This document shows, piece by piece, positions 1 through 64,000 of a stretch of 64,000 nt of DNA (position 1 is the stretch's first letter; every line of letters starts with the position of its first letter). This DNA comes from Tenacibaculum tangerinum (GTDB lineage: Bacteria; Bacteroidota; Bacteroidia; Flavobacteriales; Flavobacteriaceae), in the NCBI RefSeq assembly GCF_029853675.1, contig NZ_CP122539.1, positions 729,001-793,000 of the forward strand, given 5' to 3'. The notes beneath the pieces were generated by a model that ran no database searches, was not told where the DNA came from, and worked only from the letters and a program-made list of their open reading frames with translations. The translations under genes and the position numbers were made by a program.

Positions 1-151
1 CTTATTTTTTACGACAAACATTGATAATGAGCTCGTTATTATTCACTGTAAAAAAACATACTAATTTATATACTACCTACCATACTTTACCGTTTAAAAT
101 ATATCGTTTGACAAAGTACATTTTGTCATTTAGGGGAGATAAAATGTATTG

Positions 152-186
152 AAAGCCTTGATTTTTATTATCAAGGCTTTTATTTT
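152..186. terminator. Intrinsic terminator upstream of fdhD
   Basis: A perfect 10 bp inverted repeat (152-161 with 171-180) with a 9 nt loop is followed by a T-rich stretch. It probably ends an operon lying before the window. No gene is visible in bases 1-151. Confidence 0.75.
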
Positions 187-197
187 ACCTTTTTGTC

Positions 198-205
198 TAC
201 ATTTG
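198..205 (+). promoter_or_regulatory. Predicted -7 element of fdhD
   Basis: TACATTTG matches the Bacteroidota -7 consensus TAnnTTTG and lies 8 nt before the ATG at 214. I see no clear TTG -33 element at the expected distance. Confidence 0.35.
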
Positions 206-213
206 TTGATAAT

Positions 214-1019
214 ATGAAACAAACACATACTTACCAAGCCGTAAAGCTGTCAGACAAATCTTCAAAAAAATTGAAGACACTCTTGTGTTAGAAGCTCCAT
301 TGCAAATAAACATTAACAACACACCCTACACGGTTGTAATGAGAACTCCTGGCGATGACAAAGAGTTAATTAGAGGTTTATTGTATGCTGAAGACATTTA
401 TAAAAAGCAAAAAAATATCAGTATCGAAGTAGTAAAAAGTGAAAAAGACTTTTCTACCATACTAAATGTCACAATTCCACTAAATGAATTAGGTAGCGGA
501 TATCTAAACAAGCGAACACTTTTATCTGTTTCTTCTTGCGGAATTTGCGGAAAACAAGAACTAAAAGACCTAAATGTAAAAGGAAGTACCCTTTCGTATA
601 ATCAAAATAAAAAACTGAATTCAGTTCTTGAATCGGTACCCAATATGTTTTTAACAATGAAAAAAAGACAATATGTATTTGAAAAAACTGGAGGAAGCCA
701 TGCGTGTGCCATTTTTAATGAACGTCAAGAACTACTCACCATCAAAGAAGATATTGGTCGCCATAATGCTGTAGACAAATGTGTAGGTGATTTGATACAG
801 CAAAAAAAACTGAAAGAATCTCGTTACATGCTGGTAAGTGGCAGAGTCTCTTACGAAATAGTATCAAAAGCCTTTTTAGCTAAAATACCTGTCATAGTAG
901 CAGTTTCTGCTTGCTCTTCTTTAGCTGTCGATTTTGCAAAAGAATTTGGTATCGCCCTTATTGGCTTTAGTAGAGAGGCGAACATGACCATTTATTCAAA
1001 TCTAGAAGCGATTACATAA
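214..1019 (+). CDS. fdhD: FdhD, formate dehydrogenase sulfur-transfer protein (apparent frameshift)
   Basis: FdhD carries sulfur from a cysteine desulfurase to the molybdenum cofactor of formate dehydrogenase in the cytoplasm. The family signature SSCGICGK holds the sulfur-carrying cysteines (about residues 109 and 112 of the restored protein). The segments KEDIGRHNAVDK and SGRVSYEIVSKAF are also typical. The natural ATG is at 214, but reading from there hits a stop after 25 codons. The family-like N-terminus (YQAVKLSDKSSKK then IEDTLVLEAPLQ) is restored by adding one A to the A7 run at 264-270. Without this the only in-frame start is a GTG at 285. The cause is either a homopolymer sequencing error or a real mutation. 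The formate dehydrogenase genes are not in the window. Confidence 0.85.
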
Positions 1020-1125
1020 AAAGTATAAAACGTAATAACTCATGAAGTTATTTTAACAAAAACTTAAGAATTAAAAAAGATTTGTATTTTAGTGTTTTTA
1101 TAATTATTAACTAATCCACATACGT

Positions 1126-1737
1126 ATGCCTTTTATAGAAGAAGAGAAGTTTAAGTTAATGCAACAAGACTTAGACAACGCCAAATTAAAAAGAGAAGTA
1201 GCAGAAAGCGAATTAAGTAGTGCGCAAGAAAAACTTGCTGCAGTTAAGAGAAATTCGAAAGTACTGCCAATGGTCTTAGGAATTTTATTGGGGCTTGCCC
1301 TTGGAGCTACGTACTATTTTTACACTAATGGAAGCAGTTCTGTAAATGATATAGATATCGAAAAGGTAAAAAAAGAAGAAGCTTTTAGAGTTATCGACAG
1401 TATTAGTAGAGCTGAGGCTAGAGCCATGAGAAATAATAGTAACTCTTCTGATATAGATGTAGATACCGTTACTGATGAACTAACAGAAAATATTGAAGGA
1501 AAAACTATATATTCAGTACAAATAGGTGTGTTATCTGAAAATAATTACCCATTACTTTCTTCAGAAGTTATTCCTTCGACAGTTACTGCTAACAATGGAT
1601 ATTTCAAATACTCATTAGGCTTATTTTCTACCATAGAAGAAGCTAAAGATTTGCAAAAAGAATTAGTTAAATTAGGATTTAAAGATGCTTTCGTAGCCTC
1701 TTATGTAAATGGAGAACGTCAAAAAATACACAACTAA
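1126..1737 (+). CDS. Membrane-anchored coiled-coil protein with C-terminal SPOR-like domain
   Basis: This 203-residue protein has a charged helical N-terminus (about residues 5-42, probable coiled coil) and one membrane segment (about 47-67). An acidic Ser/Asn-rich linker follows, then a C-terminal domain from about residue 130 (YSVQIGVLSEN, then FKYSLGLFSTIEEAKDLQKE) that resembles SPOR peptidoglycan-binding folds. SPOR domains bind denuded glycan strands, so a cell-envelope role is likely, with the C-terminus in the periplasm. The next gene begins 10 nt after its stop, suggesting co-transcription with the barrel protein. The SPOR assignment rests on motif shape only. Confidence 0.6.
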   Translation: MPFIEEEKFKLMQQDLDNAKLKREVAESELSSAQEKLAAVKRNSKVLPMVLGILLGLALGATYYFYTNGSSSVNDIDIEKVKKEEAFRVIDSISRAEARAMRNNSNSSDIDVDTVTDELTENIEGKTIYSVQIGVLSENNYPLLSSEVIPSTVTANNGYFKYSLGLFSTIEEAKDLQKELVKLGFKDAFVASYVNGERQKIHN

Positions 1738-1747
1738 TCTAAAATTA

Positions 1748-3265
1748 ATGTTTCAAATTACTTTTAATAGAGCACTCATAGTAAGTTTATTTATGAGTGT
1801 TCATTTTTTTTATGCACAAACAAGCGAAATTCCTGAAAGAAAAACACAACTAGGCTTTGGGCAACTAGATTTTTTATCTATAAAAATGCCTGATGGAGAA
1901 CAGAATATGGATTATACTGGGGTTCACTACAACTTAAAACTAACTGATTGGAGTTATGCAGGAGTTGGTTTATATGGTGCAGTTGGTGGTATTCGAGGTG
2001 GTTTCTTTACCTTAGGTGTAAATGCAGGAATCCAACAAAAAATTACCGATAAGCTTTTTGTAGATGCTGGACTTCATTTTGGTGGCGGTGGTGGTGCTTC
2101 TGCACCAGATGGTGGAGGCGCCTTTATACTCCCCCACTTAAACTTAGGCTATGATTTTAAACATTTTTCTGCAACGGCTGGGTATAGCTATATTAACTTT
2201 TTTGACGGTGGCGAAATTAAGAGCAGTCAAATCAATGTAGCTGTACAAATTCCATTGTCATTTGAAGCAGCTAGTTTTAAAGAGAGAGAAAACTCATTTT
2301 CAGTTGAAGATCTAAAAACTACATCATGGAATGCCTTAAGTAATAGAATTTCGTTACTAATGCATTTAAACAATGCACATGTTACTAAAGGTTCTTATGA
2401 AGGTAATACCATACGTTTAGCAGGGTTTGAATTGAACTCGTATATAGCAGATAATTTTTTCTTTTTTGTAAGAGCTGATGGTGCTTATCACGGAATTAAA
2501 GCAGGTTATATGGACGTGTTCTTAGGAGGTGGCTATCATTTGTCAATGAATAAAAATCGCACCAATATCTTAGCTAAGTTTGGAGTTGGAGCTGGCGGTG
2601 GTGGTGGCGTAGACACCCAAGGAGGTTTTCTAATTTATCCAGATATTTCTTTAGAACAAAAACTATTTGGTAAAGTATATGCTTCTATAAATAAAGGATA
2701 TTTAATGAGTCCTAATTCACATTTTGTTTCTTCTACTTTTGGTCTTGGATTAAAATATTATGTAGATAAAGACGGAATTTTAGCTGAAAAAAATGAATTT
2801 TCAACAGGAAAATTTAAAGGTTTTGAAACCATTCTAAAGCAAGATTTGTATCTAGATGCTGCCAGAGACGGAGGATTTAATCAGAATATGCACCAAATAT
2901 CGTTACAGCTAAATTTCTTTCTAAATAAATACGTGTATGCTGCTGGACAAACATCTTTTGCTAATTTTGGTGACGCAGGAGCTTATGCAGAAGGAATTGT
3001 TGGATTGGGAGTTCAAACCAATGAATTTTTCAATAACACAACTTCTATTTTTGCCCAATTCTTAGGAGGTGCAGCAGGTGGTGGTGGTATTAGCACAGGT
3101 CAAGGATTAATTGTAAAACCCAGTATAGGAATCAACTATAAACTAACAGAAAGCTTGAGTTTAAGAGCTGGTGCTGGTTATGTAAAAGCAAGAGGAGGTA
3201 ATTTAAGTAATACATACGCAAATTTAGGTATGTCGTATCGTTTTTCTTTTCTAAATATGAAATAG
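1748..3265 (+). CDS. Glycine-rich outer-membrane beta-barrel protein with three internal repeats
   Basis: I chose the ATG at 1748 because it gives a clear signal peptide ending near FFYA-Q. A longer frame from 1709 would overlap the preceding gene. The 505-residue protein alternates amphipathic strands and ends in an aromatic-rich strand (SYRFSFLNMK), typical of outer-membrane barrels. A Gly-rich block followed by GGF or GQG, then a Pro and a strand recurs three times (near bases 2083, 2590 and 3075, about 490 nt apart), pointing to internal triplication. Substrate and function are unknown. It probably shares an operon with the SPOR-like gene. Confidence 0.6.
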   Translation: MFQITFNRALIVSLFMSVHFFYAQTSEIPERKTQLGFGQLDFLSIKMPDGEQNMDYTGVHYNLKLTDWSYAGVGLYGAVGGIRGGFFTLGVNAGIQQKITDKLFVDAGLHFGGGGGASAPDGGGAFILPHLNLGYDFKHFSATAGYSYINFFDGGEIKSSQINVAVQIPLSFEAASFKERENSFSVEDLKTTSWNALSNRISLLMHLNNAHVTKGSYEGNTIRLAGFELNSYIADNFFFFVRADGAYHGIKAGYMDVFLGGGYHLSMNKNRTNILAKFGVGAGGGGGVDTQGGFLIYPDISLEQKLFGKVYASINKGYLMSPNSHFVSSTFGLGLKYYVDKDGILAEKNEFSTGKFKGFETILKQDLYLDAARDGGFNQNMHQISLQLNFFLNKYVYAAGQTSFANFGDAGAYAEGIVGLGVQTNEFFNNTTSIFAQFLGGAAGGGGISTGQGLIVKPSIGINYKLTESLSLRAGAGYVKARGGNLSNTYANLGMSYRFSFLNMK

Positions 3266-3599
3266 CGCAATTTTAAAAACTGAGATAGAGAACGCTTTTG
3301 TAAGCTATCCACCCCATCTTTAGAAAGAAGAGTAACTTTTCAGTTATTAGAAGATGCATACCTAAGAAAAACCTATTTCGAAAATTCTATGTAGGCTTAC
3401 CGAAAAATAGGATAGTTGTAAATTCGAATTTACTGACATTAATCAACCAAATAAAATCAATTTTAACCTGTAGACATATTTCAGGACTAGACTGTGGTGT
3501 TAACGGAGCATACCGTGATAGCTGCGACCCATTTTTGTGATATAAAAACCGTTCCTACTCTAAAAAGTAACTTTTATAACGTAAATAGTCGAGCTTATG
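3266..3599. other. Non-coding stretch before cassette island A
   Basis: About 330 bp without a convincing gene, terminator or RNA. It borders the accessory island on its left and may contain decayed sequence. Confidence 0.4.
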
Positions 3600-3842
3600 G
3601 GATTCCGTAAGATTGTATGGGGTTAATGTTTTAGATTCGCAAGAGTTGTAAGAACAACTCGATTTTTATAATTAATTAACAAATAGCAATAACTCTTTAA
3701 TAACTTTATTTTTTATAAAGCATTGGTTTTGATATATTTGATAGCGTATAATCATTGTTAAATTTTAGTTTATCCCATGTTTTTATCGGGATAACAAAAC
3801 TAAAGTTTGGTATAAAACGAGTTGGCAATAATAAGAAATAAA
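3600..3842 (+). promoter_or_regulatory. Leader of cassette island A (promoter plus first box)
   Basis: The stretch shares strong similarity with bases 49630-49866, which lead the second island. Conserved parts are the TATATTTG element (3733-3740, fits TAnnTTTG), a hairpin-forming TATCCC...GGGATA segment and the run ending in AAAACGAGTTGGCAA. The first recombination-type box, GTTGGCAATA, lies at 3821-3830. From the end of the -7 element to the GTT there are 80 bp in both islands. I infer a shared promoter and first attachment site, comparable in position to an integron attI/Pc region, but no integrase gene is present. Confidence 0.5.
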
Positions 3843-4877
3843 ATGAATGAAATGAAAATATTTATAGGCTCTTCATCAGAAAATAATGACACACTAGATG
3901 AAATAGCTCAAATGATAGAGAGTATTGGGCACGAACCTATTCCTTGGACTAAGCCAGGTCTTTTTTTAGCAGGTTCTTATACAGCTAATCGCCTTTTAGA
4001 AATAGCACAAGACGAAGTTGATGCTGCTATAATGCTATTTTCACCTGATGACAAGGTATGGTACCGAGGAAGTGAAAAATCCCAACCAAGAGACAATGTA
4101 TTATTTGAACACGGTTTATTTTCTGGTGTTTTGGGTTTAGATAAGGCTATAATTGTTATTAGCGGTAGTAAATCTAAAATTCCATCAGACTTAAATGGTT
4201 TATCATTCGTCAATTTCAATCGTAGAAGTAGTTCCAAAATTGAACTTAAGGCTTGGATAAAAAGTATAAACAAGCCTAAAATTAAATTTCAAGATAAAAA
4301 CATCAACACAGATAATATTGATTTTAAATATTTTATGGAATACCAAGAAGATATGAGAAAATCAGTATTAGATTTTATTTCTGAATTGTATTGGAATTAT
4401 GATTTAGAAGAGGGCGGTCTAGAAGAATATGTAATACTAGTATTAACGAAATTTATCAATCAATTTATAGGGATTAATGACGCTAGATTTACTTTAAGAC
4501 AATATAACCCTTCCACAGATTCAATGGAATCACTTATATCAACAAGGCAAGATGCAATCCCAGGCGCAATTCCAATGAATTTTAAAAATTTAATAACGGA
4601 ATCTGCTAAAAGAGACAAACCGTTAATTTACTCGGAAAATAAAGAATTTCATTATACTTCTAAAAATAAGAGTATTGACAAAGGTATATATCACGACTAT
4701 GTAACATATTGCTTGTTAGAAACCGAAAATAACGAACCAATGTTTAGTATTTGTCTTGATGTCAAAAATCCGATACCAATAAATAGGATGAAAGCTATGG
4801 TACATTCATTGATTTTTGAAATTATATGCATACCAATTATTGAAAAAATATTATTAGAAATTGACAAAACAGAATAA
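3843..4877 (+). CDS. TIR-like predicted nucleotide-binding protein with C-terminal GAF-like domain
   Basis: Residues from MKIFIGSSSE to about 125 match the TIR-like family found in CBASS/Pycsar effectors (PF10137 type). Visible motifs are IFIGSSSE, the EPIPW turn, LFSPDD, and RDNVLFEHGLFSG with the likely catalytic Glu. TIR enzymes of this kind cleave NAD+. The remaining 180 residues (RFTLRQYNP, then a block around DKPLIYSE and FSICLDVKNP) look like a GAF-type sensor, not the STING domain of Cap12; this is inference. I chose ATG 3843 (or 3852) over the upstream TTG at 3822 because that TTG lies inside the box GTTGGCAATA. The next gene starts 2 nt after its stop. An anti-phage abortive-infection effector is plausible; no cyclase gene is adjacent. 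Confidence 0.7.
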   Translation: MNEMKIFIGSSSENNDTLDEIAQMIESIGHEPIPWTKPGLFLAGSYTANRLLEIAQDEVDAAIMLFSPDDKVWYRGSEKSQPRDNVLFEHGLFSGVLGLDKAIIVISGSKSKIPSDLNGLSFVNFNRRSSSKIELKAWIKSINKPKIKFQDKNINTDNIDFKYFMEYQEDMRKSVLDFISELYWNYDLEEGGLEEYVILVLTKFINQFIGINDARFTLRQYNPSTDSMESLISTRQDAIPGAIPMNFKNLITESAKRDKPLIYSENKEFHYTSKNKSIDKGIYHDYVTYCLLETENNEPMFSICLDVKNPIPINRMKAMVHSLIFEIICIPIIEKILLEIDKTE

Positions 4878-4879
4878 TA

Positions 4880-5122
4880 ATGACAAGAATTAAAAAAAGA
4901 ATAGAACTCAGAAATTACACACTTCAACCCGAACGAGAGGAAAGAATATATGTTCGACCTAATTTTGGTGTTACTTTCAAACAAAAAGGGAAACCAAATA
5001 CTCGCTTTTTTAGGGGAGATGGAAACACTAAGTTATCTGAAATTGCAACAGTGATTAAAGATACCGACTGTACCATATCTCAACATAAAATCAATCAAAT
5101 AGTTGAAATTATTGAGAAGTAA
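4880..5122 (+). CDS. Small basic protein, partner of the TIR-like protein
   Basis: This 80-residue protein (MTRIKKRIELRN start) is rich in Lys, Arg and Glu and has no signal peptide or membrane segment. It begins 2 nt after the TIR-like gene and lies in the same unit, between box 3821-3830 and box 5128-5137, so the two move and are expressed together. I do not recognise the family. A cognate regulator, sensor or antitoxin is possible but not shown by sequence. Confidence 0.6.
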   Translation: MTRIKKRIELRNYTLQPEREERIYVRPNFGVTFKQKGKPNTRFFRGDGNTKLSEIATVIKDTDCTISQHKINQIVEIIEK

Positions 5123-5146
5123 ATTACTACTGCCAACATTGGTAGC

Positions 5147-5635
5147 TGATGCACAACCCCTAAATTTTAAAAAATGGAATTCATTTTAAAGCTATGTAAG
5201 GGTTGTATTTTGAACGAAGCCAAAATTTTAACTCCTTATTTTGCTTTTTTCTGAGCTTAAAACGAAATTTATTAAGTGATATCGTACGTTTTTTAACCAA
5301 AACACAAAAGCAACCGCTTTGGTCTCAGTTTTAGTAGTTGTACCCAAGAATTTTAATAGTTTTTTAATGTTGTATGCAGCCCCCGCCATGAGCATGCACT
5401 TATTCGCCCCACCGATACCCCTAACATTGACTTTTCTTAATGTGAGAGATCCAAAAACGGGTGCTACCGTGCTTTACCGTTTGGTTTTTATGTAGCCTCC
5501 CTGTAGACGGCTTACCTAGGCATGTTGCACTCATTCTGGGTGAGGTAATAGGTGATTTATATATACTAGTATAACATGGAAATCGCTCGTTCATTGGAAA
5601 GAATAAAATCGTATATTAGGGTTGTGCAACAGGCA
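5147..5635 (-). mobile_element. IS1182-like remnant, copy A
   Basis: About 490 bp bounded by inverted ends containing GCACAACCC (left 5151) and GGGTTGTGC (right 5619). The minus strand retains the degenerate 3' part of an IS1182-type transposase gene (the LMAGAAYNIKKLLKF segment), while the 5' part is deleted. The same element occurs at 8663, 10901, 55527, 57297 and 58690. It is now a non-autonomous, MITE-like unit. Confidence 0.6.
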
Positions 5636-5652
5636 CAATGGGTATAAAACAT

Positions 5653-6676
5653 AGCTAACGTGAGTTCGGGATAGTTTATCCTATTCTTTGTAAGTTATCG
5701 ATATTGATATTAGGTTTAGTTGGATAAAACGAATAAGCGATTAACCCTGCGACTAAATTTAAGATAAAGTTATCGAAGCTTCTGTGTCTTGTATGCTCTA
5801 TTTGACATACGTTTTTCAAAATATCATTTACACTTTCAATAACAGCCCTTTTTCTAAGCATAATTTTATCATAGATATGCATAAGAGTATTTTTCATATT
5901 CTTTCTAATTTTTGTAACCAAATGTATTCCATCTACAAAAAGCTGTTCAAACAGTTCTTTACCTACATACCCTCTGTCGGCAAATATTTTTCCGAACACA
6001 CGATTATGAAAGGCTTTATCTTTAAGTGGTTGCCTGTCATCTATATTACCTTGCGTAATTAAAAAGTCAACGATATCGCCCTTTTCATTGATAATAATAT
6101 GAAGTTTAAAACCAAAGAACCACCCCATGGTTCCTTTCCCTTTTTTTGCGGTGTTTTTAAAAACTTTGTTCTGCTTTTCTCTTTTATAATGACATACTTT
6201 AATAGTGGTAGAATCTAAAAAGGAGATCCCTGTACATTGACCTAAACAGTGCATTTGAAGAAACAGTATCATAGGCACTGAACAACGCTTTTTCAATTCA
6301 ACAAATCGGTTATAGGAAACTAAATCTGGAAATTCTTTTGACAAGTGTTTGCTAACATATTCGATATAAAAGTGTTTAAAACACCTAAAACCACTAAAAT
6401 GGAAAAGCACCATAATTGTGATTATTTCACTTTGGGTGAGTTTAGGCTTTCTTCGTCTAACTATCTTTGAACAGGTTTCTAAAGCATTTTTATCAATAAC
6501 TTGATTAATTTCGGTACAAAAATCATCAATTAAACAGAAAAATTCAGTAATTTTAAAATCAGAAATCATAGTGGAAAATTTAGTTATACAATTAAAAATC
6601 AGCACTTTAATTTACTAAATTTTTCGCTTTTTTTCGTGTAATTAAAAAACTTTTTTATCCCGAACTCACGTTAGCT
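5653..6676 (-). mobile_element. IS982-family insertion sequence
   Basis: A 1.0 kb element with perfect 21 bp terminal inverted repeats (5653-5673 and 6656-6676, starting AGCTAACGTGAGTTCGGG) and one transposase gene on the minus strand. TAGCTAA occurs at both edges (5652-5658, 6672-6678) and may be part of the target duplication, but it overlaps the palindromic end, so the exact border is ambiguous. It inserted next to remnant copy A. Confidence 0.85.
5676..6569 (-). CDS. IS982-family DDE transposase
   Basis: The protein has 297 residues from the MISDFKITEF start; an in-frame Met 12 codons upstream is less likely. The family core is clear: TGISFLDSTTIKVCH, then GKGTMGWFFGFKLH, FADRGYVG and KRAVIESVND supply the DDE acidic residues. 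Length is normal for IS982 and no frame break is seen, so the copy may be active. It catalyses cut-and-paste transposition of the element 5653-6676. Confidence 0.9.
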   Translation of the reverse strand: MISDFKITEFFCLIDDFCTEINQVIDKNALETCSKIVRRRKPKLTQSEIITIMVLFHFSGFRCFKHFYIEYVSKHLSKEFPDLVSYNRFVELKKRCSVPMILFLQMHCLGQCTGISFLDSTTIKVCHYKREKQNKVFKNTAKKGKGTMGWFFGFKLHIIINEKGDIVDFLITQGNIDDRQPLKDKAFHNRVFGKIFADRGYVGKELFEQLFVDGIHLVTKIRKNMKNTLMHIYDKIMLRKRAVIESVNDILKNVCQIEHTRHRSFDNFILNLVAGLIAYSFYPTKPNINIDNLQRIG

Positions 6677-6852
6677 AATAAATGCTTAACCGAAAGGTTT
6701 GTGTATTTTTAGAAAGTCCACCAAATATAAAATTTGGCGTTTACAAAAAATGATAAAAGCAAAATATTTATATTCGGCTTAGTACCAATCCGAAACGTAT
6801 CGCTTATCACCTGCCCTAAGTTTCTTATACGAGACGTTGGCAAACATTTAAA

Positions 6853-7758
6853 ATGAATAGAATAATAATCATATTTTTAGTAATTTTCACAAGCTGTTCA
6901 GATAAAAAAGAGTTTGAAAAGCCTATCCGAATTAGTCCGCCAATAATTGAATTTGACAAAGGGCGAATTCCGAAAATTGCGCTTAAAGAATACTATTTTC
7001 ACGAAAATGATAGTTCTAAATTAAATCTTCAAAAAATAACCAAATTTTACTCTGTCAATCAAATAGCATCCGAATCACATTTATTGACTTCTTCGAGTAC
7101 TGAAAAAGGAAGAAAGATTTTTTATGATTACAAAGACTCTTTATTGGTTCAAAAAAGAACTGTAAACGAAAAAAAAGATAGTACAAAAGTTGTCTACTCC
7201 TATAACAATAGAAATCAATTAATCAAACGAGAATATTTTACTTTTAAGAAAAGATTACGTCCAGAAATAATTGAAAAACAAAGAGAAAGCACAGATTGTA
7301 TAATTAGCGAGACAGATTATGAAGAAAATAGAAGTTGGGATAAAATAAGCGAAATTGACTTTTCCTATGATTCAATTGATCGAAAGACTCAATATTATGC
7401 ACCTAATTTACATTGGGATAATCAGAATAAATATAAATGGTTCTACGACGAAAAAGGGAATATTAAGATTAAAGAATCTTGGAATCATAATGAATTAATT
7501 TGGACAGAAAATTATTCTTATGAAAATAATGAATATAGTTTTACTCGAAATTGGAATAATGAGGACACTCAAAAGGAATTTAAATTTTTCGTCTACAAAA
7601 ATAAATTTGGACAAAAAATTAAAGAAGTTACTATGAAAAATGACTCAATTCAGCAGAGCAAAAAAACTTATGAATATTATAAAAACGGAATGATAAAAAG
7701 GAAAGTCGTTTATGGAGAAAGTGACAAACGACTGACAACATATATTTACAAAAAATAA
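6853..7758 (+). CDS. Lipoprotein with YD-like repeats
   Basis: This 301-residue protein starts with a short lipoprotein signal (MNRIIIIFLVIFTSC, lipid-carrying Cys at residue 15). The body has several irregular tyrosine-rich repeats of the type SYNNRNQLIKRE, FYDEKGNIKIKE and EYYKNGMIKRKV, recalling the YD/RHS repeat style of Bacteroidota lipoproteins. Membrane-anchored, probably periplasmic or surface exposed. It is the only gene of its cassette-like unit: box GTTGGCAAA lies 9 nt upstream and TTTGCCAAC 7 nt downstream. Function unknown. Confidence 0.65.
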   Translation: MNRIIIIFLVIFTSCSDKKEFEKPIRISPPIIEFDKGRIPKIALKEYYFHENDSSKLNLQKITKFYSVNQIASESHLLTSSSTEKGRKIFYDYKDSLLVQKRTVNEKKDSTKVVYSYNNRNQLIKREYFTFKKRLRPEIIEKQRESTDCIISETDYEENRSWDKISEIDFSYDSIDRKTQYYAPNLHWDNQNKYKWFYDEKGNIKIKESWNHNELIWTENYSYENNEYSFTRNWNNEDTQKEFKFFVYKNKFGQKIKEVTMKNDSIQQSKKTYEYYKNGMIKRKVVYGESDKRLTTYIYKK

Positions 7759-7764
7759 AAACGA

Positions 7765-7899
7765 TTTGCCAACACCATATATAATTTATTGCTAGTTCGA
7801 GCTTGCTTACTAAAATCCTCGCGGATTTTCTATTCGGTTTGTATTTGCTAAATTAGGTGCTTAAACACGCAACTAATCTTATACATCAACGTTGGCAAC
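7765..7899 (+). repeat. attC-like cassette junction A2 (uninterrupted)
   Basis: A 135 bp site: TTTGCCAAC (7765-7773) closes the lipoprotein unit and GTTGGCAAC (7891-7899) opens the next. Inner arms CCATATATAA and TTATACATC are roughly complementary, and a central hairpin AAAATCC-TCGC-GGATTTT (near 7812-7829) forms the tip. The two outer boxes are not from the same unit, as expected in an integrated cassette array. Confidence 0.55.
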
Positions 7900-7917
7900 A
7901 AGCTGAAAAAACCGAGA

Positions 7918-8319
7918 ATGGAAACAAAATCAATCGAACAATTAGAAAAAGATGTCTGGAAAAATCATTCCGAATTTCCTACTGATATGGTTGAGAAATG
8001 TTATCGTTATCGGAAAATAAGTATTGCAGAATTGACCAACGTACAAATAAGACTTCTGATTTCTCAAAAAATCGGAGTTGAATATTTAATCGGAATCGCA
8101 CTCGAAAAACTCGAGCGGAACATTTTAACAGAATGTGATTTTTATGAAGGAGATTTACTTATTGCAGTCTCAGGTTTACCGGCTGAATTTTGGAGTAAAA
8201 ACAAGACTGAATTCCTGACTTTTAAAAACCTTGTTAAGCAGAATTCAGAATTGATAAAAAACGAGCTTGGAGAGAAAAAACTTGACAAACTAATAAACCG
8301 AATTGAAAATGGGATATAA
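7918..8319 (+). CDS. CdiI-type contact-dependent inhibition immunity protein
   Basis: The 133-residue protein shows the order known from the CdiI_2-type immunity family: a start of SIEQLEKDVW, then CYRYRKISIAELT, RLLISQKIGVEYLIGIALEKLE and the conserved CDFYEGDLLIAV. These small cytosolic proteins bind and neutralise toxin tips delivered by neighbouring cells. No toxin gene is adjacent, so it would be an orphan immunity gene protecting against competitors. It shares its unit with the overlapping zinc-ribbon gene (11 nt overlap). Confidence 0.7.
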   Translation: METKSIEQLEKDVWKNHSEFPTDMVEKCYRYRKISIAELTNVQIRLLISQKIGVEYLIGIALEKLERNILTECDFYEGDLLIAVSGLPAEFWSKNKTEFLTFKNLVKQNSELIKNELGEKKLDKLINRIENGI

Positions 8320-8638
8320 AAACGTTTGTTTCGATTGCAGAAAGGCATTTAATCAAGGGACAGATTTGAAAAATATTCGTGAATCTAAATGTCCTGAATG
8401 TGGTATTTTAATGACTCAAGTCACTCATAGATTTAGACCACCAAAACAAAATGAAATTAAGAAATGGAATGTGGCTAAATTTTTAATGGAAAAAGGATTT
8501 TTATATGAACACGTTTATAAACGAATTTACCAAGTCAGAGGACTAACAGTTTTAGAAAATTATGCGACTTATCCAGAAAATATGAGAGATGCAAAAGAAT
8601 TTGTGGAGAAATATAAAGAACAAGCAGTTAATGAATAA
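8309..8638 (+). CDS. Zinc-ribbon protein
   Basis: This 109-residue protein has two Cys-x2-Cys knuckles (CFDC near residue 6 and CPEC near residue 30), which should bind one zinc. A basic helical tail follows. I chose ATG 8309 rather than the TTG at 8303. It overlaps the 3' end of the CdiI-type gene by 11 nt, so translation is probably coupled. Family unknown; the ribbon fits a nucleic-acid or protein contact. Confidence 0.6.
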   Translation: MGYKNVCFDCRKAFNQGTDLKNIRESKCPECGILMTQVTHRFRPPKQNEIKKWNVAKFLMEKGFLYEHVYKRIYQVRGLTVLENYATYPENMRDAKEFVEKYKEQAVNE

Positions 8639-8644
8639 AAGCCA

Positions 8645-9290
8645 GTTGCCAACACCGGTAGCTTATGCACAACCCCAAAATTTTAAAAAAAAATGGAATT
8701 CATTTTAAAGCTATGTAAGGGCTTTATTTAGAACGAAGCCAAAATTTTAACTCCCTTTTTTGCTTTTTTCTGAGCTTAAAACGAAATTTATTAAGTGATA
8801 TCGTACGTTTTAACCAAAACACAAAAGCAACCGCTTTGGCCTCAGTTTTAGTAGGTGTACCAAAGAATTTTAATAGTTTTTTAATGTTATAAGCCGCCCC
8901 AGCCATGAGCATGCACTTATTCGCCCCATTGATACCCCTAACATTAACTTTGCGCAAGCCCATATACTGTGTGAGGGTGCCAAAAACGGGTGCTACCGTG
9001 CTTTGCCGTTTGGCTTTCATATAGCGTCCCTGTCGACTGTTTATCCGAGCGATGTTGCTCATACTGGGTGGGGGTAATAGGTGAATGATATACACTAATA
9101 TAACATGAAAATCGCTCGTTTGTTGAAAAAAATAAAATCGTATATTGGAGTTGTGCAACAGGCACACTGGCTAAATCTCATTACGTCTGACCTTTCGCTC
9201 CGCTAAGGTCATGATGGCTGACCTGCGGTCAGCAGAGATTTTGCTATCTTTGAGTTTTACGTAACGAGGCTTAGCCTCACCGTTATCTAC
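8645..9290 (+). repeat. attC-like cassette junction A3, interrupted
   Basis: GTTGCCAAC (8645-8653) exactly matches, in reverse complement, the box opening the CdiI unit at 7891. GTTATCTAC (9282-9290) opens the next unit. The left arm CCGGTA is split by an IS1182-like remnant. To its right a large hairpin forms (AAATCTC...GAGATTT, 9173-9240, with inner TGACCT/AGGTCA and CTGACC/GGTCAG stems), followed by the palindrome GAGGCTTAGCCTC. Confidence 0.5.
8663..9163 (-). mobile_element. IS1182-like remnant, copy B
   Basis: About 500 bp with inverted ends around GCACAAC and GTTGTGC. The minus strand (about 9062-8724) keeps an open frame for the C-terminal transposase part: RINSRQGRYMKAKRQST, VAPVFGTLTQYMGLRKV and the LMAGAAYNIKKLLKF block, typical of IS1182-family ends. 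The N-terminal two thirds, including most catalytic residues, are missing. This is the best preserved of the six copies. Confidence 0.65.
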
Positions 9291-9300
9291 AAGCACAAAT

Positions 9301-9993
9301 ATGACAATAGAAATTAAAAAACCTCTCAGAATTGAAAAGATAAAAACTCTTTTAGAAAAAAATGAGAGAATACTATTTGTCTTGAATAATGGAAGTTTTA
9401 ATAGAGATTATATAGTAAAACTTCAAAAAGAACTTTCTAGCTACGTGGTTAGTGAAATTAATTGGATTAATAAACTAGTTATTGTTCCTAGTATATCCAC
9501 GAAGACTGTATTGGAAAATTTAAACAAGTTTTATCAATGTATTGAGCTATTTGATAAAACGGCTCATTCACTTATGAATTTGATGGCAGAAACATTTGAC
9601 ATTGACCTTAATAATTCAAGTGAGATATATGATTTAAAGAAAAACAGAAGTGAAAAGCAAAGAGGTCAAATAAATGATGAATGGAAATATTATTTTCACG
9701 GAAAAGGATGCTCATTTACAAATATAATCACTGAACAGTTTTTAGATGTCCAAATTATAAACGGACTCGAATTTGGAGAATTAGATGCTTATTATTTGTT
9801 GAAATTTATACAAACAACAGAGTCTTTAAAAGAGATGAGTTTAATTTTAAATGATGAATCAAATAATATGCAAAAAGTAATTGAGATATTGAGAATAAAT
9901 GATTATTTGATACAGTTATCGGACGAAAATACTGGCAGACTGATAATAAATCGGAATAAAAAGCCAGTAGATAACACTATATATAGCAAATAG
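9301..9993 (+). CDS. Hypothetical protein, possibly DUF6896 type
   Basis: This 230-residue soluble protein has no signal peptide. Near residues 127-165 it shows EWKYYFHGKGCSFTN, then a FGELDAYYLLKFI segment, a pattern I associate tentatively with DUF6896 immunity-like proteins. The ATG lies 10 nt after box GTTATCTAC (9282-9290). The matching box GTAGATAAC (9967-9975) falls inside the 3' end of the coding sequence, and the stop lies within the attC-like arm, as often happens with integron cassettes. Function unknown. Confidence 0.55.
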   Translation: MTIEIKKPLRIEKIKTLLEKNERILFVLNNGSFNRDYIVKLQKELSSYVVSEINWINKLVIVPSISTKTVLENLNKFYQCIELFDKTAHSLMNLMAETFDIDLNNSSEIYDLKKNRSEKQRGQINDEWKYYFHGKGCSFTNIITEQFLDVQIINGLEFGELDAYYLLKFIQTTESLKEMSLILNDESNNMQKVIEILRINDYLIQLSDENTGRLIINRNKKPVDNTIYSK

Positions 9994-10167
9994 GGCGATT
10001 AGTTATTAATCTAAAAGTTTTTGTCTATTTGCAAAGTCGCCAAATCTTTTGATTTGGTATTCAATGAGAAAAAATTAAAACAAAATGTAAAAGATTTGGC
10101 TTATGGCTAAACCGAAAATAATCTCTTGTTTTCTACCCTACTCGCCATATATTTAACGTTAGCAACA
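9967..10167 (+). repeat. attC-like cassette junction A4 (uninterrupted)
   Basis: A 201 bp site from GTAGATAAC (9967-9975, exact complement of the box at 9282) to GTTAGCAACA (10158-10167). Inner arms TATATATAGCAAATAGGGCGA and TACTCGCCATATATTTA pair imperfectly. The middle holds nested AAATCTTTTGATTTGG-type hairpins. Neither outer box fits GTTRRRY exactly. Confidence 0.5.
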
Positions 10168-10184
10168 ATTTAAGACAAACAACA

Positions 10185-10874
10185 TTGAAAAAATTTATAC
10201 TTATTATTCTAATCTCATTTTGTTATAAGACATATGGTCAAATAATAAATGACGAATCTTATTTGGATTTAGATTTTCTAAAATTCAAAACGGAACTTAT
10301 CAATTGCGTAATACAAAAAGACACTTTGCAACTAAAAAAGTTTTTAGCGGAAAGAGTTTATGAAAGCAAAGATACTTGTGGATATCCGGGTTGTACAAAA
10401 GAAGAATTGATAAACTACTATTTTACGGATTTGGCTGATGAGTCTTGGAACGATATGCTAACTTTATTGAGGTTTGGGTTTACTCGCAAAGTTGATGAAA
10501 ATACCGATTGGATTGTGCCGCACGAAAAAGTAGTTTTTCAAGCACCATCTTATTTAAAAAATGTGGATACGGAAAATGAACTTTTGATATTAGCAGAAAA
10601 TGTAAATATTCGAGAGAAACCAAGTTTAAATTCAGAAATTATTCGAACAACATCTTACGAGAAATTTAAATGTGATTGCAGTATTGTGACAATGACAAAA
10701 ACAACTTATCAAACTGTAGACGGAATAAACTGGATTGAAATAAAACTTGACGACAATAATGTAGGATATGTTGCTTCAAAGTTTACATCATACGAAGTGA
10801 TTAAAGAAATGACAATAGCAAAAGTCGAAGGAAAATGGAAAATTATATCTTGGTTTCAAGCACCAGGTTGCTGA
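10185..10874 (+). CDS. Secreted protein with SH3-type domain
   Basis: A TTG start at 10185 gives a signal peptide (MKKFILIILISFCYKTYG, cleavage before Q). The 229-residue protein has an N-terminal helical part with the pair CGYPGC. From about residue 141 it carries a bacterial SH3-like domain (ENVNIREKPSLNSEIIRTTS, then NWIEIKLDDNNVGYVASKF), which usually binds peptidoglycan or peptides in the periplasm. It is the only gene between the exactly matched boxes GTTAGCAACA (10158) and TGTTGCTAAC (10882). Last gene of island A. Confidence 0.65.
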   Translation: MKKFILIILISFCYKTYGQIINDESYLDLDFLKFKTELINCVIQKDTLQLKKFLAERVYESKDTCGYPGCTKEELINYYFTDLADESWNDMLTLLRFGFTRKVDENTDWIVPHEKVVFQAPSYLKNVDTENELLILAENVNIREKPSLNSEIIRTTSYEKFKCDCSIVTMTKTTYQTVDGINWIEIKLDDNNVGYVASKFTSYEVIKEMTIAKVEGKWKIISWFQAPGC

Positions 10875-10881
10875 TGAAAAC

Positions 10882-11022
10882 TGTTGCTAACAACGGTAGC
10901 TGATGCACAACCCCAAAAATTTAAAAAAATGGAATTCATTTTAACGCTATGTAAGGGCTTTATTTAGAACTAAAACAAAATTTTTAACTCCTGATTCTGT
11001 TCTTTTAGAAAGCTTAAATGAA
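10882..11022 (+). mobile_element. Terminal cassette box of island A with truncated IS1182-like remnant, copy C
   Basis: TGTTGCTAAC (10882-10891) closes the SH3 unit. After AACGGTAGC the left end of the IS1182-like element begins (10901) and matches the other copies for about 120 bp, to a TTTTAGAAAGCTTA segment near 11022. The right half of element and junction is missing and ordinary chromosome follows, so a deletion probably set the right border of the island. Confidence 0.5.
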
Positions 11023-11103
11023 TAATAACATGAACTTAATTTAACCTAAAACCTATCTAAAAGACGGGGGGATGTTCAAAACCAATTCAATAGTTAGAAC
11101 TTC

Positions 11104-12512
11104 CTATTTTTCAGAGTCTGTTGCTTTTCTATTTTTATCAATACTTATATTAAAACCAACTAAAATACGCCACCTGTTAAATAGTATTTTCGATTTGGTT
11201 GTTTCAGAATTATGTGTTTCATTAGGAAACTTAAGAGGCCGAACAAACCCTGCTCTACCCGAAGAAAATATTCCTCCTAACACAACATCAACTGTTTTAA
11301 TAGAAAAATCAAGTCCAAGTCCGTAGTGATGAAAGTTTGCCCTGTAGTTAATATCTTCATTTTGTTTATTCATTAAATCAAACAAAGAAGCATTCGATTT
11401 AAAAGGAGAAAAATCTGTCGAATAACTTGCATAGGCATTCATTTTTTGGCTCATATAAATTTCTGCTCCTATACCATAATTAATAACACTTGTTAATTCT
11501 TCATTGAAATACAGTTTTGGTAAGGGACTAAATTCACTATTAAGTTCTGGTATTTTAATACGATCATACATTTTCTCAGCCTTGTTCCAGCTCATATTTA
11601 AGTGCAGTAAATTTTTTTAATTCTTATTCCACTTCCAATTTGTATACCAAGTGGGTATTTCCTTTTTGCATTCAAGTCATTAAATCTATTGGCAGAAAAT
11701 CTGTCTTTTGCTGAATCGAATCCGGATAAAAATTCTTCTTGGTTAAAATTACCCTCACCAATTAATTCCATATAAGGCACATTGATATTAAGACCGAAAC
11801 TTACCTTCGGAAAGGTATATGAGAATCCTACTTTACCCAAAAAACCATATGATTTTTGAAGAAACCCTATTTTACTTCTATACAAAGCCACCGATGAATC
11901 TTCTGTGATGGCAGAATATTCTATATTATTGTTTCCGCTGTATTCATAAGCTGAAAAATATACCGATACCCCCACACTAAATCTTTCTGTAAGTTTAGTA
12001 GCCCAAGAACCACCGTACCATTCTTCTCTTATTTTACTACCAATTGAAACGGTTCCTGTATACCTATCTATACCCAATAATCGTAACCCTTTATCGGCAT
12101 TTTGAAGTCCCGTACGATAGGTAGTAGAAATATCAGATCTATTTTTAGACAATAGCGAATATGCGAAATAGTGATTGTCTAAATTTTTTAGTTGGAAAGT
12201 TCCTGCCACCATCTGCGGAAGTCCTGAAAATTCAGAGCTTTTTAAGGTTTTTCCACTGTTTACAAAATCTTCAATTTTAGTAACATTCAATTGGTATATT
12301 TTTCCATTAACACTAAAAAGCGGTTCTGTAATGGTGGTTAACCTTGCGGGGTTGTAATACGTTGCTCCTAAATCACTAACACTACCCGTTACATTACCGT
12401 TTAATACGATTGATTTATCTCCGAAATTTTCGTATTTATAGTTTTGCTGTCCAAAAAAAACAGCGGAATTCACTAAAACAAATAATAGTATATGTATATG
12501 AAATCTAAACAT
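11104..12512 (-). CDS. FadL/PorV-like outer-membrane protein, frameshifted
   Basis: From ATG at 12512 a signal peptide leads to a barrel protein with the FadL/PorV-like start VTGSVSDLGATYYNPARL. Translation stops at 11598 after IRIKKIYCT. A second open frame (from 11595) continues the barrel to 11104. Adding one A to the A7 run (plus-strand T7 at 11612-11618) joins them smoothly through IRIKKNLLHLNMSWNKAE, giving a protein of about 470 residues. The gene follows another barrel gene 10 nt upstream, so both are likely co-transcribed. The break is either a homopolymer sequencing error or real gene decay. Confidence 0.6.
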
Positions 12513-12521
12513 TCACTGCAA

Positions 12522-13058
12522 TTAGAAAGATTTTGCTAGACCTACACCAAATTGAAGCGATCCGTAATTATCAAAACGAAAGTCATAGCCCAATGAAGCT
12601 ATAAATTCCCAATTATTTTTAATTTCCAACCCATACTCAACATCTACTCTTAACAAACCTAAACTTTCGATCGTATCTATATCTACACCGCCACCAAACA
12701 TGAATGTAAAATGTTCTCCTGACTTAAACCCTACCATTAAAGCTGGTGCTCAAGGTCGTTCTCGCTCTATGGTTTTTTCTCCTGATTCTTCAACTATAAA
12801 CTGTTCGTTAATAAAGTCTGTATGCAGTCCTAACATCCATTTCTCATTAAAATGGTAATTATAAAAAAGAGTAAAAGAAGGTAAAGACAATCTATTCTTA
12901 CCTAATTCTATTGCTTTATGCTTTAGGTGGGTATGTGCCAACAATAAACCTATTTGATGTCTTTTAACTGTTGTATGAGCATCTTCTTCCTGTGCTTGCA
13001 AAGAAAAAGCTACCAGTAACAAAAGCAGCAAGGTGTAGGTATATCGTTTTTTGTTCAT
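12522..13058 (-). CDS. Small outer-membrane beta-barrel protein with an in-frame stop
   Basis: ATG at 13058 starts a signal peptide (MNKKRYTYTLLLLLLVAFSL, then QAQ), followed by short barrel strands. The frame is interrupted by TGA at 12750-12752 after ERERP and continues unchanged as APALMVGFKSGEHF to a natural stop at 12522 (178 residues in all). CGA to TGA is the simplest explanation. Ending strands (GYDFRFDNYGSLQFGVGLA) look like an 8-stranded barrel. First gene of a probable two-gene operon with the FadL/PorV-like gene. Pseudogene or sequence error. Confidence 0.5.
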
Positions 13059-13303
13059 TAAACTTACTATTATTTTGTTAGTATTGTACTAATATTAGGG
13101 TGTAACTTTAGTAAAGATAGCTTCTTTTCGTTTTTATTTTCAATAAAATTAAGGTTTTTATCATTACGGTTCAAATTTGATTTTATACCCACAAAAGCCA
13201 ACCACCTGTTTAAAGTTATTATTTACGTTAAAATTCCAATCGTTTCTCTCTAATAAAAGGGAAGTATTTTCTATTTTTGTGTCTTTCAACACAACAACAA
13301 AAC

Positions 13304-14648
13304 ATGAACTTAACAGAATTAAACGCCATCTCTCCTATCGATGGTAGGTACCGTAACAAAGTAGCGAGCTTAGCCAACTACTTTTCAGAAGAAGCCTTAA
13401 TAAAATACCGTGTAAAAGTAGAAATTGAATACTTTATTGCTTTGTGTGAAATTCCCTTACCACAATTAGCCGATTTCGATAAAGATACATACGGTGATTT
13501 ACGCAATATTTACACCACTTTTTCTGCGGATGATGCACTTCGAATCAAAGACATTGAAAGTGTTACCAATCACGATGTAAAAGCTGTTGAGTACTTTATA
13601 AAAGAACAATTTGACGCTTTAAATTTACAGAAATACAAAGAGTTTATTCACTTCGGATTAACGTCTCAAGATATTAACAACACTGCGATTCCATTATCTA
13701 TCAAAGATGCGATGGAAGAAGTGTACTACCCAACTTTAGATACCTTAGTTTGTAAATTAGCAGACTTATCTGAAGAATGGGAAAACGTACCCATGCTTGC
13801 AAGAACACATGGACAGCCTGCCTCTCCTACTCGTTTAGGAAAAGAGTTTTTTGTGTTTGTAGAGCGAATTAACAACCAAGTTATTCATATACAACATACA
13901 CCGCATGCAGCTAAATTTGGGGGAGCTACGGGAAATTATAACGCACATAAAGTAGCGTACCCTGATATTGACTGGAAAAACTTCGGAACTCATTCTCGTA
14001 GAGGAAGTATTAGGATTACACCACTCCTTCCCTACTACGCAGATTGAACACTACGACCACATGGCAGCTTTGTATGATGGATTGAAACGTGTAAACACCA
14101 TTTTAATTGATTTAGATCGCGATGTTTGGACCTATGTTTCGAACGATTATTTTAAGCAAAAAATTAAAAAAGGAGAAGTAGGATCTTCAGCGATGCCTCA
14201 TAAAGTGAATCCGATTGATTTTGAAAACTCTGAAGGAAATTTAGGAATTGCCAATGCCATTTTTGAGCATTTAGCAGCTAAATTACCCATATCGAGATTA
14301 CAACGTGATTTAACCGATAGTACGGTATTGCGTAATGTTGGAGTTCCTTTTGGGCATACCCTAATTGGTTTTGCCTCTACGTTAAAAGGATTGAACAAGT
14401 TATTGTTAAATGAAGCTAAATTTGCCGAAGATTTAGAAAACAACTGGGCAGTAGTGGCAGAAGCTATTCAAACCATTTTGCGTCGCGAAGCCTATCCAAA
14501 TCCGTATGAAGCTTTAAAGGGCTTAACACGTACCAATGAAAAAATCAATAAAGATGCTATCGCTAATTTTATTGATACATTAGACGTTTCAGAAGCAATA
14601 AAAAACGAATTAAAACAAATTACACCATCTAATTACACGGGTATATAA
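13304..14648 (+). CDS. purB: PurB, adenylosuccinate lyase (apparent frameshift)
   Basis: PurB splits SAICAR and adenylosuccinate, releasing fumarate, in purine synthesis. The start MNLTELNAISPIDGRY is typical; TATTTTTG at 13272-13279 is a likely -7 element. TSQDINNTAIP, the ARTHGQPASPTRLGKE block, the signature GEVGSSAMPHKVNPIDFENSEGN (split over 14177-14244) and LQRDLTDSTVLRN are all present. The frame shifts near 13995: the reading NFGTHSRRG breaks family order, while removing one base (CATTCTCGTA to CATTTCGTA) gives NFGTHFVEEVLGLHHSFPTT. This is an essential-type gene, so a sequencing error is the more likely cause. The next gene overlaps its stop by 1 nt. Confidence 0.9.
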
Positions 14649-15064
14649 TGAGATATGTAGCTACTTTTTTAGTTTTATTTTTAATTAGTTCGTGCGCCCC
14701 AGAGCAAAAGGGAGATCCGACTCGTTTTGTTCACGGAACGTTTGAAATTCCTGCTGGTGAAAACTACGGAAAAACCACAATTGTACGAAAAGACAGTTTG
14801 CAAATTGAAGAATATATTAAAAAAATAAGTATTTCAACCGATAGTTTAGTGACTGAAAAAGAAGTAAAACATATCGATACACTTTATATCACATGGAAAA
14901 ATAACTTTGCATATACCTTGCAAATGAAAAATCCGAAAAACGATTTAGATAAAGATCCTATATTTGTTCAAATAACCAAAGTAACAGATAGTTCATACAA
15001 TTTTACAGCGAGAATTGGATACTCTAAATTCACACAAAAAGGAACCGTTTATAAAATAAAATAA
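14648..15064 (+). CDS. Hypothetical lipoprotein downstream of purB
   Basis: The 138-residue protein has a lipoprotein signal with the box LISSC (Cys at residue 16). The rest is strand-rich and hydrophilic (GTFEIPAGENYGKTTIVRKD), with no motif I recognise. Its ATG overlaps the purB stop (TAATG arrangement), so translation is coupled to purB. terC follows after 2 nt. Confidence 0.6.
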   Translation: MRYVATFLVLFLISSCAPEQKGDPTRFVHGTFEIPAGENYGKTTIVRKDSLQIEEYIKKISISTDSLVTEKEVKHIDTLYITWKNNFAYTLQMKNPKNDLDKDPIFVQITKVTDSSYNFTARIGYSKFTQKGTVYKIK

Positions 15065-15066
15065 CT

Positions 15067-15855
15067 ATGGAGATTTTTTTACAAGCAGACACATGGGTAG
15101 CATTACTAACCTTAACATTTTTAGAAGTAGTTTTAGGTATTGATAATATTATATTTATCTCAATTGCTTCTAACAAACTACCTGAACATCAACAGAAAAA
15201 AGCGACCAGAATAGGGCTTCTACTGGCGATGGTTTTTAGAATTCTATTATTGTTAGGAGTTTCTTACTTAATTGGTATGAAAGACCCAATATGGAATATC
15301 GAGTTGTCGTGGATTTCAGCAGGTATTACTGGGCAAAGCTTAATTTTAATTGCTGGAGGTATCTTTTTATTATATAAAAGTACCAGTGAAATACATCATA
15401 AAGTTGAAGGAAGAGAAGAAGCAGCATCTTCAGACACTCCTAAGAAGAGTAGTACTATGTTAAATGTAATCACACAAATTGTACTTATTGATATTGTTTT
15501 TTCTTTTGACTCTGTACTAACTGCTGTGGGTATGACTAACGGTATTGAAGGTGCTTTAACAATTATGATCATTGCGGTAATTGTTTCTATTTTAATTATG
15601 TTAGCTTTTGCCACTCCTATTAGTAATTTTGTCAATAAACATCCAACAATTCAAATGTTGGCCTTATCGTTTTTAATTTTAATCGGTTTTATGTTGGTTA
15701 CCGAAGGAGCACATTTATCGCACACTGTAATTTTCGGACAATCGGTTGGTGCCATTCCTAAAGGATATTTATATTTTGCCATCGCCTTTTCTTTAGGTGT
15801 TGAAATGCTAAACATGAAAATACGTGGTAGTGGTAATTCTGGTAAAAAAAGCTAA
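15067..15855 (+). CDS. TerC-family integral membrane protein
   Basis: 262 residues with about seven to eight membrane segments. The family acidic motifs are visible: LEVVLGIDNIIFIS in the first helix and DIVFSFDSVLTAVGM in the middle. TerC proteins are linked to tellurite resistance and, in other bacteria, to metal (manganese) export during secretion of metalloproteins. Length and domain order are normal. Probably the last gene of a purB-lipoprotein-terC operon (2 nt spacing). Confidence 0.85.
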   Translation: MEIFLQADTWVALLTLTFLEVVLGIDNIIFISIASNKLPEHQQKKATRIGLLLAMVFRILLLLGVSYLIGMKDPIWNIELSWISAGITGQSLILIAGGIFLLYKSTSEIHHKVEGREEAASSDTPKKSSTMLNVITQIVLIDIVFSFDSVLTAVGMTNGIEGALTIMIIAVIVSILIMLAFATPISNFVNKHPTIQMLALSFLILIGFMLVTEGAHLSHTVIFGQSVGAIPKGYLYFAIAFSLGVEMLNMKIRGSGNSGKKS

Positions 15856-15953
15856 AGCATTGTTATTATACCAAGTAACTAGCAAAGGTTATAATAGAAT
15901 GATACATGTGGTAATTTGTTAAAGTTTATTTCTATATTTGTCACTTAGGTGTA

Positions 15954-16274
15954 GTGTTAAAATTTAAAAAACATATAATTCTCTTTAGTGCTTTTGTATT
16001 ACTCGCTCCGTCGATGGTACAATTGGCTCATGTTTTTGAAAAACATGAGCATACGATTTGTGTTTCTAAAAACGATCATCACTTTCATGAAAGTGATATA
16101 GACTGTGATCAACTACACTATCAATTTAAGTTTTTTTCTCAAAGATTAGCACAAGATTTTGAGGTAATTGTTCCCGCTTTTTTCAAGGCTACTTTTAGCT
16201 TAAAATCACAAATTGCATCAGTATACCATAACTCAAAGAAACTTTCAAGAGCCCCTCCAAATAGTTTTTATTAA
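15954..16274 (+). CDS. Small His-rich exported protein before a TonB receptor
   Basis: A GTG start at 15954 gives a 106-residue protein with a signal-like N-terminus (KKHIILFSAFVLLAPSMVQ). A short His/Asp-rich part (HVFEKHEH, NDHHFHESDIDCDQLH) follows and could bind metal ions. TATATTTG at 15933-15940 fits the -7 element and implies a very short leader. The TonB receptor gene starts 37 nt downstream, so a role in metal sensing or uptake with that receptor is plausible. Family not recognised. Confidence 0.55.
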   Translation: MLKFKKHIILFSAFVLLAPSMVQLAHVFEKHEHTICVSKNDHHFHESDIDCDQLHYQFKFFSQRLAQDFEVIVPAFFKATFSLKSQIASVYHNSKKLSRAPPNSFY

Positions 16275-16311
16275 TATCAAATTAATTAAAAAACTAAAAT
16301 TTTTAAATTTA

Positions 16312-18720
16312 ATGAAATTAAAACGTAGTATTTTGATTTTCATATTATTACTATCTTTTAGCACAGTAGAAAGTCAAAATTGCGAATACACATTTTCTGG
16401 ATTAGTAGAAGATTTCCATGATAAATCACCTATAATAGGAGCCACCGTTTTTATTAAAAATCAAAACAAATATGCGGTGACTAACTCTGAAGGAAAATTT
16501 TCAATTCCTAATGTGTGTTCGGGTAATAGTACCATTGAAGTTTCTCACGTAGCTTGTGAACCTCAAACTTTTGAGTTGAATGTTTCAAGTAATATCTTTA
16601 AGATAATAGACTTAGAGCACCACGAAGAAGAGCTAAAAGAAATTCACATAAAAGGGGCAACAGGTTTAAAAACCAAAACAGCTCAAGAAACGTTGTTAAA
16701 AACAAAAACGTTAGAGAAATTTAGCGGTGGTAGCTTAGGTGATGCTATAAAAAGCATATCGGGAGTATCTTCAATTAATACAGGTAATAACATTGTAAAG
16801 CCTGTTATTAATGGGCTAAATGGTAGTAGAGTTCTTATCTCTTTTAATAATGTAAGACTCCACGACCAAGAATGGGGTGTTGAACATGCTCCTAACATTG
16901 ATGTGAATGCCGCACAATCTATATCGGTTATCAAAGGGGCAAATGCTTTGCAATACGGAGGTGATGCTATTGGTGGTGTTGTAATTATAAACCCAACCAA
17001 AAGTAGTATCGAAAAAGATACTTTATACGGTAAAAGTATTATTTCGCAACAAACCAATGGTCGTTTATTTTCTGTAATGACAAGTTTAAATAAAAGTTAC
17101 CAAAGTGGTTGGTATGTAAACGGACAAGCTTCTTTTAAAAGAGCTGGTGACTTTGAAGCTGCTAATTACAACCTTACCAATACCGGAATTAACCAAAAGG
17201 CGTTTACCATTAATACTGGTTACCGAAAGTTTGAAAAAGGTTTTGAAGCTTTTTACAGTTATTTGTCAAATGAGATAGGAATTTTAAGTGCATCTCATTT
17301 TGGTAATGTTTCCGATTTAGTTACTGCTATCGAGAGTGACAAACCTTCGATAATTAGAGACTTTAGTTACGACATTAATAACCCTAAGCAAGATGTTACT
17401 CATCAACTACTCAAAACAAATTTCTATAAACGATTTAAAGGATTTGGTATGTTGTCTTTGCAATATGACTATCAAGTTAATCACAGATTAGAATTTGACA
17501 GACGTATTGGTGATAATGCTAATTTACAAGCAGTTGATTTAAAACTCAAAACACATAGTTTTAAAACTGATTTAAAATTAGACTCAAACTTAGATCGTAT
17601 TTATAAAGTTGGTATTCATGGCTTTTATGAAAACAACTTCTCAGATCCTATTACCAAAGTTAGAAGATTAATACCTGATTATGATAGGTTTAACTTCGGG
17701 GTTTATAGCATTGCTAATTTCAAATTCGATACTTTTATGTTTTCTGGTGGACTCAGATATGATGTAGAGCATATCAATGCCAAAAAGTTTTATCAGCAAT
17801 CTAGATGGTATAATTTGAATTATCAAGATGATTTTAGTGATATTATCATTGATCCCGATGTGTCTGGTTCTCAGTTATTAACAAATCCGAAATTTACCTA
17901 TCATAACATTTCGGCATCTCTTGGCTTAACTTATAATGTAAATAGACAAAATACATTTACGGTTAATTATGGTTTAGCAAATAGAGCCCCAAACCCTTCT
18001 GAGTTGTTTAGCGATGGACTTCATCATTCTGCTGCTCGGATAGAGTTAGGTGATTTACGTATAAAGACTGAAACTTCTAACAGATTTTCTGCTTCCTATA
18101 AATTTAATAACGAAAAATTAAATCTAGGTGTAGAAACGTTTTACAATCATATTAAAGATTTTATTTACATAGAACCAAGCGGTCAAGAAACAACCAACAG
18201 AGGAGCTTTCCCCGTTTGGTCTTATAAACAAGTTAATGCACAACTATTTGGTATTGACACCGATATACAATACGAAATAAACAATAACTTTTCAGTAAGC
18301 AACAAAAGTTCACTTTTAAAAGGAAGAGACCTTTCTGGAAACAGACCTCTACTCGACATTCCTCCTTTTAAAACCACAACTTCGCTAGTTTTTAAGAAAG
18401 AAAACTGGAATCATTTTTTCGCTTCAATAGAAAGCGAATTTAATGCTAGGCAAAACGAGTATCCTAATAATAATTTCAATGTGTTTTTACCCACCTTGAA
18501 TGAATCGGTACTCGTTGATATTAGCACTCCTCCACCAGCATATCATCTATTAAATTTTTCTTCTGGATTTGAATTCAAACTATCAAAAGTACACTTAAAT
18601 GTAAATGTATTTGTTGATAATGTATTGAATGAGTCTTATAGAAACTATCTCAATAGATTGCGTTTTTTTGCTGATGATTTAGGAAGAAACTTTAAAATTC
18701 AATTAAAAATTAATTATTAA
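16312..18720 (+). CDS. TonB-dependent outer-membrane receptor
   Basis: 802 residues from MKLKRSILIF; the frame runs further upstream without a better start. Order: signal peptide (1-22), a carboxypeptidase-regulatory-like domain (about 26-105), the plug (LGDAIKSISGVSSINTGNN, then the GANALQYGGDAIGGVV block), and a 22-stranded-type barrel ending in KIQLKINY. The neighbours (His-rich exported protein upstream, lipoprotein 11 nt downstream) and His/Asp-rich loops such as FSDGLHHSAARIELGD suggest import of a metal ion or metallophore. The substrate is inferred, not shown. Confidence 0.8.
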   Translation: MKLKRSILIFILLLSFSTVESQNCEYTFSGLVEDFHDKSPIIGATVFIKNQNKYAVTNSEGKFSIPNVCSGNSTIEVSHVACEPQTFELNVSSNIFKIIDLEHHEEELKEIHIKGATGLKTKTAQETLLKTKTLEKFSGGSLGDAIKSISGVSSINTGNNIVKPVINGLNGSRVLISFNNVRLHDQEWGVEHAPNIDVNAAQSISVIKGANALQYGGDAIGGVVIINPTKSSIEKDTLYGKSIISQQTNGRLFSVMTSLNKSYQSGWYVNGQASFKRAGDFEAANYNLTNTGINQKAFTINTGYRKFEKGFEAFYSYLSNEIGILSASHFGNVSDLVTAIESDKPSIIRDFSYDINNPKQDVTHQLLKTNFYKRFKGFGMLSLQYDYQVNHRLEFDRRIGDNANLQAVDLKLKTHSFKTDLKLDSNLDRIYKVGIHGFYENNFSDPITKVRRLIPDYDRFNFGVYSIANFKFDTFMFSGGLRYDVEHINAKKFYQQSRWYNLNYQDDFSDIIIDPDVSGSQLLTNPKFTYHNISASLGLTYNVNRQNTFTVNYGLANRAPNPSELFSDGLHHSAARIELGDLRIKTETSNRFSASYKFNNEKLNLGVETFYNHIKDFIYIEPSGQETTNRGAFPVWSYKQVNAQLFGIDTDIQYEINNNFSVSNKSSLLKGRDLSGNRPLLDIPPFKTTTSLVFKKENWNHFFASIESEFNARQNEYPNNNFNVFLPTLNESVLVDISTPPPAYHLLNFSSGFEFKLSKVHLNVNVFVDNVLNESYRNYLNRLRFFADDLGRNFKIQLKINY

Positions 18721-18731
18721 AAAATACTATT

Positions 18732-19292
18732 ATGAAACATATTAAAACACTAAGCGTATTATTCATTTTATCATTAACCATACTAGCTGCTTGCTCAAAT
18801 GATGATGACCCAGTACCTGTAAACGAAGAAGAGGTAATTACAACGGTTACCATCGAATTAACAAATGGTACTGAAAAAGTAATTTTACAAAGTAGAGACT
18901 TGGATGGTGATGGTCCTAATGCTCCCGAAATACAAGGTGGTACTTTAAAAGCCAATACAACTTACAGCGGAGTAATTACATTATTAAACGAAACAGAAAC
19001 ACCTGCCGAAAATATTACGGATGAGGTTGCAGCTGAAGCCGATGAGCATCAATTTTTTTACAGCGCAGCCGGAATAGCCAGTACGTTTACCTATACTGGT
19101 ACTAATGATTCTAATGGTAATCCTGTGGGTATTAATTTTACAGTATCTACTGAAGGTGCAGGAACTGGAGTGTATACTGTAACTTTAAGACACGAACCTA
19201 ATAAATCTGCTACTGGTGTAAAAGAAGGCAACATTACTAATGCTGGTGGAGAAACTGATGTAGAGATTAGTTTCCCTATAACGGTAGAATAA
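18732..19292 (+). CDS. Lipoprotein partner of the TonB receptor
   Basis: The 186-residue protein has a lipobox LAAC (Cys at about residue 21) followed by NDDDPVPVNEEE, the acidic spacer typical of Bacteroidota surface lipoproteins. The body is strand-rich, with Asp/Glu-rich blocks (RDLDGDGPNAPE, DEVAAEADEHQFFYSA). It starts 11 nt after the receptor gene and is followed by a strong terminator. It probably acts as a surface or periplasmic binding partner of the receptor. Confidence 0.65.
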   Translation: MKHIKTLSVLFILSLTILAACSNDDDPVPVNEEEVITTVTIELTNGTEKVILQSRDLDGDGPNAPEIQGGTLKANTTYSGVITLLNETETPAENITDEVAAEADEHQFFYSAAGIASTFTYTGTNDSNGNPVGINFTVSTEGAGTGVYTVTLRHEPNKSATGVKEGNITNAGGETDVEISFPITVE

Positions 19293-19309
19293 TACATCGT
19301 ATTTTTATA

Positions 19310-19345
19310 AAAACACCCCAGCAATCACTATTGCTGGGGTGTTTT
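19310..19345. terminator. Bidirectional terminator between the TonB locus and msrA
   Basis: A 15 bp perfect stem (AAAACACCCCAGCAA with its complement) and a 6 nt loop, with A and T runs on the two sides. It can stop the receptor operon on the plus strand and msrA on the minus strand. Confidence 0.9.
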
Positions 19346-19371
19346 ATATAAACAAACTTTATGATAAAAAT

Positions 19372-20028
19372 TTATTCTTCTTCCTTTTTAAGCAACTTGG
19401 GGAATTTACGTTTGAATTTATGTAATCGGGGAATTGAAACGCTTCGTACATACGGATTTTCAGGATGTAAACGTTCGTAATTTTGGTGATATTCTTCCGC
19501 AGGATAAAAAGTATCCATACGCATCACCTCGGTAACTATTCTTCCATCATAAACCTCCTTATTTAGTTTTATAATGGTATTTTCTATGATTTCTTTTTCC
19601 TCTTGATTCTCATAAAATGCAATTGAGCGATATTGAGAACCATAATCAGGATGCTGTCCGTTTTTAGTTGTTGGGTCGTGTGAACCAAAAAATACGGTTA
19701 CCAAAGTTTGAAAACTTACTTTTTTAGGATTGTAATACACGGCTACCGATTCAGCATGTCCTGTGCTACCCGTACCTATGGTTTCATACGTAGGATTTTT
19801 GGTATGCCCTCCTGCATATCCTGATACTGCTTCCTCCACTCCATAAACGCTTTCAAAAATTGCTTCCACACACCAAAAACAACCGCTGGCAAAATAAGCC
19901 ACTTTGGTTTCTGAGCTTGTTTGTACTGACTTTTCTTTTCGTTTCTCTTCTTTTTTTTGTGAAAAACTCAATAAGACAATCGCTAAAACAATAGCTGTAA
20001 ACGCTGTTACTATCTTAAATATCTTCAT
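19372..20028 (-). CDS. msrA: MsrA, peptide methionine-(S)-sulfoxide reductase
   Basis: MsrA repairs oxidised methionine in proteins. The catalytic block FASGCFWCVEAIFE is present, followed by GVEEAVSGYAGGHTKNPTYE, then GHAESVAVYYNP and HDPTTKNGQHPDYGSQYRS. The 218-residue form has an added N-terminal hydrophobic segment (about residues 5-22, VTAFTAIVLAIVLLSF), so it is probably anchored or exported to the periplasm, unlike the cytosolic E. coli enzyme. The C-terminus is basic (RLHKFKRKFPKLLKK). Confidence 0.92.
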   Translation of the reverse strand: MKIFKIVTAFTAIVLAIVLLSFSQKKEEKRKEKSVQTSSETKVAYFASGCFWCVEAIFESVYGVEEAVSGYAGGHTKNPTYETIGTGSTGHAESVAVYYNPKKVSFQTLVTVFFGSHDPTTKNGQHPDYGSQYRSIAFYENQEEKEIIENTIIKLNKEVYDGRIVTEVMRMDTFYPAEEYHQNYERLHPENPYVRSVSIPRLHKFKRKFPKLLKKEEE

Positions 20029-20120
20029 ATAAATTAATATTATGTGTCTGTTGATTGGTCGTACAAATTTTATAAATTTTACAATTGTTTACAACTTTAC
20101 CATTTCCTTAAGAATTTTGT

Positions 20121-20151
20121 TTGCTCGTTGCCACTACGTTTTCTATTTTTG
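20121..20151 (+). promoter_or_regulatory. Predicted dnaX promoter
   Basis: TTG at 20121-20123, then a 20 nt spacer and TATTTTTG at 20144-20151 (TAnnTTTG). This is the standard Bacteroidota sigma-70 arrangement; it lies 22 nt before the dnaX ATG. Confidence 0.6.
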
Positions 20152-20173
20152 TTCGGGTAAATAGTAAACTTTA

Positions 20174-21870
20174 ATGGAACATTTTATAGTATCGGCACGT
20201 AAATATCGTCCTCAAAACTTTGAGGATGTAGTAGGGCAACAAGCCATTACCAATACGTTAGAAAATGCGATACAAAACAACCATTTAGCACAAGCTTTAT
20301 TATTTACAGGACCTCGTGGGGTGGGTAAAACCTCTTGTGCCCGTATTTTAGCAAAACGCATTAATCAAGAAGATGCAACTACCGAAGAGGAAGATTTTGC
20401 TTTTAATATTTTTGAACTAGATGCAGCCTCTAACAACTCGGTTGATGATATTCGTAATTTAACCGATCAGGTTCGTATTCCGCCTCAAACAGGAAAGTAC
20501 AAAGTATATATTATTGACGAGGTTCACATGCTTTCACAAGCTGCTTTTAATGCTTTTTTAAAGACCTTAGAAGAACCTCCTGCCCATGCAATATTTATTT
20601 TAGCAACTACTGAAAAACATAAAATTATTCCAACAATACTTTCTCGTTGTCAAATTTTTGATTTCAAACGCATTGGGGTATTGGATGCCAAAGAGTATTT
20701 AAAAACGATCTGCGAAAGAGAAAACATTACCGCTGATGATGATGCCCTGCATATCATTGCGCAAAAAGCAGATGGTGCTATGCGTGATGCACTGTCTATT
20801 TTTGATAGAGTGGTTAGTTTCTCTGGAAATAATTTAACTCGTGAAGCGGTTACACAAAACCTTAATGTATTGGATTATGACGTGTATTTTAACATCACGA
20901 ATTTACTACTTGAAAATAAAATACCCGAAGTGTTAATGGCTTTTAATGAGGTATTAGATAAAGGTTTTGAAGGGCATCACTTTATCAACGGATTGGCTTC
21001 GCATTTTAGAGATTTACTCGTAGCAAAAGATACAGCTACTGTAGCTTTGTTAGAGGTTGGTGATACTATTAAAAAAAGCTACTTAGAACAGGCTACTAAA
21101 GCGAGTATGTCTTTTTTACTAGCAGCAATAGACAAAGCCAACGATTGCGATTTGAAATATCGAGGAAGTAAAAACCAACGGTTATTGGTAGAACTTACGT
21201 TAATGCAAATTGCCTCTATCACTTTTGATGGAGCAAAAAAAAATCTAGCAACTACATAATTCCTGCTACTTTTTTTACATCCTTATCTCCTTTAGTTACA
21301 AAAACTGAAGCTAAATCTATTGCGACAACAGCACCTAAAAAAGTTATTCCCGTAGTACATACTAGCGAAGTCGCAACTCCGCCCACTAAGCCTGTTTTAA
21401 AGAATATTAAACGTCGTACTTCTGCCCTATCTTTCAAAAGTTTACATCAAAAAAAGGAAGTTAAAAATAATTTAGAAGTAGAAGAAAATTACGACAACCA
21501 TCCAAGAACTCCTTTTACACAAGAGGAATTAAAAGATGCTTGGAAAAAATATTACTTTCAGTTACAAAATTTTGGCGAGCGTAGTATTGCAGCTATTTTA
21601 GCTTCTGACGAGCCTAGGCTGCAAGAAGATTTTACGATTTTGTTTTCGTTACCAAACAGTTTAATGAAAACGCAGCTAGAGAAAGGTAAACCTAAACTAT
21701 TGAAGTTTTTACGAGAGAAATTAAACAACTACGGTATTCAACTCAACATTATTGTGAATGAAACGGTAGAAAAAAAGTTTGCCTATACCCCGCAAGAGAA
21801 ATACGACAAACTGAAAGAAAAAAATCCGTTGATTGAAAAATTAAAAAATACGTTTGGGTTAGATGTTTAA
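20174..21870 (+). CDS. dnaX: DnaX, DNA polymerase III gamma/tau subunit, frame change at an A9 tract
   Basis: DnaX is the ATPase of the clamp loader. Walker A (FTGPRGVGKTS), Walker B (YIIDEVHMLS) and the sensor SRC motif (LSRCQIFDF) are present. The four-Cys zinc module between them is absent, as in some Flavobacteriaceae. The start frame ends after 361 residues (stop 21257-21259), just past the A9 run at 21235-21243. The frame shifted by -1 at this run continues as KKKSSNYIIPATFF, a Lys/Thr-rich linker, then the tau C-terminal domain (from about 21520) to 21870. Either one A is missing, or the cell uses slippage at A9 to make short and long forms. The convergent antiporter gene overlaps its end by 12 bp. 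Confidence 0.85.
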
Positions 21871-23682
21871 GTTCTTTCCAATATATGTTAGTTTCCAGTC
21901 TTCTATTTTCTTTACATTCTTTTCAAACTCAGATATGAGTAACAGTTCGTTGTTTTTATTCTTAACAAAAATTGGAATTGCTTTTTGTTCTCTGTTAATT
22001 TCTTCTATCTTGTTTTTATAATCTTCGATAGAATGTATTTGTGTTTCGTGTACTTCTGGGTGGTCTCTCACTGCTTCTACCAAGTTGATATAATCGTCTT
22101 CTACAGTAAATAAATGTTCTTCATCGTCGTAATCTTTCGTGATAACTTCTTTAGAAGTCGCTAAACGATACGCTCCTTGTTCACCAAAAACCGATGAAAA
22201 GTTAGAAAGCACATATTTGTTAATTGAATCGTTACCTGTCATCGCTATTAAATATCCTACATCATTCAATTCTATATTATTGGTAAGCTCGTCATCATAT
22301 ATGTTGACTTCAAACGACTCTAAGCCTTCTTGCTTTGCTTTTTCTACGTTGCCAACATTAGAGTCTATCAACACCACTCTGCGTTTATTATCTTTTAAGT
22401 ACTTCGCTATTAACCTTGACACATCAGAAGCTCCAACAATCATTATGGCATTAGAACGCTCTAAAAACACTCCTACTAGCTTAGCAAATAACCTTGCCGT
22501 GGTGGCATTTAATAAAACGGTACCCAACACCACCATAAAAACCAACGGTGTAATGTATTCTGCTCCTGCAACTCCTTGTTTTAGCAGCTTACTACCGAAT
22601 AAAGAGGCAATACCTGCTGCTACTATACCCCTTGGCCCTACCCAACTAATAAATAACTTTTCATTTGTTTTTAAATTGGATTTATAAGCACTTAAGAATA
22701 CTGCTATCGGACGAATTAAGAATACAATTATACTGAATAAAATCAGGGTTTTCCATTCATACAATAACATGAGTTCTTTATAATCTATGTTAGCTGATAG
22801 TAAAATAAATAGAATCGAGATTAACAGTACACTTAGTGATTCTTTGAAGTATAAAATTTCTTTTAAATTCTTTAATTTGCTATTCCCCAATACCATTCCC
22901 ATAACCACAACAGCTAATAAACCCGATTCGTGTGCAAACAGTTCCGACTCTACAAATACTAATAACACGGTAGACAAGGAAACTACATTTAACAAATAAT
23001 GCGGTATCCATTTTTTATTAATTGCAAAAATTAACGCGTGTGCAAAGGTGAATCCGAAGGTAGTTCCAAACAAAAGAATTTTCAAAAATTCTAACAGTGC
23101 TGTTTGTGTAAATCCTGCACCACCTCCAACACTAATAAACTCAAATACAAGTACTGCTACTAAAGCTCCTATAGGGTCTATGAGTATTCCTTCCCACTTT
23201 AAAACTGCCGAAACATCTTTTTTAAGTGGTATGTTTCTAAGAATGGGTGTTATTACAGTAGGGCCTGTTACAATAATTAATCCTGAAAATAAAAAGGAAA
23301 GCTCCCAACTCAAGCCAAATACGTAATGTGTTACGATGGCTCCTCCGAAAAACGTAACAGCAGCTCCTAAAGTAATTAGTTTTGTAATAACGGGACCTAT
23401 ATTTTTTATTTCTCCTCTGCGTAGTGTTAACCCTCCTTCAAAAAGAATAATACTAATAGATAATGACACGAAATTGTACAATCCGTCTCCTGGAAATAAG
23501 CCATTGGTACCATTCCATATAGGTTCTATCCATTTGCTTCCATCTTCATTAAAAAATTCTGCGGCTATGGGACCTACTAATAATCCTATTAATATTAAAG
23601 GTAATATCGCTGGAATTTTAAATCTCCAAGCTACCCATTGCGCCAAAATTCCAAGTATAATTATTCCTGCTAGTTCTAACAT
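21859..23682 (-). CDS. Cation:proton antiporter with C-terminal TrkA-N domain
   Basis: 607 residues. The first 390 form about 12 membrane helices of the CPA (Na+/H+ exchanger) type, including LIVTGPTVITPILRNIP and SWVGPRGIVAAGIASLFGSK. Residues from about 410 form a Rossmann-like TrkA-N domain (NAIMIVGASDVSRLIAKYLK, then VVLIDSNVGNVEKA), which senses nucleotide and gates transport. The role is probably cation and pH homeostasis in the inner membrane. Its stop overlaps the convergent dnaX end. It lies 57 bp after pbpC on the same strand. Confidence 0.85.
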   Translation of the reverse strand: MLELAGIIILGILAQWVAWRFKIPAILPLILIGLLVGPIAAEFFNEDGSKWIEPIWNGTNGLFPGDGLYNFVSLSISIILFEGGLTLRRGEIKNIGPVITKLITLGAAVTFFGGAIVTHYVFGLSWELSFLFSGLIIVTGPTVITPILRNIPLKKDVSAVLKWEGILIDPIGALVAVLVFEFISVGGGAGFTQTALLEFLKILLFGTTFGFTFAHALIFAINKKWIPHYLLNVVSLSTVLLVFVESELFAHESGLLAVVVMGMVLGNSKLKNLKEILYFKESLSVLLISILFILLSANIDYKELMLLYEWKTLILFSIIVFLIRPIAVFLSAYKSNLKTNEKLFISWVGPRGIVAAGIASLFGSKLLKQGVAGAEYITPLVFMVVLGTVLLNATTARLFAKLVGVFLERSNAIMIVGASDVSRLIAKYLKDNKRRVVLIDSNVGNVEKAKQEGLESFEVNIYDDELTNNIELNDVGYLIAMTGNDSINKYVLSNFSSVFGEQGAYRLATSKEVITKDYDDEEHLFTVEDDYINLVEAVRDHPEVHETQIHSIEDYKNKIEEINREQKAIPIFVKNKNNELLLISEFEKNVKKIEDWKLTYIGKNLNI

Positions 23683-23739
23683 ATATAATTTTTAAAGGAC
23701 TAAAAATACAGTTTTTAATTAAACCCCTTTTATAATTCG

Positions 23740-26079
23740 TTAATTTTTTATTTCAATGATTCTCTTTAACTCATTGCCCATATTATCTATAACTGTAATT
23801 GTGTGCGTACCTTCTGTTGGAAGAATTGCCTGCTCGTGGTATTGTTCTGTGATTCCTATAAATTCGTTGTCTACATACCAATAAACTTTGGCTTCTAATT
23901 CAGCATGCGTTACCTTTATAATTATAGGATTTTGTTTATTATCTTCTCCTTTGGTTAGCGATATTTTCGATACATACTTTGCAGGAAAAATGAAATCCAT
24001 TGTATTTTTTTCTAATCGATTACAATCTGACCTAAATCTTGGTAATGGTTTGTAATCTGCATTGTTTTGTTGATAATAGTATGCCATTAATGGTGGTAAT
24101 ACAAACCATGATTTTGTTAGCATATTGCTGGTGGATTCACAGTTGGCGTTTACTCTAAATTTTTCGGACTTGTCTACAGTAATTTGCTGATGGTATGGAC
24201 AAGATCTTGCTTTTACAGCGCTTTTTTGAACTCTTTTGATAACTGACGGACAGATAGTTTTGGCTAAAAAACCACTTTTTTCACAAATCGTAGTTTCAAC
24301 CAAATCTTCATAAGGTTCTAAAAACCAACTTGATTTTGGCAACACATTAAAAACATCAAACATCAGTGGTGCGGCACTTCCAACACCCGTAAGTCCGGGG
24401 CGTCCTTCTCCGTCTGAATTCCCGATCCACACCCCTACTACATATTTTGGTGTTGCGCCTATTGCCCAAGCATCTTTATTACCAAAACTGGTTCCTGTTT
24501 TCCAAGCTATTTTTTGAGAAGAGTCATAATATTTCCAAGCTTGGTCGGTATACGGTCTGTTTACTTCTGTAAGTGTATTGAGGGTTAAAAATGCCGAACC
24601 GGCATCTACTGTAGCATAGTTTTCTTGAGTTTCTCCAAAGCTTGCTTTTTTATCAAATAAAAAGCTAGGCTCTGCAAATTCTTTTTGATAGTATTTATGT
24701 TTCAAATCTTCATAGTGATTTACAATTCCTGCATAGCCTGCAAAGGTTTTGCACAAATCCCATAAACTTGCTTCAGCACCCCCCAAGATTAATGAAAGTC
24801 CATAATAATCTGCCGATTTGTTGATATCATTGATGTGATATGCTTTTAAATCTTCTCTAAATTTTTCCAATCCGTAACGTTGTAACATACGTACCGATGG
24901 TATATTTAGCGAACGTGTTAATGCTTCGTTTGCTGGTACTGCACCATCAAATGTTAAATCGAAATTTTTAGGAGAGTAGCCCGCTATTTCTGTGGGCACA
25001 TCTGCTACTAATTGGGTGGGCAAAATATCGCCCGAAAGTAACATTTGTGCATATAAAAACGGTTTTAAAGTGCTTCCTGTACTTCTGGGGGAAATGATGT
25101 TATTTACATCTTTTTGATGTGCTTTATCGGTTGGGGAATTTCCCACATAACACAAGACTTTTCTTGAGTTAACATCTAAAACTAAAACCGCCATGTTGTA
25201 TACTTCATTTTGTTTTTGACGGTTGTAATGTTGCTTTGCTAAGTTATTCACTTGTTTTTGCAGATGAATATCTATAGAACTTTTTATACGTTGTCCGCTA
25301 TATCGCTGCGTTACTTCTTGCACAAAGTGTGGTGCAATAGTAGGTAGTGGATACGGTTTTTGAGGGAGTTCTTCTTCAATCGCTAGTTCATAGGTAATTT
25401 GATCGATGATTTGTTCTTCGTGTAACTTCGCTAACAACTTATTTCTTTTAATTTTTAATTTTTGTTGATTTTTCCCTGGATATATCAAAGACGGAGCATT
25501 GGGTAATACTGCCAAGGTAGCACTCTCTGCCCATGATAATTGATGTGGTTGCAACCCGAAATAACGCCACGATGCCATTTCTAAACCCACAACATTCCCA
25601 CCGTAAGGTGCATGCGAAGCATAGAGTTTTAAAATTTCTTTTTTAGAGTGTCTAAATTCTAATCTAGTAGCTAAAATAAGCTCCTGTAGCTTTTCACCAT
25701 ACGAACGCTTTTTATTTTTTCTAGACAATCGGATTACTTGTTGGGTTAGGGTGCTTCCTCCACGTACAACTCGTTTTGCTTTGATATTTTCTACCATTGC
25801 TTTTCCTATAGAAATAGGATTGAATCCGAAGTGTTTATAAAAATATGCATCTTCAAATTGCAGAATACAGTGTTCAAACTTTTTGGGAACGGAATCTAAC
25901 TCGGGAAACCGCCACTGACCGTCACCAGCTATTACAGCCCCTAACAGTTCATTATTTTTTGCTGTAACAACTGTGGATGTTGGGTTTGTAAATAAGTTTT
26001 TAGGCAAACAAAAATAGTATAGAACTATTCCTACAAAAGTTAAAATTAGTGCTATTTTCTTTCTCTTAGTCTGAAACAT
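23740..26079 (-). CDS. pbpC: PbpC, penicillin-binding protein 1C
   Basis: A bifunctional peptidoglycan synthase anchored by one N-terminal helix (about residues 8-26). Glycosyltransferase 51 motifs: FEDAYFYKHFGF, RGGSTLTQQVIRLSRK. Transpeptidase motifs: SPRSTGSTLKPF with the active Ser, SLN and WKTGTSFGNKD. The Cys-rich segment (CEKSGFLAKTICPS, then CPYHQQ) and the C-terminal BiPBP_C domain (ending GNELKRIIEIKN) are those of the 1C class. 779 residues, normal length. In E. coli pbpC is next to an alpha-2-macroglobulin gene; here that gene lies about 11 kb away (37444-42963). Confidence 0.93.
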   Translation of the reverse strand: MFQTKRKKIALILTFVGIVLYYFCLPKNLFTNPTSTVVTAKNNELLGAVIAGDGQWRFPELDSVPKKFEHCILQFEDAYFYKHFGFNPISIGKAMVENIKAKRVVRGGSTLTQQVIRLSRKNKKRSYGEKLQELILATRLEFRHSKKEILKLYASHAPYGGNVVGLEMASWRYFGLQPHQLSWAESATLAVLPNAPSLIYPGKNQQKLKIKRNKLLAKLHEEQIIDQITYELAIEEELPQKPYPLPTIAPHFVQEVTQRYSGQRIKSSIDIHLQKQVNNLAKQHYNRQKQNEVYNMAVLVLDVNSRKVLCYVGNSPTDKAHQKDVNNIISPRSTGSTLKPFLYAQMLLSGDILPTQLVADVPTEIAGYSPKNFDLTFDGAVPANEALTRSLNIPSVRMLQRYGLEKFREDLKAYHINDINKSADYYGLSLILGGAEASLWDLCKTFAGYAGIVNHYEDLKHKYYQKEFAEPSFLFDKKASFGETQENYATVDAGSAFLTLNTLTEVNRPYTDQAWKYYDSSQKIAWKTGTSFGNKDAWAIGATPKYVVGVWIGNSDGEGRPGLTGVGSAAPLMFDVFNVLPKSSWFLEPYEDLVETTICEKSGFLAKTICPSVIKRVQKSAVKARSCPYHQQITVDKSEKFRVNANCESTSNMLTKSWFVLPPLMAYYYQQNNADYKPLPRFRSDCNRLEKNTMDFIFPAKYVSKISLTKGEDNKQNPIIIKVTHAELEAKVYWYVDNEFIGITEQYHEQAILPTEGTHTITVIDNMGNELKRIIEIKN

Positions 26080-26091
26080 CTTCTCTTAAAT

Positions 26092-26134
26092 AAAAAAGCA
26101 AAGAACTACATTTTTACTGCTTCTTTGCTCTTTA
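26092..26134 (-). terminator. Terminator of the heavy-metal pump / VIT operon
   Basis: On the minus strand AGCAAAGAA (26129-26121) pairs with TTCTTTGCT (26105-26097) around a 15 nt loop and is followed by a T run. It separates the VIT gene from pbpC. Confidence 0.65.
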
Positions 26135-26146
26135 AATATATAAAAA

Positions 26147-26878
26147 TTAGTCTACATTAAAGTTAAATAAATACCCAACTAATGCTGTTAATCCCATAGC
26201 AACTGTCCCCCAAAAGGTGATGCGCAGTACTGCTTTTAAGATACTAGAACCTCCTGCTTTTGCTGCGATGGCACCCAATAGTATTAAAAAAGCAATTGAG
26301 AATATATATTGATAGTAAATCATGTTTTTTAAAGGTAGAAAAATCGCCACTAATAAGGGTAAAATTGCCCCTAGTATAAACGCTGCTCCAGAGGCTAACG
26401 AAGCTTGTATAGGATTTGCTTGTGTGGTACTGTTAATCCCTAATTCGTCTCGTGCATGTGCTTCTAAGGCATTGTGTGCAGTGAGTTGTTTCGCTACTTC
26501 TAACGCAGTTTCTTTATCAAGCCCTCTATTTTCATAAATTTCTGCTAACTCAAGTAATTCCATTTTCGGACTATCTTTCAAGGCTTCTCTCTCTCTTTTT
26601 AAATCAGCCTTTTCAATATCTGCTTATGAGCTCACCGAAATGTATTCTCCTGCTGCCATAGATAAAGCTCCTGCAATTAGTCCCGCTAAAGCGGCAAGCA
26701 CCACAGGCTCTTTGGTATCACTTGCAGCGGCAACTCCGATTACGATACTCGAGGTAGACAAGATTCCGTCATTAGCTCCTAAAACAGCAGCTCTCAGCCA
26801 ATTACTTCTATTGATGTAATGGTTTTCTATATGTTCTTCTAAATTACTCGTGGATTCTTTTTCCATTTTTTTATTCAA
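26147..26878 (-). pseudogene. VIT-family (CCC1-like) transporter with an in-frame stop
   Basis: VIT/CCC1 proteins move Fe2+ or Mn2+ across membranes. The N-terminal part has NWLRAAVLGANDGILSTSS and LIAGALSMAAGEYISVSS. A TAA at 26624-26626 follows directly, and the same frame continues as ADIEKADLKREREALKDSPK, then the membrane helices to 26147. The usual residue at this place is Gln (SSQ), so CAA to TAA is the simplest event. Restored length is 243 residues. The start overlaps the stop of the adaptor gene by 8 nt, so it belongs to the metal-pump operon. Whether the stop is real cannot be decided here. Confidence 0.75.
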
Positions 26879-27995
26879 TTAATAAGTTGAATACACCTTT
26901 TTCTAAAAACTTACTCTCTGTTTTGAGTGTTGTATCTTTTAGTTCAGCAAAACCTTCAAAAGTGCTTCCTAAAGTTACTTTTTCTTTTTGAAACCAATAA
27001 CCTTCGTTTACGCTTTTGTCTAATATTAATGCAAAACTTTCTCCTTCAACTTCTGCGATTGCTGTTTCTGGTAAAGCATAAATATTTTTATTATCAACTT
27101 TTATTACTGCTTCAATAAACATACCTGCTAAAAAAAAGTCTTTCTGCTCTTCTTCAATATGTGCATGTACATCTACCGTTCGGTTATCATTGATACTTTT
27201 TCCTATTAAATGTACTTTTGCTTTATATTTTTGAAGTGATTGTTCTGGAACAATAAAACTTATTTCTTGTCCTATTTTTAATTTTAAAGCATCTTTTTCA
27301 AAAACCGAGAGCTCTAAGTGTAAATGATTATTGTCTACAATCTCTAAAATTTCATCAGCAGATGAAATATAAGATCCTGTAACAGCTTTTATCTTTGTAA
27401 CGCTTCCTGAAATTGGTGCATAAACACCTGTAAAAGAAGCTATTGAATCATCATCCAATTCACCTACACGTATATTTATCATTTGTAATTGTTTTTGCAA
27501 ACTCACAAGTTTTGTTTGTGCTACTTCAAAATCTCTTTTTGCTTTTAAATAATTTCTTTCTGAAGTTATATTTTCGTCAAATAATAACTTTTGTCTTTTA
27601 AATTCTGATTTTAAATAATTTATTTCTTTCTTAGTTTCTAGATACTCTTGCTGCATTGCTACAAATTTCTGGCTCTCTAAAGTTACTAAACGTTGTCCTT
27701 TATGTACTTTATCTCCAACTAACATTGGAATACTTTTTACAAACCCGCCCATTTTTGCTGTTAAAACTACCTTATTTTTAGGTGGTACGTCTATTTTTCC
27801 TGTAACTTTAATTGTTGTAGGGAACTGTTTTTCTTTAACAGAGACTAATTTCATATTATTCTTTTCCCATTGTTCTTTACTTATAAAAAATTTACCTTCT
27901 TCTACAGGGCTTGTATTTTTACTAGTAGTTTCGTTTTCTTTTGATTTACATCCCATTATCATTACAAACAGGATACTATATAAAATATATTTCAT
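26871..27995 (-). CDS. CusB/CzcB-like RND efflux adaptor lipoprotein
   Basis: 374 residues with a lipobox (IMGC, Cys at about residue 16). The membrane-fusion order is visible: a lipoyl-like half (KVTGKIDVPPKNKVVLTAKM), a long helical hairpin (about 115-175, rich in Lys, Glu and Leu), the second lipoyl half (GVYAPISGSVTKIKAVTGSY), and beta-barrel domains. It links the inner-membrane CusA part to the outer-membrane channel encoded 7 nt upstream as one fused protein. Likely substrates are Cu+, Zn2+, Co2+ or Cd2+; the exact metal is not evident. Confidence 0.88.
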   Translation of the reverse strand: MKYILYSILFVMIMGCKSKENETTSKNTSPVEEGKFFISKEQWEKNNMKLVSVKEKQFPTTIKVTGKIDVPPKNKVVLTAKMGGFVKSIPMLVGDKVHKGQRLVTLESQKFVAMQQEYLETKKEINYLKSEFKRQKLLFDENITSERNYLKAKRDFEVAQTKLVSLQKQLQMINIRVGELDDDSIASFTGVYAPISGSVTKIKAVTGSYISSADEILEIVDNNHLHLELSVFEKDALKLKIGQEISFIVPEQSLQKYKAKVHLIGKSINDNRTVDVHAHIEEEQKDFFLAGMFIEAVIKVDNKNIYALPETAIAEVEGESFALILDKSVNEGYWFQKEKVTLGSTFEGFAELKDTTLKTESKFLEKGVFNLLIE

Positions 27996-28002
27996 TTTCT
28001 TC

Positions 28003-31000
28003 TTAATAAGTTAAATAGTTAATATCTATTACAATATTGTTATATGCTTCTATATTTTTAACATAAGCTAGTTTTATTTGATAAGCATTTTCGATACTTT
28101 GTATATACTGAAAAAAGTCTATTTCACCATGTTTAAAACTTGTATTAGCGGTTTTCAAAATTTCATTTGCTAAAGGCAATCCTTCGTCTATATAATATGC
28201 AAGTGCTGTTTTACTTTCTTCTAATTTATTTTGAAGGTTTTTATAATACACTTGTAATTGCTTTTTATAATTTGAAGTTTCACTCTCTGCTATGTCTTTA
28301 GCTATTTTTGATTGTTTTATTTTAGAGGTCGCTCCTCCAAACAGCAAAGGAATTTTAACTCCTATTTGATATCCATAAAAGTTTTTATCAACTTGTTTAT
28401 TACTTCCTCCAAATACTTCTAAAGAAAAACCTGGTAACAACTGTTGTTTTTGTTGCGATAATTGTCTTTTAGCCAATTGTTCTTTTTCAAAATACTCTTG
28501 AATTTCAGTTATTTCATTTAAATTAATGTGTTGTATTTCTAGAGGTTGAATCGTCTTTTCTTCCAAAATATCTAAGCTATCTTTACTTTGCACTAAAGCC
28601 TGTATTTTTTGATAAGCAATACGTGCTGCAACCTTCTTTTTTCTATAATCATTTTTAATTTGTTTATGTTTTGCTTGTGCCGTTATTTTTTCTAAATAAT
28701 TAGTTTCTCCCAAATCAAAACGTCTTTTAGCAGCATATGAAAACTTATTATACAAACTATCTAAGCTTTTGTAAATACTTTCTTGGACTTTTACATATTG
28801 ATAAGTATAATAACCATTTACTACTGATTTAATCAACCTCTTTTTAGTTGTTTGAAATTGATTTTTTTGTAAGTTATATACTGACTTTTGAACTTTTTTA
28901 CTAGCACTATACACTGTTGGGAAATCAAAGTTTTGTTGAATTCCAAAAATATCTAATGGTTGATTAGCAACCGTATTGTTCTCATCTCTATTATAATATA
29001 CTTCAGTCTTATCAAAACTATAAGCTGAAGCAATAGCAGCTTGGGCTTTTTTTACTTTTAATTCTTGTGCCTGTAACCCTTTATTATTTACAATAGCCAA
29101 ATCAATTAAACTTCGTAAGTTTTCTTGGGCTTGTTGTGCTTGTATGGTGGTATACAATCCTCCAAGAAGAAAAACTACAAATAAACTTGCTGTTTTTTTA
29201 TTGATTTTTATTTTTTTTGGTTTGTGAAAGATTGAATACAGAACAGGTAATACAACCAATGTTAACAATGTAGAAGTTACTAAACCACCTATAACCACCG
29301 TTGCTAAAGGACGTTGAACTTCTGCTCCTGCATTTGTTGAAATCGCCATTGGTAAAAAACCTAATGCTGCAGCTGTGGCTGTTAGTAACACAGCTCTTAA
29401 ACGGTTGGTCGCTCCGTGTTTTACTAATGCTTCAACACTTGTAAATTCTTTATGTTTTAATTCTTTAAAATGTTCTATTAATACAATTCCATTAAGCACT
29501 GCAATACCAAACAGAGCTATAAAACCAACACCTGCTGATATGCTAAAAGGTAAATCACGAAACCATAGTAATAAAACACCTCCAATAGCTGCAAAAGGTA
29601 TTGCTGAATAAATTATTAGAGCTTCTTTTACCGACTTAAAGGCAAAGTATAGCATTATAAAAATTAATATCAAAGCTATAGGAACAGCTATCATTAAACG
29701 TTTTGAAGCACTTTGTAAATTCTCAAACTGCCCACCATATGTAATTGAATATCCTGTAGGTAGTTTTATATTTTCTCCTATCAACCGTTGTACATCATCT
29801 ACTACCGATTGCAAATCTCTATTTCTTACATTAATTCCTACAACTAATCTACGTTTGGTGTCATCTCTTGAAATTTTTGCGGCGCCTTTTTGGTAAGATA
29901 TTGTCGCTAATTCTTCTAATGGAATTTTTCCTCCATTAGGTAAGTCTATATACAGTTCCTTTAAATCACTGATATCTGTGCGTTTTGATTCATCTAACCG
30001 CACCACCAAGTCAAAACGTTTTTCTCCTTCAAAAACATTTCCAACTGTTCTTCCTGCAAACCCCATAGATACTATTTCATTGACTTCATTAATATTAAGT
30101 TGATACCTTGCTATCTTTGCTCTATTATAGGCTACATTCATTTGAGGTAATCCCTCAATTTTCTCTACAACAATATCAGAAGCTCCTGCTACATTTTCTA
30201 CCAGCCTTTTTATTTCATTTCCTTTACGTGCTAAAACAGATAAATCCTCTCCAAAAATTTTAATAGCAATATCGGCTCTTACTCCTGTGATTAATTCGTT
30301 AAAGCGCATCTCAATAGGCTGTGTAAACTCTACTTCCATGCCTGGTATGATGGATAATGCTTCTTTAAATTTGTCAGCTAGCTCATCCTTGCTTTTTGCA
30401 GAAGTCCATTCACTTTTTGGGTTTAATGTGATAATTACATCACTTTCTTCCATACTCATTGGATCAGTTGGTACTTCTGCTGCTCCTATACGTGAAACAA
30501 CTTGTTTTACTTCAGGAAAATTCTCTTTTAAAATTTTTTCAATTTTAGTCGTTGTTTCTATAGTATTACTTAGTGTAGTTCCTGTTTTTAAAACGGGTTG
30601 AATTACAAAGTCCCCTTCATCTAAAGTAGGAACGAACTCCCCTCCCATTCTTGAATAGATAAATACTGAAAGTAATAACATAAAAGACGCAATTCCAAAT
30701 ACTGCATTTTTGTGTTTTAAAGCCCAATCAATTATAGGAATGTATCTTTGATTCAATTTATTAATTAATCGTACCGAGATATTTTTATCAGTAATATTTG
30801 ATGGTTTTAAAAATAATGAAGACATTACAGGAACGTATGTTAGACATAATAAAATTGCTCCTATTAATGCAAAACTAAAGACTAGTGCCATTGGTTTAAA
30901 CATTTTTCCTTCAACACCGCTTAGTGATAAAATTGGAATAAAAACAATTAGGATTATTAATTGACCAAATACGGCAGAATTCATCATTTTTGAAGCTCCT

Positions 31001-32331
31001 TCATTACTAACGTTATCTTTAATTTTTTGTTTTTCTTTTTTGTTTAATGTAATGAAAGTATCTTTTTGTTGTGTAATTTTAAAAGTAATATATTCAACAA
31101 TAATTACAGCTCCATCTATAATAATTCCAAAATCTATTGCTCCTAAACTCATTAAATTAGCATCAATACCAAAAATGTACATTAATGATAATGTAAATAA
31201 GAGTGATAGAGGAATTACTGAAGCGACTACCAAACCTGAACGGATGTTTCCTAATAATAACACGACCACTAAAATCACAATTAAACAACCTAGTAATAAG
31301 TTTTCTGTAATTGTAAAGGTTGTCTTACCTATAAGTTCACTTCGTTCTAAAAATGGATTAATAAACACGCCTTCAGGCAGCGTTTTTTCAATAATAGCTA
31401 CACGTTCTTTTACAGCTTCTATAACATCTTTTGAGCTTGCATTTTTAAGCATCATTACCTGTCCTAAAACCTTTTCTCCTTCTCCGTTTGCTGTAATAGC
31501 CCCAAAACGTGTAGCACTTCCATAACCAACATCTGCTATATCTTTTACATATACAGGAATTCCTGTTTTATTGGTCACAACAATGTCTTTTATATCATTA
31601 AGCGTTTTAACTAAACCTTCACCTCTAATAAAATATGACTGGTTTACTTTTTCAATATAACCACCTCCGGTTACACTATTATTATTTTCTAACGCTGTGA
31701 ATACTTCTTTTGCTGAAATATTCATCGCATTTAACTTTTGAGTGTTAATAGCTACTTCGTACTGCTTTAAATGCCCTCCCCAAGTATTTACTTCAACAAC
31801 ACCAGAAATACCTGATAATTGCCTTTTTACAATCCAATCTTGGATGGTACGTAAATCTGTAGATGTATAACGATCTTTAAATTGTGGTTTTACATCTAAA
31901 ATATATTGATAAATTTCTCCAAGTCCGGTAGTAATAGGCCCCATTTCTGGTGAACCAAAACCTTCTGGAATTTTTTCTGAAGCTGCTTTTATTTTTTCGG
32001 CTATTAACTGCCTTGGTAAATAAGTTCCCATAGATTCTTCAAAAACTATGGTTACTACCGATAATCCAAACTTTGAGATTGATCTAATTTCTTTTACCCC
32101 TGGTAAGTTTGCCATTTCTAACTCTACAGGATAGGTTATAAACTGTTCTATATCTTGAGTAGAAAGATTTCTTGATGTTGTAATTACTTGTACTTGATTA
32201 TTAGTTACATCAGGTACTGCCCCTATTGAGATTTGTGATAAAGAATAAATTCCAAAGCCTATTAAAAATACGGTAAATAATAGAACTATAAATTTATTCT
32301 TTATGGTGAATTGTATGATTTTCGATAACAT
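28003..32331 (-). CDS. CusA/CzcA heavy-metal RND pump fused to a TolC-like outer-membrane factor
   Basis: 1442 residues. Residues 1 to about 1045 are a complete heavy-metal RND transporter (start SKIIQFTIKNKFIVLLFTVF; GAIDFGIIIDGAVIIVEYI with the conserved acidic residue in TM4; a C-terminal helix block around GIAVLNGIVLIEHFKELKH). From about 1065 a second signal-like segment (ASLFVVFLLGGLYTTIQAQQ) leads into a TolC-like domain of about 380 residues with coiled-coil repeats. Such fusions occur in Bacteroidota; how the outer-membrane half is delivered (probably proteolytic release at the internal signal) is inference. Operon with the CusB and VIT genes. Confidence 0.9.
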   Translation of the reverse strand: MLSKIIQFTIKNKFIVLLFTVFLIGFGIYSLSQISIGAVPDVTNNQVQVITTSRNLSTQDIEQFITYPVELEMANLPGVKEIRSISKFGLSVVTIVFEESMGTYLPRQLIAEKIKAASEKIPEGFGSPEMGPITTGLGEIYQYILDVKPQFKDRYTSTDLRTIQDWIVKRQLSGISGVVEVNTWGGHLKQYEVAINTQKLNAMNISAKEVFTALENNNSVTGGGYIEKVNQSYFIRGEGLVKTLNDIKDIVVTNKTGIPVYVKDIADVGYGSATRFGAITANGEGEKVLGQVMMLKNASSKDVIEAVKERVAIIEKTLPEGVFINPFLERSELIGKTTFTITENLLLGCLIVILVVVLLLGNIRSGLVVASVIPLSLLFTLSLMYIFGIDANLMSLGAIDFGIIIDGAVIIVEYITFKITQQKDTFITLNKKEKQKIKDNVSNEGASKMMNSAVFGQLIILIVFIPILSLSGVEGKMFKPMALVFSFALIGAILLCLTYVPVMSSLFLKPSNITDKNISVRLINKLNQRYIPIIDWALKHKNAVFGIASFMLLLSVFIYSRMGGEFVPTLDEGDFVIQPVLKTGTTLSNTIETTTKIEKILKENFPEVKQVVSRIGAAEVPTDPMSMEESDVIITLNPKSEWTSAKSKDELADKFKEALSIIPGMEVEFTQPIEMRFNELITGVRADIAIKIFGEDLSVLARKGNEIKRLVENVAGASDIVVEKIEGLPQMNVAYNRAKIARYQLNINEVNEIVSMGFAGRTVGNVFEGEKRFDLVVRLDESKRTDISDLKELYIDLPNGGKIPLEELATISYQKGAAKISRDDTKRRLVVGINVRNRDLQSVVDDVQRLIGENIKLPTGYSITYGGQFENLQSASKRLMIAVPIALILIFIMLYFAFKSVKEALIIYSAIPFAAIGGVLLLWFRDLPFSISAGVGFIALFGIAVLNGIVLIEHFKELKHKEFTSVEALVKHGATNRLRAVLLTATAAALGFLPMAISTNAGAEVQRPLATVVIGGLVTSTLLTLVVLPVLYSIFHKPKKIKINKKTASLFVVFLLGGLYTTIQAQQAQENLRSLIDLAIVNNKGLQAQELKVKKAQAAIASAYSFDKTEVYYNRDENNTVANQPLDIFGIQQNFDFPTVYSASKKVQKSVYNLQKNQFQTTKKRLIKSVVNGYYTYQYVKVQESIYKSLDSLYNKFSYAAKRRFDLGETNYLEKITAQAKHKQIKNDYRKKKVAARIAYQKIQALVQSKDSLDILEEKTIQPLEIQHINLNEITEIQEYFEKEQLAKRQLSQQKQQLLPGFSLEVFGGSNKQVDKNFYGYQIGVKIPLLFGGATSKIKQSKIAKDIAESETSNYKKQLQVYYKNLQNKLEESKTALAYYIDEGLPLANEILKTANTSFKHGEIDFFQYIQSIENAYQIKLAYVKNIEAYNNIVIDINYLTY

Positions 32332-32411
32332 AATTCATCATTTAAATAATTAAGTTTTACCAATGCTTCTATTTTAGAAGCTGGTACTTTAAGCCAATAA
32401 ATGTGGGTGGA

Positions 32412-32810
32412 TTATATATATCTAGGTGGTTGGAATATTCCTAGTGAATCTGGTGAATTATAAAAATTGTGATGGTGAAAAAAATCCTTTTTTTCAACAA
32501 ATGTTATTGACGAAGATATGAATACAGCAAAATTATTAAATGTTATTTTATGAAAATCTACCACATGAAAATCAAACTGAAAAGGAAGTTTTTCGTGCTC
32601 TTTTCTTTCTTCTTGATGCTTTTTGGCGTGTTCTGCTTTTAATTTTCCATAATGTTTAGATAAAAACGTAATAAAGCCATCACTATACGCTTTTTTATGA
32701 TACTGCGCATGCTCTATTAACTCATTCATATTTAAAACATCATTATATGTAATATTTAAACTTTGAAAAAGTATTACTATAGATAATATGATTGCTGAAA
32801 ATTTCACCAA
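32412..32810 (-). CDS. His-rich exported protein before the metal pump
   Basis: 132 residues with a signal-like N-terminus (KFSAIILSIVILFQSLN). It has a Lys/Glu/His-rich middle (AEHAKKHQEERKEHEKLP) and a C-terminal cluster KKDFFHHHNFYNSPDS that could bind metal. It lies 80 bp upstream of the pump gene on the same strand, so it may be a periplasmic metal-binding or sensing component. Family not recognised. Confidence 0.55.
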   Translation of the reverse strand: MVKFSAIILSIVILFQSLNITYNDVLNMNELIEHAQYHKKAYSDGFITFLSKHYGKLKAEHAKKHQEERKEHEKLPFQFDFHVVDFHKITFNNFAVFISSSITFVEKKDFFHHHNFYNSPDSLGIFQPPRYI

Positions 32811-32860
32811 AACAAATATATTAATTTTAAATAATTTTTATGTAACAAAAGATACATAGC

Positions 32861-34021
32861 TTATCTCCTAAAATCTGCAATAGATGGAGTTTTAGAAGTT
32901 GTAGGATTGAGATATAAACTAGCCTCTTTTACTTGCTGCACTTTTATAACAGTTGTTTTAGGATTGATTTCAAAAATACTTCCTAGTTTATCTTTTATCA
33001 GAGATACATCTACTAAATTGGTAGAATTACTTACTATCAAAAATTTGATTTCAATATGTTTTGGTTTGGTGTTTGAGATTTGAATTTGAAACCTGTCTGC
33101 AATTTCATATAACCAATCAAAGTCGTTTAAAAAATAGGAATTCGATTCTATTGAAAAAGATTTGGGTTCTCTGGTTTTTAAGTGTACAATCGTTTTATTA
33201 TCCTTTTTTGAAACACTCCCTATATCTCCCATGACATATCTAAATACAGGAAAGCGTTTTCTTAATAGGTTTGTGACTACTAAAAGTCCGTTTCCTTCTT
33301 TATCTGGATTTTCTACCTCAACAATTACATCGTTAAGAGTTTCAAAAGAAGTACGTCCGTTTTCATAACTAGCCCATGCCCAAATTCCTGTTTCGGCAGA
33401 ACCATACATGGTATATATGTGTGTTGAGTTAAAAGCTTTTTTTAGTAGGCTTTCTTGTGATTTCAATAAAAATTCACCTGCATACATAATTTTTGGAATC
33501 GATACTTCTAACTTGTTATCTAAAATATAATGTGCTACTAAGGTTAGTTTTGATGGTGTTCCTATAATCATAGTGGCTGCAAATTGCTTGGCTGTATTGT
33601 ACACTAAGTCTAGCTCAGAAACTGCTCCTAAAGAAATTGTTGTTGCATTGCACCGTTCTAAAATATCATCCATTATGGCGGCAGTGCGATACATACCGTT
33701 GTAACTAAATAAATTGAGCACTCTTGACTGCGAAGTAAATATATCGTTAGCGACTAACTCTTTTGATAGCAATTCACGTTGGTATAAATTTTCTTCAATA
33801 TCAACTGGAAAAATTAAGGGTTTTGCCATTGAACCTCCTGAACGTACCAAATAAACGCCTTTGTTTTCAGATGCAACATTAAATTGGTTTGCTAATATCG
33901 TACGCAGCATATGTTTTTCAATGGGAAGCGCATTTGTGTAATGAGTAACCTCTTTGTAATGGTCTTTGAAAAGAGTTGACTTTTTTACGATATCAAAATG
34001 TTTTTTTAGCCTAACGTCCAT
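32861..34021 (-). CDS. Adenylate-forming ligase, PaaK/CapK-like
   Basis: 386 residues with adenylation motifs: VYLVRSGGSMAKPLIFP (phosphate-binding loop), GTPSKLTL, and IYTMYGSAETGIW (aromatic-Gly-Ser-Ala-Glu signature). A LLVVTNLLRKRFPVFRYVMGD segment precedes the C-terminal lid. It most resembles phenylacetate-CoA-ligase-like enzymes, which activate a carboxylic acid with ATP, but is shorter than typical PaaK. It is the last gene of a tight four-gene operon (7 nt after the glycosyltransferase), likely biosynthetic. Confidence 0.7.
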   Translation of the reverse strand: MDVRLKKHFDIVKKSTLFKDHYKEVTHYTNALPIEKHMLRTILANQFNVASENKGVYLVRSGGSMAKPLIFPVDIEENLYQRELLSKELVANDIFTSQSRVLNLFSYNGMYRTAAIMDDILERCNATTISLGAVSELDLVYNTAKQFAATMIIGTPSKLTLVAHYILDNKLEVSIPKIMYAGEFLLKSQESLLKKAFNSTHIYTMYGSAETGIWAWASYENGRTSFETLNDVIVEVENPDKEGNGLLVVTNLLRKRFPVFRYVMGDIGSVSKKDNKTIVHLKTREPKSFSIESNSYFLNDFDWLYEIADRFQIQISNTKPKHIEIKFLIVSNSTNLVDVSLIKDKLGSIFEINPKTTVIKVQQVKEASLYLNPTTSKTPSIADFRR

Positions 34022-34028
34022 ATTTTTT

Positions 34029-34949
34029 TTAGAATTTATGTAGAAAGAAATAATATCCTTGCTTTAGAAATACCCTTATATAATGTACCATAAATTTTAG
34101 TTTTTGTCCTACTGAGTTCAAGTTACACATCGCATGTTCTATCCATCTACTTCCTACCACGCCCATTAAGCGTTTATCGTAATAATCATTACTGTTTTTA
34201 AATCTACTTAACACAGGTGGAAAATCAATTTCATTCCACTTCTCATATTTTTTTCTTGAGGCACTTCCTGCTACTTCTCTTACTTTTAAGTATTCGCCCA
34301 TAAGCAAGCCTATTTTTGGAGTGCCTTGTTGTACCATTTTCTTTACTATCCTGTACCAATAATCTATACCTTCATAAAAAATACGTTGTTCTATATATTT
34401 CTCAGACAATCCATTTTCTCTTTTAAAAATTACATTGCTTCCAACTCCCATATAAAAGTTATGCGAGGTAACGGTTTTTAGTGGTTGTTTTATGTAATAG
34501 GCTTCATTCGTTAGTGCGAATAACTCTTTGGCTATTTTTTTAACATCTGGATATATTACATTACTTGGGAACAATTGAATTCCTACTACCAGAAAGTCAA
34601 TGCTATGCTGTTGCATTAACAAGCTTGCCGTTTTTAACAAATCTTTTTCATAAATATCATCTGCATCTAAAAAGCTCACCAAATCACCTGTAGCTTTTGA
34701 AAAACCAATGTTTCTGGCATAACCTACACCGTAGTTGGCTGTTAACTCTATTATTTCTATTCTAGTTTTCTCAAATTGCTTCTGATTACGTTGTATATAA
34801 TCTTTTACCACTCTTAAGCTATCATCGGTACTGTTATCATCTACAATGATTAATTCAAATGGCTTTTTTGATTGTAGGGCTAGTGATGCTAATGTTTCTT
34901 CAACATATAAAGCTTTATTATATAAAGGTATTACTACTGAAAATGTCAT
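34029..34949 (-). CDS. Family 2 glycosyltransferase
   Basis: 306 residues with the GT-A core: FSVVIPLYNKALYVEETLAS at the N-terminus, IIVDDNSTDDS for nucleotide-sugar binding, ATGDLVSFLDADDIYEKD with the metal-binding DxD, and a probable acceptor region (IFYEGIDYWYRIVK). No membrane helix; probably cytosolic or peripheral. It lies 6 nt after the ATP-grasp-like gene and 7 nt before the ligase gene, so it is part of the same operon. Sugar and acceptor unknown. Confidence 0.85.
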   Translation of the reverse strand: MTFSVVIPLYNKALYVEETLASLALQSKKPFELIIVDDNSTDDSLRVVKDYIQRNQKQFEKTRIEIIELTANYGVGYARNIGFSKATGDLVSFLDADDIYEKDLLKTASLLMQQHSIDFLVVGIQLFPSNVIYPDVKKIAKELFALTNEAYYIKQPLKTVTSHNFYMGVGSNVIFKRENGLSEKYIEQRIFYEGIDYWYRIVKKMVQQGTPKIGLLMGEYLKVREVAGSASRKKYEKWNEIDFPPVLSRFKNSNDYYDKRLMGVVGSRWIEHAMCNLNSVGQKLKFMVHYIRVFLKQGYYFFLHKF

Positions 34950-34955
34950 CGCTTA

Positions 34956-36197
34956 TCATTTTAGTAAACTAGGTAACATATAAGCTCCACTGTGTACATT
35001 GATAATGCTTTTTTCTGAACCTCTGTATATACCCAAACCAAGTAATGTATCATTATAATTCAATAACATTCCTACGACATTGATTACTTCTTCTTCTAAT
35101 TGAATTTCTTTTTGTGCTATGTATTCTTGTACCATGTAATTTTTCCAATCATTTTCTAGTAGGCTATTCCATGTTGTCGGAGCACATTCGTTTTTTACAT
35201 ACATGTCTATCCCTCTACCTCCACTTGTTCTCTTTAATATCCAGTTTTTTTTAGTGTTTTTAAGACTGTTTCGTATTTCTTTTGAATGCAAGGTGTAAGA
35301 AGGAATTAAGTATTTCCTTAGAAAAGAATACTCTTCTGCACTCATATAACTCAACATCAGTTCTTCATTATATAATACTGATAATACTTGTTTGTCGTGA
35401 ACTAATATGATAGACCTTATATCGTTTATACATGTTTTGCATTGGGTTATTTTTTTTAAGAGTTCTAAAGGAATATTTTTTAGCTCTTCACGATCCATTT
35501 CTATGACAAACTGTTTTGCAGGATGCTCTCCAACTACTACTTCGTTGTCTTTTAGTTCTAATTCTTCTGGAAAACTATTTTGTATGATATATCCTAGTTT
35601 TTCTAACTCTTTAAAAAGTAAATATGCTTCTGTTCCTTTTTCTTTATGATGCAAATAAAAAATGGGGTGCTCTTTGTTAAACTCTTTAGCAAGAGTTGGT
35701 ATGAATTCTAACAATGCTTTAAATGGTTGCTTATTTGCTTCGGCTAATACCTGAGTTTTTTCCATTACTTTATTTAAGTAATAACTTAGCATCCATCCAT
35801 TTATAGGATATCTACAACCTACTTCGCATATTTTGGTTTGTCCTTCGGTATCTAAAATTATATCTGGTCGATACATACCAATTTTATAAGGTAGCGACGC
35901 TACTTCTTTTAATATGGCTTCTAGTTGAGTATCTAAGTTGTAAATTTCTCTAATACGGGCATCTTTGAAATAATTTGCTACAATTTGCTGGAGTGCATAA
36001 TTCAGTAGCTTATTCAGTTTTTTTAACTCCTTAAATTGTGCTTTGGAAACTACCACAGCACTACTTTTAAAGGCTTCAAAATTATGATTTAATTCAGATA
36101 AAGATTGCTTTAAAAACTGCTTATACTCTGTTGAATCTATTCCTGTTTCTACTACTTCATATTCAGACGCCTGCTTATTTAGTACTTTTTCTAACAT
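34956..36197 (-). CDS. ATP-grasp-like amide ligase
   Basis: I chose the Met at 36197 (MLEKVLNKQ); the frame extends 20 codons upstream but into the preceding gene. The 413-residue protein has an N-terminal helical part, a segment DIILDTEGQTKICEVGCRYP, and late glycine-loop motifs (WILKRTSGGRGIDMYV, then YMVQEYIAQKEIQ). The late position resembles circularly permuted ATP-grasp ligases such as the glutathionylspermidine-synthase type. It would join an amine to a carboxylate using ATP. Assignment by motif shape only. Confidence 0.5.
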   Translation of the reverse strand: MLEKVLNKQASEYEVVETGIDSTEYKQFLKQSLSELNHNFEAFKSSAVVVSKAQFKELKKLNKLLNYALQQIVANYFKDARIREIYNLDTQLEAILKEVASLPYKIGMYRPDIILDTEGQTKICEVGCRYPINGWMLSYYLNKVMEKTQVLAEANKQPFKALLEFIPTLAKEFNKEHPIFYLHHKEKGTEAYLLFKELEKLGYIIQNSFPEELELKDNEVVVGEHPAKQFVIEMDREELKNIPLELLKKITQCKTCINDIRSIILVHDKQVLSVLYNEELMLSYMSAEEYSFLRKYLIPSYTLHSKEIRNSLKNTKKNWILKRTSGGRGIDMYVKNECAPTTWNSLLENDWKNYMVQEYIAQKEIQLEEEVINVVGMLLNYNDTLLGLGIYRGSEKSIINVHSGAYMLPSLLK

Positions 36198-36216
36198 CAA
36201 GAATCTCCTTTTATCA

Positions 36217-37032
36217 TTATATGGCGTATACTTCCGAAACCTGAGTATACAAAGCATTCATTACATCTGCCTTTAGGTTTAGGTAATCTTCTACAATTTC
36301 TTTTAAATCGTATTCTTCAATCGTAATATCGAATGCTTTAGAGTATGAATGAATAGCATCTACTGCATGAAAAAAGTGGTTTTTCTCTGTTGGTCCGCAA
36401 TGCACCGTAATCCACGCTAATGATTTCTCTATTTCACTCTTTGAAAAACGTCCGTCTTCTTCTAGCATCTTTTCAAACAACGGAATAATAAATTCTACCT
36501 CTCCATGAGTATATATTTCGTGTACTAAGGTAGTTAGCAGTCCTACCATGATATCTTTCTCTCTTAGGGAGTTTTTATCTTTCCATGCCTTGAAAGCAAT
36601 CGCTTCTTTACTCAAATAAGTATTAGACAACCAAGAGTCATCACCTGCTATACTGGTAGCCATATTATAAAATAAAGTCGAATGCAATACCCTACCTACT
36701 ACTGCCAAATCTTCATCTACTATCCTATTTAAACTTGCAACCGATCTAAATAAATCGTACTCACTTTTTACTTCTTTATTTTTATGAACAATCATTGTCA
36801 TTCGATTGCTTAACCCGGCAACTGTCATCGCACTATTATTGGTTTGACTCCAACTTTTAAAAAAAGTGTTTAAGACTTCTTTAGGCTGTTTTTGTGAAGT
36901 AAATGTTTTAAAAGACTCTTCTATTATTTTAAACTTTTCTTCCTGAGTAGGAAAATGCGCCAACAATTGTTTTTTCAAATGAGAGTCTTTCATTTGACTT
37001 AAAACTGGTAAAATAATTGAAAGTAAGTTCAT
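36217..37032 (-). CDS. Helical protein, possibly haem-oxygenase-fold oxidase
   Basis: 271 residues from MNLLSIILPVL; an in-frame Met 11 codons upstream is less likely. The protein is nearly all helix. Candidate metal ligands lie in LVHEIYTHGEVEFI, in TVHCGPTEKNHFFHAVDAIHSY and in acidic residues between them, a spacing that recalls haem-oxygenase-like diiron enzymes (CADD/TenA fold). This is tentative. It is the first gene of the four-gene operon, with the ATP-grasp-like gene starting 19 nt later, which fits a small-molecule pathway. Confidence 0.4.
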   Translation of the reverse strand: MNLLSIILPVLSQMKDSHLKKQLLAHFPTQEEKFKIIEESFKTFTSQKQPKEVLNTFFKSWSQTNNSAMTVAGLSNRMTMIVHKNKEVKSEYDLFRSVASLNRIVDEDLAVVGRVLHSTLFYNMATSIAGDDSWLSNTYLSKEAIAFKAWKDKNSLREKDIMVGLLTTLVHEIYTHGEVEFIIPLFEKMLEEDGRFSKSEIEKSLAWITVHCGPTEKNHFFHAVDAIHSYSKAFDITIEEYDLKEIVEDYLNLKADVMNALYTQVSEVYAI

Positions 37033-37272
37033 ATTGTAGTTTGTTATAATTGATAATACATACAAATTACATTTAATGATTTACTCATCGACTGTAAAAA
37101 TTCTTAAGCGTTGAAAATTGAAGTATGAAAGCAACAAAAACCATCTACTAAATATATCTCTTTTATTACTTCTGCACTTCTGCCTTACAACCCGTCTGTT
37201 TTTTTATCTATCGTATCACTTTAACCCATTCTCTTTTCTTAGGTGCAGGTAACACCCAAAACTTAATCGGGA

Positions 37273-37373
37273 CGACACTCCAAGCCTAATCGGGTTAACG
37301 ACCCGAGCCTAATCAGGTCGACACTCCAAGCCTAATCATAACGACAACCCGAGCCTAATCAGGTCGACATTCC
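37273..37373. repeat. 46-47 bp tandem repeat
   Basis: Two full units and the start of a third (37273, 37319 and 37365), each built as CGACACTCCAAGCCTAATC plus a variable link plus CCCGAGCCTAATCAGGT. AGCCTAATC occurs four times. No coding potential seen. It lies between the biosynthetic operon and the alpha-2-macroglobulin gene. The rest of the gap 37066-37272 shows nothing distinct. Confidence 0.8.
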
Positions 37374-37377
37374 ATAA

Positions 37378-37412
37378 AAAAAGCTCATAGATACTACCAA
37401 CTATGAGCTTTT
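37378..37412 (-). terminator. Terminator of the alpha-2-macroglobulin gene
   Basis: A 12 bp stem (AAAAGCTCATAG with CTATGAGCTTTT), a 10 nt loop and flanking A/T runs. It lies 32 bp beyond the stop of the minus-strand gene. Confidence 0.85.
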
Positions 37413-37443
37413 AAATATTCTAGTTTAGATTCTTCCTTGGCAT

Positions 37444-40400
37444 CTACTTCGTTACCTCAATCCATTGTCCTTTCGTGCGTGCCATATAATCGTTATCGTA
37501 CATGGCTTCTACTTGTATGCCTGGTAAATAATACTTTCCTAAATACGATGCGTTTAATAACACATTAAACGTCTTCGTTTCATACTTTTTCAACGTAAAA
37601 TAGTTGCTAATTCTTGCATCTCGTATATCGGTATAATCTACGTCAGAAGATGTGGTATTGTTTCCAAAATCAGTAAAACGAGTATTGATAATTTCCCATC
37701 CTGAAGGAAGGTATTGTGTTAACGCTACATTTTCTATAGTTTGGCTTGTTGGATTCTTCACCGTGACTTCTGCTATAAAATTAGTTCCCTGCGATAAATT
37801 ATCTGGAGTAATTCGAGTGCCATCTTTTGTTTTATATACAATAGCGGTTTCTAAGTTCTTTTGGAATACCTTTTCTTCACCAACGGGTAAAATACCTTTG
37901 TTTAGTATGCGTACATATAAAACTCCGCTGTTTTTATTCGTTATTTTTAAAGAGTTTTCTTTTTGAATAGCGACTAAATCTTTTGCCAACAACGATTTTG
38001 AGGTACTTGCTTTTCCTGAGACTTTATTTAATATATAGGTTGTATTAATTCCGTTACTGCCTCCATTTTTTAGAGCATATTGACTCATGGCTAATAAGCT
38101 ATAGGCTGTAGTTTGTGTACTCATCCAACGGTTGCTTGATAAGTTTTCGGCAATTTCTTTGGCTAGTTTCATAGATTTGCTCTCATCATCCAACAGCATG
38201 TAGGTTTCTAAAGACATTGCTTTGTTTCTCGTTTCAGAACCATAGTTTGAATAATATTGTTTTGTGTAGCTCTGTTCTGTGATTCCTTTTAAAATGGATT
38301 TAGCGATGGACTTTTTGCCAATTAAGGCATACGCACTTGCTAGCCTTGTTTTTGCTTCATTTGAAACTCCTGTTGATTCTCTCAAACGGTTCATCGAAGC
38401 TACATCGGGACTATTGGCTAAACACAAGGTATACAATCGATATGCTTGCGAAAGGGAGTTGTTATAGTAGCCTGTACTGTTTCTCCAAGTACGTGCCTGT
38501 TGTTTTTGATACCCAATCCATTTTGATTTGAAACCGATAGGCAATACATAGCCTTTCTTTTCTGCTTCTATCATAAAATGACCTGCATACGAGGTGCCCC
38601 AAATATCTGCGGTACTGTTTCCTTGCCAATATGACAATCCTCCATTAGATAATTGAAAGTCTGATAGTCGCTGAATGGCTGCTTTGATATTTCTTTCGGT
38701 TGAGGCTATCTTTTCTTTTGGCAACTCAAAAATTTCAGATACATATAACTGTGGAAAAGCACTTGAGGTTGTTTGTTCTACACATCCATGCGGATAACGA
38801 ATTACATATTCCAAACGTTTGGTAAAATTCATGGGAGGTAAGGTTGACAATTCTAACGTAGCTTCATTGGTTCCTTTAGTTCCAAAGCTTGTAAAGTCAA
38901 TTGCTCCTTGTTCGTTAGATTTTAACACCAAATCTTTTACTTCTGTAGTTATTGGATTCGGATTTAGCACATCAATCTCTACTTCATAAGACGCTTTTTC
39001 TCCTCCCGAACTGGCGTCTATTTTTACCTTACCTATCCCTTTAAAATCGTTTACTTTTAAGGTAAAATAGGTCATTTTCTCATCTGGCTGACTAAATGAA
39101 ACGGTTTGTGTTTTATTTCCTACAATGGTATATGCTTCGTTCGGTTGTACGGTTACTTTTACATTTTTAATGTTTGGTTTCATCGCAAAAACAGTGACTG
39201 GTAAGGTTACCGTTTCTTGTGGTGTTATTTTACGAGGCAATGATGCTAAAATCATGACTGGTTTTCGTACAAAAGCTGTTTTTTCATCGCTACCATACGC
39301 CTCTTTGTTAGTGTCTGTAGCCACTACCATGGCTCGTACCGAACCAACATATTTTGGTATGTTAATCGTATGCTCTCTTATATCACCCATTTTTAAATCG
39401 AAAGGTCCTAAATAGGTAACCATTGGTTTAAATCGGTTGGCTTTTCTGTTTTTACTTCCCGCTTCTGCTTCATCACCTCCAATACTCAGTATTTGAGTTA
39501 CTTTTCCGCCGTAAGCACCAATAACATCATCAAAAATGTCCCACGTTTTTACGCCTAAAGATTGGCGTGCATAAAAAACATCCCAAGGATTCGGTGTTTT
39601 AAAACGGGTTAAGTCTAACAAGCCTTCATCTACCAAAGCAATGGTATAGGTCATGGGTCTTCCATTTTCTTCTTTTATACGAATAGTAGCAGTTGATTCT
39701 GGTCGTAACTCATCTGCTAACTGAATTTTTGGTGCTAACTTCGTGGCTGGGTTATGTACCAACATAGGAATAGAACCGTACATACGAATGGGCAAATCGT
39801 TTAGGGTTTGACTGTGTTTTTGTAGCAACGATATGTTTACAAATACATTCGGTGTATAACTGGCTTTTACAGGAAAACTAAACGTGGTTTGTTGTGCTTG
39901 TGTTGGTACCCAGAAATAATCGACTACTTCGGTACCGTTTTCAATAGTAATAAATGCTTTTCCTCCTTCTGAAGACGGAAACTTCACGGTTGCTTTTTCA
40001 TTTACTTCATACGATTCTTTATCGGTGGTAAACACCAACATGGTAGCATTGCTCTTGTCTTGATTTCCTTTTTTCTTAGCATACCAAGAAGGCCAATCGA
40101 AATACACGACACTTGAGGTTACATGCTTACTTTTTGAATCTTTTACTTTTATTAAATAACGTCCCCAATCGTTTTCATCAATCTTTAATTTAAAAGCACC
40201 TTTACCACTCGCATTTGTAGTTACTTGTAGTTTTTTATAAGGTTCATGGTAACGAGTACCATCGTAACTAGACAATCCGTTATTTGAGGTATTCCACCAC
40301 CAACGCCACGATAACTTGTATACATTTACTTCTAAGGTGTTTTCAATTCCTGCACCTTCTTCATTTACAGAAGCTACATTAAAGGTATAGTCTTCATCGG

Positions 40401-42963
40401 TAAATAAATAGTTTTTAGATTTTGGTTCTTCTGCTTCTTGCAAACCTGCATACGATGTATAGGGTGATATTTTTTTAGAAAACACATCGGTACTAAAGTC
40501 TCCTCCGTTTTCATACACTTTAGTAATAAAGTTTGCTTTGAGCATTCCTGGTGCTTTGCTATCTAATGTGGGTTTTACCGAAAATTTCGTTGTCCCTTCA
40601 TTGCTTAAATTTCCTTTTAATACTTTAAACTCTTCTGTTCCGAATCGACGCGTTGCATCGTCAAAATGATAGTTTTTAAATTTTGAAAACTCTGTCTTTG
40701 TTTGTGAGAATTTGCCATTGATATCTAACTTTAATCCTTTTGCTATGGCTCCGTGTAACCATGTTACCGCTACGTTTCCTGTAATTGTTGAATTTGCTTT
40801 AATAAATTCTGTATCTGTAGTCAGTTTAATCTTTAATCGATTCGGTTTGATGGTTTCAACCTTTAGTGTTTTGTTGAAAACAGCCCCTCCAACACTTACG
40901 CGTAATTTCCAATTACCAGTAATGGCATCTGGATTTGTTCTTGGTGCATAGGCATATACATTGTTTGATTTTTTTGGAAGTACTTTTCTATCAATTATTT
41001 TTCCTTGTGGATTGATTAATTCAAACTTTATGGGATGTTCTTCTGGAATTGGGTTCGCATTGTCGTTTAAAACAAAGGTTAAAAACAGTTGATCTCCTGG
41101 TCGCCAAACACCACGCTCTCCATAAATATATCCTTTAATTCCTTCTTGTAATTTTACTCCAGAAACATCAAATTTACTCATTGAAAGTGCTTCTCCGTCT
41201 TTCAATTTCACATAGGTGGTATTGTTGTTTTTGGTAACTACTGCAAAAAAGGCATTGGTCACATCAGAAAAAGAAACCATTCCTTCTTTATCGGTCGAAG
41301 CCGACGCTATGGGCTGTTTTTGTAAGTTGTATAAAGTTACCTTTGCTCCTTCAATAACGTTCGTACTAAGTATATCGCTAACTGCTACCAAAGTTGTATT
41401 ATTATTCCCTTTTTTTACGATAACACCAATATTTGTAGCCAAAATGTTGGTGCTGATTCTTTTATCGTAGTAATATGAGGATGTGCAAGGATTTTCTCTG
41501 TCTCTCCATCTATAATCGTAGTAGTAATCGTTATAATAATTAGGACTGTCATAGCTTTCAGTTGCAATCTCTTTTTTTCCAAAAACGATGGTTTTGGTTG
41601 AAGTTCCTTCAGCACATTTATAATTTGAATAGTCTTGACTGAATGAAAACTCTACTCTATACATCGCCCCGTTTTCTACTTTTACGATATCCGCTAAATC
41701 AATAGCAAACGCATTTTCTTTACCCAAATCTACTCCTTGATTGCTTAGGTTCATGGTGTATTTTGCTACAGGACGCCCAACATAACGCAAATCTCCTTGG
41801 TTATTCAAGTTATTATATTGTAAAAACTGTAATACATTGTCTTTATAAATTTTATATACGGTTGCATCAATAGCTTTTAAATTAACGGCACTAAAATTTA
41901 TTTTTAAATTGTCTGAGGTCGGAAGTATCGATCCGCTTTTTATAAGTGTTACTGCTGGTTTTAACTCTTCAAAATACACCGTTTTAATTACATTTTCTTT
42001 CAATGTATAGCCGTCTACACTCTTAATTCCTTTAAAAATTTCTATCTCAACCTTCTGTGTAAATGACGATTTTGGATATAGTGTTACTTTGTTGCTATGT
42101 ATCTTGTAGGTAAAAGCTCTTTTTTGGGTATTTAAAAACTGAATCAATCCTTTTAAGTTTTGTGATTTTTCTATGGGATCTGAAAAGTTTATTTCAATAT
42201 GTTGTTTCTCTGTATCCAACACATCTACACTCAACACTTTAAAGTTATTTTTTCCTGTAATGGTTACCTCTCTGCTTCCTTTAGATGCTGATTGAATCGG
42301 AGCCCCTGTCCATGTAACCTTCAACTGTTTATCATCTTCAAAGCGTTCTATGCTGTCTATTTTAAAATAAATGTGAGCACTTACTTTTCCTGCAGTATTA
42401 AACTTTACGGGCAGCGACTTTCCGTTGTACGTAGCTTTTACCAAAGAGGATATAGTAGCTGTTTCTATCAAATCACTCGCCATTAATTCTCCCTCTACGG
42501 TATATAAATCTTTATTGTAAACGTTTGGAGATTGTAAGGCAACGTTAAATAATAGTTCCTTAGTTTTTACTTTTACTGTGAGTTTTTTTAACGACGAATC
42601 AATATCGTCATAAAGTTCAGATAAGTGAAGGGTAATGAAGTACTCTTGATTGCTTTGTAGCTTTTCGGTAGGTGTAAAGATGAGTTCGTTATCGTTAAAT
42701 GCAACCGTGCCTTTTACTGCTGGTTGCATGGTAATAACTTTACTTGCCTCAAAATTTGTCGTTGGTTTCTTTTTTAATAGAAATTTTAAATTTGGTGTTG
42801 CAGAAATTAGTTTATTTGGAAAAACACTAATATACTCACTAAATTCATGGACATTACTTTCAGAGGTTTCAGATTTTTTACATCCGTAGGTAATAATCAG
42901 GAATAAAATTAATGTTAAATAAATTAGTCGTTGGTTACTTTTGTTGGGTAATGGTGTTTTCAT
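37444..42963 (-). CDS. Bacterial alpha-2-macroglobulin lipoprotein
   Basis: 1839 residues with a lipoprotein signal (lipobox TYGC, Cys at about residue 28), so it is anchored in the periplasm. Several macroglobulin domains include VKLQEGIKGYIYGERGVWRP and GDQLFLTFVLND (MG2). A central alpha-2-macroglobulin block follows (ALVDEGLLDLTRFKTPNPWD), then the thioester motif RYPHGCVEQTTSSAFPQLY with Cys-Val-Glu-Gln intact, and a terpenoid-fold helical domain. Such proteins trap proteases that enter the periplasm and are paired with PBP1C, which is present at 23740-26079 but not adjacent. Own terminator at 37378-37412. Confidence 0.92.
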   Translation of the reverse strand: MKTPLPNKSNQRLIYLTLILFLIITYGCKKSETSESNVHEFSEYISVFPNKLISATPNLKFLLKKKPTTNFEASKVITMQPAVKGTVAFNDNELIFTPTEKLQSNQEYFITLHLSELYDDIDSSLKKLTVKVKTKELLFNVALQSPNVYNKDLYTVEGELMASDLIETATISSLVKATYNGKSLPVKFNTAGKVSAHIYFKIDSIERFEDDKQLKVTWTGAPIQSASKGSREVTITGKNNFKVLSVDVLDTEKQHIEINFSDPIEKSQNLKGLIQFLNTQKRAFTYKIHSNKVTLYPKSSFTQKVEIEIFKGIKSVDGYTLKENVIKTVYFEELKPAVTLIKSGSILPTSDNLKINFSAVNLKAIDATVYKIYKDNVLQFLQYNNLNNQGDLRYVGRPVAKYTMNLSNQGVDLGKENAFAIDLADIVKVENGAMYRVEFSFSQDYSNYKCAEGTSTKTIVFGKKEIATESYDSPNYYNDYYYDYRWRDRENPCTSSYYYDKRISTNILATNIGVIVKKGNNNTTLVAVSDILSTNVIEGAKVTLYNLQKQPIASASTDKEGMVSFSDVTNAFFAVVTKNNNTTYVKLKDGEALSMSKFDVSGVKLQEGIKGYIYGERGVWRPGDQLFLTFVLNDNANPIPEEHPIKFELINPQGKIIDRKVLPKKSNNVYAYAPRTNPDAITGNWKLRVSVGGAVFNKTLKVETIKPNRLKIKLTTDTEFIKANSTITGNVAVTWLHGAIAKGLKLDINGKFSQTKTEFSKFKNYHFDDATRRFGTEEFKVLKGNLSNEGTTKFSVKPTLDSKAPGMLKANFITKVYENGGDFSTDVFSKKISPYTSYAGLQEAEEPKSKNYLFTDEDYTFNVASVNEEGAGIENTLEVNVYKLSWRWWWNTSNNGLSSYDGTRYHEPYKKLQVTTNASGKGAFKLKIDENDWGRYLIKVKDSKSKHVTSSVVYFDWPSWYAKKKGNQDKSNATMLVFTTDKESYEVNEKATVKFPSSEGGKAFITIENGTEVVDYFWVPTQAQQTTFSFPVKASYTPNVFVNISLLQKHSQTLNDLPIRMYGSIPMLVHNPATKLAPKIQLADELRPESTATIRIKEENGRPMTYTIALVDEGLLDLTRFKTPNPWDVFYARQSLGVKTWDIFDDVIGAYGGKVTQILSIGGDEAEAGSKNRKANRFKPMVTYLGPFDLKMGDIREHTINIPKYVGSVRAMVVATDTNKEAYGSDEKTAFVRKPVMILASLPRKITPQETVTLPVTVFAMKPNIKNVKVTVQPNEAYTIVGNKTQTVSFSQPDEKMTYFTLKVNDFKGIGKVKIDASSGGEKASYEVEIDVLNPNPITTEVKDLVLKSNEQGAIDFTSFGTKGTNEATLELSTLPPMNFTKRLEYVIRYPHGCVEQTTSSAFPQLYVSEIFELPKEKIASTERNIKAAIQRLSDFQLSNGGLSYWQGNSTADIWGTSYAGHFMIEAEKKGYVLPIGFKSKWIGYQKQQARTWRNSTGYYNNSLSQAYRLYTLCLANSPDVASMNRLRESTGVSNEAKTRLASAYALIGKKSIAKSILKGITEQSYTKQYYSNYGSETRNKAMSLETYMLLDDESKSMKLAKEIAENLSSNRWMSTQTTAYSLLAMSQYALKNGGSNGINTTYILNKVSGKASTSKSLLAKDLVAIQKENSLKITNKNSGVLYVRILNKGILPVGEEKVFQKNLETAIVYKTKDGTRITPDNLSQGTNFIAEVTVKNPTSQTIENVALTQYLPSGWEIINTRFTDFGNNTTSSDVDYTDIRDARISNYFTLKKYETKTFNVLLNASYLGKYYLPGIQVEAMYDNDYMARTKGQWIEVTK

Positions 42964-43204
42964 TTTACAAGAAGTTACGTTTGTTTTCTTACTGCTTTTT
43001 AAAACTACATAAATTATTTTTTATTTAGGAATCTATTTAGAATTTGTAGTGACTAAATGAGAATTCGTAGTGACAAAGTATTTGATGCAACTTTTTTGAC
43101 TCTTCTACTGTTTTTTATAACAATTCTAACAAATTTAACTATTTTACGCTATTTGTTGCCGAGTTCTTTCTTATATTTTACCTTTACACTCTTAATATTA
43201 TAGT

Positions 43205-43786
43205 ATGCTTGGATTACAATTTGATACCGAAACTTCATGGGTTGAAGTTGCTAAAAATGGATTAGAACAGTTATTAACAGACCATGCTTTTGCAGAACAA
43301 AAAGCAGCCTCGAATGCTGTATCGATTATTATTAATTACTCTGAAGAGACAGAACTAGTGAAAGATATGAGTGATATTGCCATTGAAGAAATGGAACATT
43401 TTAGAATGGTACACAACATCATGATAGAGCGAGGTATGGTTTTAGGAAAAGCTACTAAAAATGACTATGCTTTGAAATTGCAAAAGTTCTTTCCGCATAC
43501 GGGTGACAGAACTGAAGCTTTAATTCACAGACTGTTGGTTGCTGCCTTAATTGAAGCTCGTAGTTGTGAACGTTTTAAAGTGTTTGCTGATAATATGGAA
43601 GATGAACAATTGGCTAAGTTTTATTTAGATTTAATGATTTCTGAAGCCAATCATTATACCTTGTTTTTAGGCTATGCGCGTAAGTATATGGACCGTGAAA
43701 TTGTGGATAAAAAATGGAATGATTTACTCGCTTTTGAAGCTGCAATGATGCGCGAAAGAGGAACAACTGCCAAGGTGCATGGGTGA
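43205..43786 (+). CDS. miaE: MiaE-like tRNA 2-methylthio-N6-isopentenyladenosine hydroxylase
   Basis: 193 residues of a diiron ferritin-like fold. Iron ligands are visible in FAEQKAASNA, the IAIEEMEHFRMVH helix (ExxH), IEARSCERFKVF and MISEANHYTLF. The enzyme hydroxylates the modified adenosine at tRNA position 37, using O2. Length and motif order are normal. The gene stands alone, with 240 bp upstream without other features and a microsatellite directly downstream. Confidence 0.9.
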   Translation: MLGLQFDTETSWVEVAKNGLEQLLTDHAFAEQKAASNAVSIIINYSEETELVKDMSDIAIEEMEHFRMVHNIMIERGMVLGKATKNDYALKLQKFFPHTGDRTEALIHRLLVAALIEARSCERFKVFADNMEDEQLAKFYLDLMISEANHYTLFLGYARKYMDREIVDKKWNDLLAFEAAMMRERGTTAKVHG

Positions 43787-43803
43787 TTTAGTGGAAAGTG
43801 GAA

Positions 43804-43947
43804 CAATGTAGTAATGTAACAATGTGGCAATGTAGCAATGTAGCAATGTAGCAATGTAGCAATGTCGCAATGTGGCAATGTAGCAATGTGGCAATGTGGC
43901 AATGTAGCAATGTAACAATGTAACAATGTAACAATGTAGCAATGTAA
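43804..43947. repeat. 8 bp microsatellite (AATGTAGC)
   Basis: About 18 units of AATGTAGC with single-base variants (AATGTGGC, AATGTAAC, AATGTCGC), total about 144 bp, between miaE and the DUF4268 gene. Open frames on the minus strand (HCYIATLPHCYIATL-type) are a product of the repeat and not credible proteins. Confidence 0.95.
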
Positions 43948-44059
43948 TTATTTAATTGGATGATTAGAGAATTTGAAAATGATCAGCTTGGTAAAAGTTT
44001 GATAATTGATAAATAAAAACTAAAAACTAATAGCTGATAACTAATAACTAATAAAACAC

Positions 44060-44497
44060 GTGTTTAGTAAAGAAGAGTCTGCTCGTTTACGAAAAGAGTT
44101 TTGGACAAGTTTTGGAAAGTCTTTTCCTAGAAAGTGGCTGTTATACAATACCAAAATAAAAGGGTTTGCGTTTAAATTTCAAGCAGATAGAAAAAAAGCG
44201 TCTGTTTGTTTAGATTTCGAGCATCCTGAAGATATTGCTAATGAGTTGCTTTATGATCAGTTGCTTTCTCTAAAAAATATCTTAGAAACCGAGTATTTGC
44301 CTGAGGTTATTTACGATGATAGTTTTGAACTCGACAGTCACAAAATTATCCGTAGGATTTATGTTCCTTTCGATAAAAAATTTAGCATTCATAATAAAAA
44401 TACTTGGAGAGATTGTTATGAATTTTTCGTAGAAACCATGACACAATTCGAGCTGTTTTTTTATGAGTACGAAGATTTTATAAAACAAGCGGTTTGA
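44060..44497 (+). CDS. DUF4268 domain protein
   Basis: 145 residues from a GTG start (MFSKEESARLRKEFWTSFG). FPRKWLLYNTKIKGFAFKFQ and VCLDFEHPED match the DUF4268 family, which shows a nuclease-like fold but has no firmly known activity. No signal peptide. Alone, after the microsatellite. Confidence 0.75.
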   Translation: MFSKEESARLRKEFWTSFGKSFPRKWLLYNTKIKGFAFKFQADRKKASVCLDFEHPEDIANELLYDQLLSLKNILETEYLPEVIYDDSFELDSHKIIRRIYVPFDKKFSIHNKNTWRDCYEFFVETMTQFELFFYEYEDFIKQAV

Positions 44498-44670
44498 TAT
44501 TCTTATTTCTTTACAATCTCAACTAGAGAGAAACCTTACAGTTCAGCAAAACCATATCTTCATTAAAACAAGTAACTCTTAGTAATGAGAGGTCTCATCG
44601 CTTATATTTTGCGTTATTCGACATGATATGCTTTTGATGTTGAGTTACCTAAGCTTAGTAAATTTCATAA

Positions 44671-44696
44671 AAAAATCACCAATACGGTGATTTTTA
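44671..44696 (-). terminator. Terminator downstream of the DUF4870 gene
   Basis: AAAAATCACC (44671-44680) and GGTGATTTTT (44686-44695) form a 10 bp perfect stem with a 5 nt loop, 24 bp beyond the stop of the minus-strand gene. Confidence 0.85.
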
Positions 44697-44718
44697 AATA
44701 CTGTATACTTTAAAAATT

Positions 44719-45054
44719 TTACACAAACTTTATCGAAAACGGATAACTGGGTTGTTCGTTGTTGCTTGCTTTGATGGCATTGAGTATCGGAAATATTATA
44801 TAAAAAGCTCCAATGACCAACATTCCTAACAATCCTAATCCAAAAACAATGATTAATGGAATGCATACTAATAAGTATAAAAACATGGTGAGTCTAAAAT
44901 TGATAATAGATTTTCCGTGCTCGTCCATATCTACTACTTCATCTTTCTTTACTGCCCATATAATTAGGGGTACGATTAATCCTCCTATTCCTGTTACAAA
45001 ATCTAACAATTGACTTAAATGGGTTAATGCTAATAACTGACTATTTCTTTTCAT
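44719..45054 (-). CDS. DUF4870 small membrane protein
   Basis: 111 residues with about three membrane segments. The family pattern is present: LALTHLSQLLDFVTGIGGLI, IIWAVKKDEVVDMDEHGKSI, then NFRLTMFLYLLVC and a Gly-rich last helix. Function unknown; these are common in Bacteroidota and Firmicutes. Single gene with its own terminator. Confidence 0.8.
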   Translation of the reverse strand: MKRNSQLLALTHLSQLLDFVTGIGGLIVPLIIWAVKKDEVVDMDEHGKSIINFRLTMFLYLLVCIPLIIVFGLGLLGMLVIGAFYIIFPILNAIKASNNEQPSYPFSIKFV

Positions 45055-45278
45055 CTTGTATAAATAAATGGTTGTATATAATAGACGTTTGGGTTTCAGT
45101 TTTGTTACAGTTTGTACTTTTTGGTCGCTCTGAATGCTAACAAAATTCTCTATGAAATTTCTTTTGTAAATCAGGTTTATTAAATGTTAACCTCATTCGT
45201 GGTTTCTTTCCTATATTTTACTGTAGTTTATGCTGCATTCTTTTTATTTTGTTTTACTTTTTAAAGCGTACTGCTTAT

Positions 45279-45309
45279 TTGCGCCTAGATGATGGACTGT
45301 GTATATTTG
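45279..45309 (+). promoter_or_regulatory. Predicted mnmE promoter
   Basis: TTG at 45279-45281, a 20 nt spacer and TATATTTG at 45302-45309 (TAnnTTTG). The ATG follows after 4 nt, so the transcript may be leaderless or nearly so. Confidence 0.65.
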
Positions 45310-45313
45310 CAAC

Positions 45314-46707
45314 ATGATACAAAACGATACCATTATCGCTTTGGCAACACCTTCTGGAGTTGGTGCTATTGCCATTATTCGTTTATCGGGCGAAAAATCA
45401 ATTGAACTGGTTGATTCTTTTTTTCTTCTGTAAGAAAAGGAAAATCTTTAACTCAGCAACAATCGCACACCTTACATTTGGGTCATATCGTTCATAATGG
45501 TGTGGTAATCGATCAGGTATTGGTTTCTATTTTTAAGAATCCGCACTCCTACACTGGCGAAAATGTAGTAGAAATTTCATGTCATGGCTCTAGTTTTATT
45601 CAGCAAGAAATTATTCAATTATTTCTGAAGAATGGTTGTCGAATGGCTGACAATGGCGAATTTACCATGCGTGCTTTTTTAAATGGTAAGATGGATTTAT
45701 CGCAAGCGGAAGCTGTTGCCGATGTGATTGCTTCAAATTCTGCTGCCTCTCATCAAATGGCGATTCAGCAAATGCGTGGTGGTATTACCAATGAGTTGAA
45801 AGAATTGCGTGGACAATTATTAGATTTTGCTGCGTTAATTGAGTTAGAGCTTGATTTTTCTGGGGAGGATGTGGAATTTGCCGACAGAACGAAATTTAAA
45901 GAGTTGGTGGCTAAAATAACTGCTGTTTTAAAACGATTGATTGATTCTTTTGCTTTTGGTAATGCCATGAAAAATGGGATTCCTGTTGCCATCATTGGCG
46001 AACCGAACGTAGGAAAATCTACCTTATTAAATGCTTTACTAAATGAAGAAAAGGCAATTGTTTCTGATATTGCGGGTACTACTCGCGATGCGATTGAAGA
46101 TGAATTGATTATTGAGGGAGTAGTGTTTCGTTTTATTGATACTGCTGGGATTCGAGAAACGGAGGATATTGTTGAAAGTATTGGGATAAAAAAGGCGTAT
46201 GAAAAGGCTGAAAATGCCCAATTGATTATCTTTTTAATCGATGCTAATAAATACATACATTCTAAAGAATTATTTTTAGAAGAGATTGAAACTATTAAAG
46301 AGCGTTTTCCTAACAAGCGTTTGTTGGTCATCGCTAATAAAATTGACACGTTATCTTGTCATGATATTGCTATTTTAGAATCTGAAATTGACAACTTGAT
46401 TTTACTTTCTGCGAAACAAAATATAGGGGTGGATGCCTTAAAAAAAGAGCTTATTTCGTTGGTGAATATGGGGGCTTTAAGTAACAATGAAACGATTGTT
46501 ACGAATTCTCGTCATTTCGAAGCATTGACTTTGGCATTAGAGAGTATTAATTCGGTTAAAAATGGTATTGAGTTGGGTATTTCTTCTGACTTATTTGCTA
46601 TTGATATTCGTGAATGTTTGCGTCATTTAGGAAATATTACTGGTGAATACGACGTTGATAAGGATATTTTAGGTCATATTTTTGGAAATTTTTGTATCGG
46701 CAAGTAA
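45314..46707 (+). CDS. mnmE: MnmE, tRNA uridine-5-carboxymethylaminomethyl GTPase (apparent frameshift)
   Basis: MnmE with MnmG modifies U34 of certain tRNAs. The N-terminus (DTIIALATPSGVGAIAIIRL) is correct but stops after DSFFLL. Adding one T to the T7 run at 45418-45424 gives DSFFSSVRKGKSLTQQQSH, which continues into HTLHLGHIVHNG. The GTPase domain has GEPNVGKSTLLNALL (G1), DIAGTTRD (G2), DTAGIRET (G3) and ANKID (G4). The C-terminus ends in FCIGK with the conserved Cys. Restored length is about 464 residues. A homopolymer error is more likely than loss of this conserved gene. Confidence 0.9.
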
Positions 46708-46992
46708 TTCACGTTCTAATTCTATAAAGATAGTATACAGTTCTTTTATACTTTGGCTTGATGTGTAAAACGTATAACGCATGAGGTTGCTAAATAACGA
46801 AAAACATAAATAATACACTTATGTGTCTCTTTTATTGGTCTTAAATGTAGTTGATGGTTATTAGATATTTGTATTTTAAAGTATCGTATTTTTTATAGTG
46901 AGATTACTATGCTTTGTTCGTAATGATGTAAAAATGAACTTCACGTGATTTGTCTTTGTTTGTGATGAACAATGATTTTAACCATTAGATAA
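46708..46992. other. Gap between mnmE and the coiled-coil gene
   Basis: About 285 bp, AT-rich; I see no gene, RNA or repeat in it. Confidence 0.5.
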
Positions 46993-47036
46993 TTAAAAAT
47001 CCTCGTAGGTTGAGAAGCCCACGAGGAATTTTTTTA
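46993..47036 (-). terminator. Terminator of the coiled-coil gene
   Basis: TCCTCGT (47000-47006) pairs with ACGAGGA (47021-47027), extended by A/T pairs on the outside, with a 14 nt loop. It lies directly after the stop of the minus-strand gene at 47034. Confidence 0.7.
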
Positions 47037-47744
47037 AATGGATAATCCTTTTATTTGTTTGTATTCGTTAGAGGTTTGTCCGTATTGTGCTTTGACAAAG
47101 TTTTTTATATCCTGTGTTTGTTTGCTTAGGGTATTATATAGTTCTTTTCTTTGTTCTATGACGGGTTTTAAGGTAGCCAATGCTGTGTTTACTGCTTCTG
47201 TACTTGCTTCTGCTGCTGTTGCCAAGGTGGTTAAAGAGGCTATACTTAGGGTTTCGTTTGCTGGGGCATAGCTTTCTCCTAAGGTAGTGAGTATGTCGAT
47301 GATGTTTTTAAAGTTTGCTACTCGACTTGCATAGGTTCTTTCTATTTGACTAATTGTTTTGGTATCGGTTTGTTCTTTGGTTGTCGCTTTTTTTGGCACT
47401 TGTCCGCGAATTTTGTTTACAAGGGTACTTATTTGTGAGAGTTCTATACTATCTTTTCCTTTTAGGGCTTCTACAAAGGCTCTTATGGGCGCTAGTTGCT
47501 TGTCTATAGCGTTTTCATTTTCTGTAAAAATCTTTTTTCGTTCGTTTGTTTTTAGCGTATAGTCTGCTTTTACGTTGTTGTAATTGGTTTGTAGGGTTTC
47601 TATCTGCTCGATAGTTTCGGTAAGTTTTGCTACAGATGCTTCTTCTACCGGTGGTTGATAGTTGGTAAAGTTGCTTACAATGGTTTTTAGTTTTTTGGCA
47701 TTTCCTAGTCTGCTAGAAAATGACTTCTGTGATGTTGAAGACAT
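47034..47744 (-). CDS. Hypothetical coiled-coil protein
   Basis: I chose the Met at 47744 (MSSTSQKSFSSR) rather than one 8 codons upstream. The 236-residue protein is predicted almost fully helical, with Lys/Glu/Thr-rich heptads (LTETIEQIETLQTNYNNVKA, then FNNIID-like helices) and Ala-rich stretches (LTTLATAAEASTEAVNTALA). No signal peptide or catalytic motif. Family and function unknown. Confidence 0.5.
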   Translation of the reverse strand: MSSTSQKSFSSRLGNAKKLKTIVSNFTNYQPPVEEASVAKLTETIEQIETLQTNYNNVKADYTLKTNERKKIFTENENAIDKQLAPIRAFVEALKGKDSIELSQISTLVNKIRGQVPKKATTKEQTDTKTISQIERTYASRVANFKNIIDILTTLGESYAPANETLSIASLTTLATAAEASTEAVNTALATLKPVIEQRKELYNTLSKQTQDIKNFVKAQYGQTSNEYKQIKGLSI

Positions 47745-47897
47745 AACAATTTGATTTAGGTTAAACAATTTTGGTTAAACTTATATTTTATTTGTTTGCT
47801 AGTCAAATTATCGTATCGCAATTCACTGTTTTTAACAGCTATTTAACGCTTCGTAAGATACTGTTGTTAAGATTTTTATAATGTATAATGCTCCTTT

Positions 47898-48075
47898 TAG
47901 CTTGTTAGACATTCCTATTGCTCTGCTAGGCTTTCCTGTTTGCTTGTTAGATGTTCCTCTTAGCTTGTTATACGTTCCTTTTGGCTTGTTAGGTGTTGCT
48001 CTTAGGTTGTTAGGTGTTTCTCTTAGCTTGTTAGGTGTTTCTCTTAGCTTGTTAGGTGTTAATGTTGGGTTGTAC
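47898..48075. repeat. 21 bp minisatellite (TTAGGTGTTTCTCTTAGCTTG)
   Basis: About eight tandem units of 21 bp, the last ones nearly identical. Because 21 is a multiple of three, a plus-strand frame (from 47881) reads as eight heptads of the LLGVSLS type ending in LLGVNVG, then a short tail to 48213. No start signal or homology supports a protein, so I list it as a repeat. Confidence 0.8.
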
Positions 48076-48117
48076 TACTACCCGATTAAGAATTTCTATC
48101 AATTTTTTATTGAGCTA

Positions 48118-49567
48118 TGTATTCTAGTTATTGTTATTCATTTTTTCTTGATAAAAAACGAATCAAAAAATCAAGTCTGTAATCAGGAAATTGCTACGCA
48201 ACACTCATTTTAAAAGCTTCATGCTTAAAGCCTTGGTTTGCAATTTCGCTTTTACATTCGTTATTTCTTATTACAGACCTGTTTTAAGTTTTGTCAATAA
48301 TATTAGAAATCAGCTACCGAACGATTGTATTTTGTGGTGTGTCTATTAATTCATGCGACCGACATGTAAACAGTATCTAACTGACCTTTTTCTCCTGCAT
48401 AATCTATAAAATTACAATACAGTTACTTTAGTTCTAGTTATTCATTTTTTCTTGATAAAAAAAGAATCAAAAAATCAAGTCTGTAATCAGGAAATTGCTA
48501 AGCAACACTCATTTTAAAAGCTTCATGCTTTAAGCCTTGCTTTGAAATTTCGCTTTTATATTCGTTATTTCTTATCACAGACCTGTTTTAAGTTTTGTGC
48601 ATAATATTATAAATCAGCTACCGAACGATTGCATTTTGTGGTAGGTCTATTAATTCATACAATCTACATGTAAACAGTATCTAACTCACCTTTTTCTACT
48701 ACATAATCTATAAAATTACAATACAGGTACTTTAGTTACTGTTATTCATTTTTTCTTGATAAAAAACGAATCAAAAAATCAAGTCTGTAATCAGGAAATT
48801 GCTACGCAACACTCATTTCAAAAGCTTCATGCTTAAAGCCTTGCTTTGCAATTTCGCTTTTACATTCGTTATTTCTTACTACAGACCCGTTTTAAGTTTT
48901 GTACATAATAGTAGAAATCAGCTACCGAACGATTGTATTTTGTGGTGCGTCTATTAATTCATATAACCTCAATGCAAACAGTATCTAACTGACCTTTTTC
49001 TACTGTATAATCTATAAAACTACTATTCAGGTACTTTAGTTATTGTTATTCATTTTTTCTTGATAAAAAAACGAATCAAAAAATCAAGTCTGTAATCAGG
49101 AAATTGCTACGCAACACTCATTTTAAAAGCTTCATGATTAAAGCTTTGCTTTGCAATTTCGCTTTTACATTCGTTATTTCTTATTACAGACCTGTTTTAA
49201 GTTTTGTACATAATAGTAGAAATCAGCTACCGAACGATTGTATTTTGTGGTGCGTCTATTAATTCATATAACCTCAATGCAAACAGTATCTAACTGACCT
49301 TTTTCTACTGTATAATCTATAAAACTACTATTCAGGTACTTTAGTTCTAGTTATTCATTTTTTCTTGATAAAAAAACGAATCAAAAAATCAAGTCTGTAA
49401 TCAGGAAATTGCTACGCAACACTCATTTTAAAAGCTTCATGATTAAAGCTTTGCTTTGCAATTTCGCTTTTACATTCGTTATTTCTTATTACAGACCTGT
49501 TTTAAGTTTTGTACATAATATTAGAAATCAGCTACCGAACGATTGTATTTTGTGGTGTGTCTATTAT
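48118..49567. repeat. Five-copy ~303 bp tandem array
   Basis: Five successive copies (starting near 48135, 48437, 48743, 49045 and 49349; the last is incomplete) with about 90% identity. Each contains TTTTTTCTTGATAAAAAACG (self-complementary CTTGAT...ATCAAG), a GTCTGTAAT...ATTACAGAC arm pair and GAAATTGC...GCAATTTC. The arm sequences differ between copies without compensating changes, so a conserved RNA fold is not supported. No credible protein. The array ends about 60 bp before the leader of island B. A single decayed relative of the CTTGAT motif lies near 62309. Confidence 0.85.
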
Positions 49568-49629
49568 ATCGTTAAAGCTTTCTTTAAAGAGACCATTCAA
49601 TAATGTGTGTTACATATCATAAAAATTAA

Positions 49630-49866
49630 TAGGTTTCTGGAATTCCGTAAGAATTTGTATACCCCTTGTAGTAAGTTCGTTGGAGTTATATAATTTATTA
49701 ACAAATAACAATATCGCGTTAATAACTTTGTTTTAGGTAAAGCTTTGGTTTTAATATATTTGATAACATATAGAAATGGCTAAACTTTACGATATCCCAT
49801 GTTTTTATCGGGATAACAAAACTAAAGTTTGGGATAAAACGAGTTGGCAACAATATCAAAAACACA
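49630..49866 (+). promoter_or_regulatory. Leader of cassette island B (promoter plus first box)
   Basis: Homologous to 3600-3842: both share AATTCCGTAAGA-like, TTAACAAATA(A/G)CAATA and TATATTTG (49755-49762). They also share the hairpin around ATCCCATGTTTTTATCGGGAT and the run into AAAACGAGTTGGCAA. The first box GTTGGCAAC is at 49843-49851, again 80 bp after the -7 element. I infer that it drives the first cassette gene. Confidence 0.5.
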
Positions 49867-50961
49867 ATGAGAATAATTTACAGTATTGTTTTCCTATTTT
49901 TTTTATTCAGTTGTAAGGAAAAAATTGAATTTCATCAAAATCTTGATTTGATTTGGAAAACTAAAGATGTAAATTGGAGCACAAGTTCATTAAAATTAGA
50001 TAGTGACTTTATCTATGGATACACAATGAATGATAGTGTGTTTAAATTAAACGTATCTACTGGAAAAATGTTATGGAAAAGATATTCACGTGGTAGTTAT
50101 GCTAATTTAAGTCCTGAAATTTACAAAGAAGGTATTTATTTTGGTGGAGCAGATGCATTAAAGGCTTTCAGCACAAATGGAGATTTACTTTGGTCAGAAT
50201 CCACAAGTTCAAAAACAATTGGACTAATAATTATTGATTCGATAATATTTAATACTAGATCTAGTAAAGGACTATTTGCAAATCATTTAAAAAATGGAAA
50301 AGAATTATGGAGTATTGAACCTGATTATCAATTGTTATCAACATCTAAACCTTCACTAAAAGATAGTCTATTGATTATTGGAAATTTTAATTACAAAAAG
50401 AATATTGGGAATCATTTAACTTGTATTAATCTTAACAAGAAGGATATTGAATGGGAAATTGTTAATAAAGGATATTTAAACAGTCAAGTAATTATTGATA
50501 ATAAAAGTGTGTTTTTCAATTCTGATTCATCATATCTAAAAGGGTTCACTTACAAAGCGGATTTAGTAACTGGTAAAATATTATGGAAGATTAGAACAGA
50601 TCCCGAAGTATTCTTAAAACCATTACTAAATAATTATAAACTTTATATAAATTCCTATGAAAATGGCATTATATGTTTAGACACTAAAAACGGAGAAATT
50701 ATTTGGAATACCAAAAATAAAAATTTAGATGCTGGAACTGACTTTATACTTCATAAAGAAATACTATACTTTGGAACACAGGACAGAAAATTTTTAGGAA
50801 TAAATGGAAAAGGCGAAATAGTATTTAAATCCGAATTTGAATATGGAATTGGTAATCCATTTATTTACAAAGGAGATATTTATGTTAACGACGGAAATGG
50901 AAGATTATTCAAAATAAAAAATACAGTTGCCAACATCGGGTATGCAACATTTGGCGATTAG
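49867..50961 (+). CDS. PQQ-like beta-propeller lipoprotein
   Basis: 364 residues with a lipobox (LFSC, Cys at about residue 16). The body consists of repeated blades of the PQQ-like type (LNVSTGKMLWKRYSRG, NGKELWSIEPD, ADLVTGKILWKIRTD, LDTKNGEIIWNTKNKN). The usual Ala-x-Asp-x3-Gly-x2-Leu-W pattern is only partly kept, so PQQ binding is unlikely; such propellers act as scaffolds. The matched closing box GTTGCCAAC (50926-50934) lies inside the reading frame and the stop falls in the attC-like arm, so the last 12 residues (VANIGYATFGD) come from the recombination site. Confidence 0.7.
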   Translation: MRIIYSIVFLFFLFSCKEKIEFHQNLDLIWKTKDVNWSTSSLKLDSDFIYGYTMNDSVFKLNVSTGKMLWKRYSRGSYANLSPEIYKEGIYFGGADALKAFSTNGDLLWSESTSSKTIGLIIIDSIIFNTRSSKGLFANHLKNGKELWSIEPDYQLLSTSKPSLKDSLLIIGNFNYKKNIGNHLTCINLNKKDIEWEIVNKGYLNSQVIIDNKSVFFNSDSSYLKGFTYKADLVTGKILWKIRTDPEVFLKPLLNNYKLYINSYENGIICLDTKNGEIIWNTKNKNLDAGTDFILHKEILYFGTQDRKFLGINGKGEIVFKSEFEYGIGNPFIYKGDIYVNDGNGRLFKIKNTVANIGYATFGD

Positions 50962-51060
50962 TGTTTTGCGTTCAGTTTTAGCTCGCATTTCGTTTTTCGC
51001 AACGGGAGACAGATATTCGCTCCGAAGAGCCAAACATTGCATACCCAAAACGTTAGGCAC
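50926..51060 (+). repeat. attC-like cassette junction B1 (intact, best example)
   Basis: A 135 bp site. R''-like GTTGCCAAC (50926-50934) matches the opening box at 49843 exactly. L''-like GGGTATGCAACATTTGGC (50938-50955) pairs with L'-like GCCAAACATTGCATACCC (51029-51046) at 16 of 18 positions. After AAAAC the next opening box GTTAGGCAC (51052-51060) follows. Spacer lengths (3 and 5 nt) and order R''-L''-L'-R' are those of integron attC sites, and GTTAGGC fits GTTRRRY. Confidence 0.65.
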
Positions 51061-51083
51061 AAGCAAAAAAAACCGAGAATAAA

Positions 51084-51719
51084 ATGGCAGTTTGGCAATA
51101 CCAATTGAATATCGTTCCAAAGAAAACTATACTCGAAAAATACGGAACTATTCCAAATGAACTTTTAATTAACGATGAAGGTTGGGAAAAATATTGGGAA
51201 AATATAGTTGATATTGAAAACTTACCTGAACCTGATTTTGAAGATGCAAATACCATAAAATGGTGGAAAAATATTAAAATCGAAATAAAAAAAACGACTG
51301 AACAGATTGACAAATTAGTTACGCGAGCAAATTGGGGACAAGATTCATTGGACTCTATAAATTGGAAAGGAAATTCGGAAATTAAAGAAGACAATGACTG
51401 TTTTTTATCTTTTGACCCAAAAACTCAAATTATAGAAGATTTTCATTTTCGAACAGATTTAAGGAAAAAAGAAAATATTACCATTTTTTTGAACGGAATG
51501 CTCAATTTATGTGAGCGAAATGATTTAATGGTTTTTAATACAAATGGAATTTTACTTGAGCCAAAATCCGAATTGATATTTGAAGACTTGAAAAAATCAA
51601 ACGCAGTAAAATTTTTGACAGACCCAGAAAAATTTATTGATAAGATTGCGGAAAAAGAAAATAATAGAAAACCAAAAAAAGATAGTTTTTGGTCGAAAAT
51701 AAAAGCACTTTTGGAATGA
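51084..51719 (+). CDS. Hypothetical soluble protein
   Basis: 211 residues without signal peptide (start MAVWQYQLNIVPKKTILEKY). It has many Trp and acidic residues (NDEGWEKYWENIVDIENL) and a basic C-terminus (RKPKKDSFWSKIKALLE). The family is not recognised; size and acidity resemble immunity-type proteins, but that is only an impression. It is the only gene between the exactly matched boxes GTTAGGCAC (51052) and GTGCCTAAC (51727). Confidence 0.6.
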   Translation: MAVWQYQLNIVPKKTILEKYGTIPNELLINDEGWEKYWENIVDIENLPEPDFEDANTIKWWKNIKIEIKKTTEQIDKLVTRANWGQDSLDSINWKGNSEIKEDNDCFLSFDPKTQIIEDFHFRTDLRKKENITIFLNGMLNLCERNDLMVFNTNGILLEPKSELIFEDLKKSNAVKFLTDPEKFIDKIAEKENNRKPKKDSFWSKIKALLE

Positions 51720-51764
51720 AAAGCCAGTGCCTAACAAAGAACTGAGGATAAAACCAAATAAAAT

Positions 51765-52739
51765 TTAATAAATTTTGGCTAAAGTACTTCTGTAATTTTC
51801 GTCATAGGGTAATCCATTTTTAACCACAGCAAAAGCTTGTTTTAGTAATTTATTACAAATTGCTATTAATGCTAATTTTTTACTCTTTCCTTTTGCCACA
51901 ATGCGGTCATAAAGTGCTTTACATGCCTTGTTGTATTTACAGGCATTGAAACTGCATAAAAACAATAAATTCCTAAGTTTTACATTGCCTATTTTACTTA
52001 TTCGAGCTTTGCCTTTTACGCTACTTCCTGACTCCCTGATTAAGGGTGTTATTCCTGCATAACTACACAATTGTTTGTAGTTATCAAATCGTTCAAAATT
52101 ATCTGTCAAAACCAATAATTGTATTGCTGTTTTTTCTCCTATACCAGGAATACTTTTTAATAATGTCAAACTTTCTTGGTGATTATCTTTTACACTTTTT
52201 AGAAGCTCCTTTTCCAAATTTTTCATCTCTTTTTGTAAGCTTTTTAATTGCTTCTTTAACGACTTTAAGACTATGTTTGAAGGTGTGCCCAAAGTCATTT
52301 CACCATGGATTTTATTTTTTAATTGAGTGCTTTGTTTTGTATAAACACTAAGTAATCTAGATAGTTGTAAGTTTTCTTGTCACTTTTTTGAATCACCAAA
52401 CCATTGTCTCGGATTCATTTGTTTGCCATAATCTTGGATAAGTTTCGAATCGCTCTTGTCTGTTTTTATTTTTGATAATTTCATCTGTCCAAATCGCTTA
52501 ATCTTTAAAGGGTTTACCACAGAAACCTTGACTCCTTGATCTAACAAATAATACGCTAATTGATGATGGTAATAACCTGTTGCCTCCATCACACAATGAG
52601 AGTCAACAACAAGAAGCTTTTTAAATTTTTTAAACCCTAAAAGGGTATTTTTAAATTGATGATTTTTACCGTCAAAATCACATACATCAAAGACATCTTT
52701 ACTAATGTCTATTCCAAAAATTTGCGTATTTTTATGTAT
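51765..52739 (-). pseudogene. IS110-family DEDD transposase with an in-frame stop
   Basis: The N-terminal DEDD domain begins near 52739 with NTQIFGIDISKDVFDVCDFD; no ATG is found in frame before it (ATA stands at the expected place). MEATGYYHHQLAYYL and KTDKSDSKLIQDYG supply further catalytic residues. TGA at 52380-52382 follows GDSKK, and the frame continues as QENLQLSRLLSVYTK. Then comes the C-terminal Tnp domain: LKSIPGIGEKTAIQLL, CSYAGITPLIRESGSSVKGK and LRNLLFLCSFNACKYN. TGG to TGA is the likely change. Probably inactive. Confidence 0.8.
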
Positions 52740-52744
52740 AACAA

Positions 52745-52910
52745 AAAAAATGATAAAGAGCCAATCTACAGAGAATTCAACAACTTAAAATCGAAGTCTA
52801 TTACTTCATAGAACTGAACTAATTTAACGTAGAAAAGAGAGGGGATTTTGAATGTTGACGAGATACAATTCTCACCGTATATAATAACCTTATTCCTCTC
52901 TTTGGTTCTT
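52745..52910 (-). ncRNA. Possible IS110 guide (bridge) RNA region
   Basis: Non-coding 5' part of the IS110-family element. On the plus strand AAAGAGAGGGGA (52833-52844) and TTCCTCTCTTT (52893-52903) form a stem. IS110 elements encode a bridge RNA upstream of the transposase that selects target and donor sites. Location and structure fit, but I cannot show a transcript, and the IS1111 subgroup has the RNA on the other side. Confidence 0.3.
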
Positions 52911-53095
52911 TTGATTTATATTTTATTTAGTACCTAAATTTAATAAAATGCTAACTTAAGCCGTATAAAATTAATTGCTAAATTAGTTCCTAACAAAAGG
53001 TCATTGCAGTTTTGCTAACTCTGATTTTCCTGCGGAAAATCCTCTCACACAAAACCGCAGCTATTTTTATACCAAACGTGCAACCAAAAGAAACA

Positions 53096-53695
53096 ATGAA
53101 AAGTCAATTTCTAATATTGATAATGTCAATCATTTTTTTCAGCTGCAGTGAGCAGAAAAAAGAAAAATTGGCAGTTGAAAAGAAACCTGAAAGTGTTGAG
53201 ACTTCAAAAAAGCGAATCGACACTTTGACAATTTCTGAACGTCAAAATTTAACAGACAAAAGCGTCATTGAACGATACTTCCCTGAAGAAAATGAAACCG
53301 TAAAATTTGACACAATTATATCCGCTCAAAATCTTAAAATTTCGATTCAAAGTACAACTCTTGACTCATACGTTACAAACGAATTTGAAAGTGACGGGAT
53401 AAAGTATATTGATAAGTATAGGGACAGCAAAAAGCATTTAAGAATACTAAAGGGAAACCAATTAATCTTGGACACTACGTTCGTTAAAGAAACCTTTGTG
53501 GATTATGCAGGACAAGATTTCCTTGATATTGCGAATTTGCACGGATATTGGTTCAATGGAATTGATGAAAACGTACTTGAATTTTTTGGAGCAATTAACA
53601 AACCCGAAACGGATTGGTCATATGCATTTTATCATTTTTTTGACTTATCAAATCAAAAGTTTAGAATCGAAGAACATATTGACGAAGAAATATAA
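53096..53695 (+). CDS. Hypothetical lipoprotein
   Basis: I chose the Met at 53096 because it gives a lipoprotein signal (MKSQFLILIMSIIFFSC, Cys at residue 17). The frame is open 28 codons further upstream. The 199-residue mature part has a Lys/Glu-rich spacer and mixed strands (ILKGNQLILDTTFVKETFVD, then YAFYHFFDLSNQKF). DUF4738-like architecture is possible, not certain. Downstream box GCACACAAC (53704-53712) does not match the degenerate upstream box GTGCAACC, suggesting a rearranged cassette. Confidence 0.6.
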   Translation: MKSQFLILIMSIIFFSCSEQKKEKLAVEKKPESVETSKKRIDTLTISERQNLTDKSVIERYFPEENETVKFDTIISAQNLKISIQSTTLDSYVTNEFESDGIKYIDKYRDSKKHLRILKGNQLILDTTFVKETFVDYAGQDFLDIANLHGYWFNGIDENVLEFFGAINKPETDWSYAFYHFFDLSNQKFRIEEHIDEEI

Positions 53696-53703
53696 TAAAG
53701 GCA

Positions 53704-53768
53704 GCACACAACAAAACCTATACGCAATGCCCTTCGGGATACTGCGCATAGCCAAACCGTTGCCAGTA
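53704..53768 (+). repeat. Compact attC-like cassette junction B3 (65 bp)
   Basis: GCACACAAC, spacer AAAA, arm CCTATACGCAATGCCC, 3 nt loop TTC, arm GGGATACTGCGCATAGCC, spacer AAACC, box GTTGCCAGTA (53759-53768). The arms pair over 16 bp with three mismatches. This is the shortest and cleanest hairpin of the series. Confidence 0.6.
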
Positions 53769-53858
53769 ATGTAAAAACACCTCGTTAAAATTCAGCAGAT
53801 GAACAATAAACTGAACATTTTTTGTAACATTAAATAGAAATTGAACACTAATTGTTCA

Positions 53859-55529
53859 ATGATTAAAGATATAATATTTCAAATAAAATACTCGTTTTCT
53901 CAAATATCCTTCAATCGAAAAAGAGAGTTAAATCAAAGGTTAAAAGAATCATTTGGAAAACTGAAAGATGATTCCTTTGACTTTAATAACATAGAAAAAT
54001 ACTTCAGAAATAAAGATAATTCAAAAGCATATCAAGTATTATCAGACAAAACTTGTAACGACTTGGATTTTGATGATTTGTTTATGTTTCTTGACCGAAC
54101 TCATTCAAAAGTAGGTCAACAATACTTTTACAATAATCTTCGGACAATAAAAGTAAATGAAAAGCAAACCAAGCTAAACGAAGAAATAGTAACCGAATTA
54201 TCAAAAAATTTCAAATTAAGAATTTCGGTTCAAAAAAAGCTTGAAAAACTAAAACATAAAGATGCTTACTACATAACTACATTATTTCAAGAAGAACACA
54301 TTAATCAACCAAAATGGTTTTTTATTATAAAATTATTGTCGTTTACAAGTCTACTATCATTGATTTTTGGATTTTTTAATCCTATATTTTTCATAGTTCT
54401 ATTAGGCGTTTTCTGCGTGAATTTTGTGCTTCATTATTGGAACAAAAATAATTTAGTACAATATGTAAGTTCAATTCCGCAGCTTTTAAGACTTAATAAT
54501 ATCGCTTCTCATTTATTTACAAACCCATTATTTAAAAAAATAAATCCTGACTTGCCAAAGTCAATAAAATTAATAAATGAAGTTAAAAATAGAATGTCAT
54601 TTTTTCAACTCGAAGCTAAACTTCAAGGAGAATTTGAAATCATAGCTTGGTTTATATTTGAGATTTTTAAAACAATGTTTTTGCTTGAGCCTTTATTATT
54701 ATTTGGAGTTTTAAAAAGGTTAAATAAAAAAAGAGAAGAAATAGAAAACGTTTTTAAGTTTGTTGGACATATTGATATGCTAATTTCAATAGCGTCTTTA
54801 AGAAACGGACTTAAAACATTCTGTTTGCCAATTATTAATGATGGAGATAAAATCATTGTTGAAAATATCAGTCATCCTTTAATTTTTAATTGCACAACTA
54901 ATAGTATAAAAATATCTGAAAAATCCATACTTCTTACAGGCTCAAATATGTCTGGAAAAACTTCTTTTATTCGTGCAATTGGACTAAATGTAATAACTGG
55001 ATTTACAATTAATACTTGTTTTGCAAAATCAATGACTTTTCCTTTGTTAAAAGTGTTTTCGGCTATCCGAATAAGTGATGATTTAATGAACGACAAAAGT
55101 TATTATTTTGAAGAAGTATTAACCATTAAGGAAATGCTTAAAGAGAGCGCAAGCAAAAATAAAAACCTGTTTCTTTTAGATGAAATATTTAAAGGTACAA
55201 ATACAGTAGAGCGTATTTCTGCTGGAAAATCTGTTTTATCTGCTTTATCAAAGAATAATAATAAAATATTGGTTTCAACTCACGACATAGAATTAACCGA
55301 TATGCTTTCGGACGAATATGATCTGTACCATTTTAGTGAAACAGTAAATGACAAGAATGTAGGTTTTGATTACAAACTGAAAGTAGGAAAATTAAAAAAT
55401 AGAAACGCAATTAGAATACTTGAAATTAATGATTACCCAAAAGGGGTTGTGAAAGAAGCAATCGAAATAGCAAAAGAATTAGATAAAACATATTTAGCGA
55501 AAAACACTACTGGCAACAACGGTAGCTGA
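53859..55529 (+). CDS. Membrane-anchored MutS-like ATPase
   Basis: 556 residues from ATG 53859; a TTG 6 codons upstream is less likely. The N-terminal half carries MutS-like helical domains (FDDLFMFLDRTHSKVGQQYF) with two membrane segments at about 150-195. The C-terminal MutS ATPase has ILLTGSNMSGKTSFIRAIG (Walker A), a FEEVLTIKEML segment, LFLLDEIFKGTNTVER (Walker B) and VSTHDIEL. Mismatch-recognition domains are absent. Such short membrane MutS homologues are frequent in Flavobacteriia but lack a known role. The stop TGA is formed by the first bases of the IS1182-like remnant, so the last residues (TGNNGS) come from the recombination site. Boxes match exactly (53759, 55508). Confidence 0.75.
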   Translation: MIKDIIFQIKYSFSQISFNRKRELNQRLKESFGKLKDDSFDFNNIEKYFRNKDNSKAYQVLSDKTCNDLDFDDLFMFLDRTHSKVGQQYFYNNLRTIKVNEKQTKLNEEIVTELSKNFKLRISVQKKLEKLKHKDAYYITTLFQEEHINQPKWFFIIKLLSFTSLLSLIFGFFNPIFFIVLLGVFCVNFVLHYWNKNNLVQYVSSIPQLLRLNNIASHLFTNPLFKKINPDLPKSIKLINEVKNRMSFFQLEAKLQGEFEIIAWFIFEIFKTMFLLEPLLLFGVLKRLNKKREEIENVFKFVGHIDMLISIASLRNGLKTFCLPIINDGDKIIVENISHPLIFNCTTNSIKISEKSILLTGSNMSGKTSFIRAIGLNVITGFTINTCFAKSMTFPLLKVFSAIRISDDLMNDKSYYFEEVLTIKEMLKESASKNKNLFLLDEIFKGTNTVERISAGKSVLSALSKNNNKILVSTHDIELTDMLSDEYDLYHFSETVNDKNVGFDYKLKVGKLKNRNAIRILEINDYPKGVVKEAIEIAKELDKTYLAKNTTGNNGS

Positions 55530-56154
55530 TGCACAACCCCAAATTTCAAAAAAAGGAATTCATTTTAAAGCTATGTAAGGGCTTTATTTTGAACGAAGCC
55601 AAAACTTTAACACCTGATTTTCTTCTTTTAGAAAGCTTACAACAAAAGCTGTTAAGTAATTGGGTACATTTTTTAACCAAAACACAAAAGCAACCGCTTT
55701 GGCCTCAGTTTTAGTAGGTTTACCCAAGAATTTTAATAGTTTTTTAATGTTGTATGCAGCCCCTGCCATGAGCATGCACTTGTTCGCCCCATCGATACCA
55801 CTAACATTGACTTAGCCCAAGCCCATATACTGTGTGAAAGTTCCAAAAACGGGTTCTACCGTGCTTTGTCGTTTGGCTTTGATGTAACGTTCCTGTCGAC
55901 TGTTTACCTAGGCGATATTGCGCTCATACTGCGCCTAGTAATAGATAATTGACATACAATAATGTAACATGAAAATCGCTCGTTTATTGAAAAAAATAAA
56001 ATCGTATATTGGGGTTGTGCAACAGGCACATCGTGTAAAAATAATTCCTTGGTTCTAGCCTACTCGGAAAATCCTGGCGGATTTTCAGTTTGGTGTGTAA
56101 TTGCAAAGTTAAGTGTTAACCCACGCAACTACTCATAGCCGAGACGTTAGGCAA
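55508..56154 (+). repeat. attC-like cassette junction B4, interrupted
   Basis: TACTGGCAAC (55508-55517) is the exact reverse complement of GTTGCCAGTA (53759). The left arm AACGGTA is split by remnant copy D. After it, a hairpin GGAAAATCC-TGGC-GGATTTTC (56068-56089) and the right arm CATAGCCGAGAC lead to GTTAGGCAA (56146-56154), which fits GTTRRRY. Confidence 0.5.
55527..56028 (-). mobile_element. IS1182-like remnant, copy D
   Basis: About 500 bp with ends TGATGCACAACCCC and GGGGTTGTGCAACAGGCA. The minus strand keeps LMAGAAYNIKKLLKFLGKPT and the AVAFVFWLK segment of the transposase C-terminus. Same position and orientation in the junction as the other copies. Confidence 0.65.
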
Positions 56155-56174
56155 GATTTAAAAAACACCATCGA

Positions 56175-57272
56175 ATGAAAGAAAATTTATTGAAAATATC
56201 TATATTCCTACTCTTAACAATTTCATTTACAAGTTGTGAATCACAAAACAAAATTAAGAACCTTTTAGGAGTTGAAGTTTCAACTGACTCAATTAATACT
56301 TTCCTCAAATCGAGAATGGACTCATTGAATATTCCCGGACTTTCAATTGCAGTCATAAATGACAGTAAAGTAGTTTATCACAAAAATTTTGGATTTGCCA
56401 ACGTTGAAAAAAAGTTACCAGTTACCAACAAAACCATTTTCGAAGCTGCATCAATCTCAAAATCAGTATTTGCTTTTTTTGTAATGAAATTTGTTGAAGA
56501 AGGCAAATTGGATTTAGATAAACCCTTGTATGAATATTTACCATATGAAGATATAGCCAATGACGAAAGGTATAAGAAAATAACAGCACGTATGGTTTTA
56601 AGCCATAGGTCAGGATTTCCGAATTGGAGAGAAAATGAAGACGATAAAAAATTAAAAATAAAGTTTGACCCAGGAACAGCTTATGAATATTCTGGAGAAG
56701 GTTATCAATATCTCGCTATGGTTCTGAAAAAAATAGAAAATACGGATTGGAACGGTTTAGAAGCTCTTTTTCAAAAGAAAGTCGCAGAACCATTAAAAAT
56801 GGAACATACAGTATTTATACCAACATCTTATACAGAAAAAAATAAGGCAGAACCTTATAACAATCAAGGCGATTGGATTGATTTAAAAAATGATTATTGG
56901 TACAAAAAAGATAAAGGAAAATTCGTTGCACCTTCATCTATGCTGACAGAACCGATAGACTTTTCAAAATGGATGATTGGAATAATGAATAACAAAATTT
57001 TATCTAAAGAAAGTTATTCCGAATTGCTAAAACATCATTCAAAAATATCTACATCTTCAACTGGAATTAGTGTTTATTATGCTTTAGGTTTTTTAACAGC
57101 TGATAAAGTTTATAGTAACACCTATTTTCACGGAGGAAACAACGCTGGATTTACTTGCTCATATCTTATAGAAACAGAAAAAAAATGGGGATATATTCTT
57201 TTCACCAATTCAGAGTATGGAGAAAAACTCGGAGATGAAGTTTGGAATTATTTTGAAAAGGAGAGTGAATAA
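56175..57272 (+). CDS. Class-C beta-lactamase-type serine hydrolase, lipoprotein
   Basis: 365 residues with lipobox FTSC (Cys at about residue 20). Beta-lactamase/transpeptidase-like motifs: the Ser-x-x-Lys in FEAASISKSVFAFF (active Ser), Tyr-Ser-Gly in YEYSGEGYQYLAMV and HGGNNAGFTC as the third motif. FAVNVEKKLPVT-like and RMVLSHRSGFPNWRE segments are typical of the family (esterases, D-peptidases). True beta-lactam hydrolysis is not implied. Single gene between boxes GTTAGGCAA (56146) and TTGCCTAAC (57279), which match exactly. Confidence 0.85.
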   Translation: MKENLLKISIFLLLTISFTSCESQNKIKNLLGVEVSTDSINTFLKSRMDSLNIPGLSIAVINDSKVVYHKNFGFANVEKKLPVTNKTIFEAASISKSVFAFFVMKFVEEGKLDLDKPLYEYLPYEDIANDERYKKITARMVLSHRSGFPNWRENEDDKKLKIKFDPGTAYEYSGEGYQYLAMVLKKIENTDWNGLEALFQKKVAEPLKMEHTVFIPTSYTEKNKAEPYNNQGDWIDLKNDYWYKKDKGKFVAPSSMLTEPIDFSKWMIGIMNNKILSKESYSELLKHHSKISTSSTGISVYYALGFLTADKVYSNTYFHGGNNAGFTCSYLIETEKKWGYILFTNSEYGEKLGDEVWNYFEKESE

Positions 57273-57278
57273 AAAACG

Positions 57279-58018
57279 TTGCCTAACAACGGTAGCTGAT
57301 GCACAACTCCCAAATTTCAAAAAAATGGAATTCATTTTAAAGCTATGTAAGGGTTGTATTTAGAACGAAGCCAAAATTTTTAACTCCTTATTTTACTTTT
57401 TTTCTGAGCTTAAAACGAAATTTATTAAGTGACATCGTACGTTTTTTAACCAAAACACAAAAGCAACCGCTTTGGACTCAGTTTTAGTAGGTGTACCCAA
57501 GAATTTTAATAGTTTTTTAATGTTATAAGCCGCCCCAGCCATGAGCATGCACTTATTCGCCCCATCGATACCCCTAACATTAACTTTGCGCAAGCCCATA
57601 TACTGTGTAAGAGTTCCAAAAACAGGCTCCACAATTTAATCTGCGATAAAAGTTTTCTTGGGGTACATGCGCACTCAACTGAAAGAAAGTGAACAGTTTT
57701 TCTTAATACGTTTTTTGTCTTACATGATTAAATATACAGTTTATATATCTGAAAAACAATAACTTAATATAAAAAACCTCTTCCATATTGTAAAAAATAA
57801 ATCGTATATTGGGGTTGTGCAACAGACACAATGGCTATAGTCAATACGGGTTTTGGTGCTTAATCCGAAGTTTATAGCTTTTAACCAAGTCTGCCAAATC
57901 TTTTGATTTGGCTTTAAAAATGAAAAGATAAAACAAAATAAGAAGTTTTAGCTAAGTGCTTAATCGGAAATTCATTACTTTTAATTCCCGTACTAACCAT
58001 AACCGAGATGTTCTAGCC
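57279..58018 (+). repeat. attC-like cassette junction B5, interrupted
   Basis: TTGCCTAAC (57279-57287) closes the hydrolase unit. Arm AACGGTAGC is split by remnant copy E. To the right are AAATCTTTTGATTTGG-type hairpins and the right arm AACCATAACCGAGAT before box GTTCTAGCC (58010-58018). Bases 58019-58213 hold no gene I can support. Confidence 0.4.
57297..57829 (-). mobile_element. IS1182-like remnant, copy E
   Basis: About 530 bp with the same inverted ends. The minus strand (57632-57393) keeps EPVFGTLTQYMGLRKVNV and LMAGAAYNIKKLLKFLGTPT. Sequence between about 57630 and 57790 differs from the other copies, suggesting an independent internal deletion or recombination. Confidence 0.6.
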
Positions 58019-58213
58019 AATTCCTACCTTTATGGAAAAAATGAATAATTACTTTAGTTTAACGTTTAATTAGCTGAAAAAAGTAAAAAACACGCCTAAA
58101 AAACAGAAACATTAATGGCTGCTTTTCAGAACGATAAAAAAAGGTTGAGTCAGAATCTGAAGCAACCAAATGAATATTAAAGCATCTTATAGGTAACTTT
58201 AAAATGAATAACT

Positions 58214-58666
58214 ATGAAAATAAAAATTTTAATATTTCTCTTTGGAATTGGAATTTTAAGCAGTTGTAATAATGATGATAATTCGGATTTTGAATCGACG
58301 TCAATTAATTTTACTGAAATTGGAAAAGGTGCCTTATACGGAAATGGACAAGAAGGAATCCCCGAATCTAATATGATTATTAAAAATACGAATGAATGGC
58401 ATAATCTAATTTCTCAAATGAACTCTGTAAATAATGTAAGCGACAATTTTACAGAAATAAATGTGGACTTTGACGAGTTTTTAATCGTCGCAATCTTCCT
58501 TGAAGTAAAAGGACAAGGATGGGGAATTCAAACTGAAAATGTTATTGAAAATGAGAATAACATAACTATTTCTACTCTTGAAACTGAATATGAGACTTCA
58601 GTTATGACTCAACCTTTTTGTATAGTAAAAATGTCGAATACTGAAAAAACAATAATAGTGGAATAA
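58214..58666 (+). CDS. PrcB-like lipoprotein
   Basis: 150 residues with lipobox LSSC (Cys at about residue 18) and NNDDNSDFES spacer. The body (TEINVDFDEFLIVAIFLEVK, then GWGIQTENVIENEN) resembles the PrcB C-terminal domain of protease-complex subunits. The fit is tentative. Its upstream box GTTCTAGCC (58010) and downstream box ACACACAAC (58673-58681) do not match, so the cassette seems to be a fusion of two units. Last gene of island B. Confidence 0.55.
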   Translation: MKIKILIFLFGIGILSSCNNDDNSDFESTSINFTEIGKGALYGNGQEGIPESNMIIKNTNEWHNLISQMNSVNNVSDNFTEINVDFDEFLIVAIFLEVKGQGWGIQTENVIENENNITISTLETEYETSVMTQPFCIVKMSNTEKTIIVE

Positions 58667-58671
58667 AAACT

Positions 58672-58790
58672 ACACACAACAATGGTAGCTGATGCACAAC
58701 CCCAAAATTTCAACAAATGGAATTAATTTTAAAGCTATGTAAGGCCTTTATTTAGAACTAAGCCAAAACTTTAACACCTGTTTTTCTGTA
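58672..58790 (+). mobile_element. Terminal box of island B with truncated IS1182-like remnant, copy F
   Basis: ACACACAAC closes the unit; after AATGGTAGC the left end of the element begins (58690) and matches for about 95 bp, then homology stops. As in copy C at the end of island A, the right half is gone. Bases 58791-58940 show nothing distinct. Confidence 0.5.
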
Positions 58791-58940
58791 CTGGAAAAAT
58801 AATCAAGAAATTATTTCTGTTTTGTATAGAGGTACTAGTTACACAAAACCTAACTAAAACATTAAAATCAGTTAGTAAGAACACTTGTGCTTTTTCTTGT
58901 TTTTTGCTATTATTCTTATACACGGTGTTTATATAGGTAA

Positions 58941-58976
58941 AAACACCTCGAGTACATTTGTACTGGAGGTGTTCTT
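58941..58976 (-). terminator. Terminator downstream of the FadL gene
   Basis: AACACCTC-GAGTACA pairs with TGTACT-GGAGGTGTT (short loop), 20 bp beyond the stop of the minus-strand gene. Flanking A and T runs. Confidence 0.8.
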
Positions 58977-58995
58977 ATGATTTACAGGTACCTTT

Positions 58996-60426
58996 TTATT
59001 TCAAGAATTGATATTGAATACCAAACATTATCATAGATGTAGTCATATCGTAAGCTACTGTAGTTCCAGGGATTTTTCCAAGCGGATTTGTAGGGCTAAT
59101 CGCACTCGGGTCAAGTAGAGTTCCTTGAGTTTTGCCATCGCTTGTACCATAGTGGTATACCGCATCTATTTGCCATTTGTTTGTAAGTTCGTAACTTAAA
59201 CCAAGCTGATATGCATTTCTAATAATTGCGGGAGCTGGGGTAGAGAAAAACGCTAATTCTTCTGCTATCGGATTAGAACTGTGTGTGTAACCAAAACGTA
59301 AAGGTAGTTTATGAATTCCTTTGTATTGGGCACCTACAGATAAAACTGAAATGTTATTCCATCCAAATCCCTGTACGGCTCCTGTTGGAAAACCGTTGTC
59401 TCCCATTTGCCATCCACTAGCTTTGAATCCCTCTGTATCTTCATACAAAACTCTTCTAAAATCTAATGCTAAATCAATATTATTAATTGAATATCCTATT
59501 CCCATAGAAACTATTGCTGGATAATCCATTTGAAATGCTACTTCTGGTGCAGATGACCCATCTAAATAGGTGTTTTTAAATTCGAAAGCATTAAATTTTT
59601 GTGCTGTTTTATAAGAAGCTCCTAATTTGATACCAGCTTTTGAATCATAGAAAATACCAAATTGTGCGCCAAAACCTATAGCAGATGCCTTGTCGGATAC
59701 TGGATAGCCTTTTCCTATTTCGTTTGGTAATTGAGGGAAGTCTGGTGCTGCCAAAGGATTGGGTTCTAAAGTTAAAGCGGCATAGTTTATATTTGGTTGT
59801 ATTCCAATAGATACTTTGTCTGATAGTTCGTAAGCCCAAGTTCCTGAAACTTGTAACAACATGTAATCAGATTGAACGCGACCAAATCCTCTAAAAGCTT
59901 GAGGCCAAAGAATAGGATTAGAATTACTAGGATCCCAATTCATATTAGGATTTCCATCCGCACTAAAAGGCAAGTTAGTTTCCTGCGGAAAAGTAACTCC
60001 GAATCCGCTAATACCAAAGGCAGAAAGCCCAAAGGTATGTTTGCTATCCTCCTTAGCCCAGAGCATGGCAATGGCTGGCATTAACGACAATCCTCTTTCA
60101 TCTTCGGTAGTGCCAAAAACTGGTGGTGATTCAGGTGATCCTGGTCCCATATCACCTGCTTGGAAGAGCATACCGCTAGGTAAACTCGAACTTAGTGATG
60201 GAGAAGAAAAGAATAAACCCACATCAAACTTTATAACTTTATGATCGAAGGCAGCTACAGAGGCAGGATTCCAATGCATAGCACCAGAAATATCAAGAGG
60301 CTGTGCAGTTGCTGCTCCACCCATAGACATATTAACAGCCCCTACTCCTTGCATAATATGACCTGTTTGCGCATATAGTCCTATGGAAAAAAATAAAACA
60401 ATTAATTTTGGAAATGTTGTTTTCAT
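58996..60426 (-). CDS. OmpP1/FadL-family outer-membrane transport protein
   Basis: 476 residues with signal peptide (cleavage near LYA-QT). The FadL plug start is typical: GVGAVNMSMGGAATAQPLDI and GAMHWNPASVAAFDHK. A 14-strand barrel follows, ending in MFGIQYQFLK. FadL proteins let hydrophobic compounds such as long-chain fatty acids cross the outer membrane by lateral diffusion. Length normal. Single gene with its own terminator. Confidence 0.88.
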   Translation of the reverse strand: MKTTFPKLIVLFFSIGLYAQTGHIMQGVGAVNMSMGGAATAQPLDISGAMHWNPASVAAFDHKVIKFDVGLFFSSPSLSSSLPSGMLFQAGDMGPGSPESPPVFGTTEDERGLSLMPAIAMLWAKEDSKHTFGLSAFGISGFGVTFPQETNLPFSADGNPNMNWDPSNSNPILWPQAFRGFGRVQSDYMLLQVSGTWAYELSDKVSIGIQPNINYAALTLEPNPLAAPDFPQLPNEIGKGYPVSDKASAIGFGAQFGIFYDSKAGIKLGASYKTAQKFNAFEFKNTYLDGSSAPEVAFQMDYPAIVSMGIGYSINNIDLALDFRRVLYEDTEGFKASGWQMGDNGFPTGAVQGFGWNNISVLSVGAQYKGIHKLPLRFGYTHSSNPIAEELAFFSTPAPAIIRNAYQLGLSYELTNKWQIDAVYHYGTSDGKTQGTLLDPSAISPTNPLGKIPGTTVAYDMTTSMIMFGIQYQFLK

Positions 60427-60860
60427 GGTAAAATTTTTAAAAAATTCTATAAATTTTTGGCTGTATTAAAATTGAATTCACCTGTGCGAATTCTTCAATT
60501 AATTACTGACCGAGCACAAAATTAAGAGTGATTTATTCCTGTAGTTATGACAATTATCATTGTTGGAATTTCATGACTTTTTGAAGTAAATAAAAAAGCT
60601 AAAAACTGAATAAGGATAGGAGTTATAGCGGTTTTTTTCTTTTGTAACATTAGTTACAGAACGATGTTTGATTATAAAATATCGTATAACTTCTATTTTT
60701 TTTTTGAACTATTTAGAAATTAGTGCTTTTAAAGGTTTAGGTAATATGGAAAGAAAGTATGCTTAATTTATGTATGCGTACGACACAAACTATGTGTACT
60801 TTATTGGATAAAACTTTGCTTTCTTTTTCATAAACATATTGTAAATATTTTTAAAACATA
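60427..60860. other. Non-coding gap upstream of fadL
   Basis: About 430 bp, very AT-rich. No gene, repeat or RNA that I can support; it must hold the promoter of the FadL gene near 60430-60520. Confidence 0.4.
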
Positions 60861-60898
60861 AAAATCTCTCAATAAACAGTTGCTTATTGAGAGATTTT
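60861..60898 (-). terminator. Terminator downstream of the M57-type protease gene
   Basis: AAAATCTCTCAATAA (60861-60875) and TTATTGAGAGATTTT form a 15 bp perfect stem with a 7 nt loop. Confidence 0.85.
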
Positions 60899-60970
60899 AT
60901 TGTGTAATCCTATTGAAACTATAATAGTTTTCAGGACTAGCTTTTAGTTAATTTACTCAAATATATTGAA

Positions 60971-61843
60971 TTAATACATTGTTTGTAAAGCTCTTATGTC
61001 GTTTGAGTTGAACTCACCGTCTTCGTTTGAGCTAAAGCATGCTAACATTAATGAAGTTGAATCGTATCCTGTTGGTGTACCTGATAGATGGTTCGCTCCT
61101 ACACCAGCAGTTCCTTCGTTTACGTTTTGTCCACAACTTTGACGGCTAAACCAATCTGTATGTCTGAACCCTACTGAATGTCCGATTTCGTGTGTAATTA
61201 CGTGCTCGTTTACGTTGGTTGTATACCCTGATAATCCGTAGATTTGTACAAACTTGTATGGTAAACCACCGCTTGGGAAACCTGCACTACCTCCTGAACC
61301 TGACTGGTTCGGATTGCGGTACACTACCATATCTTTATCATCATAGTTGGTACCAAACGTTAATGTAAAGCTTATAGAAACTCCACTTAAACGATTGTAG
61401 TTGTTTACCGCCCACTGCAATGCCGTTTGTTCTTTACTAGAAAGACCGTAACCACCGCCTCCTGTATATCCAATAATAGAAATATTTCTACCTTGAGATA
61501 CTAAGTTGTTGGTTGAATACTGGCGTCCTGATAAACCTTCTTCTTTGGCTTTTGCTAAGGTAAATAACTGCTCTTCTGTCATTACTACGTCTTCTTCAAT
61601 GAATAAACGTACTTCAGAAGTTCCGTCAGGGAAATAAAAATTGTCGTAACGAATGTGCTCAACGTTAAGTTCCAATTTAGCTGCAGCATCTACAACTTCT
61701 TGAGGAACTGGTTTTAATCCCGGGTTTTCGCTAGATTGCTCTACGATTCCTGAATCTTTAACTTGGTCGTTTTCGCTTGAACATGAGGTGAAGAACACAC
61801 CCACTGATAAGCCCATAATTAGGGCTAACTTTGTTTTTTTCAT
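60971..61843 (-). CDS. M57-type (dual-action HEIGH) metallopeptidase, lipoprotein
   Basis: 290 residues with lipobox FTSC (Cys at about residue 20). The zinc site HEIGHSVGFRHTDW is complete, with the third ligand His and the Asp of the dual-action HEIGH type. Upstream GLSGRQYSTNNLVSQGR looks like a propeptide junction; IGYTGGGGYGLSSKEQTAL follows. Likely a secreted or surface protease that is processed. Terminator at 60861-60898. Confidence 0.88.
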   Translation of the reverse strand: MKKTKLALIMGLSVGVFFTSCSSENDQVKDSGIVEQSSENPGLKPVPQEVVDAAAKLELNVEHIRYDNFYFPDGTSEVRLFIEEDVVMTEEQLFTLAKAKEEGLSGRQYSTNNLVSQGRNISIIGYTGGGGYGLSSKEQTALQWAVNNYNRLSGVSISFTLTFGTNYDDKDMVVYRNPNQSGSGGSAGFPSGGLPYKFVQIYGLSGYTTNVNEHVITHEIGHSVGFRHTDWFSRQSCGQNVNEGTAGVGANHLSGTPTGYDSTSLMLACFSSNEDGEFNSNDIRALQTMY

Positions 61844-62000
61844 GGTATGAAGGGTTTTTAAAATTCGCAGTAAAACTACACATTAGATTCAAAATTGTGA
61901 AATAATCACAATGAAAAAGTTAAAAAAAAGAATATTTAAACAGAAAAATCATAAAATATTAAATATTAAACAATTTAAATAAAAACTAAACATATAAAAA

Positions 62001-62144
62001 ATGAATATCAATTCAATGATTTTAGTTTGGGGTATGGCAGTATTGATTTTATTATTTTTTCCTTTGAAACCCTTTTTATACGATATATGGTTTTTTATTT
62101 CGTATTCAGGTCTATTGTCTCTTCGAGTAAAATTAGTTGAATGA
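62001..62144 (+). CDS. Possible small hydrophobic protein (47 aa)
   Basis: An open frame of 47 codons (MNINSMILVWGMAVLILLFF start) encodes one membrane segment and a second hydrophobic part (YDIWFFISYSGLLSL). It lies alone in the 710 bp gap 61844-62554. There is no homology known to me and no clear promoter, so it may be chance. The rest of the gap holds a decayed CTTGAT-type hairpin near 62309-62338 and nothing else visible. Confidence 0.25.
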   Translation: MNINSMILVWGMAVLILLFFPLKPFLYDIWFFISYSGLLSLRVKLVE

Positions 62145-62503
62145 AATGAAAATAATTTTGTATTGAGGAGTGATAGCATATTTCTCAGTACAGCCGAAGT
62201 ACAATTTTTAATTCATTATCATTCTTAAAAATCACTATCATTGAGTTCTTTTCTTAACGACTTGGATTTTACATGGAATACTCTTTTTCTAAGTTATTTT
62301 TCTTTTTCCATTGATGAAAAAGAAACAAAAAATCTAGTCTTAACCAGCCTGCTCTCAAAAATAATTCTATAACTACCATTAGATTTGCTTGACAATTTTT
62401 TTTCTGTTGTCTCAAACTCACACTATACGAAAAAATTATTCGTAAATTTTATAAAAGTGTTATTTTACTAGAATATGTTGTTCAGAAATCATGTTCAATA
62501 CAT

Positions 62504-62537
62504 AAAAGCTCCCTATCTTGACGATAGGAAGCTTTAT
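62504..62537 (-). terminator. Terminator of the leu operon
   Basis: AAAAGCT-CCCTATC pairs with GATAGGA-AGCTTT (loop TTGAC), 18 bp beyond the leuB stop. Confidence 0.85.
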
Positions 62538-62554
62538 AATTACAAATATTGAGA

Positions 62555-63670
62555 TTATATAATGGTACTTTGACCCATGTGAATATTCTGAAAATTTAAA
62601 TCACTGTCTTCTTGATTGTATATATAGTCTGCTATAAAATCGCCTACTTTACTTGTTGAAAACGGATTTTTCGTATTGATATCTTCGGTGGTTATGCCTA
62701 ATTCAAGAGATTTTTGTACTGCTTTTTCTACTACTTCTGCTTCTTCATTTAAACCTAAGTGTCTTAGCAATAATGCTGTTGATAATATCGATGCTAAAGG
62801 GTTTGCAATATCTTTTCCTTTTGCTTGCGGAAAAGATCCATGAATTGGCTCAAAGAGTGCATTCTCTTTTCCTAAAGAGGCCGAAGCTAGTAAGCCTATC
62901 GAACCGCCAATTACACTCGCTTCATCAGAGAGTATATCTCCGAAAAGATTTTCTGTTAGTATTACATCAAAATCTTTCGGATTTAATATTAATTTCATCG
63001 CTGCGTTATCAACATATAAAAAATCAAGTTCTACATCAGGATATGTTACTGCCATTGCTGTTACGGTTTTACGCCATAATCTTGAAGTTTCTAACACATT
63101 GGCCTTGTCTACCAAAGTTAATTTTTTTCTTCTTTTTTGAGCTGATTGAAAAGCTAGGTGTGCTATTCTTTCGATTTCTTCTATTGTATATGAACAGCCA
63201 TCAAAAGCATGCTTTCCATCATCACTCAATTCTTTAAGTCCAAAATAAATGCCTCCTGTTAGCTCTCGATAAATGGTAATATCTGTTCCTTCAATTCTAT
63301 CCTTTTTAAGAGGAGAGTTGTGTAGTAACGTATCGTATGCCTTTACAGGTCTCACATTACAAAACAATCCTAATTCTTTTCTTAACTGTAACAACCCTTG
63401 CTCTGGACGTACTTTTGCTGCTGGGTTGTTATCGTATTTTGGGTCTCCAATAGCTCCGAACAATATGGCATCACTTGTTTTACACAATTCAATGGTTTCT
63501 TTTGGCAATGGATTTCCTGTTTTGTCGATTGCACAAGCTCCCATCAGGGCTTCTTTAAACAAAAACGTATGATCGAAAATATTTCCTACTGCTCTTAGCA
63601 CTTTTTTTGATTGTTCTGTTACTTCAGGTCCTATACCGTCTCCTGATATTACTGCTATCGTATATTTCAT
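62555..63670 (-). CDS. leuB: LeuB, 3-isopropylmalate dehydrogenase
   Basis: 371 residues. LeuB oxidises and decarboxylates 3-isopropylmalate with NAD+ in leucine synthesis. Visible motifs: VISGDGIGPEVTEQS, LRKELGLFCNVRPVKAYD, ELTGGIYFGLKE, the metal and substrate site LYVDNAAMKLILNPKDFDVI, TENLFGDILSDEASVIGGS and FEPIHGSFPQAKGKDIANP. Full length. The leuD gene lies 128 bp upstream on the same strand, so this is the end of a leu operon, closed by a terminator. Confidence 0.95.
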   Translation of the reverse strand: MKYTIAVISGDGIGPEVTEQSKKVLRAVGNIFDHTFLFKEALMGACAIDKTGNPLPKETIELCKTSDAILFGAIGDPKYDNNPAAKVRPEQGLLQLRKELGLFCNVRPVKAYDTLLHNSPLKKDRIEGTDITIYRELTGGIYFGLKELSDDGKHAFDGCSYTIEEIERIAHLAFQSAQKRRKKLTLVDKANVLETSRLWRKTVTAMAVTYPDVELDFLYVDNAAMKLILNPKDFDVILTENLFGDILSDEASVIGGSIGLLASASLGKENALFEPIHGSFPQAKGKDIANPLASILSTALLLRHLGLNEEAEVVEKAVQKSLELGITTEDINTKNPFSTSKVGDFIADYIYNQEDSDLNFQNIHMGQSTII

Positions 63671-63695
63671 ACTTTTACGTCGTTATTTTAAATTC

Positions 63696-63761
63696 GGACA
63701 CAACCCACCTATTTCACCCTTCACCTTAAAATAGGCGTTATCTTAGTTGTTTGCTGTGTCC
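63696..63761 (-). promoter_or_regulatory. Hairpin between leuD and leuB
   Basis: GGACAC(AAC) (63696-63704) pairs with (GTTGT)...GTGTCC (63746-63761), and an inner CCTATTT pairs with AAAATAGG. It lies 26 nt before the leuB start on the transcript and lacks a T run on that strand. It may control stability or translation in the operon; a decayed repeat is the alternative. Confidence 0.3.
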
Positions 63762-63798
63762 TTTTTAATTACATTTTTTAATTTATTATTTAAAAAAA

Positions 63799-64000
63799 CT
63801 AATGGTTAGCATGTGCTAACTCAAAATCTTGTATCCTATTTTTTTTACTCATTAGAAAATCAATATCATCGTAACCATTTATCATACATAGCTTTTTGTA
63901 TGGGTTGATTTCAAATCTTACATTTCCTATTGGTGTTTTTAATATCTGTTCTTCTAAATCGACAATTATGGTTGTATTTGGTTGTTCTGTAACTTTTTTT
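63799..64000 (-). CDS. leuD: LeuD, 3-isopropylmalate dehydratase small subunit (partial)
   Basis: Only the last 66 codons are in the window; the gene continues past base 64000. The C-terminal part IIVDLEEQILKTPIG, VRFEINPYKKLCMINGYDDIDFL matches LeuD. LeuC and LeuD together isomerise isopropylmalate. leuC would be expected further along on the minus strand outside the window. Confidence 0.85.
   Translation of the reverse strand, partial: KKVTEQPNTTIIVDLEEQILKTPIGNVRFEINPYKKLCMINGYDDIDFLMSKKNRIQDFELAHANH

Follow-up and report, generated by a model that had tools for sequence, protein, structure and literature searches.

How does each of five neighbouring units, one or two genes long, come to be flanked by a pair of complementary boxes that differs from the boxes of its neighbours? 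The question is raised by positions 3821–10891 of a 64,000-nt stretch of the Tenacibaculum tangerinum genome (NZ_CP122539.1, positions 729,001–793,000, forward strand), referred to here as the window. The initial annotation read the units as non-canonical integron-like cassettes. This reading is right in anatomy, given the hairpin site, the unit-specific boxes, the single gene direction, the upstream recombinase in relatives, and cassettes common to different contexts and genomes. We conclude, with a probability of roughly 0.87, that this region (island A) and a second array at 49.8–58.7 kb of the window (island B) are gene-cassette arrays of a Bacteroidota integron-type system, the recombinase of which is not of the IntI class.

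In its anatomy, a cassette comprises one or two genes and a hairpin site. It opens with GTT and a private 7-nt tail, and closes with the reverse complement of the tail, AAC and then the hairpin. The inter-gene hairpin was described by a covariance model, R1, trained on 37 hairpins from loci L048–L064 that were selected by their boxes (sites of 112–135 nt), with the variable tails left out of training.

Island A is preceded by an attI-like leader (3494–3820, plus strand) that ends in TATAAAACGA followed by GTT. Its five cassettes all lie on the plus strand. Cassette A1 (3821–5137; boxes GTTGGCAATA at 3821 and TACTGCCAAC at 5128) contains genes for a CAP12-PCTIR TIR protein (3843–4877) and an 80-aa ORF (4880–5122). 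The recombination site behind it (5135–6838, plus strand) is disrupted by two inserted elements: a transposase-remnant element of ~500 nt (about 5138–5645), and an IS982-like element (5652–6677), which encodes a DDE_Tnp_1_3 transposase and has 22-bp inverted repeats. Cassette A2 (6836–7773; boxes GTTGGCAAAC at 6836 and ATTTGCCAAC at 7764) encodes a 301-aa protein (6853–7758) and is followed by an intact attC-like hairpin (7771–7893, minus strand; R1 score 94.4 bits, E 2.5e-17). Cassette A3 (7891–8653; boxes GTTGGCAACA at 7891 and AGTTGCCAAC at 8644) carries a CdiI_3 immunity-like protein (7918–8319) and a further ORF (8309–8638), and the site behind it is disrupted by an element of ~510 nt (about 8657–9170). 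Cassette A4 (9282–9975; boxes GTTATCTACA at 9282 and AGTAGATAAC at 9966) encodes a DUF6896 protein (9301–9993). A long attC-like hairpin of ~187 nt behind it (9973–10160, minus strand), with the arms TATATATAGCAAATAGGGCG and CTACTCGCCATATATTT, was recognized by eye and missed by R1. Cassette A5 (10158–10891; boxes GTTAGCAACA at 10158 and TGTTGCTAAC at 10882) encodes an SH3_3 protein (10185–10874); another copy of the element interrupts its site. An Rfam search of the window returned no match at gathering scores.

Island B begins with a second attI-like leader copy (49683–49842, plus strand; 85% identity over ~160 nt, up to GTT). Its cassettes again lie on the plus strand and its hairpins on the minus strand. 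Cassette B1 (49843–50934; ORF 49867–50961; boxes GTTGGCAACA and AGTTGCCAAC, 9 of 10) is followed by an attC-like hairpin (50932–51054; 38.8 bits, E 9.4e-06) and by cassette B2 (51052–51735; ORF 51084–51719; boxes GTTAGGCACA and AGTGCCTAAC, 9 of 10). An IS with a transposase ORF (51765–52298, IS110-like by eye) is inserted between B2 and the next hairpin (52959–53079; 53.3 bits, E 9.2e-09). A short attC-like hairpin (53710–53761; 27.4 bits, E 0.0022) precedes cassette B4 (53759–55517), with an ORF that is MutS-like by eye (53841–55529) and exactly matching boxes GTTGCCAGTA and TACTGGCAAC. In the hairpin at 56027–56148 (51.8 bits, E 1.8e-08) an inserted element replaces the 5' end. Cassette B5 follows (56146–57287; ORF 56175–57272; boxes GTTAGGCAAG and GTTGCCTAAC, 9 of 10), and a long attC-like hairpin (57827–58012; 43.8 bits, E 8.8e-07) ends the island.

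The complementarity of the two boxes of each unit in island A, reported from the letters alone, was re-measured as 9, 9, 9, 9 and 10 of 10 nt. The sum of 46 compares with a mean of 35.2 and a maximum of 43 in 2000 draws, for which random GTT 10-mers of the window were each given the best AAC partner within the same intervals. In a 9 × 9 cross table of both islands, which is biased because the end boxes had been picked as the best of their interval, 7 of 9 rows have their highest match with the own partner and 2 of 9 show a tie, A3 and B1 having one tail in common. Bare complementary 10-mers of the GTT..AAC type outnumber those of opposite polarity (164 versus 94), which is weak evidence when taken alone. 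This excess is present at k = 8–10 and gone at k = 11 (20 versus 31 of opposite polarity) and k = 12 (5 versus 11), as would follow if the complementarity ends at 10 nt. Among 100 loci, chains of exact boxes with at least two units occur in 23, against 3 for the opposite polarity, and chains of at least three units in 13 against 2. Chains allowing one mismatch gave numerous false units in regions outside arrays and were dropped; the tests were therefore run on hairpin-model sites instead.

For these tail tests the hairpins were found by a model without tail positions and training sites were excluded, which makes them less biased than the cross table. In this genome, 67 of 96 model rows were used; those left out are 15 rows of L048, 13 rows below 34 bits and the cut-off row L189 8552–8656 (54.9 bits). 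Three of the 67 fall in the L179/L048 overlap and were no training sites. Six or seven of the 7 tail nucleotides are complementary in 24 of 37 neighbouring pairs, compared to 35 of 1332 non-neighbouring pairs, and none of 20,000 shuffles reached the neighbour match. In six other genomes, tails match at 6 or more of 7 positions in 22 of 24 neighbouring but 26 of 552 non-neighbouring pairs. The tails are indeed unit-specific rather than a plain dispersed repeat, as first proposed, with own boxes matching better than foreign ones. The 13 of 37 own-genome pairs below 6 of 7 we tentatively put down to missed sites and insertions. In the whole unit set, training loci included, 121 of 132 units match at 6–7 of 7.

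The pairing runs across the gene and not across the hairpin: only 2 of the 67 rows have a match of 6 of 7 between the two boxes that belong to one hairpin. This bears on the explanation that the hairpins serve as transcription terminators, or represent a REP-type dispersed palindrome that some other transposase has spread, with the boxes as a by-product. That explanation would fit the AT-rich palindromes that lie between genes and are scattered over the genome. Since tails private to each unit and matched across the gene, whole cassettes common to different contexts with ends at GTT, and sites ordered behind a recombinase gene speak against it, we consider it highly improbable.

The hairpin itself shows strong covariation. 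R1 finds 79 dispersed sites in this genome and the hairpin in 69 of 198 Bacteroidota genomes across the phylum. In the stem, 98.0% of the cells are paired and double changes occur at 13 of 16 stem pairs, a level reached in 0 of 500 shuffles. In 77 non-training sites 95.5% are paired; pairs changed on both sides number 11, slightly more than the 8.9 of the shuffles (12 of 500 as high). Stem pair 12 is G.T in 73 of 76 of the non-training sites and Watson-Crick in none, and pair 7 is G.T in 61 of 77. By computation, the site folds as an imperfect hairpin, mostly with the bottom strand favoured: this strand folds more stably in 35 of 39 sites, and in 39 of 46 held-out sites (p 5e-7). Composition accounts for part of the strand difference (-0.54 of -1.90 kcal/mol after shuffling). 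In the window's best site, which is also its single intact short one (7771–7893), the strands are equal (-15.2 and -15.5).

Cassette ORFs read along the array in 83 cases and against it in 3, in agreement with the single gene direction seen at the outset. Near-identical cassettes (92.8–100% identity) are found in different contexts, two such pairs being between genomes. The common identity spans GTT to GTT, and the hairpin that follows the end box is part of it. These limits are relevant to the view that the units are small transposons, each with terminal inverted repeats of its own, a view for which the GTT...AAC inverted repeats flanking each gene would speak. We give it almost no credence, as the units have no common terminal sequence past GTT, one hairpin joins neighbouring units, and the common segment takes in that hairpin.

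The initial annotation also expected homologous genes in relatives to have paired boxes, which holds for some of them. Neither of the two outcomes that would have contradicted the annotation was seen. The A2 homologue in genome G052 is a cassette too. In genomes of the same genus, homologues of window genes at two loci, L194 and L197, are set in such arrays. That at L194 has an exact pair of its own; at L197 a 120-bit site lies directly upstream, but there is no matching end box within the 3.4-kb stretch searched. Around the more distant TIR homologues L196 and L198, no site was found in the stretches searched.

The leader has a 155-nt core that is present in 8 copies in this genome, alike over 137–330 nt (81–95% identity). 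The likeness stops at GTT, and eight different sequences follow. A corresponding junction, TATAACNA followed by GTT, occurs within 250 nt behind the recombinase stop codon in 12 of 29 loci, compared to 0.03 expected from shuffled sequences, and in 11 of the 29 the GTT lies 27–42 nt behind the stop. The remaining 17 loci have other sequences behind the recombinase. On the sequence, this is an attI-like junction next to the recombinase gene with cassettes behind it, and it may act as attI. As to a possible promoter Pc that would read into the cassettes, the motif TANNTTTG, the Bacteroidetes -7 motif, is found within 120 nt behind the recombinase stop in 10 of 26 loci versus 2.2 expected from shuffling.

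In relatives the arrays come after the gene of a full-length tyrosine recombinase family. In this genome that gene is broken and lies ~490 kb away, and the window arrays stand alone. Sites are present at 13 of 21 Bacteroidota-type recombinase loci, taken from named records. In 12 of these 13, the sites, 43 in number, all follow the recombinase and are on the bottom strand; the exception, L104, has a diverged recombinase with its two sites upstream. Members of the family also occur on Bacteroidota plasmids. At plasmid loci, only Pontibacter has more exact box pairs than pairs of opposite polarity (3 versus 0); no excess is seen in Chryseobacterium (3 versus 5, 1 versus 2) or Persicobacter (0 versus 3).

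The IntI integrase is defined, in PMC9668308, by an IntI-specific additional domain around patch III. The initial annotation suggested looking for a tyrosine recombinase with this patch. The 42-aa IntI insertion is missing from the array-associated recombinase in all of 34 rows and present in 8 of 8 IntI, and the recombinase is therefore not IntI. Its interval from KGxKDR to PHxLRH is 69–74 aa in all 34 rows, compared to 111 aa in 8 of 8 IntI. Four of four proteins of the new family score 197–206 bits with TIGR02249 (cut-off 265), whereas eight IntI score 402–488. In the tree, IntI forms one clade (100/100) and 30 of the 34 new rows fall in another (95/90).

The islands could still be ordinary IntI-integron cassettes (CALIN) with an unusual attC; they would then have come from an IntI host, and the neighbouring recombinase would be a bystander. 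IntegronFinder defines a CALIN by two or more attC sites under its attC model and the absence of a nearby IntI. The cassette logic is identical, and integrase-free CALINs are described as common in PMC9024848. We nevertheless consider this improbable. The IntI model gave 10 partial matches in this genome, 0 over the cut-off, and in relatives patch-less recombinases are encoded immediately ahead of the arrays, the attI-like GTT being 27–42 nt behind the stop in 11 of 29 loci. R1 finds no site in 5 of 5 IntI loci searched. The boxes, as originally noted, mostly violate GTTRRRY: 0 of 5 island A starts and 9 of 84 boxes overall conform.

The recombinases of the arrays carry an additional N-terminal domain. 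Its predicted fold has five strands and two helices, as in the HARP domain of SMARCAL1 and the XPB N-terminal domain, and Foldseek places XPB and SMARCAL1 HARP at ranks 2–7, with weak structural matches. Pfam HARP (PF07443), with E up to 10 accepted, matches 2 of 20 N-terminal domains (best E 5.8e-5), and 1 of 10 and 2 of 10 in other runs. Over 59 genomes it gives 21 matches, of which the G020 recombinase is the best (22.5 bits, below the gathering cut-off of 25). The G011 recombinase is also among them; most other matches lie in proteins that are not recombinases, and matches also came from 2 of 14 control genomes. On this weak evidence the domain looks HARP-like. Among 99 genomes, the hairpin is present in 15 of 23 with the N-terminal domain and in 18 of 76 without it (Fisher p 4e-4; 8e-4 with the own genome dropped); 8 genomes have the domain without the hairpin.

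For the integron-type reading, we propose that the recombinase excises cassettes as circles, in which the tail and its complement would come together as two halves of a single folded site. The circle would be inserted behind the attI-like TATAACNA and GTT, either beside the recombinase gene or at dispersed leader copies. The substrate would be the folded bottom strand, with an unpaired spacer between a variable arm of 10 bp and an arm of 16 bp; two fixed G.T pairs in the 16-bp arm may mark the strand. It is possible that the HARP-like N-terminal domain replaces the IntI insertion in recognising folded DNA. The chances seem to us evenly balanced that an integron evolved a second time, independently, as a Bacteroidota system that spans the phylum. 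Its XerA-like recombinase would have acquired a HARP-like, fork-binding domain in place of the IntI insertion, and would recombine folded single-stranded sites with free arm sequence. Two G.T pairs would mark the strand, and several attI-like leaders per genome would be served in trans.

Integron recombination is said to require IntI with its special insertion, according to PMC9668308 and PMC8138268. Complete integrons are given as very rare in Bacteroidota in PMC9024848, with only In0 in an earlier study and then one complete integron, in Salinibacter ruber. Our search of the open-access literature found no description of such arrays in Bacteroidota. If the system works as proposed, a whole phylum would hold a large and little-read reservoir of mobile cassettes, defence genes included, that searches based on IntI and canonical attC are expected to miss. 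It could be a second way for bacteria to collect and shuffle genes, and one versus two origins of structure-specific cassette recombination would become testable.

By both profile and fold, the closest solved structures to the new recombinase are XerA and related simple tyrosine recombinases (5hxy, 4a8e), which have the same catalytic core. Four proteins of the new family score 206–232 with NCBIfam NF040815 (cut-off 220). Unlike XerA and its relatives, the new recombinase has an extra N-terminal domain of ~75 aa and is associated with cassette arrays. With IntI integrons the system has in common the cassette with its own hairpin site, the complementary unit boxes, the GTT junction, the single gene direction, the attI-like point beside a tyrosine recombinase gene and the computed preference for the bottom strand. 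Single cassettes are common to genomes in both, and the content is diverse and includes defence genes. The two differ in the recombinase, which here lacks the 42-aa insertion, falls outside the IntI clade, has the extra N-terminal domain and is encoded by a gene that reads along the array. The new system also has several leader copies per genome, and a 10-nt box with a free tail in place of GTTRRRY. Finally, the bottom strand of its site bears two fixed G.T pairs where attC has extrahelical bases.

The sequence of the window indicates two arrays, both lacking a recombinase gene, of an integron-like system. In the first (island A, five cassettes, A1-A5, at 3821-10891), the paired boxes lie within one base of where the initial annotation had placed them. 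Each unit opens with a box consisting of GTT and a variable 7-nt tail, and closes with a complementary end box terminating in AAC. The start and end boxes are complementary at 9, 9, 9, 9 and 10 of 10 positions, a sum of 46, while random GTT 10-mers paired with their best partner in matching intervals reached a maximum of 43 in 2000 draws. The second array (island B, 49843-58685), absent from the initial annotation, contains four matched units (9, 9, 10 and 9 of 10).

A hairpin is located between neighbouring units. In an alignment of 37 such sites on the bottom strand, AAC pairs with GTT and is followed by an unpaired spacer and a 16-bp stem, with double-sided changes at 13 of the 16 stem pairs. 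98.0% of the cells are paired, and the observed values were reached by none of 500 shuffles. Two G.T pairs are kept in the stem, one at stem pair 7 (31/37 sites) and the other at stem pair 12 (35/37); on the top strand they would read as A.C mismatches. In 77 non-training sites from the window's genome and six others, aligned by fitting to the structure, 95.5% of the cells are paired; pair 12 is G.T in 73 of 76 and Watson-Crick in none, and pair 7 is G.T in 61 of 77. One of five measures for this set, the pairs changed on both sides, was equalled by 12 of 500 shuffles. When the sites are folded as DNA, the bottom strand is the stabler one in 35 of 39; among held-out sites this holds for 39 of 46, a comparison in which shuffled sites give about a quarter of the difference between strands. 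The intact site of the window has both G.T pairs, yet its strands are equal in folding stability. Besides the common 123-nt and long 187-nt forms, the hairpin has a short one of about 50–75 nt (window 53710-53761, locus L096 13952-14011).

A covariance model trained on the 37 hairpins (R1), which contains no tail positions, detects the window site 7771-7893 at 94.4 bits and five more sites in the window. Across the window's genome, with 150 of 5058 candidates scored, it finds 79 sites at E up to 0.1, all but one of which are under 0.01. The 67 own-genome sites outside the training set form 37 neighbour pairs. Tails are complementary at 6 or 7 of 7 positions in 24 of these, compared with 35 of 1332 non-neighbour pairs, and the tail-match sum was reached in none of 20000 shuffles. 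Since the two boxes of a single hairpin show a 6-of-7 match in only 2 of 67 cases, tail complementarity is a property of the gene unit and not of the hairpin. For six loci in other genomes, the tails match in 22 of 24 units versus 26 of 552, and in all arrays of relatives, training loci included, in 121 of 132.

Among these 121 tail-matched units, 86 have a longest ORF of at least 60 aa. Of these ORFs, 83 run along the array and 3 against it. Cassettes are shared between arrays: a 1646-nt cassette is present in two arrays of a single genome at 99.9% identity, one same-genus cassette is 93.7% identical to a Seonamhaeicola cassette, and another is 92.8% identical to one from Winogradskyella. Identical copies of a 550-nt cassette occupy several positions of one array (L058, genome G009), where the unit immediately after the recombinase was also seen to open with this cassette's sequence. 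In six pairs inspected by eye, the shared identity spans from GTT to the next GTT, with neighbours differing on at least one side. The reading of the island A genes as cassettes carries over to a homologue of A2 in another genome (L194), whose tail differs and is again self-complementary. L197, homologous to the A1 gene, has a 120-bit site immediately upstream; a search of the examined stretch gave no end box for it. No R1 site was found in the stretches examined near distant TIR homologues of island A (L196 in G092, L198 in G086). The cassette genes are diverse. 76 ORFs match 41 Pfam families, the 25 listed having one match each, save one; the matches include GmrSD, TIR, Abi_C, Fic, superoxide dismutase and the integron-associated Cass2. 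Compared with PADLOC, the ORFs matched 80 models, many falling together on one protein.

The window's genome contains a tyrosine recombinase at 241.2-242.3 kb, disrupted close to its catalytic end, and a remnant at 842.6 kb. Cassettes with matched boxes lie downstream of both and are co-oriented with them. Each behind one of the two, the box pair GTTCTACGCA / TGCGTAGAAC is an exact complement and the pair GTTGTGGTGC / GCACTACAAC matches at 9 of 10 positions (by eye). The first open piece of the broken gene hits 38 of 39 genomes, and many of the hits are ordinary Xer-type proteins. Relatives of full length, mostly 340–400 aa, occur in many same-genus genomes and, among the best 80 of 589, in Algibacter, Flavobacterium, Mesonia, Algoriphagus, Winogradskyella, Rufibacter and other named Bacteroidota.

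In 12 of 29 loci, the 250 nt that follow the recombinase include the sequence TATAACNA directly before GTT (at 27–42 nt in 11 loci; shuffled expectation 0.03), and the other 17 have different sequences in its place. A Bacteroidetes-type -7 motif follows the recombinase in 10 of 26 loci, an enrichment over the 2.2 expected. A 155-nt leader closing in TATAAAACGA directly before GTT has eight copies in the window's genome (contig G000:C1, 732670, 778692, 855604, 1308930, 1402058, 1502920 and, on the reverse strand, 2967829 and 82830), and both islands open with one. The copies are 81–95% alike over 137–330 nt; the likeness ends at GTT, followed by eight different sequences. For four of the eight, the 1.5 kb examined includes a matching end box (9 or 10 of 10). 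Correctly oriented R1 sites follow within about 4 kb behind seven, with none behind the copy at 82.8 kb. We infer that the leader copies are dispersed attI-like platforms, served in trans. They mostly head arrays remote from the recombinase gene, and some have 39-nt repeats upstream.

Several sites in islands A and B are interrupted by insertions placed immediately after the AAC box. These are a ~500-nt element carrying a remnant transposase, an IS982-like element and an IS110-like element. Copies of the ~500-nt element are found in the window (about 5138-5645, 8657-9170, 10895-10990, 55515-56030, 57288-57826 and 58685-58800) and in L009 (2280-2820). One copy holds a DDE_Tnp_1_6 remnant, and those inspected immediately adjoin the cassette AAC box. 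The element behaves as though it targeted these recombination sites. IS110-type elements and, on one Chryseobacterium plasmid, a group II intron lie within arrays (window about 51740-52950; L217 12272-13273 and 14738-16054; L219 10874-12229). The parallel insertions in classical integrons are the IS1111-attC and group IIC-attC elements.

In an even draw of 198 genomes from the phylum Bacteroidota, 69, belonging to 46 of the 102 genera, have R1 matches with E no worse than 1e-4. Among 99 genomes, the hairpin is present in 15 of 23 with the N-terminal domain of the recombinase, versus 18 of 76 without it. Plasmids of Chryseobacterium and Pontibacter carry the recombinase followed by co-directed genes. 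With R1, one Chryseobacterium plasmid has four sites (E 1.6e-8 to 4.5e-5) and a Persicobacter plasmid has one (E 5.7e-8); the two remaining plasmids give weak matches only. Exact box pairs in a row occur only on the Pontibacter plasmid; the other plasmids show no excess of exact pairs over the control. L104, with two sites (88-212, 1562-1687) upstream of a diverged recombinase and on the opposite strand, is the sole locus against the usual layout.

A search of the window's genome, a single contig of 3.61 Mb, with a model of IntI, the integrase of classical integrons, gave no match above the cut-off. The initial annotation had suggested looking for a recombinase with the IntI patch; that insertion is missing from all 34 aligned recombinases of the new family, in which two catalytic motifs are 69–74 aa apart, compared with 111 in 8/8 IntI. 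In passages of PMC9668308 and PMC8138268, integron recombination is said to require the insertion, and the latter also describes it as incompletely conserved within its integron-like subgroup. IntI sequences score 402–488 bits with the IntI model and four members of the new family 197–206, their alignment splitting where the insertion would be. In the tree, IntI forms a single clade (100/100); a second clade (95/90) unites 30 of the 34 new recombinases, with L089, L099, L100 and L104 outside it; the branches separating the two groups are moderately supported. An origin independent of IntI integrons has about an even chance. The cassette system appears to be integron-like in its working, and it stands outside the IntI class.
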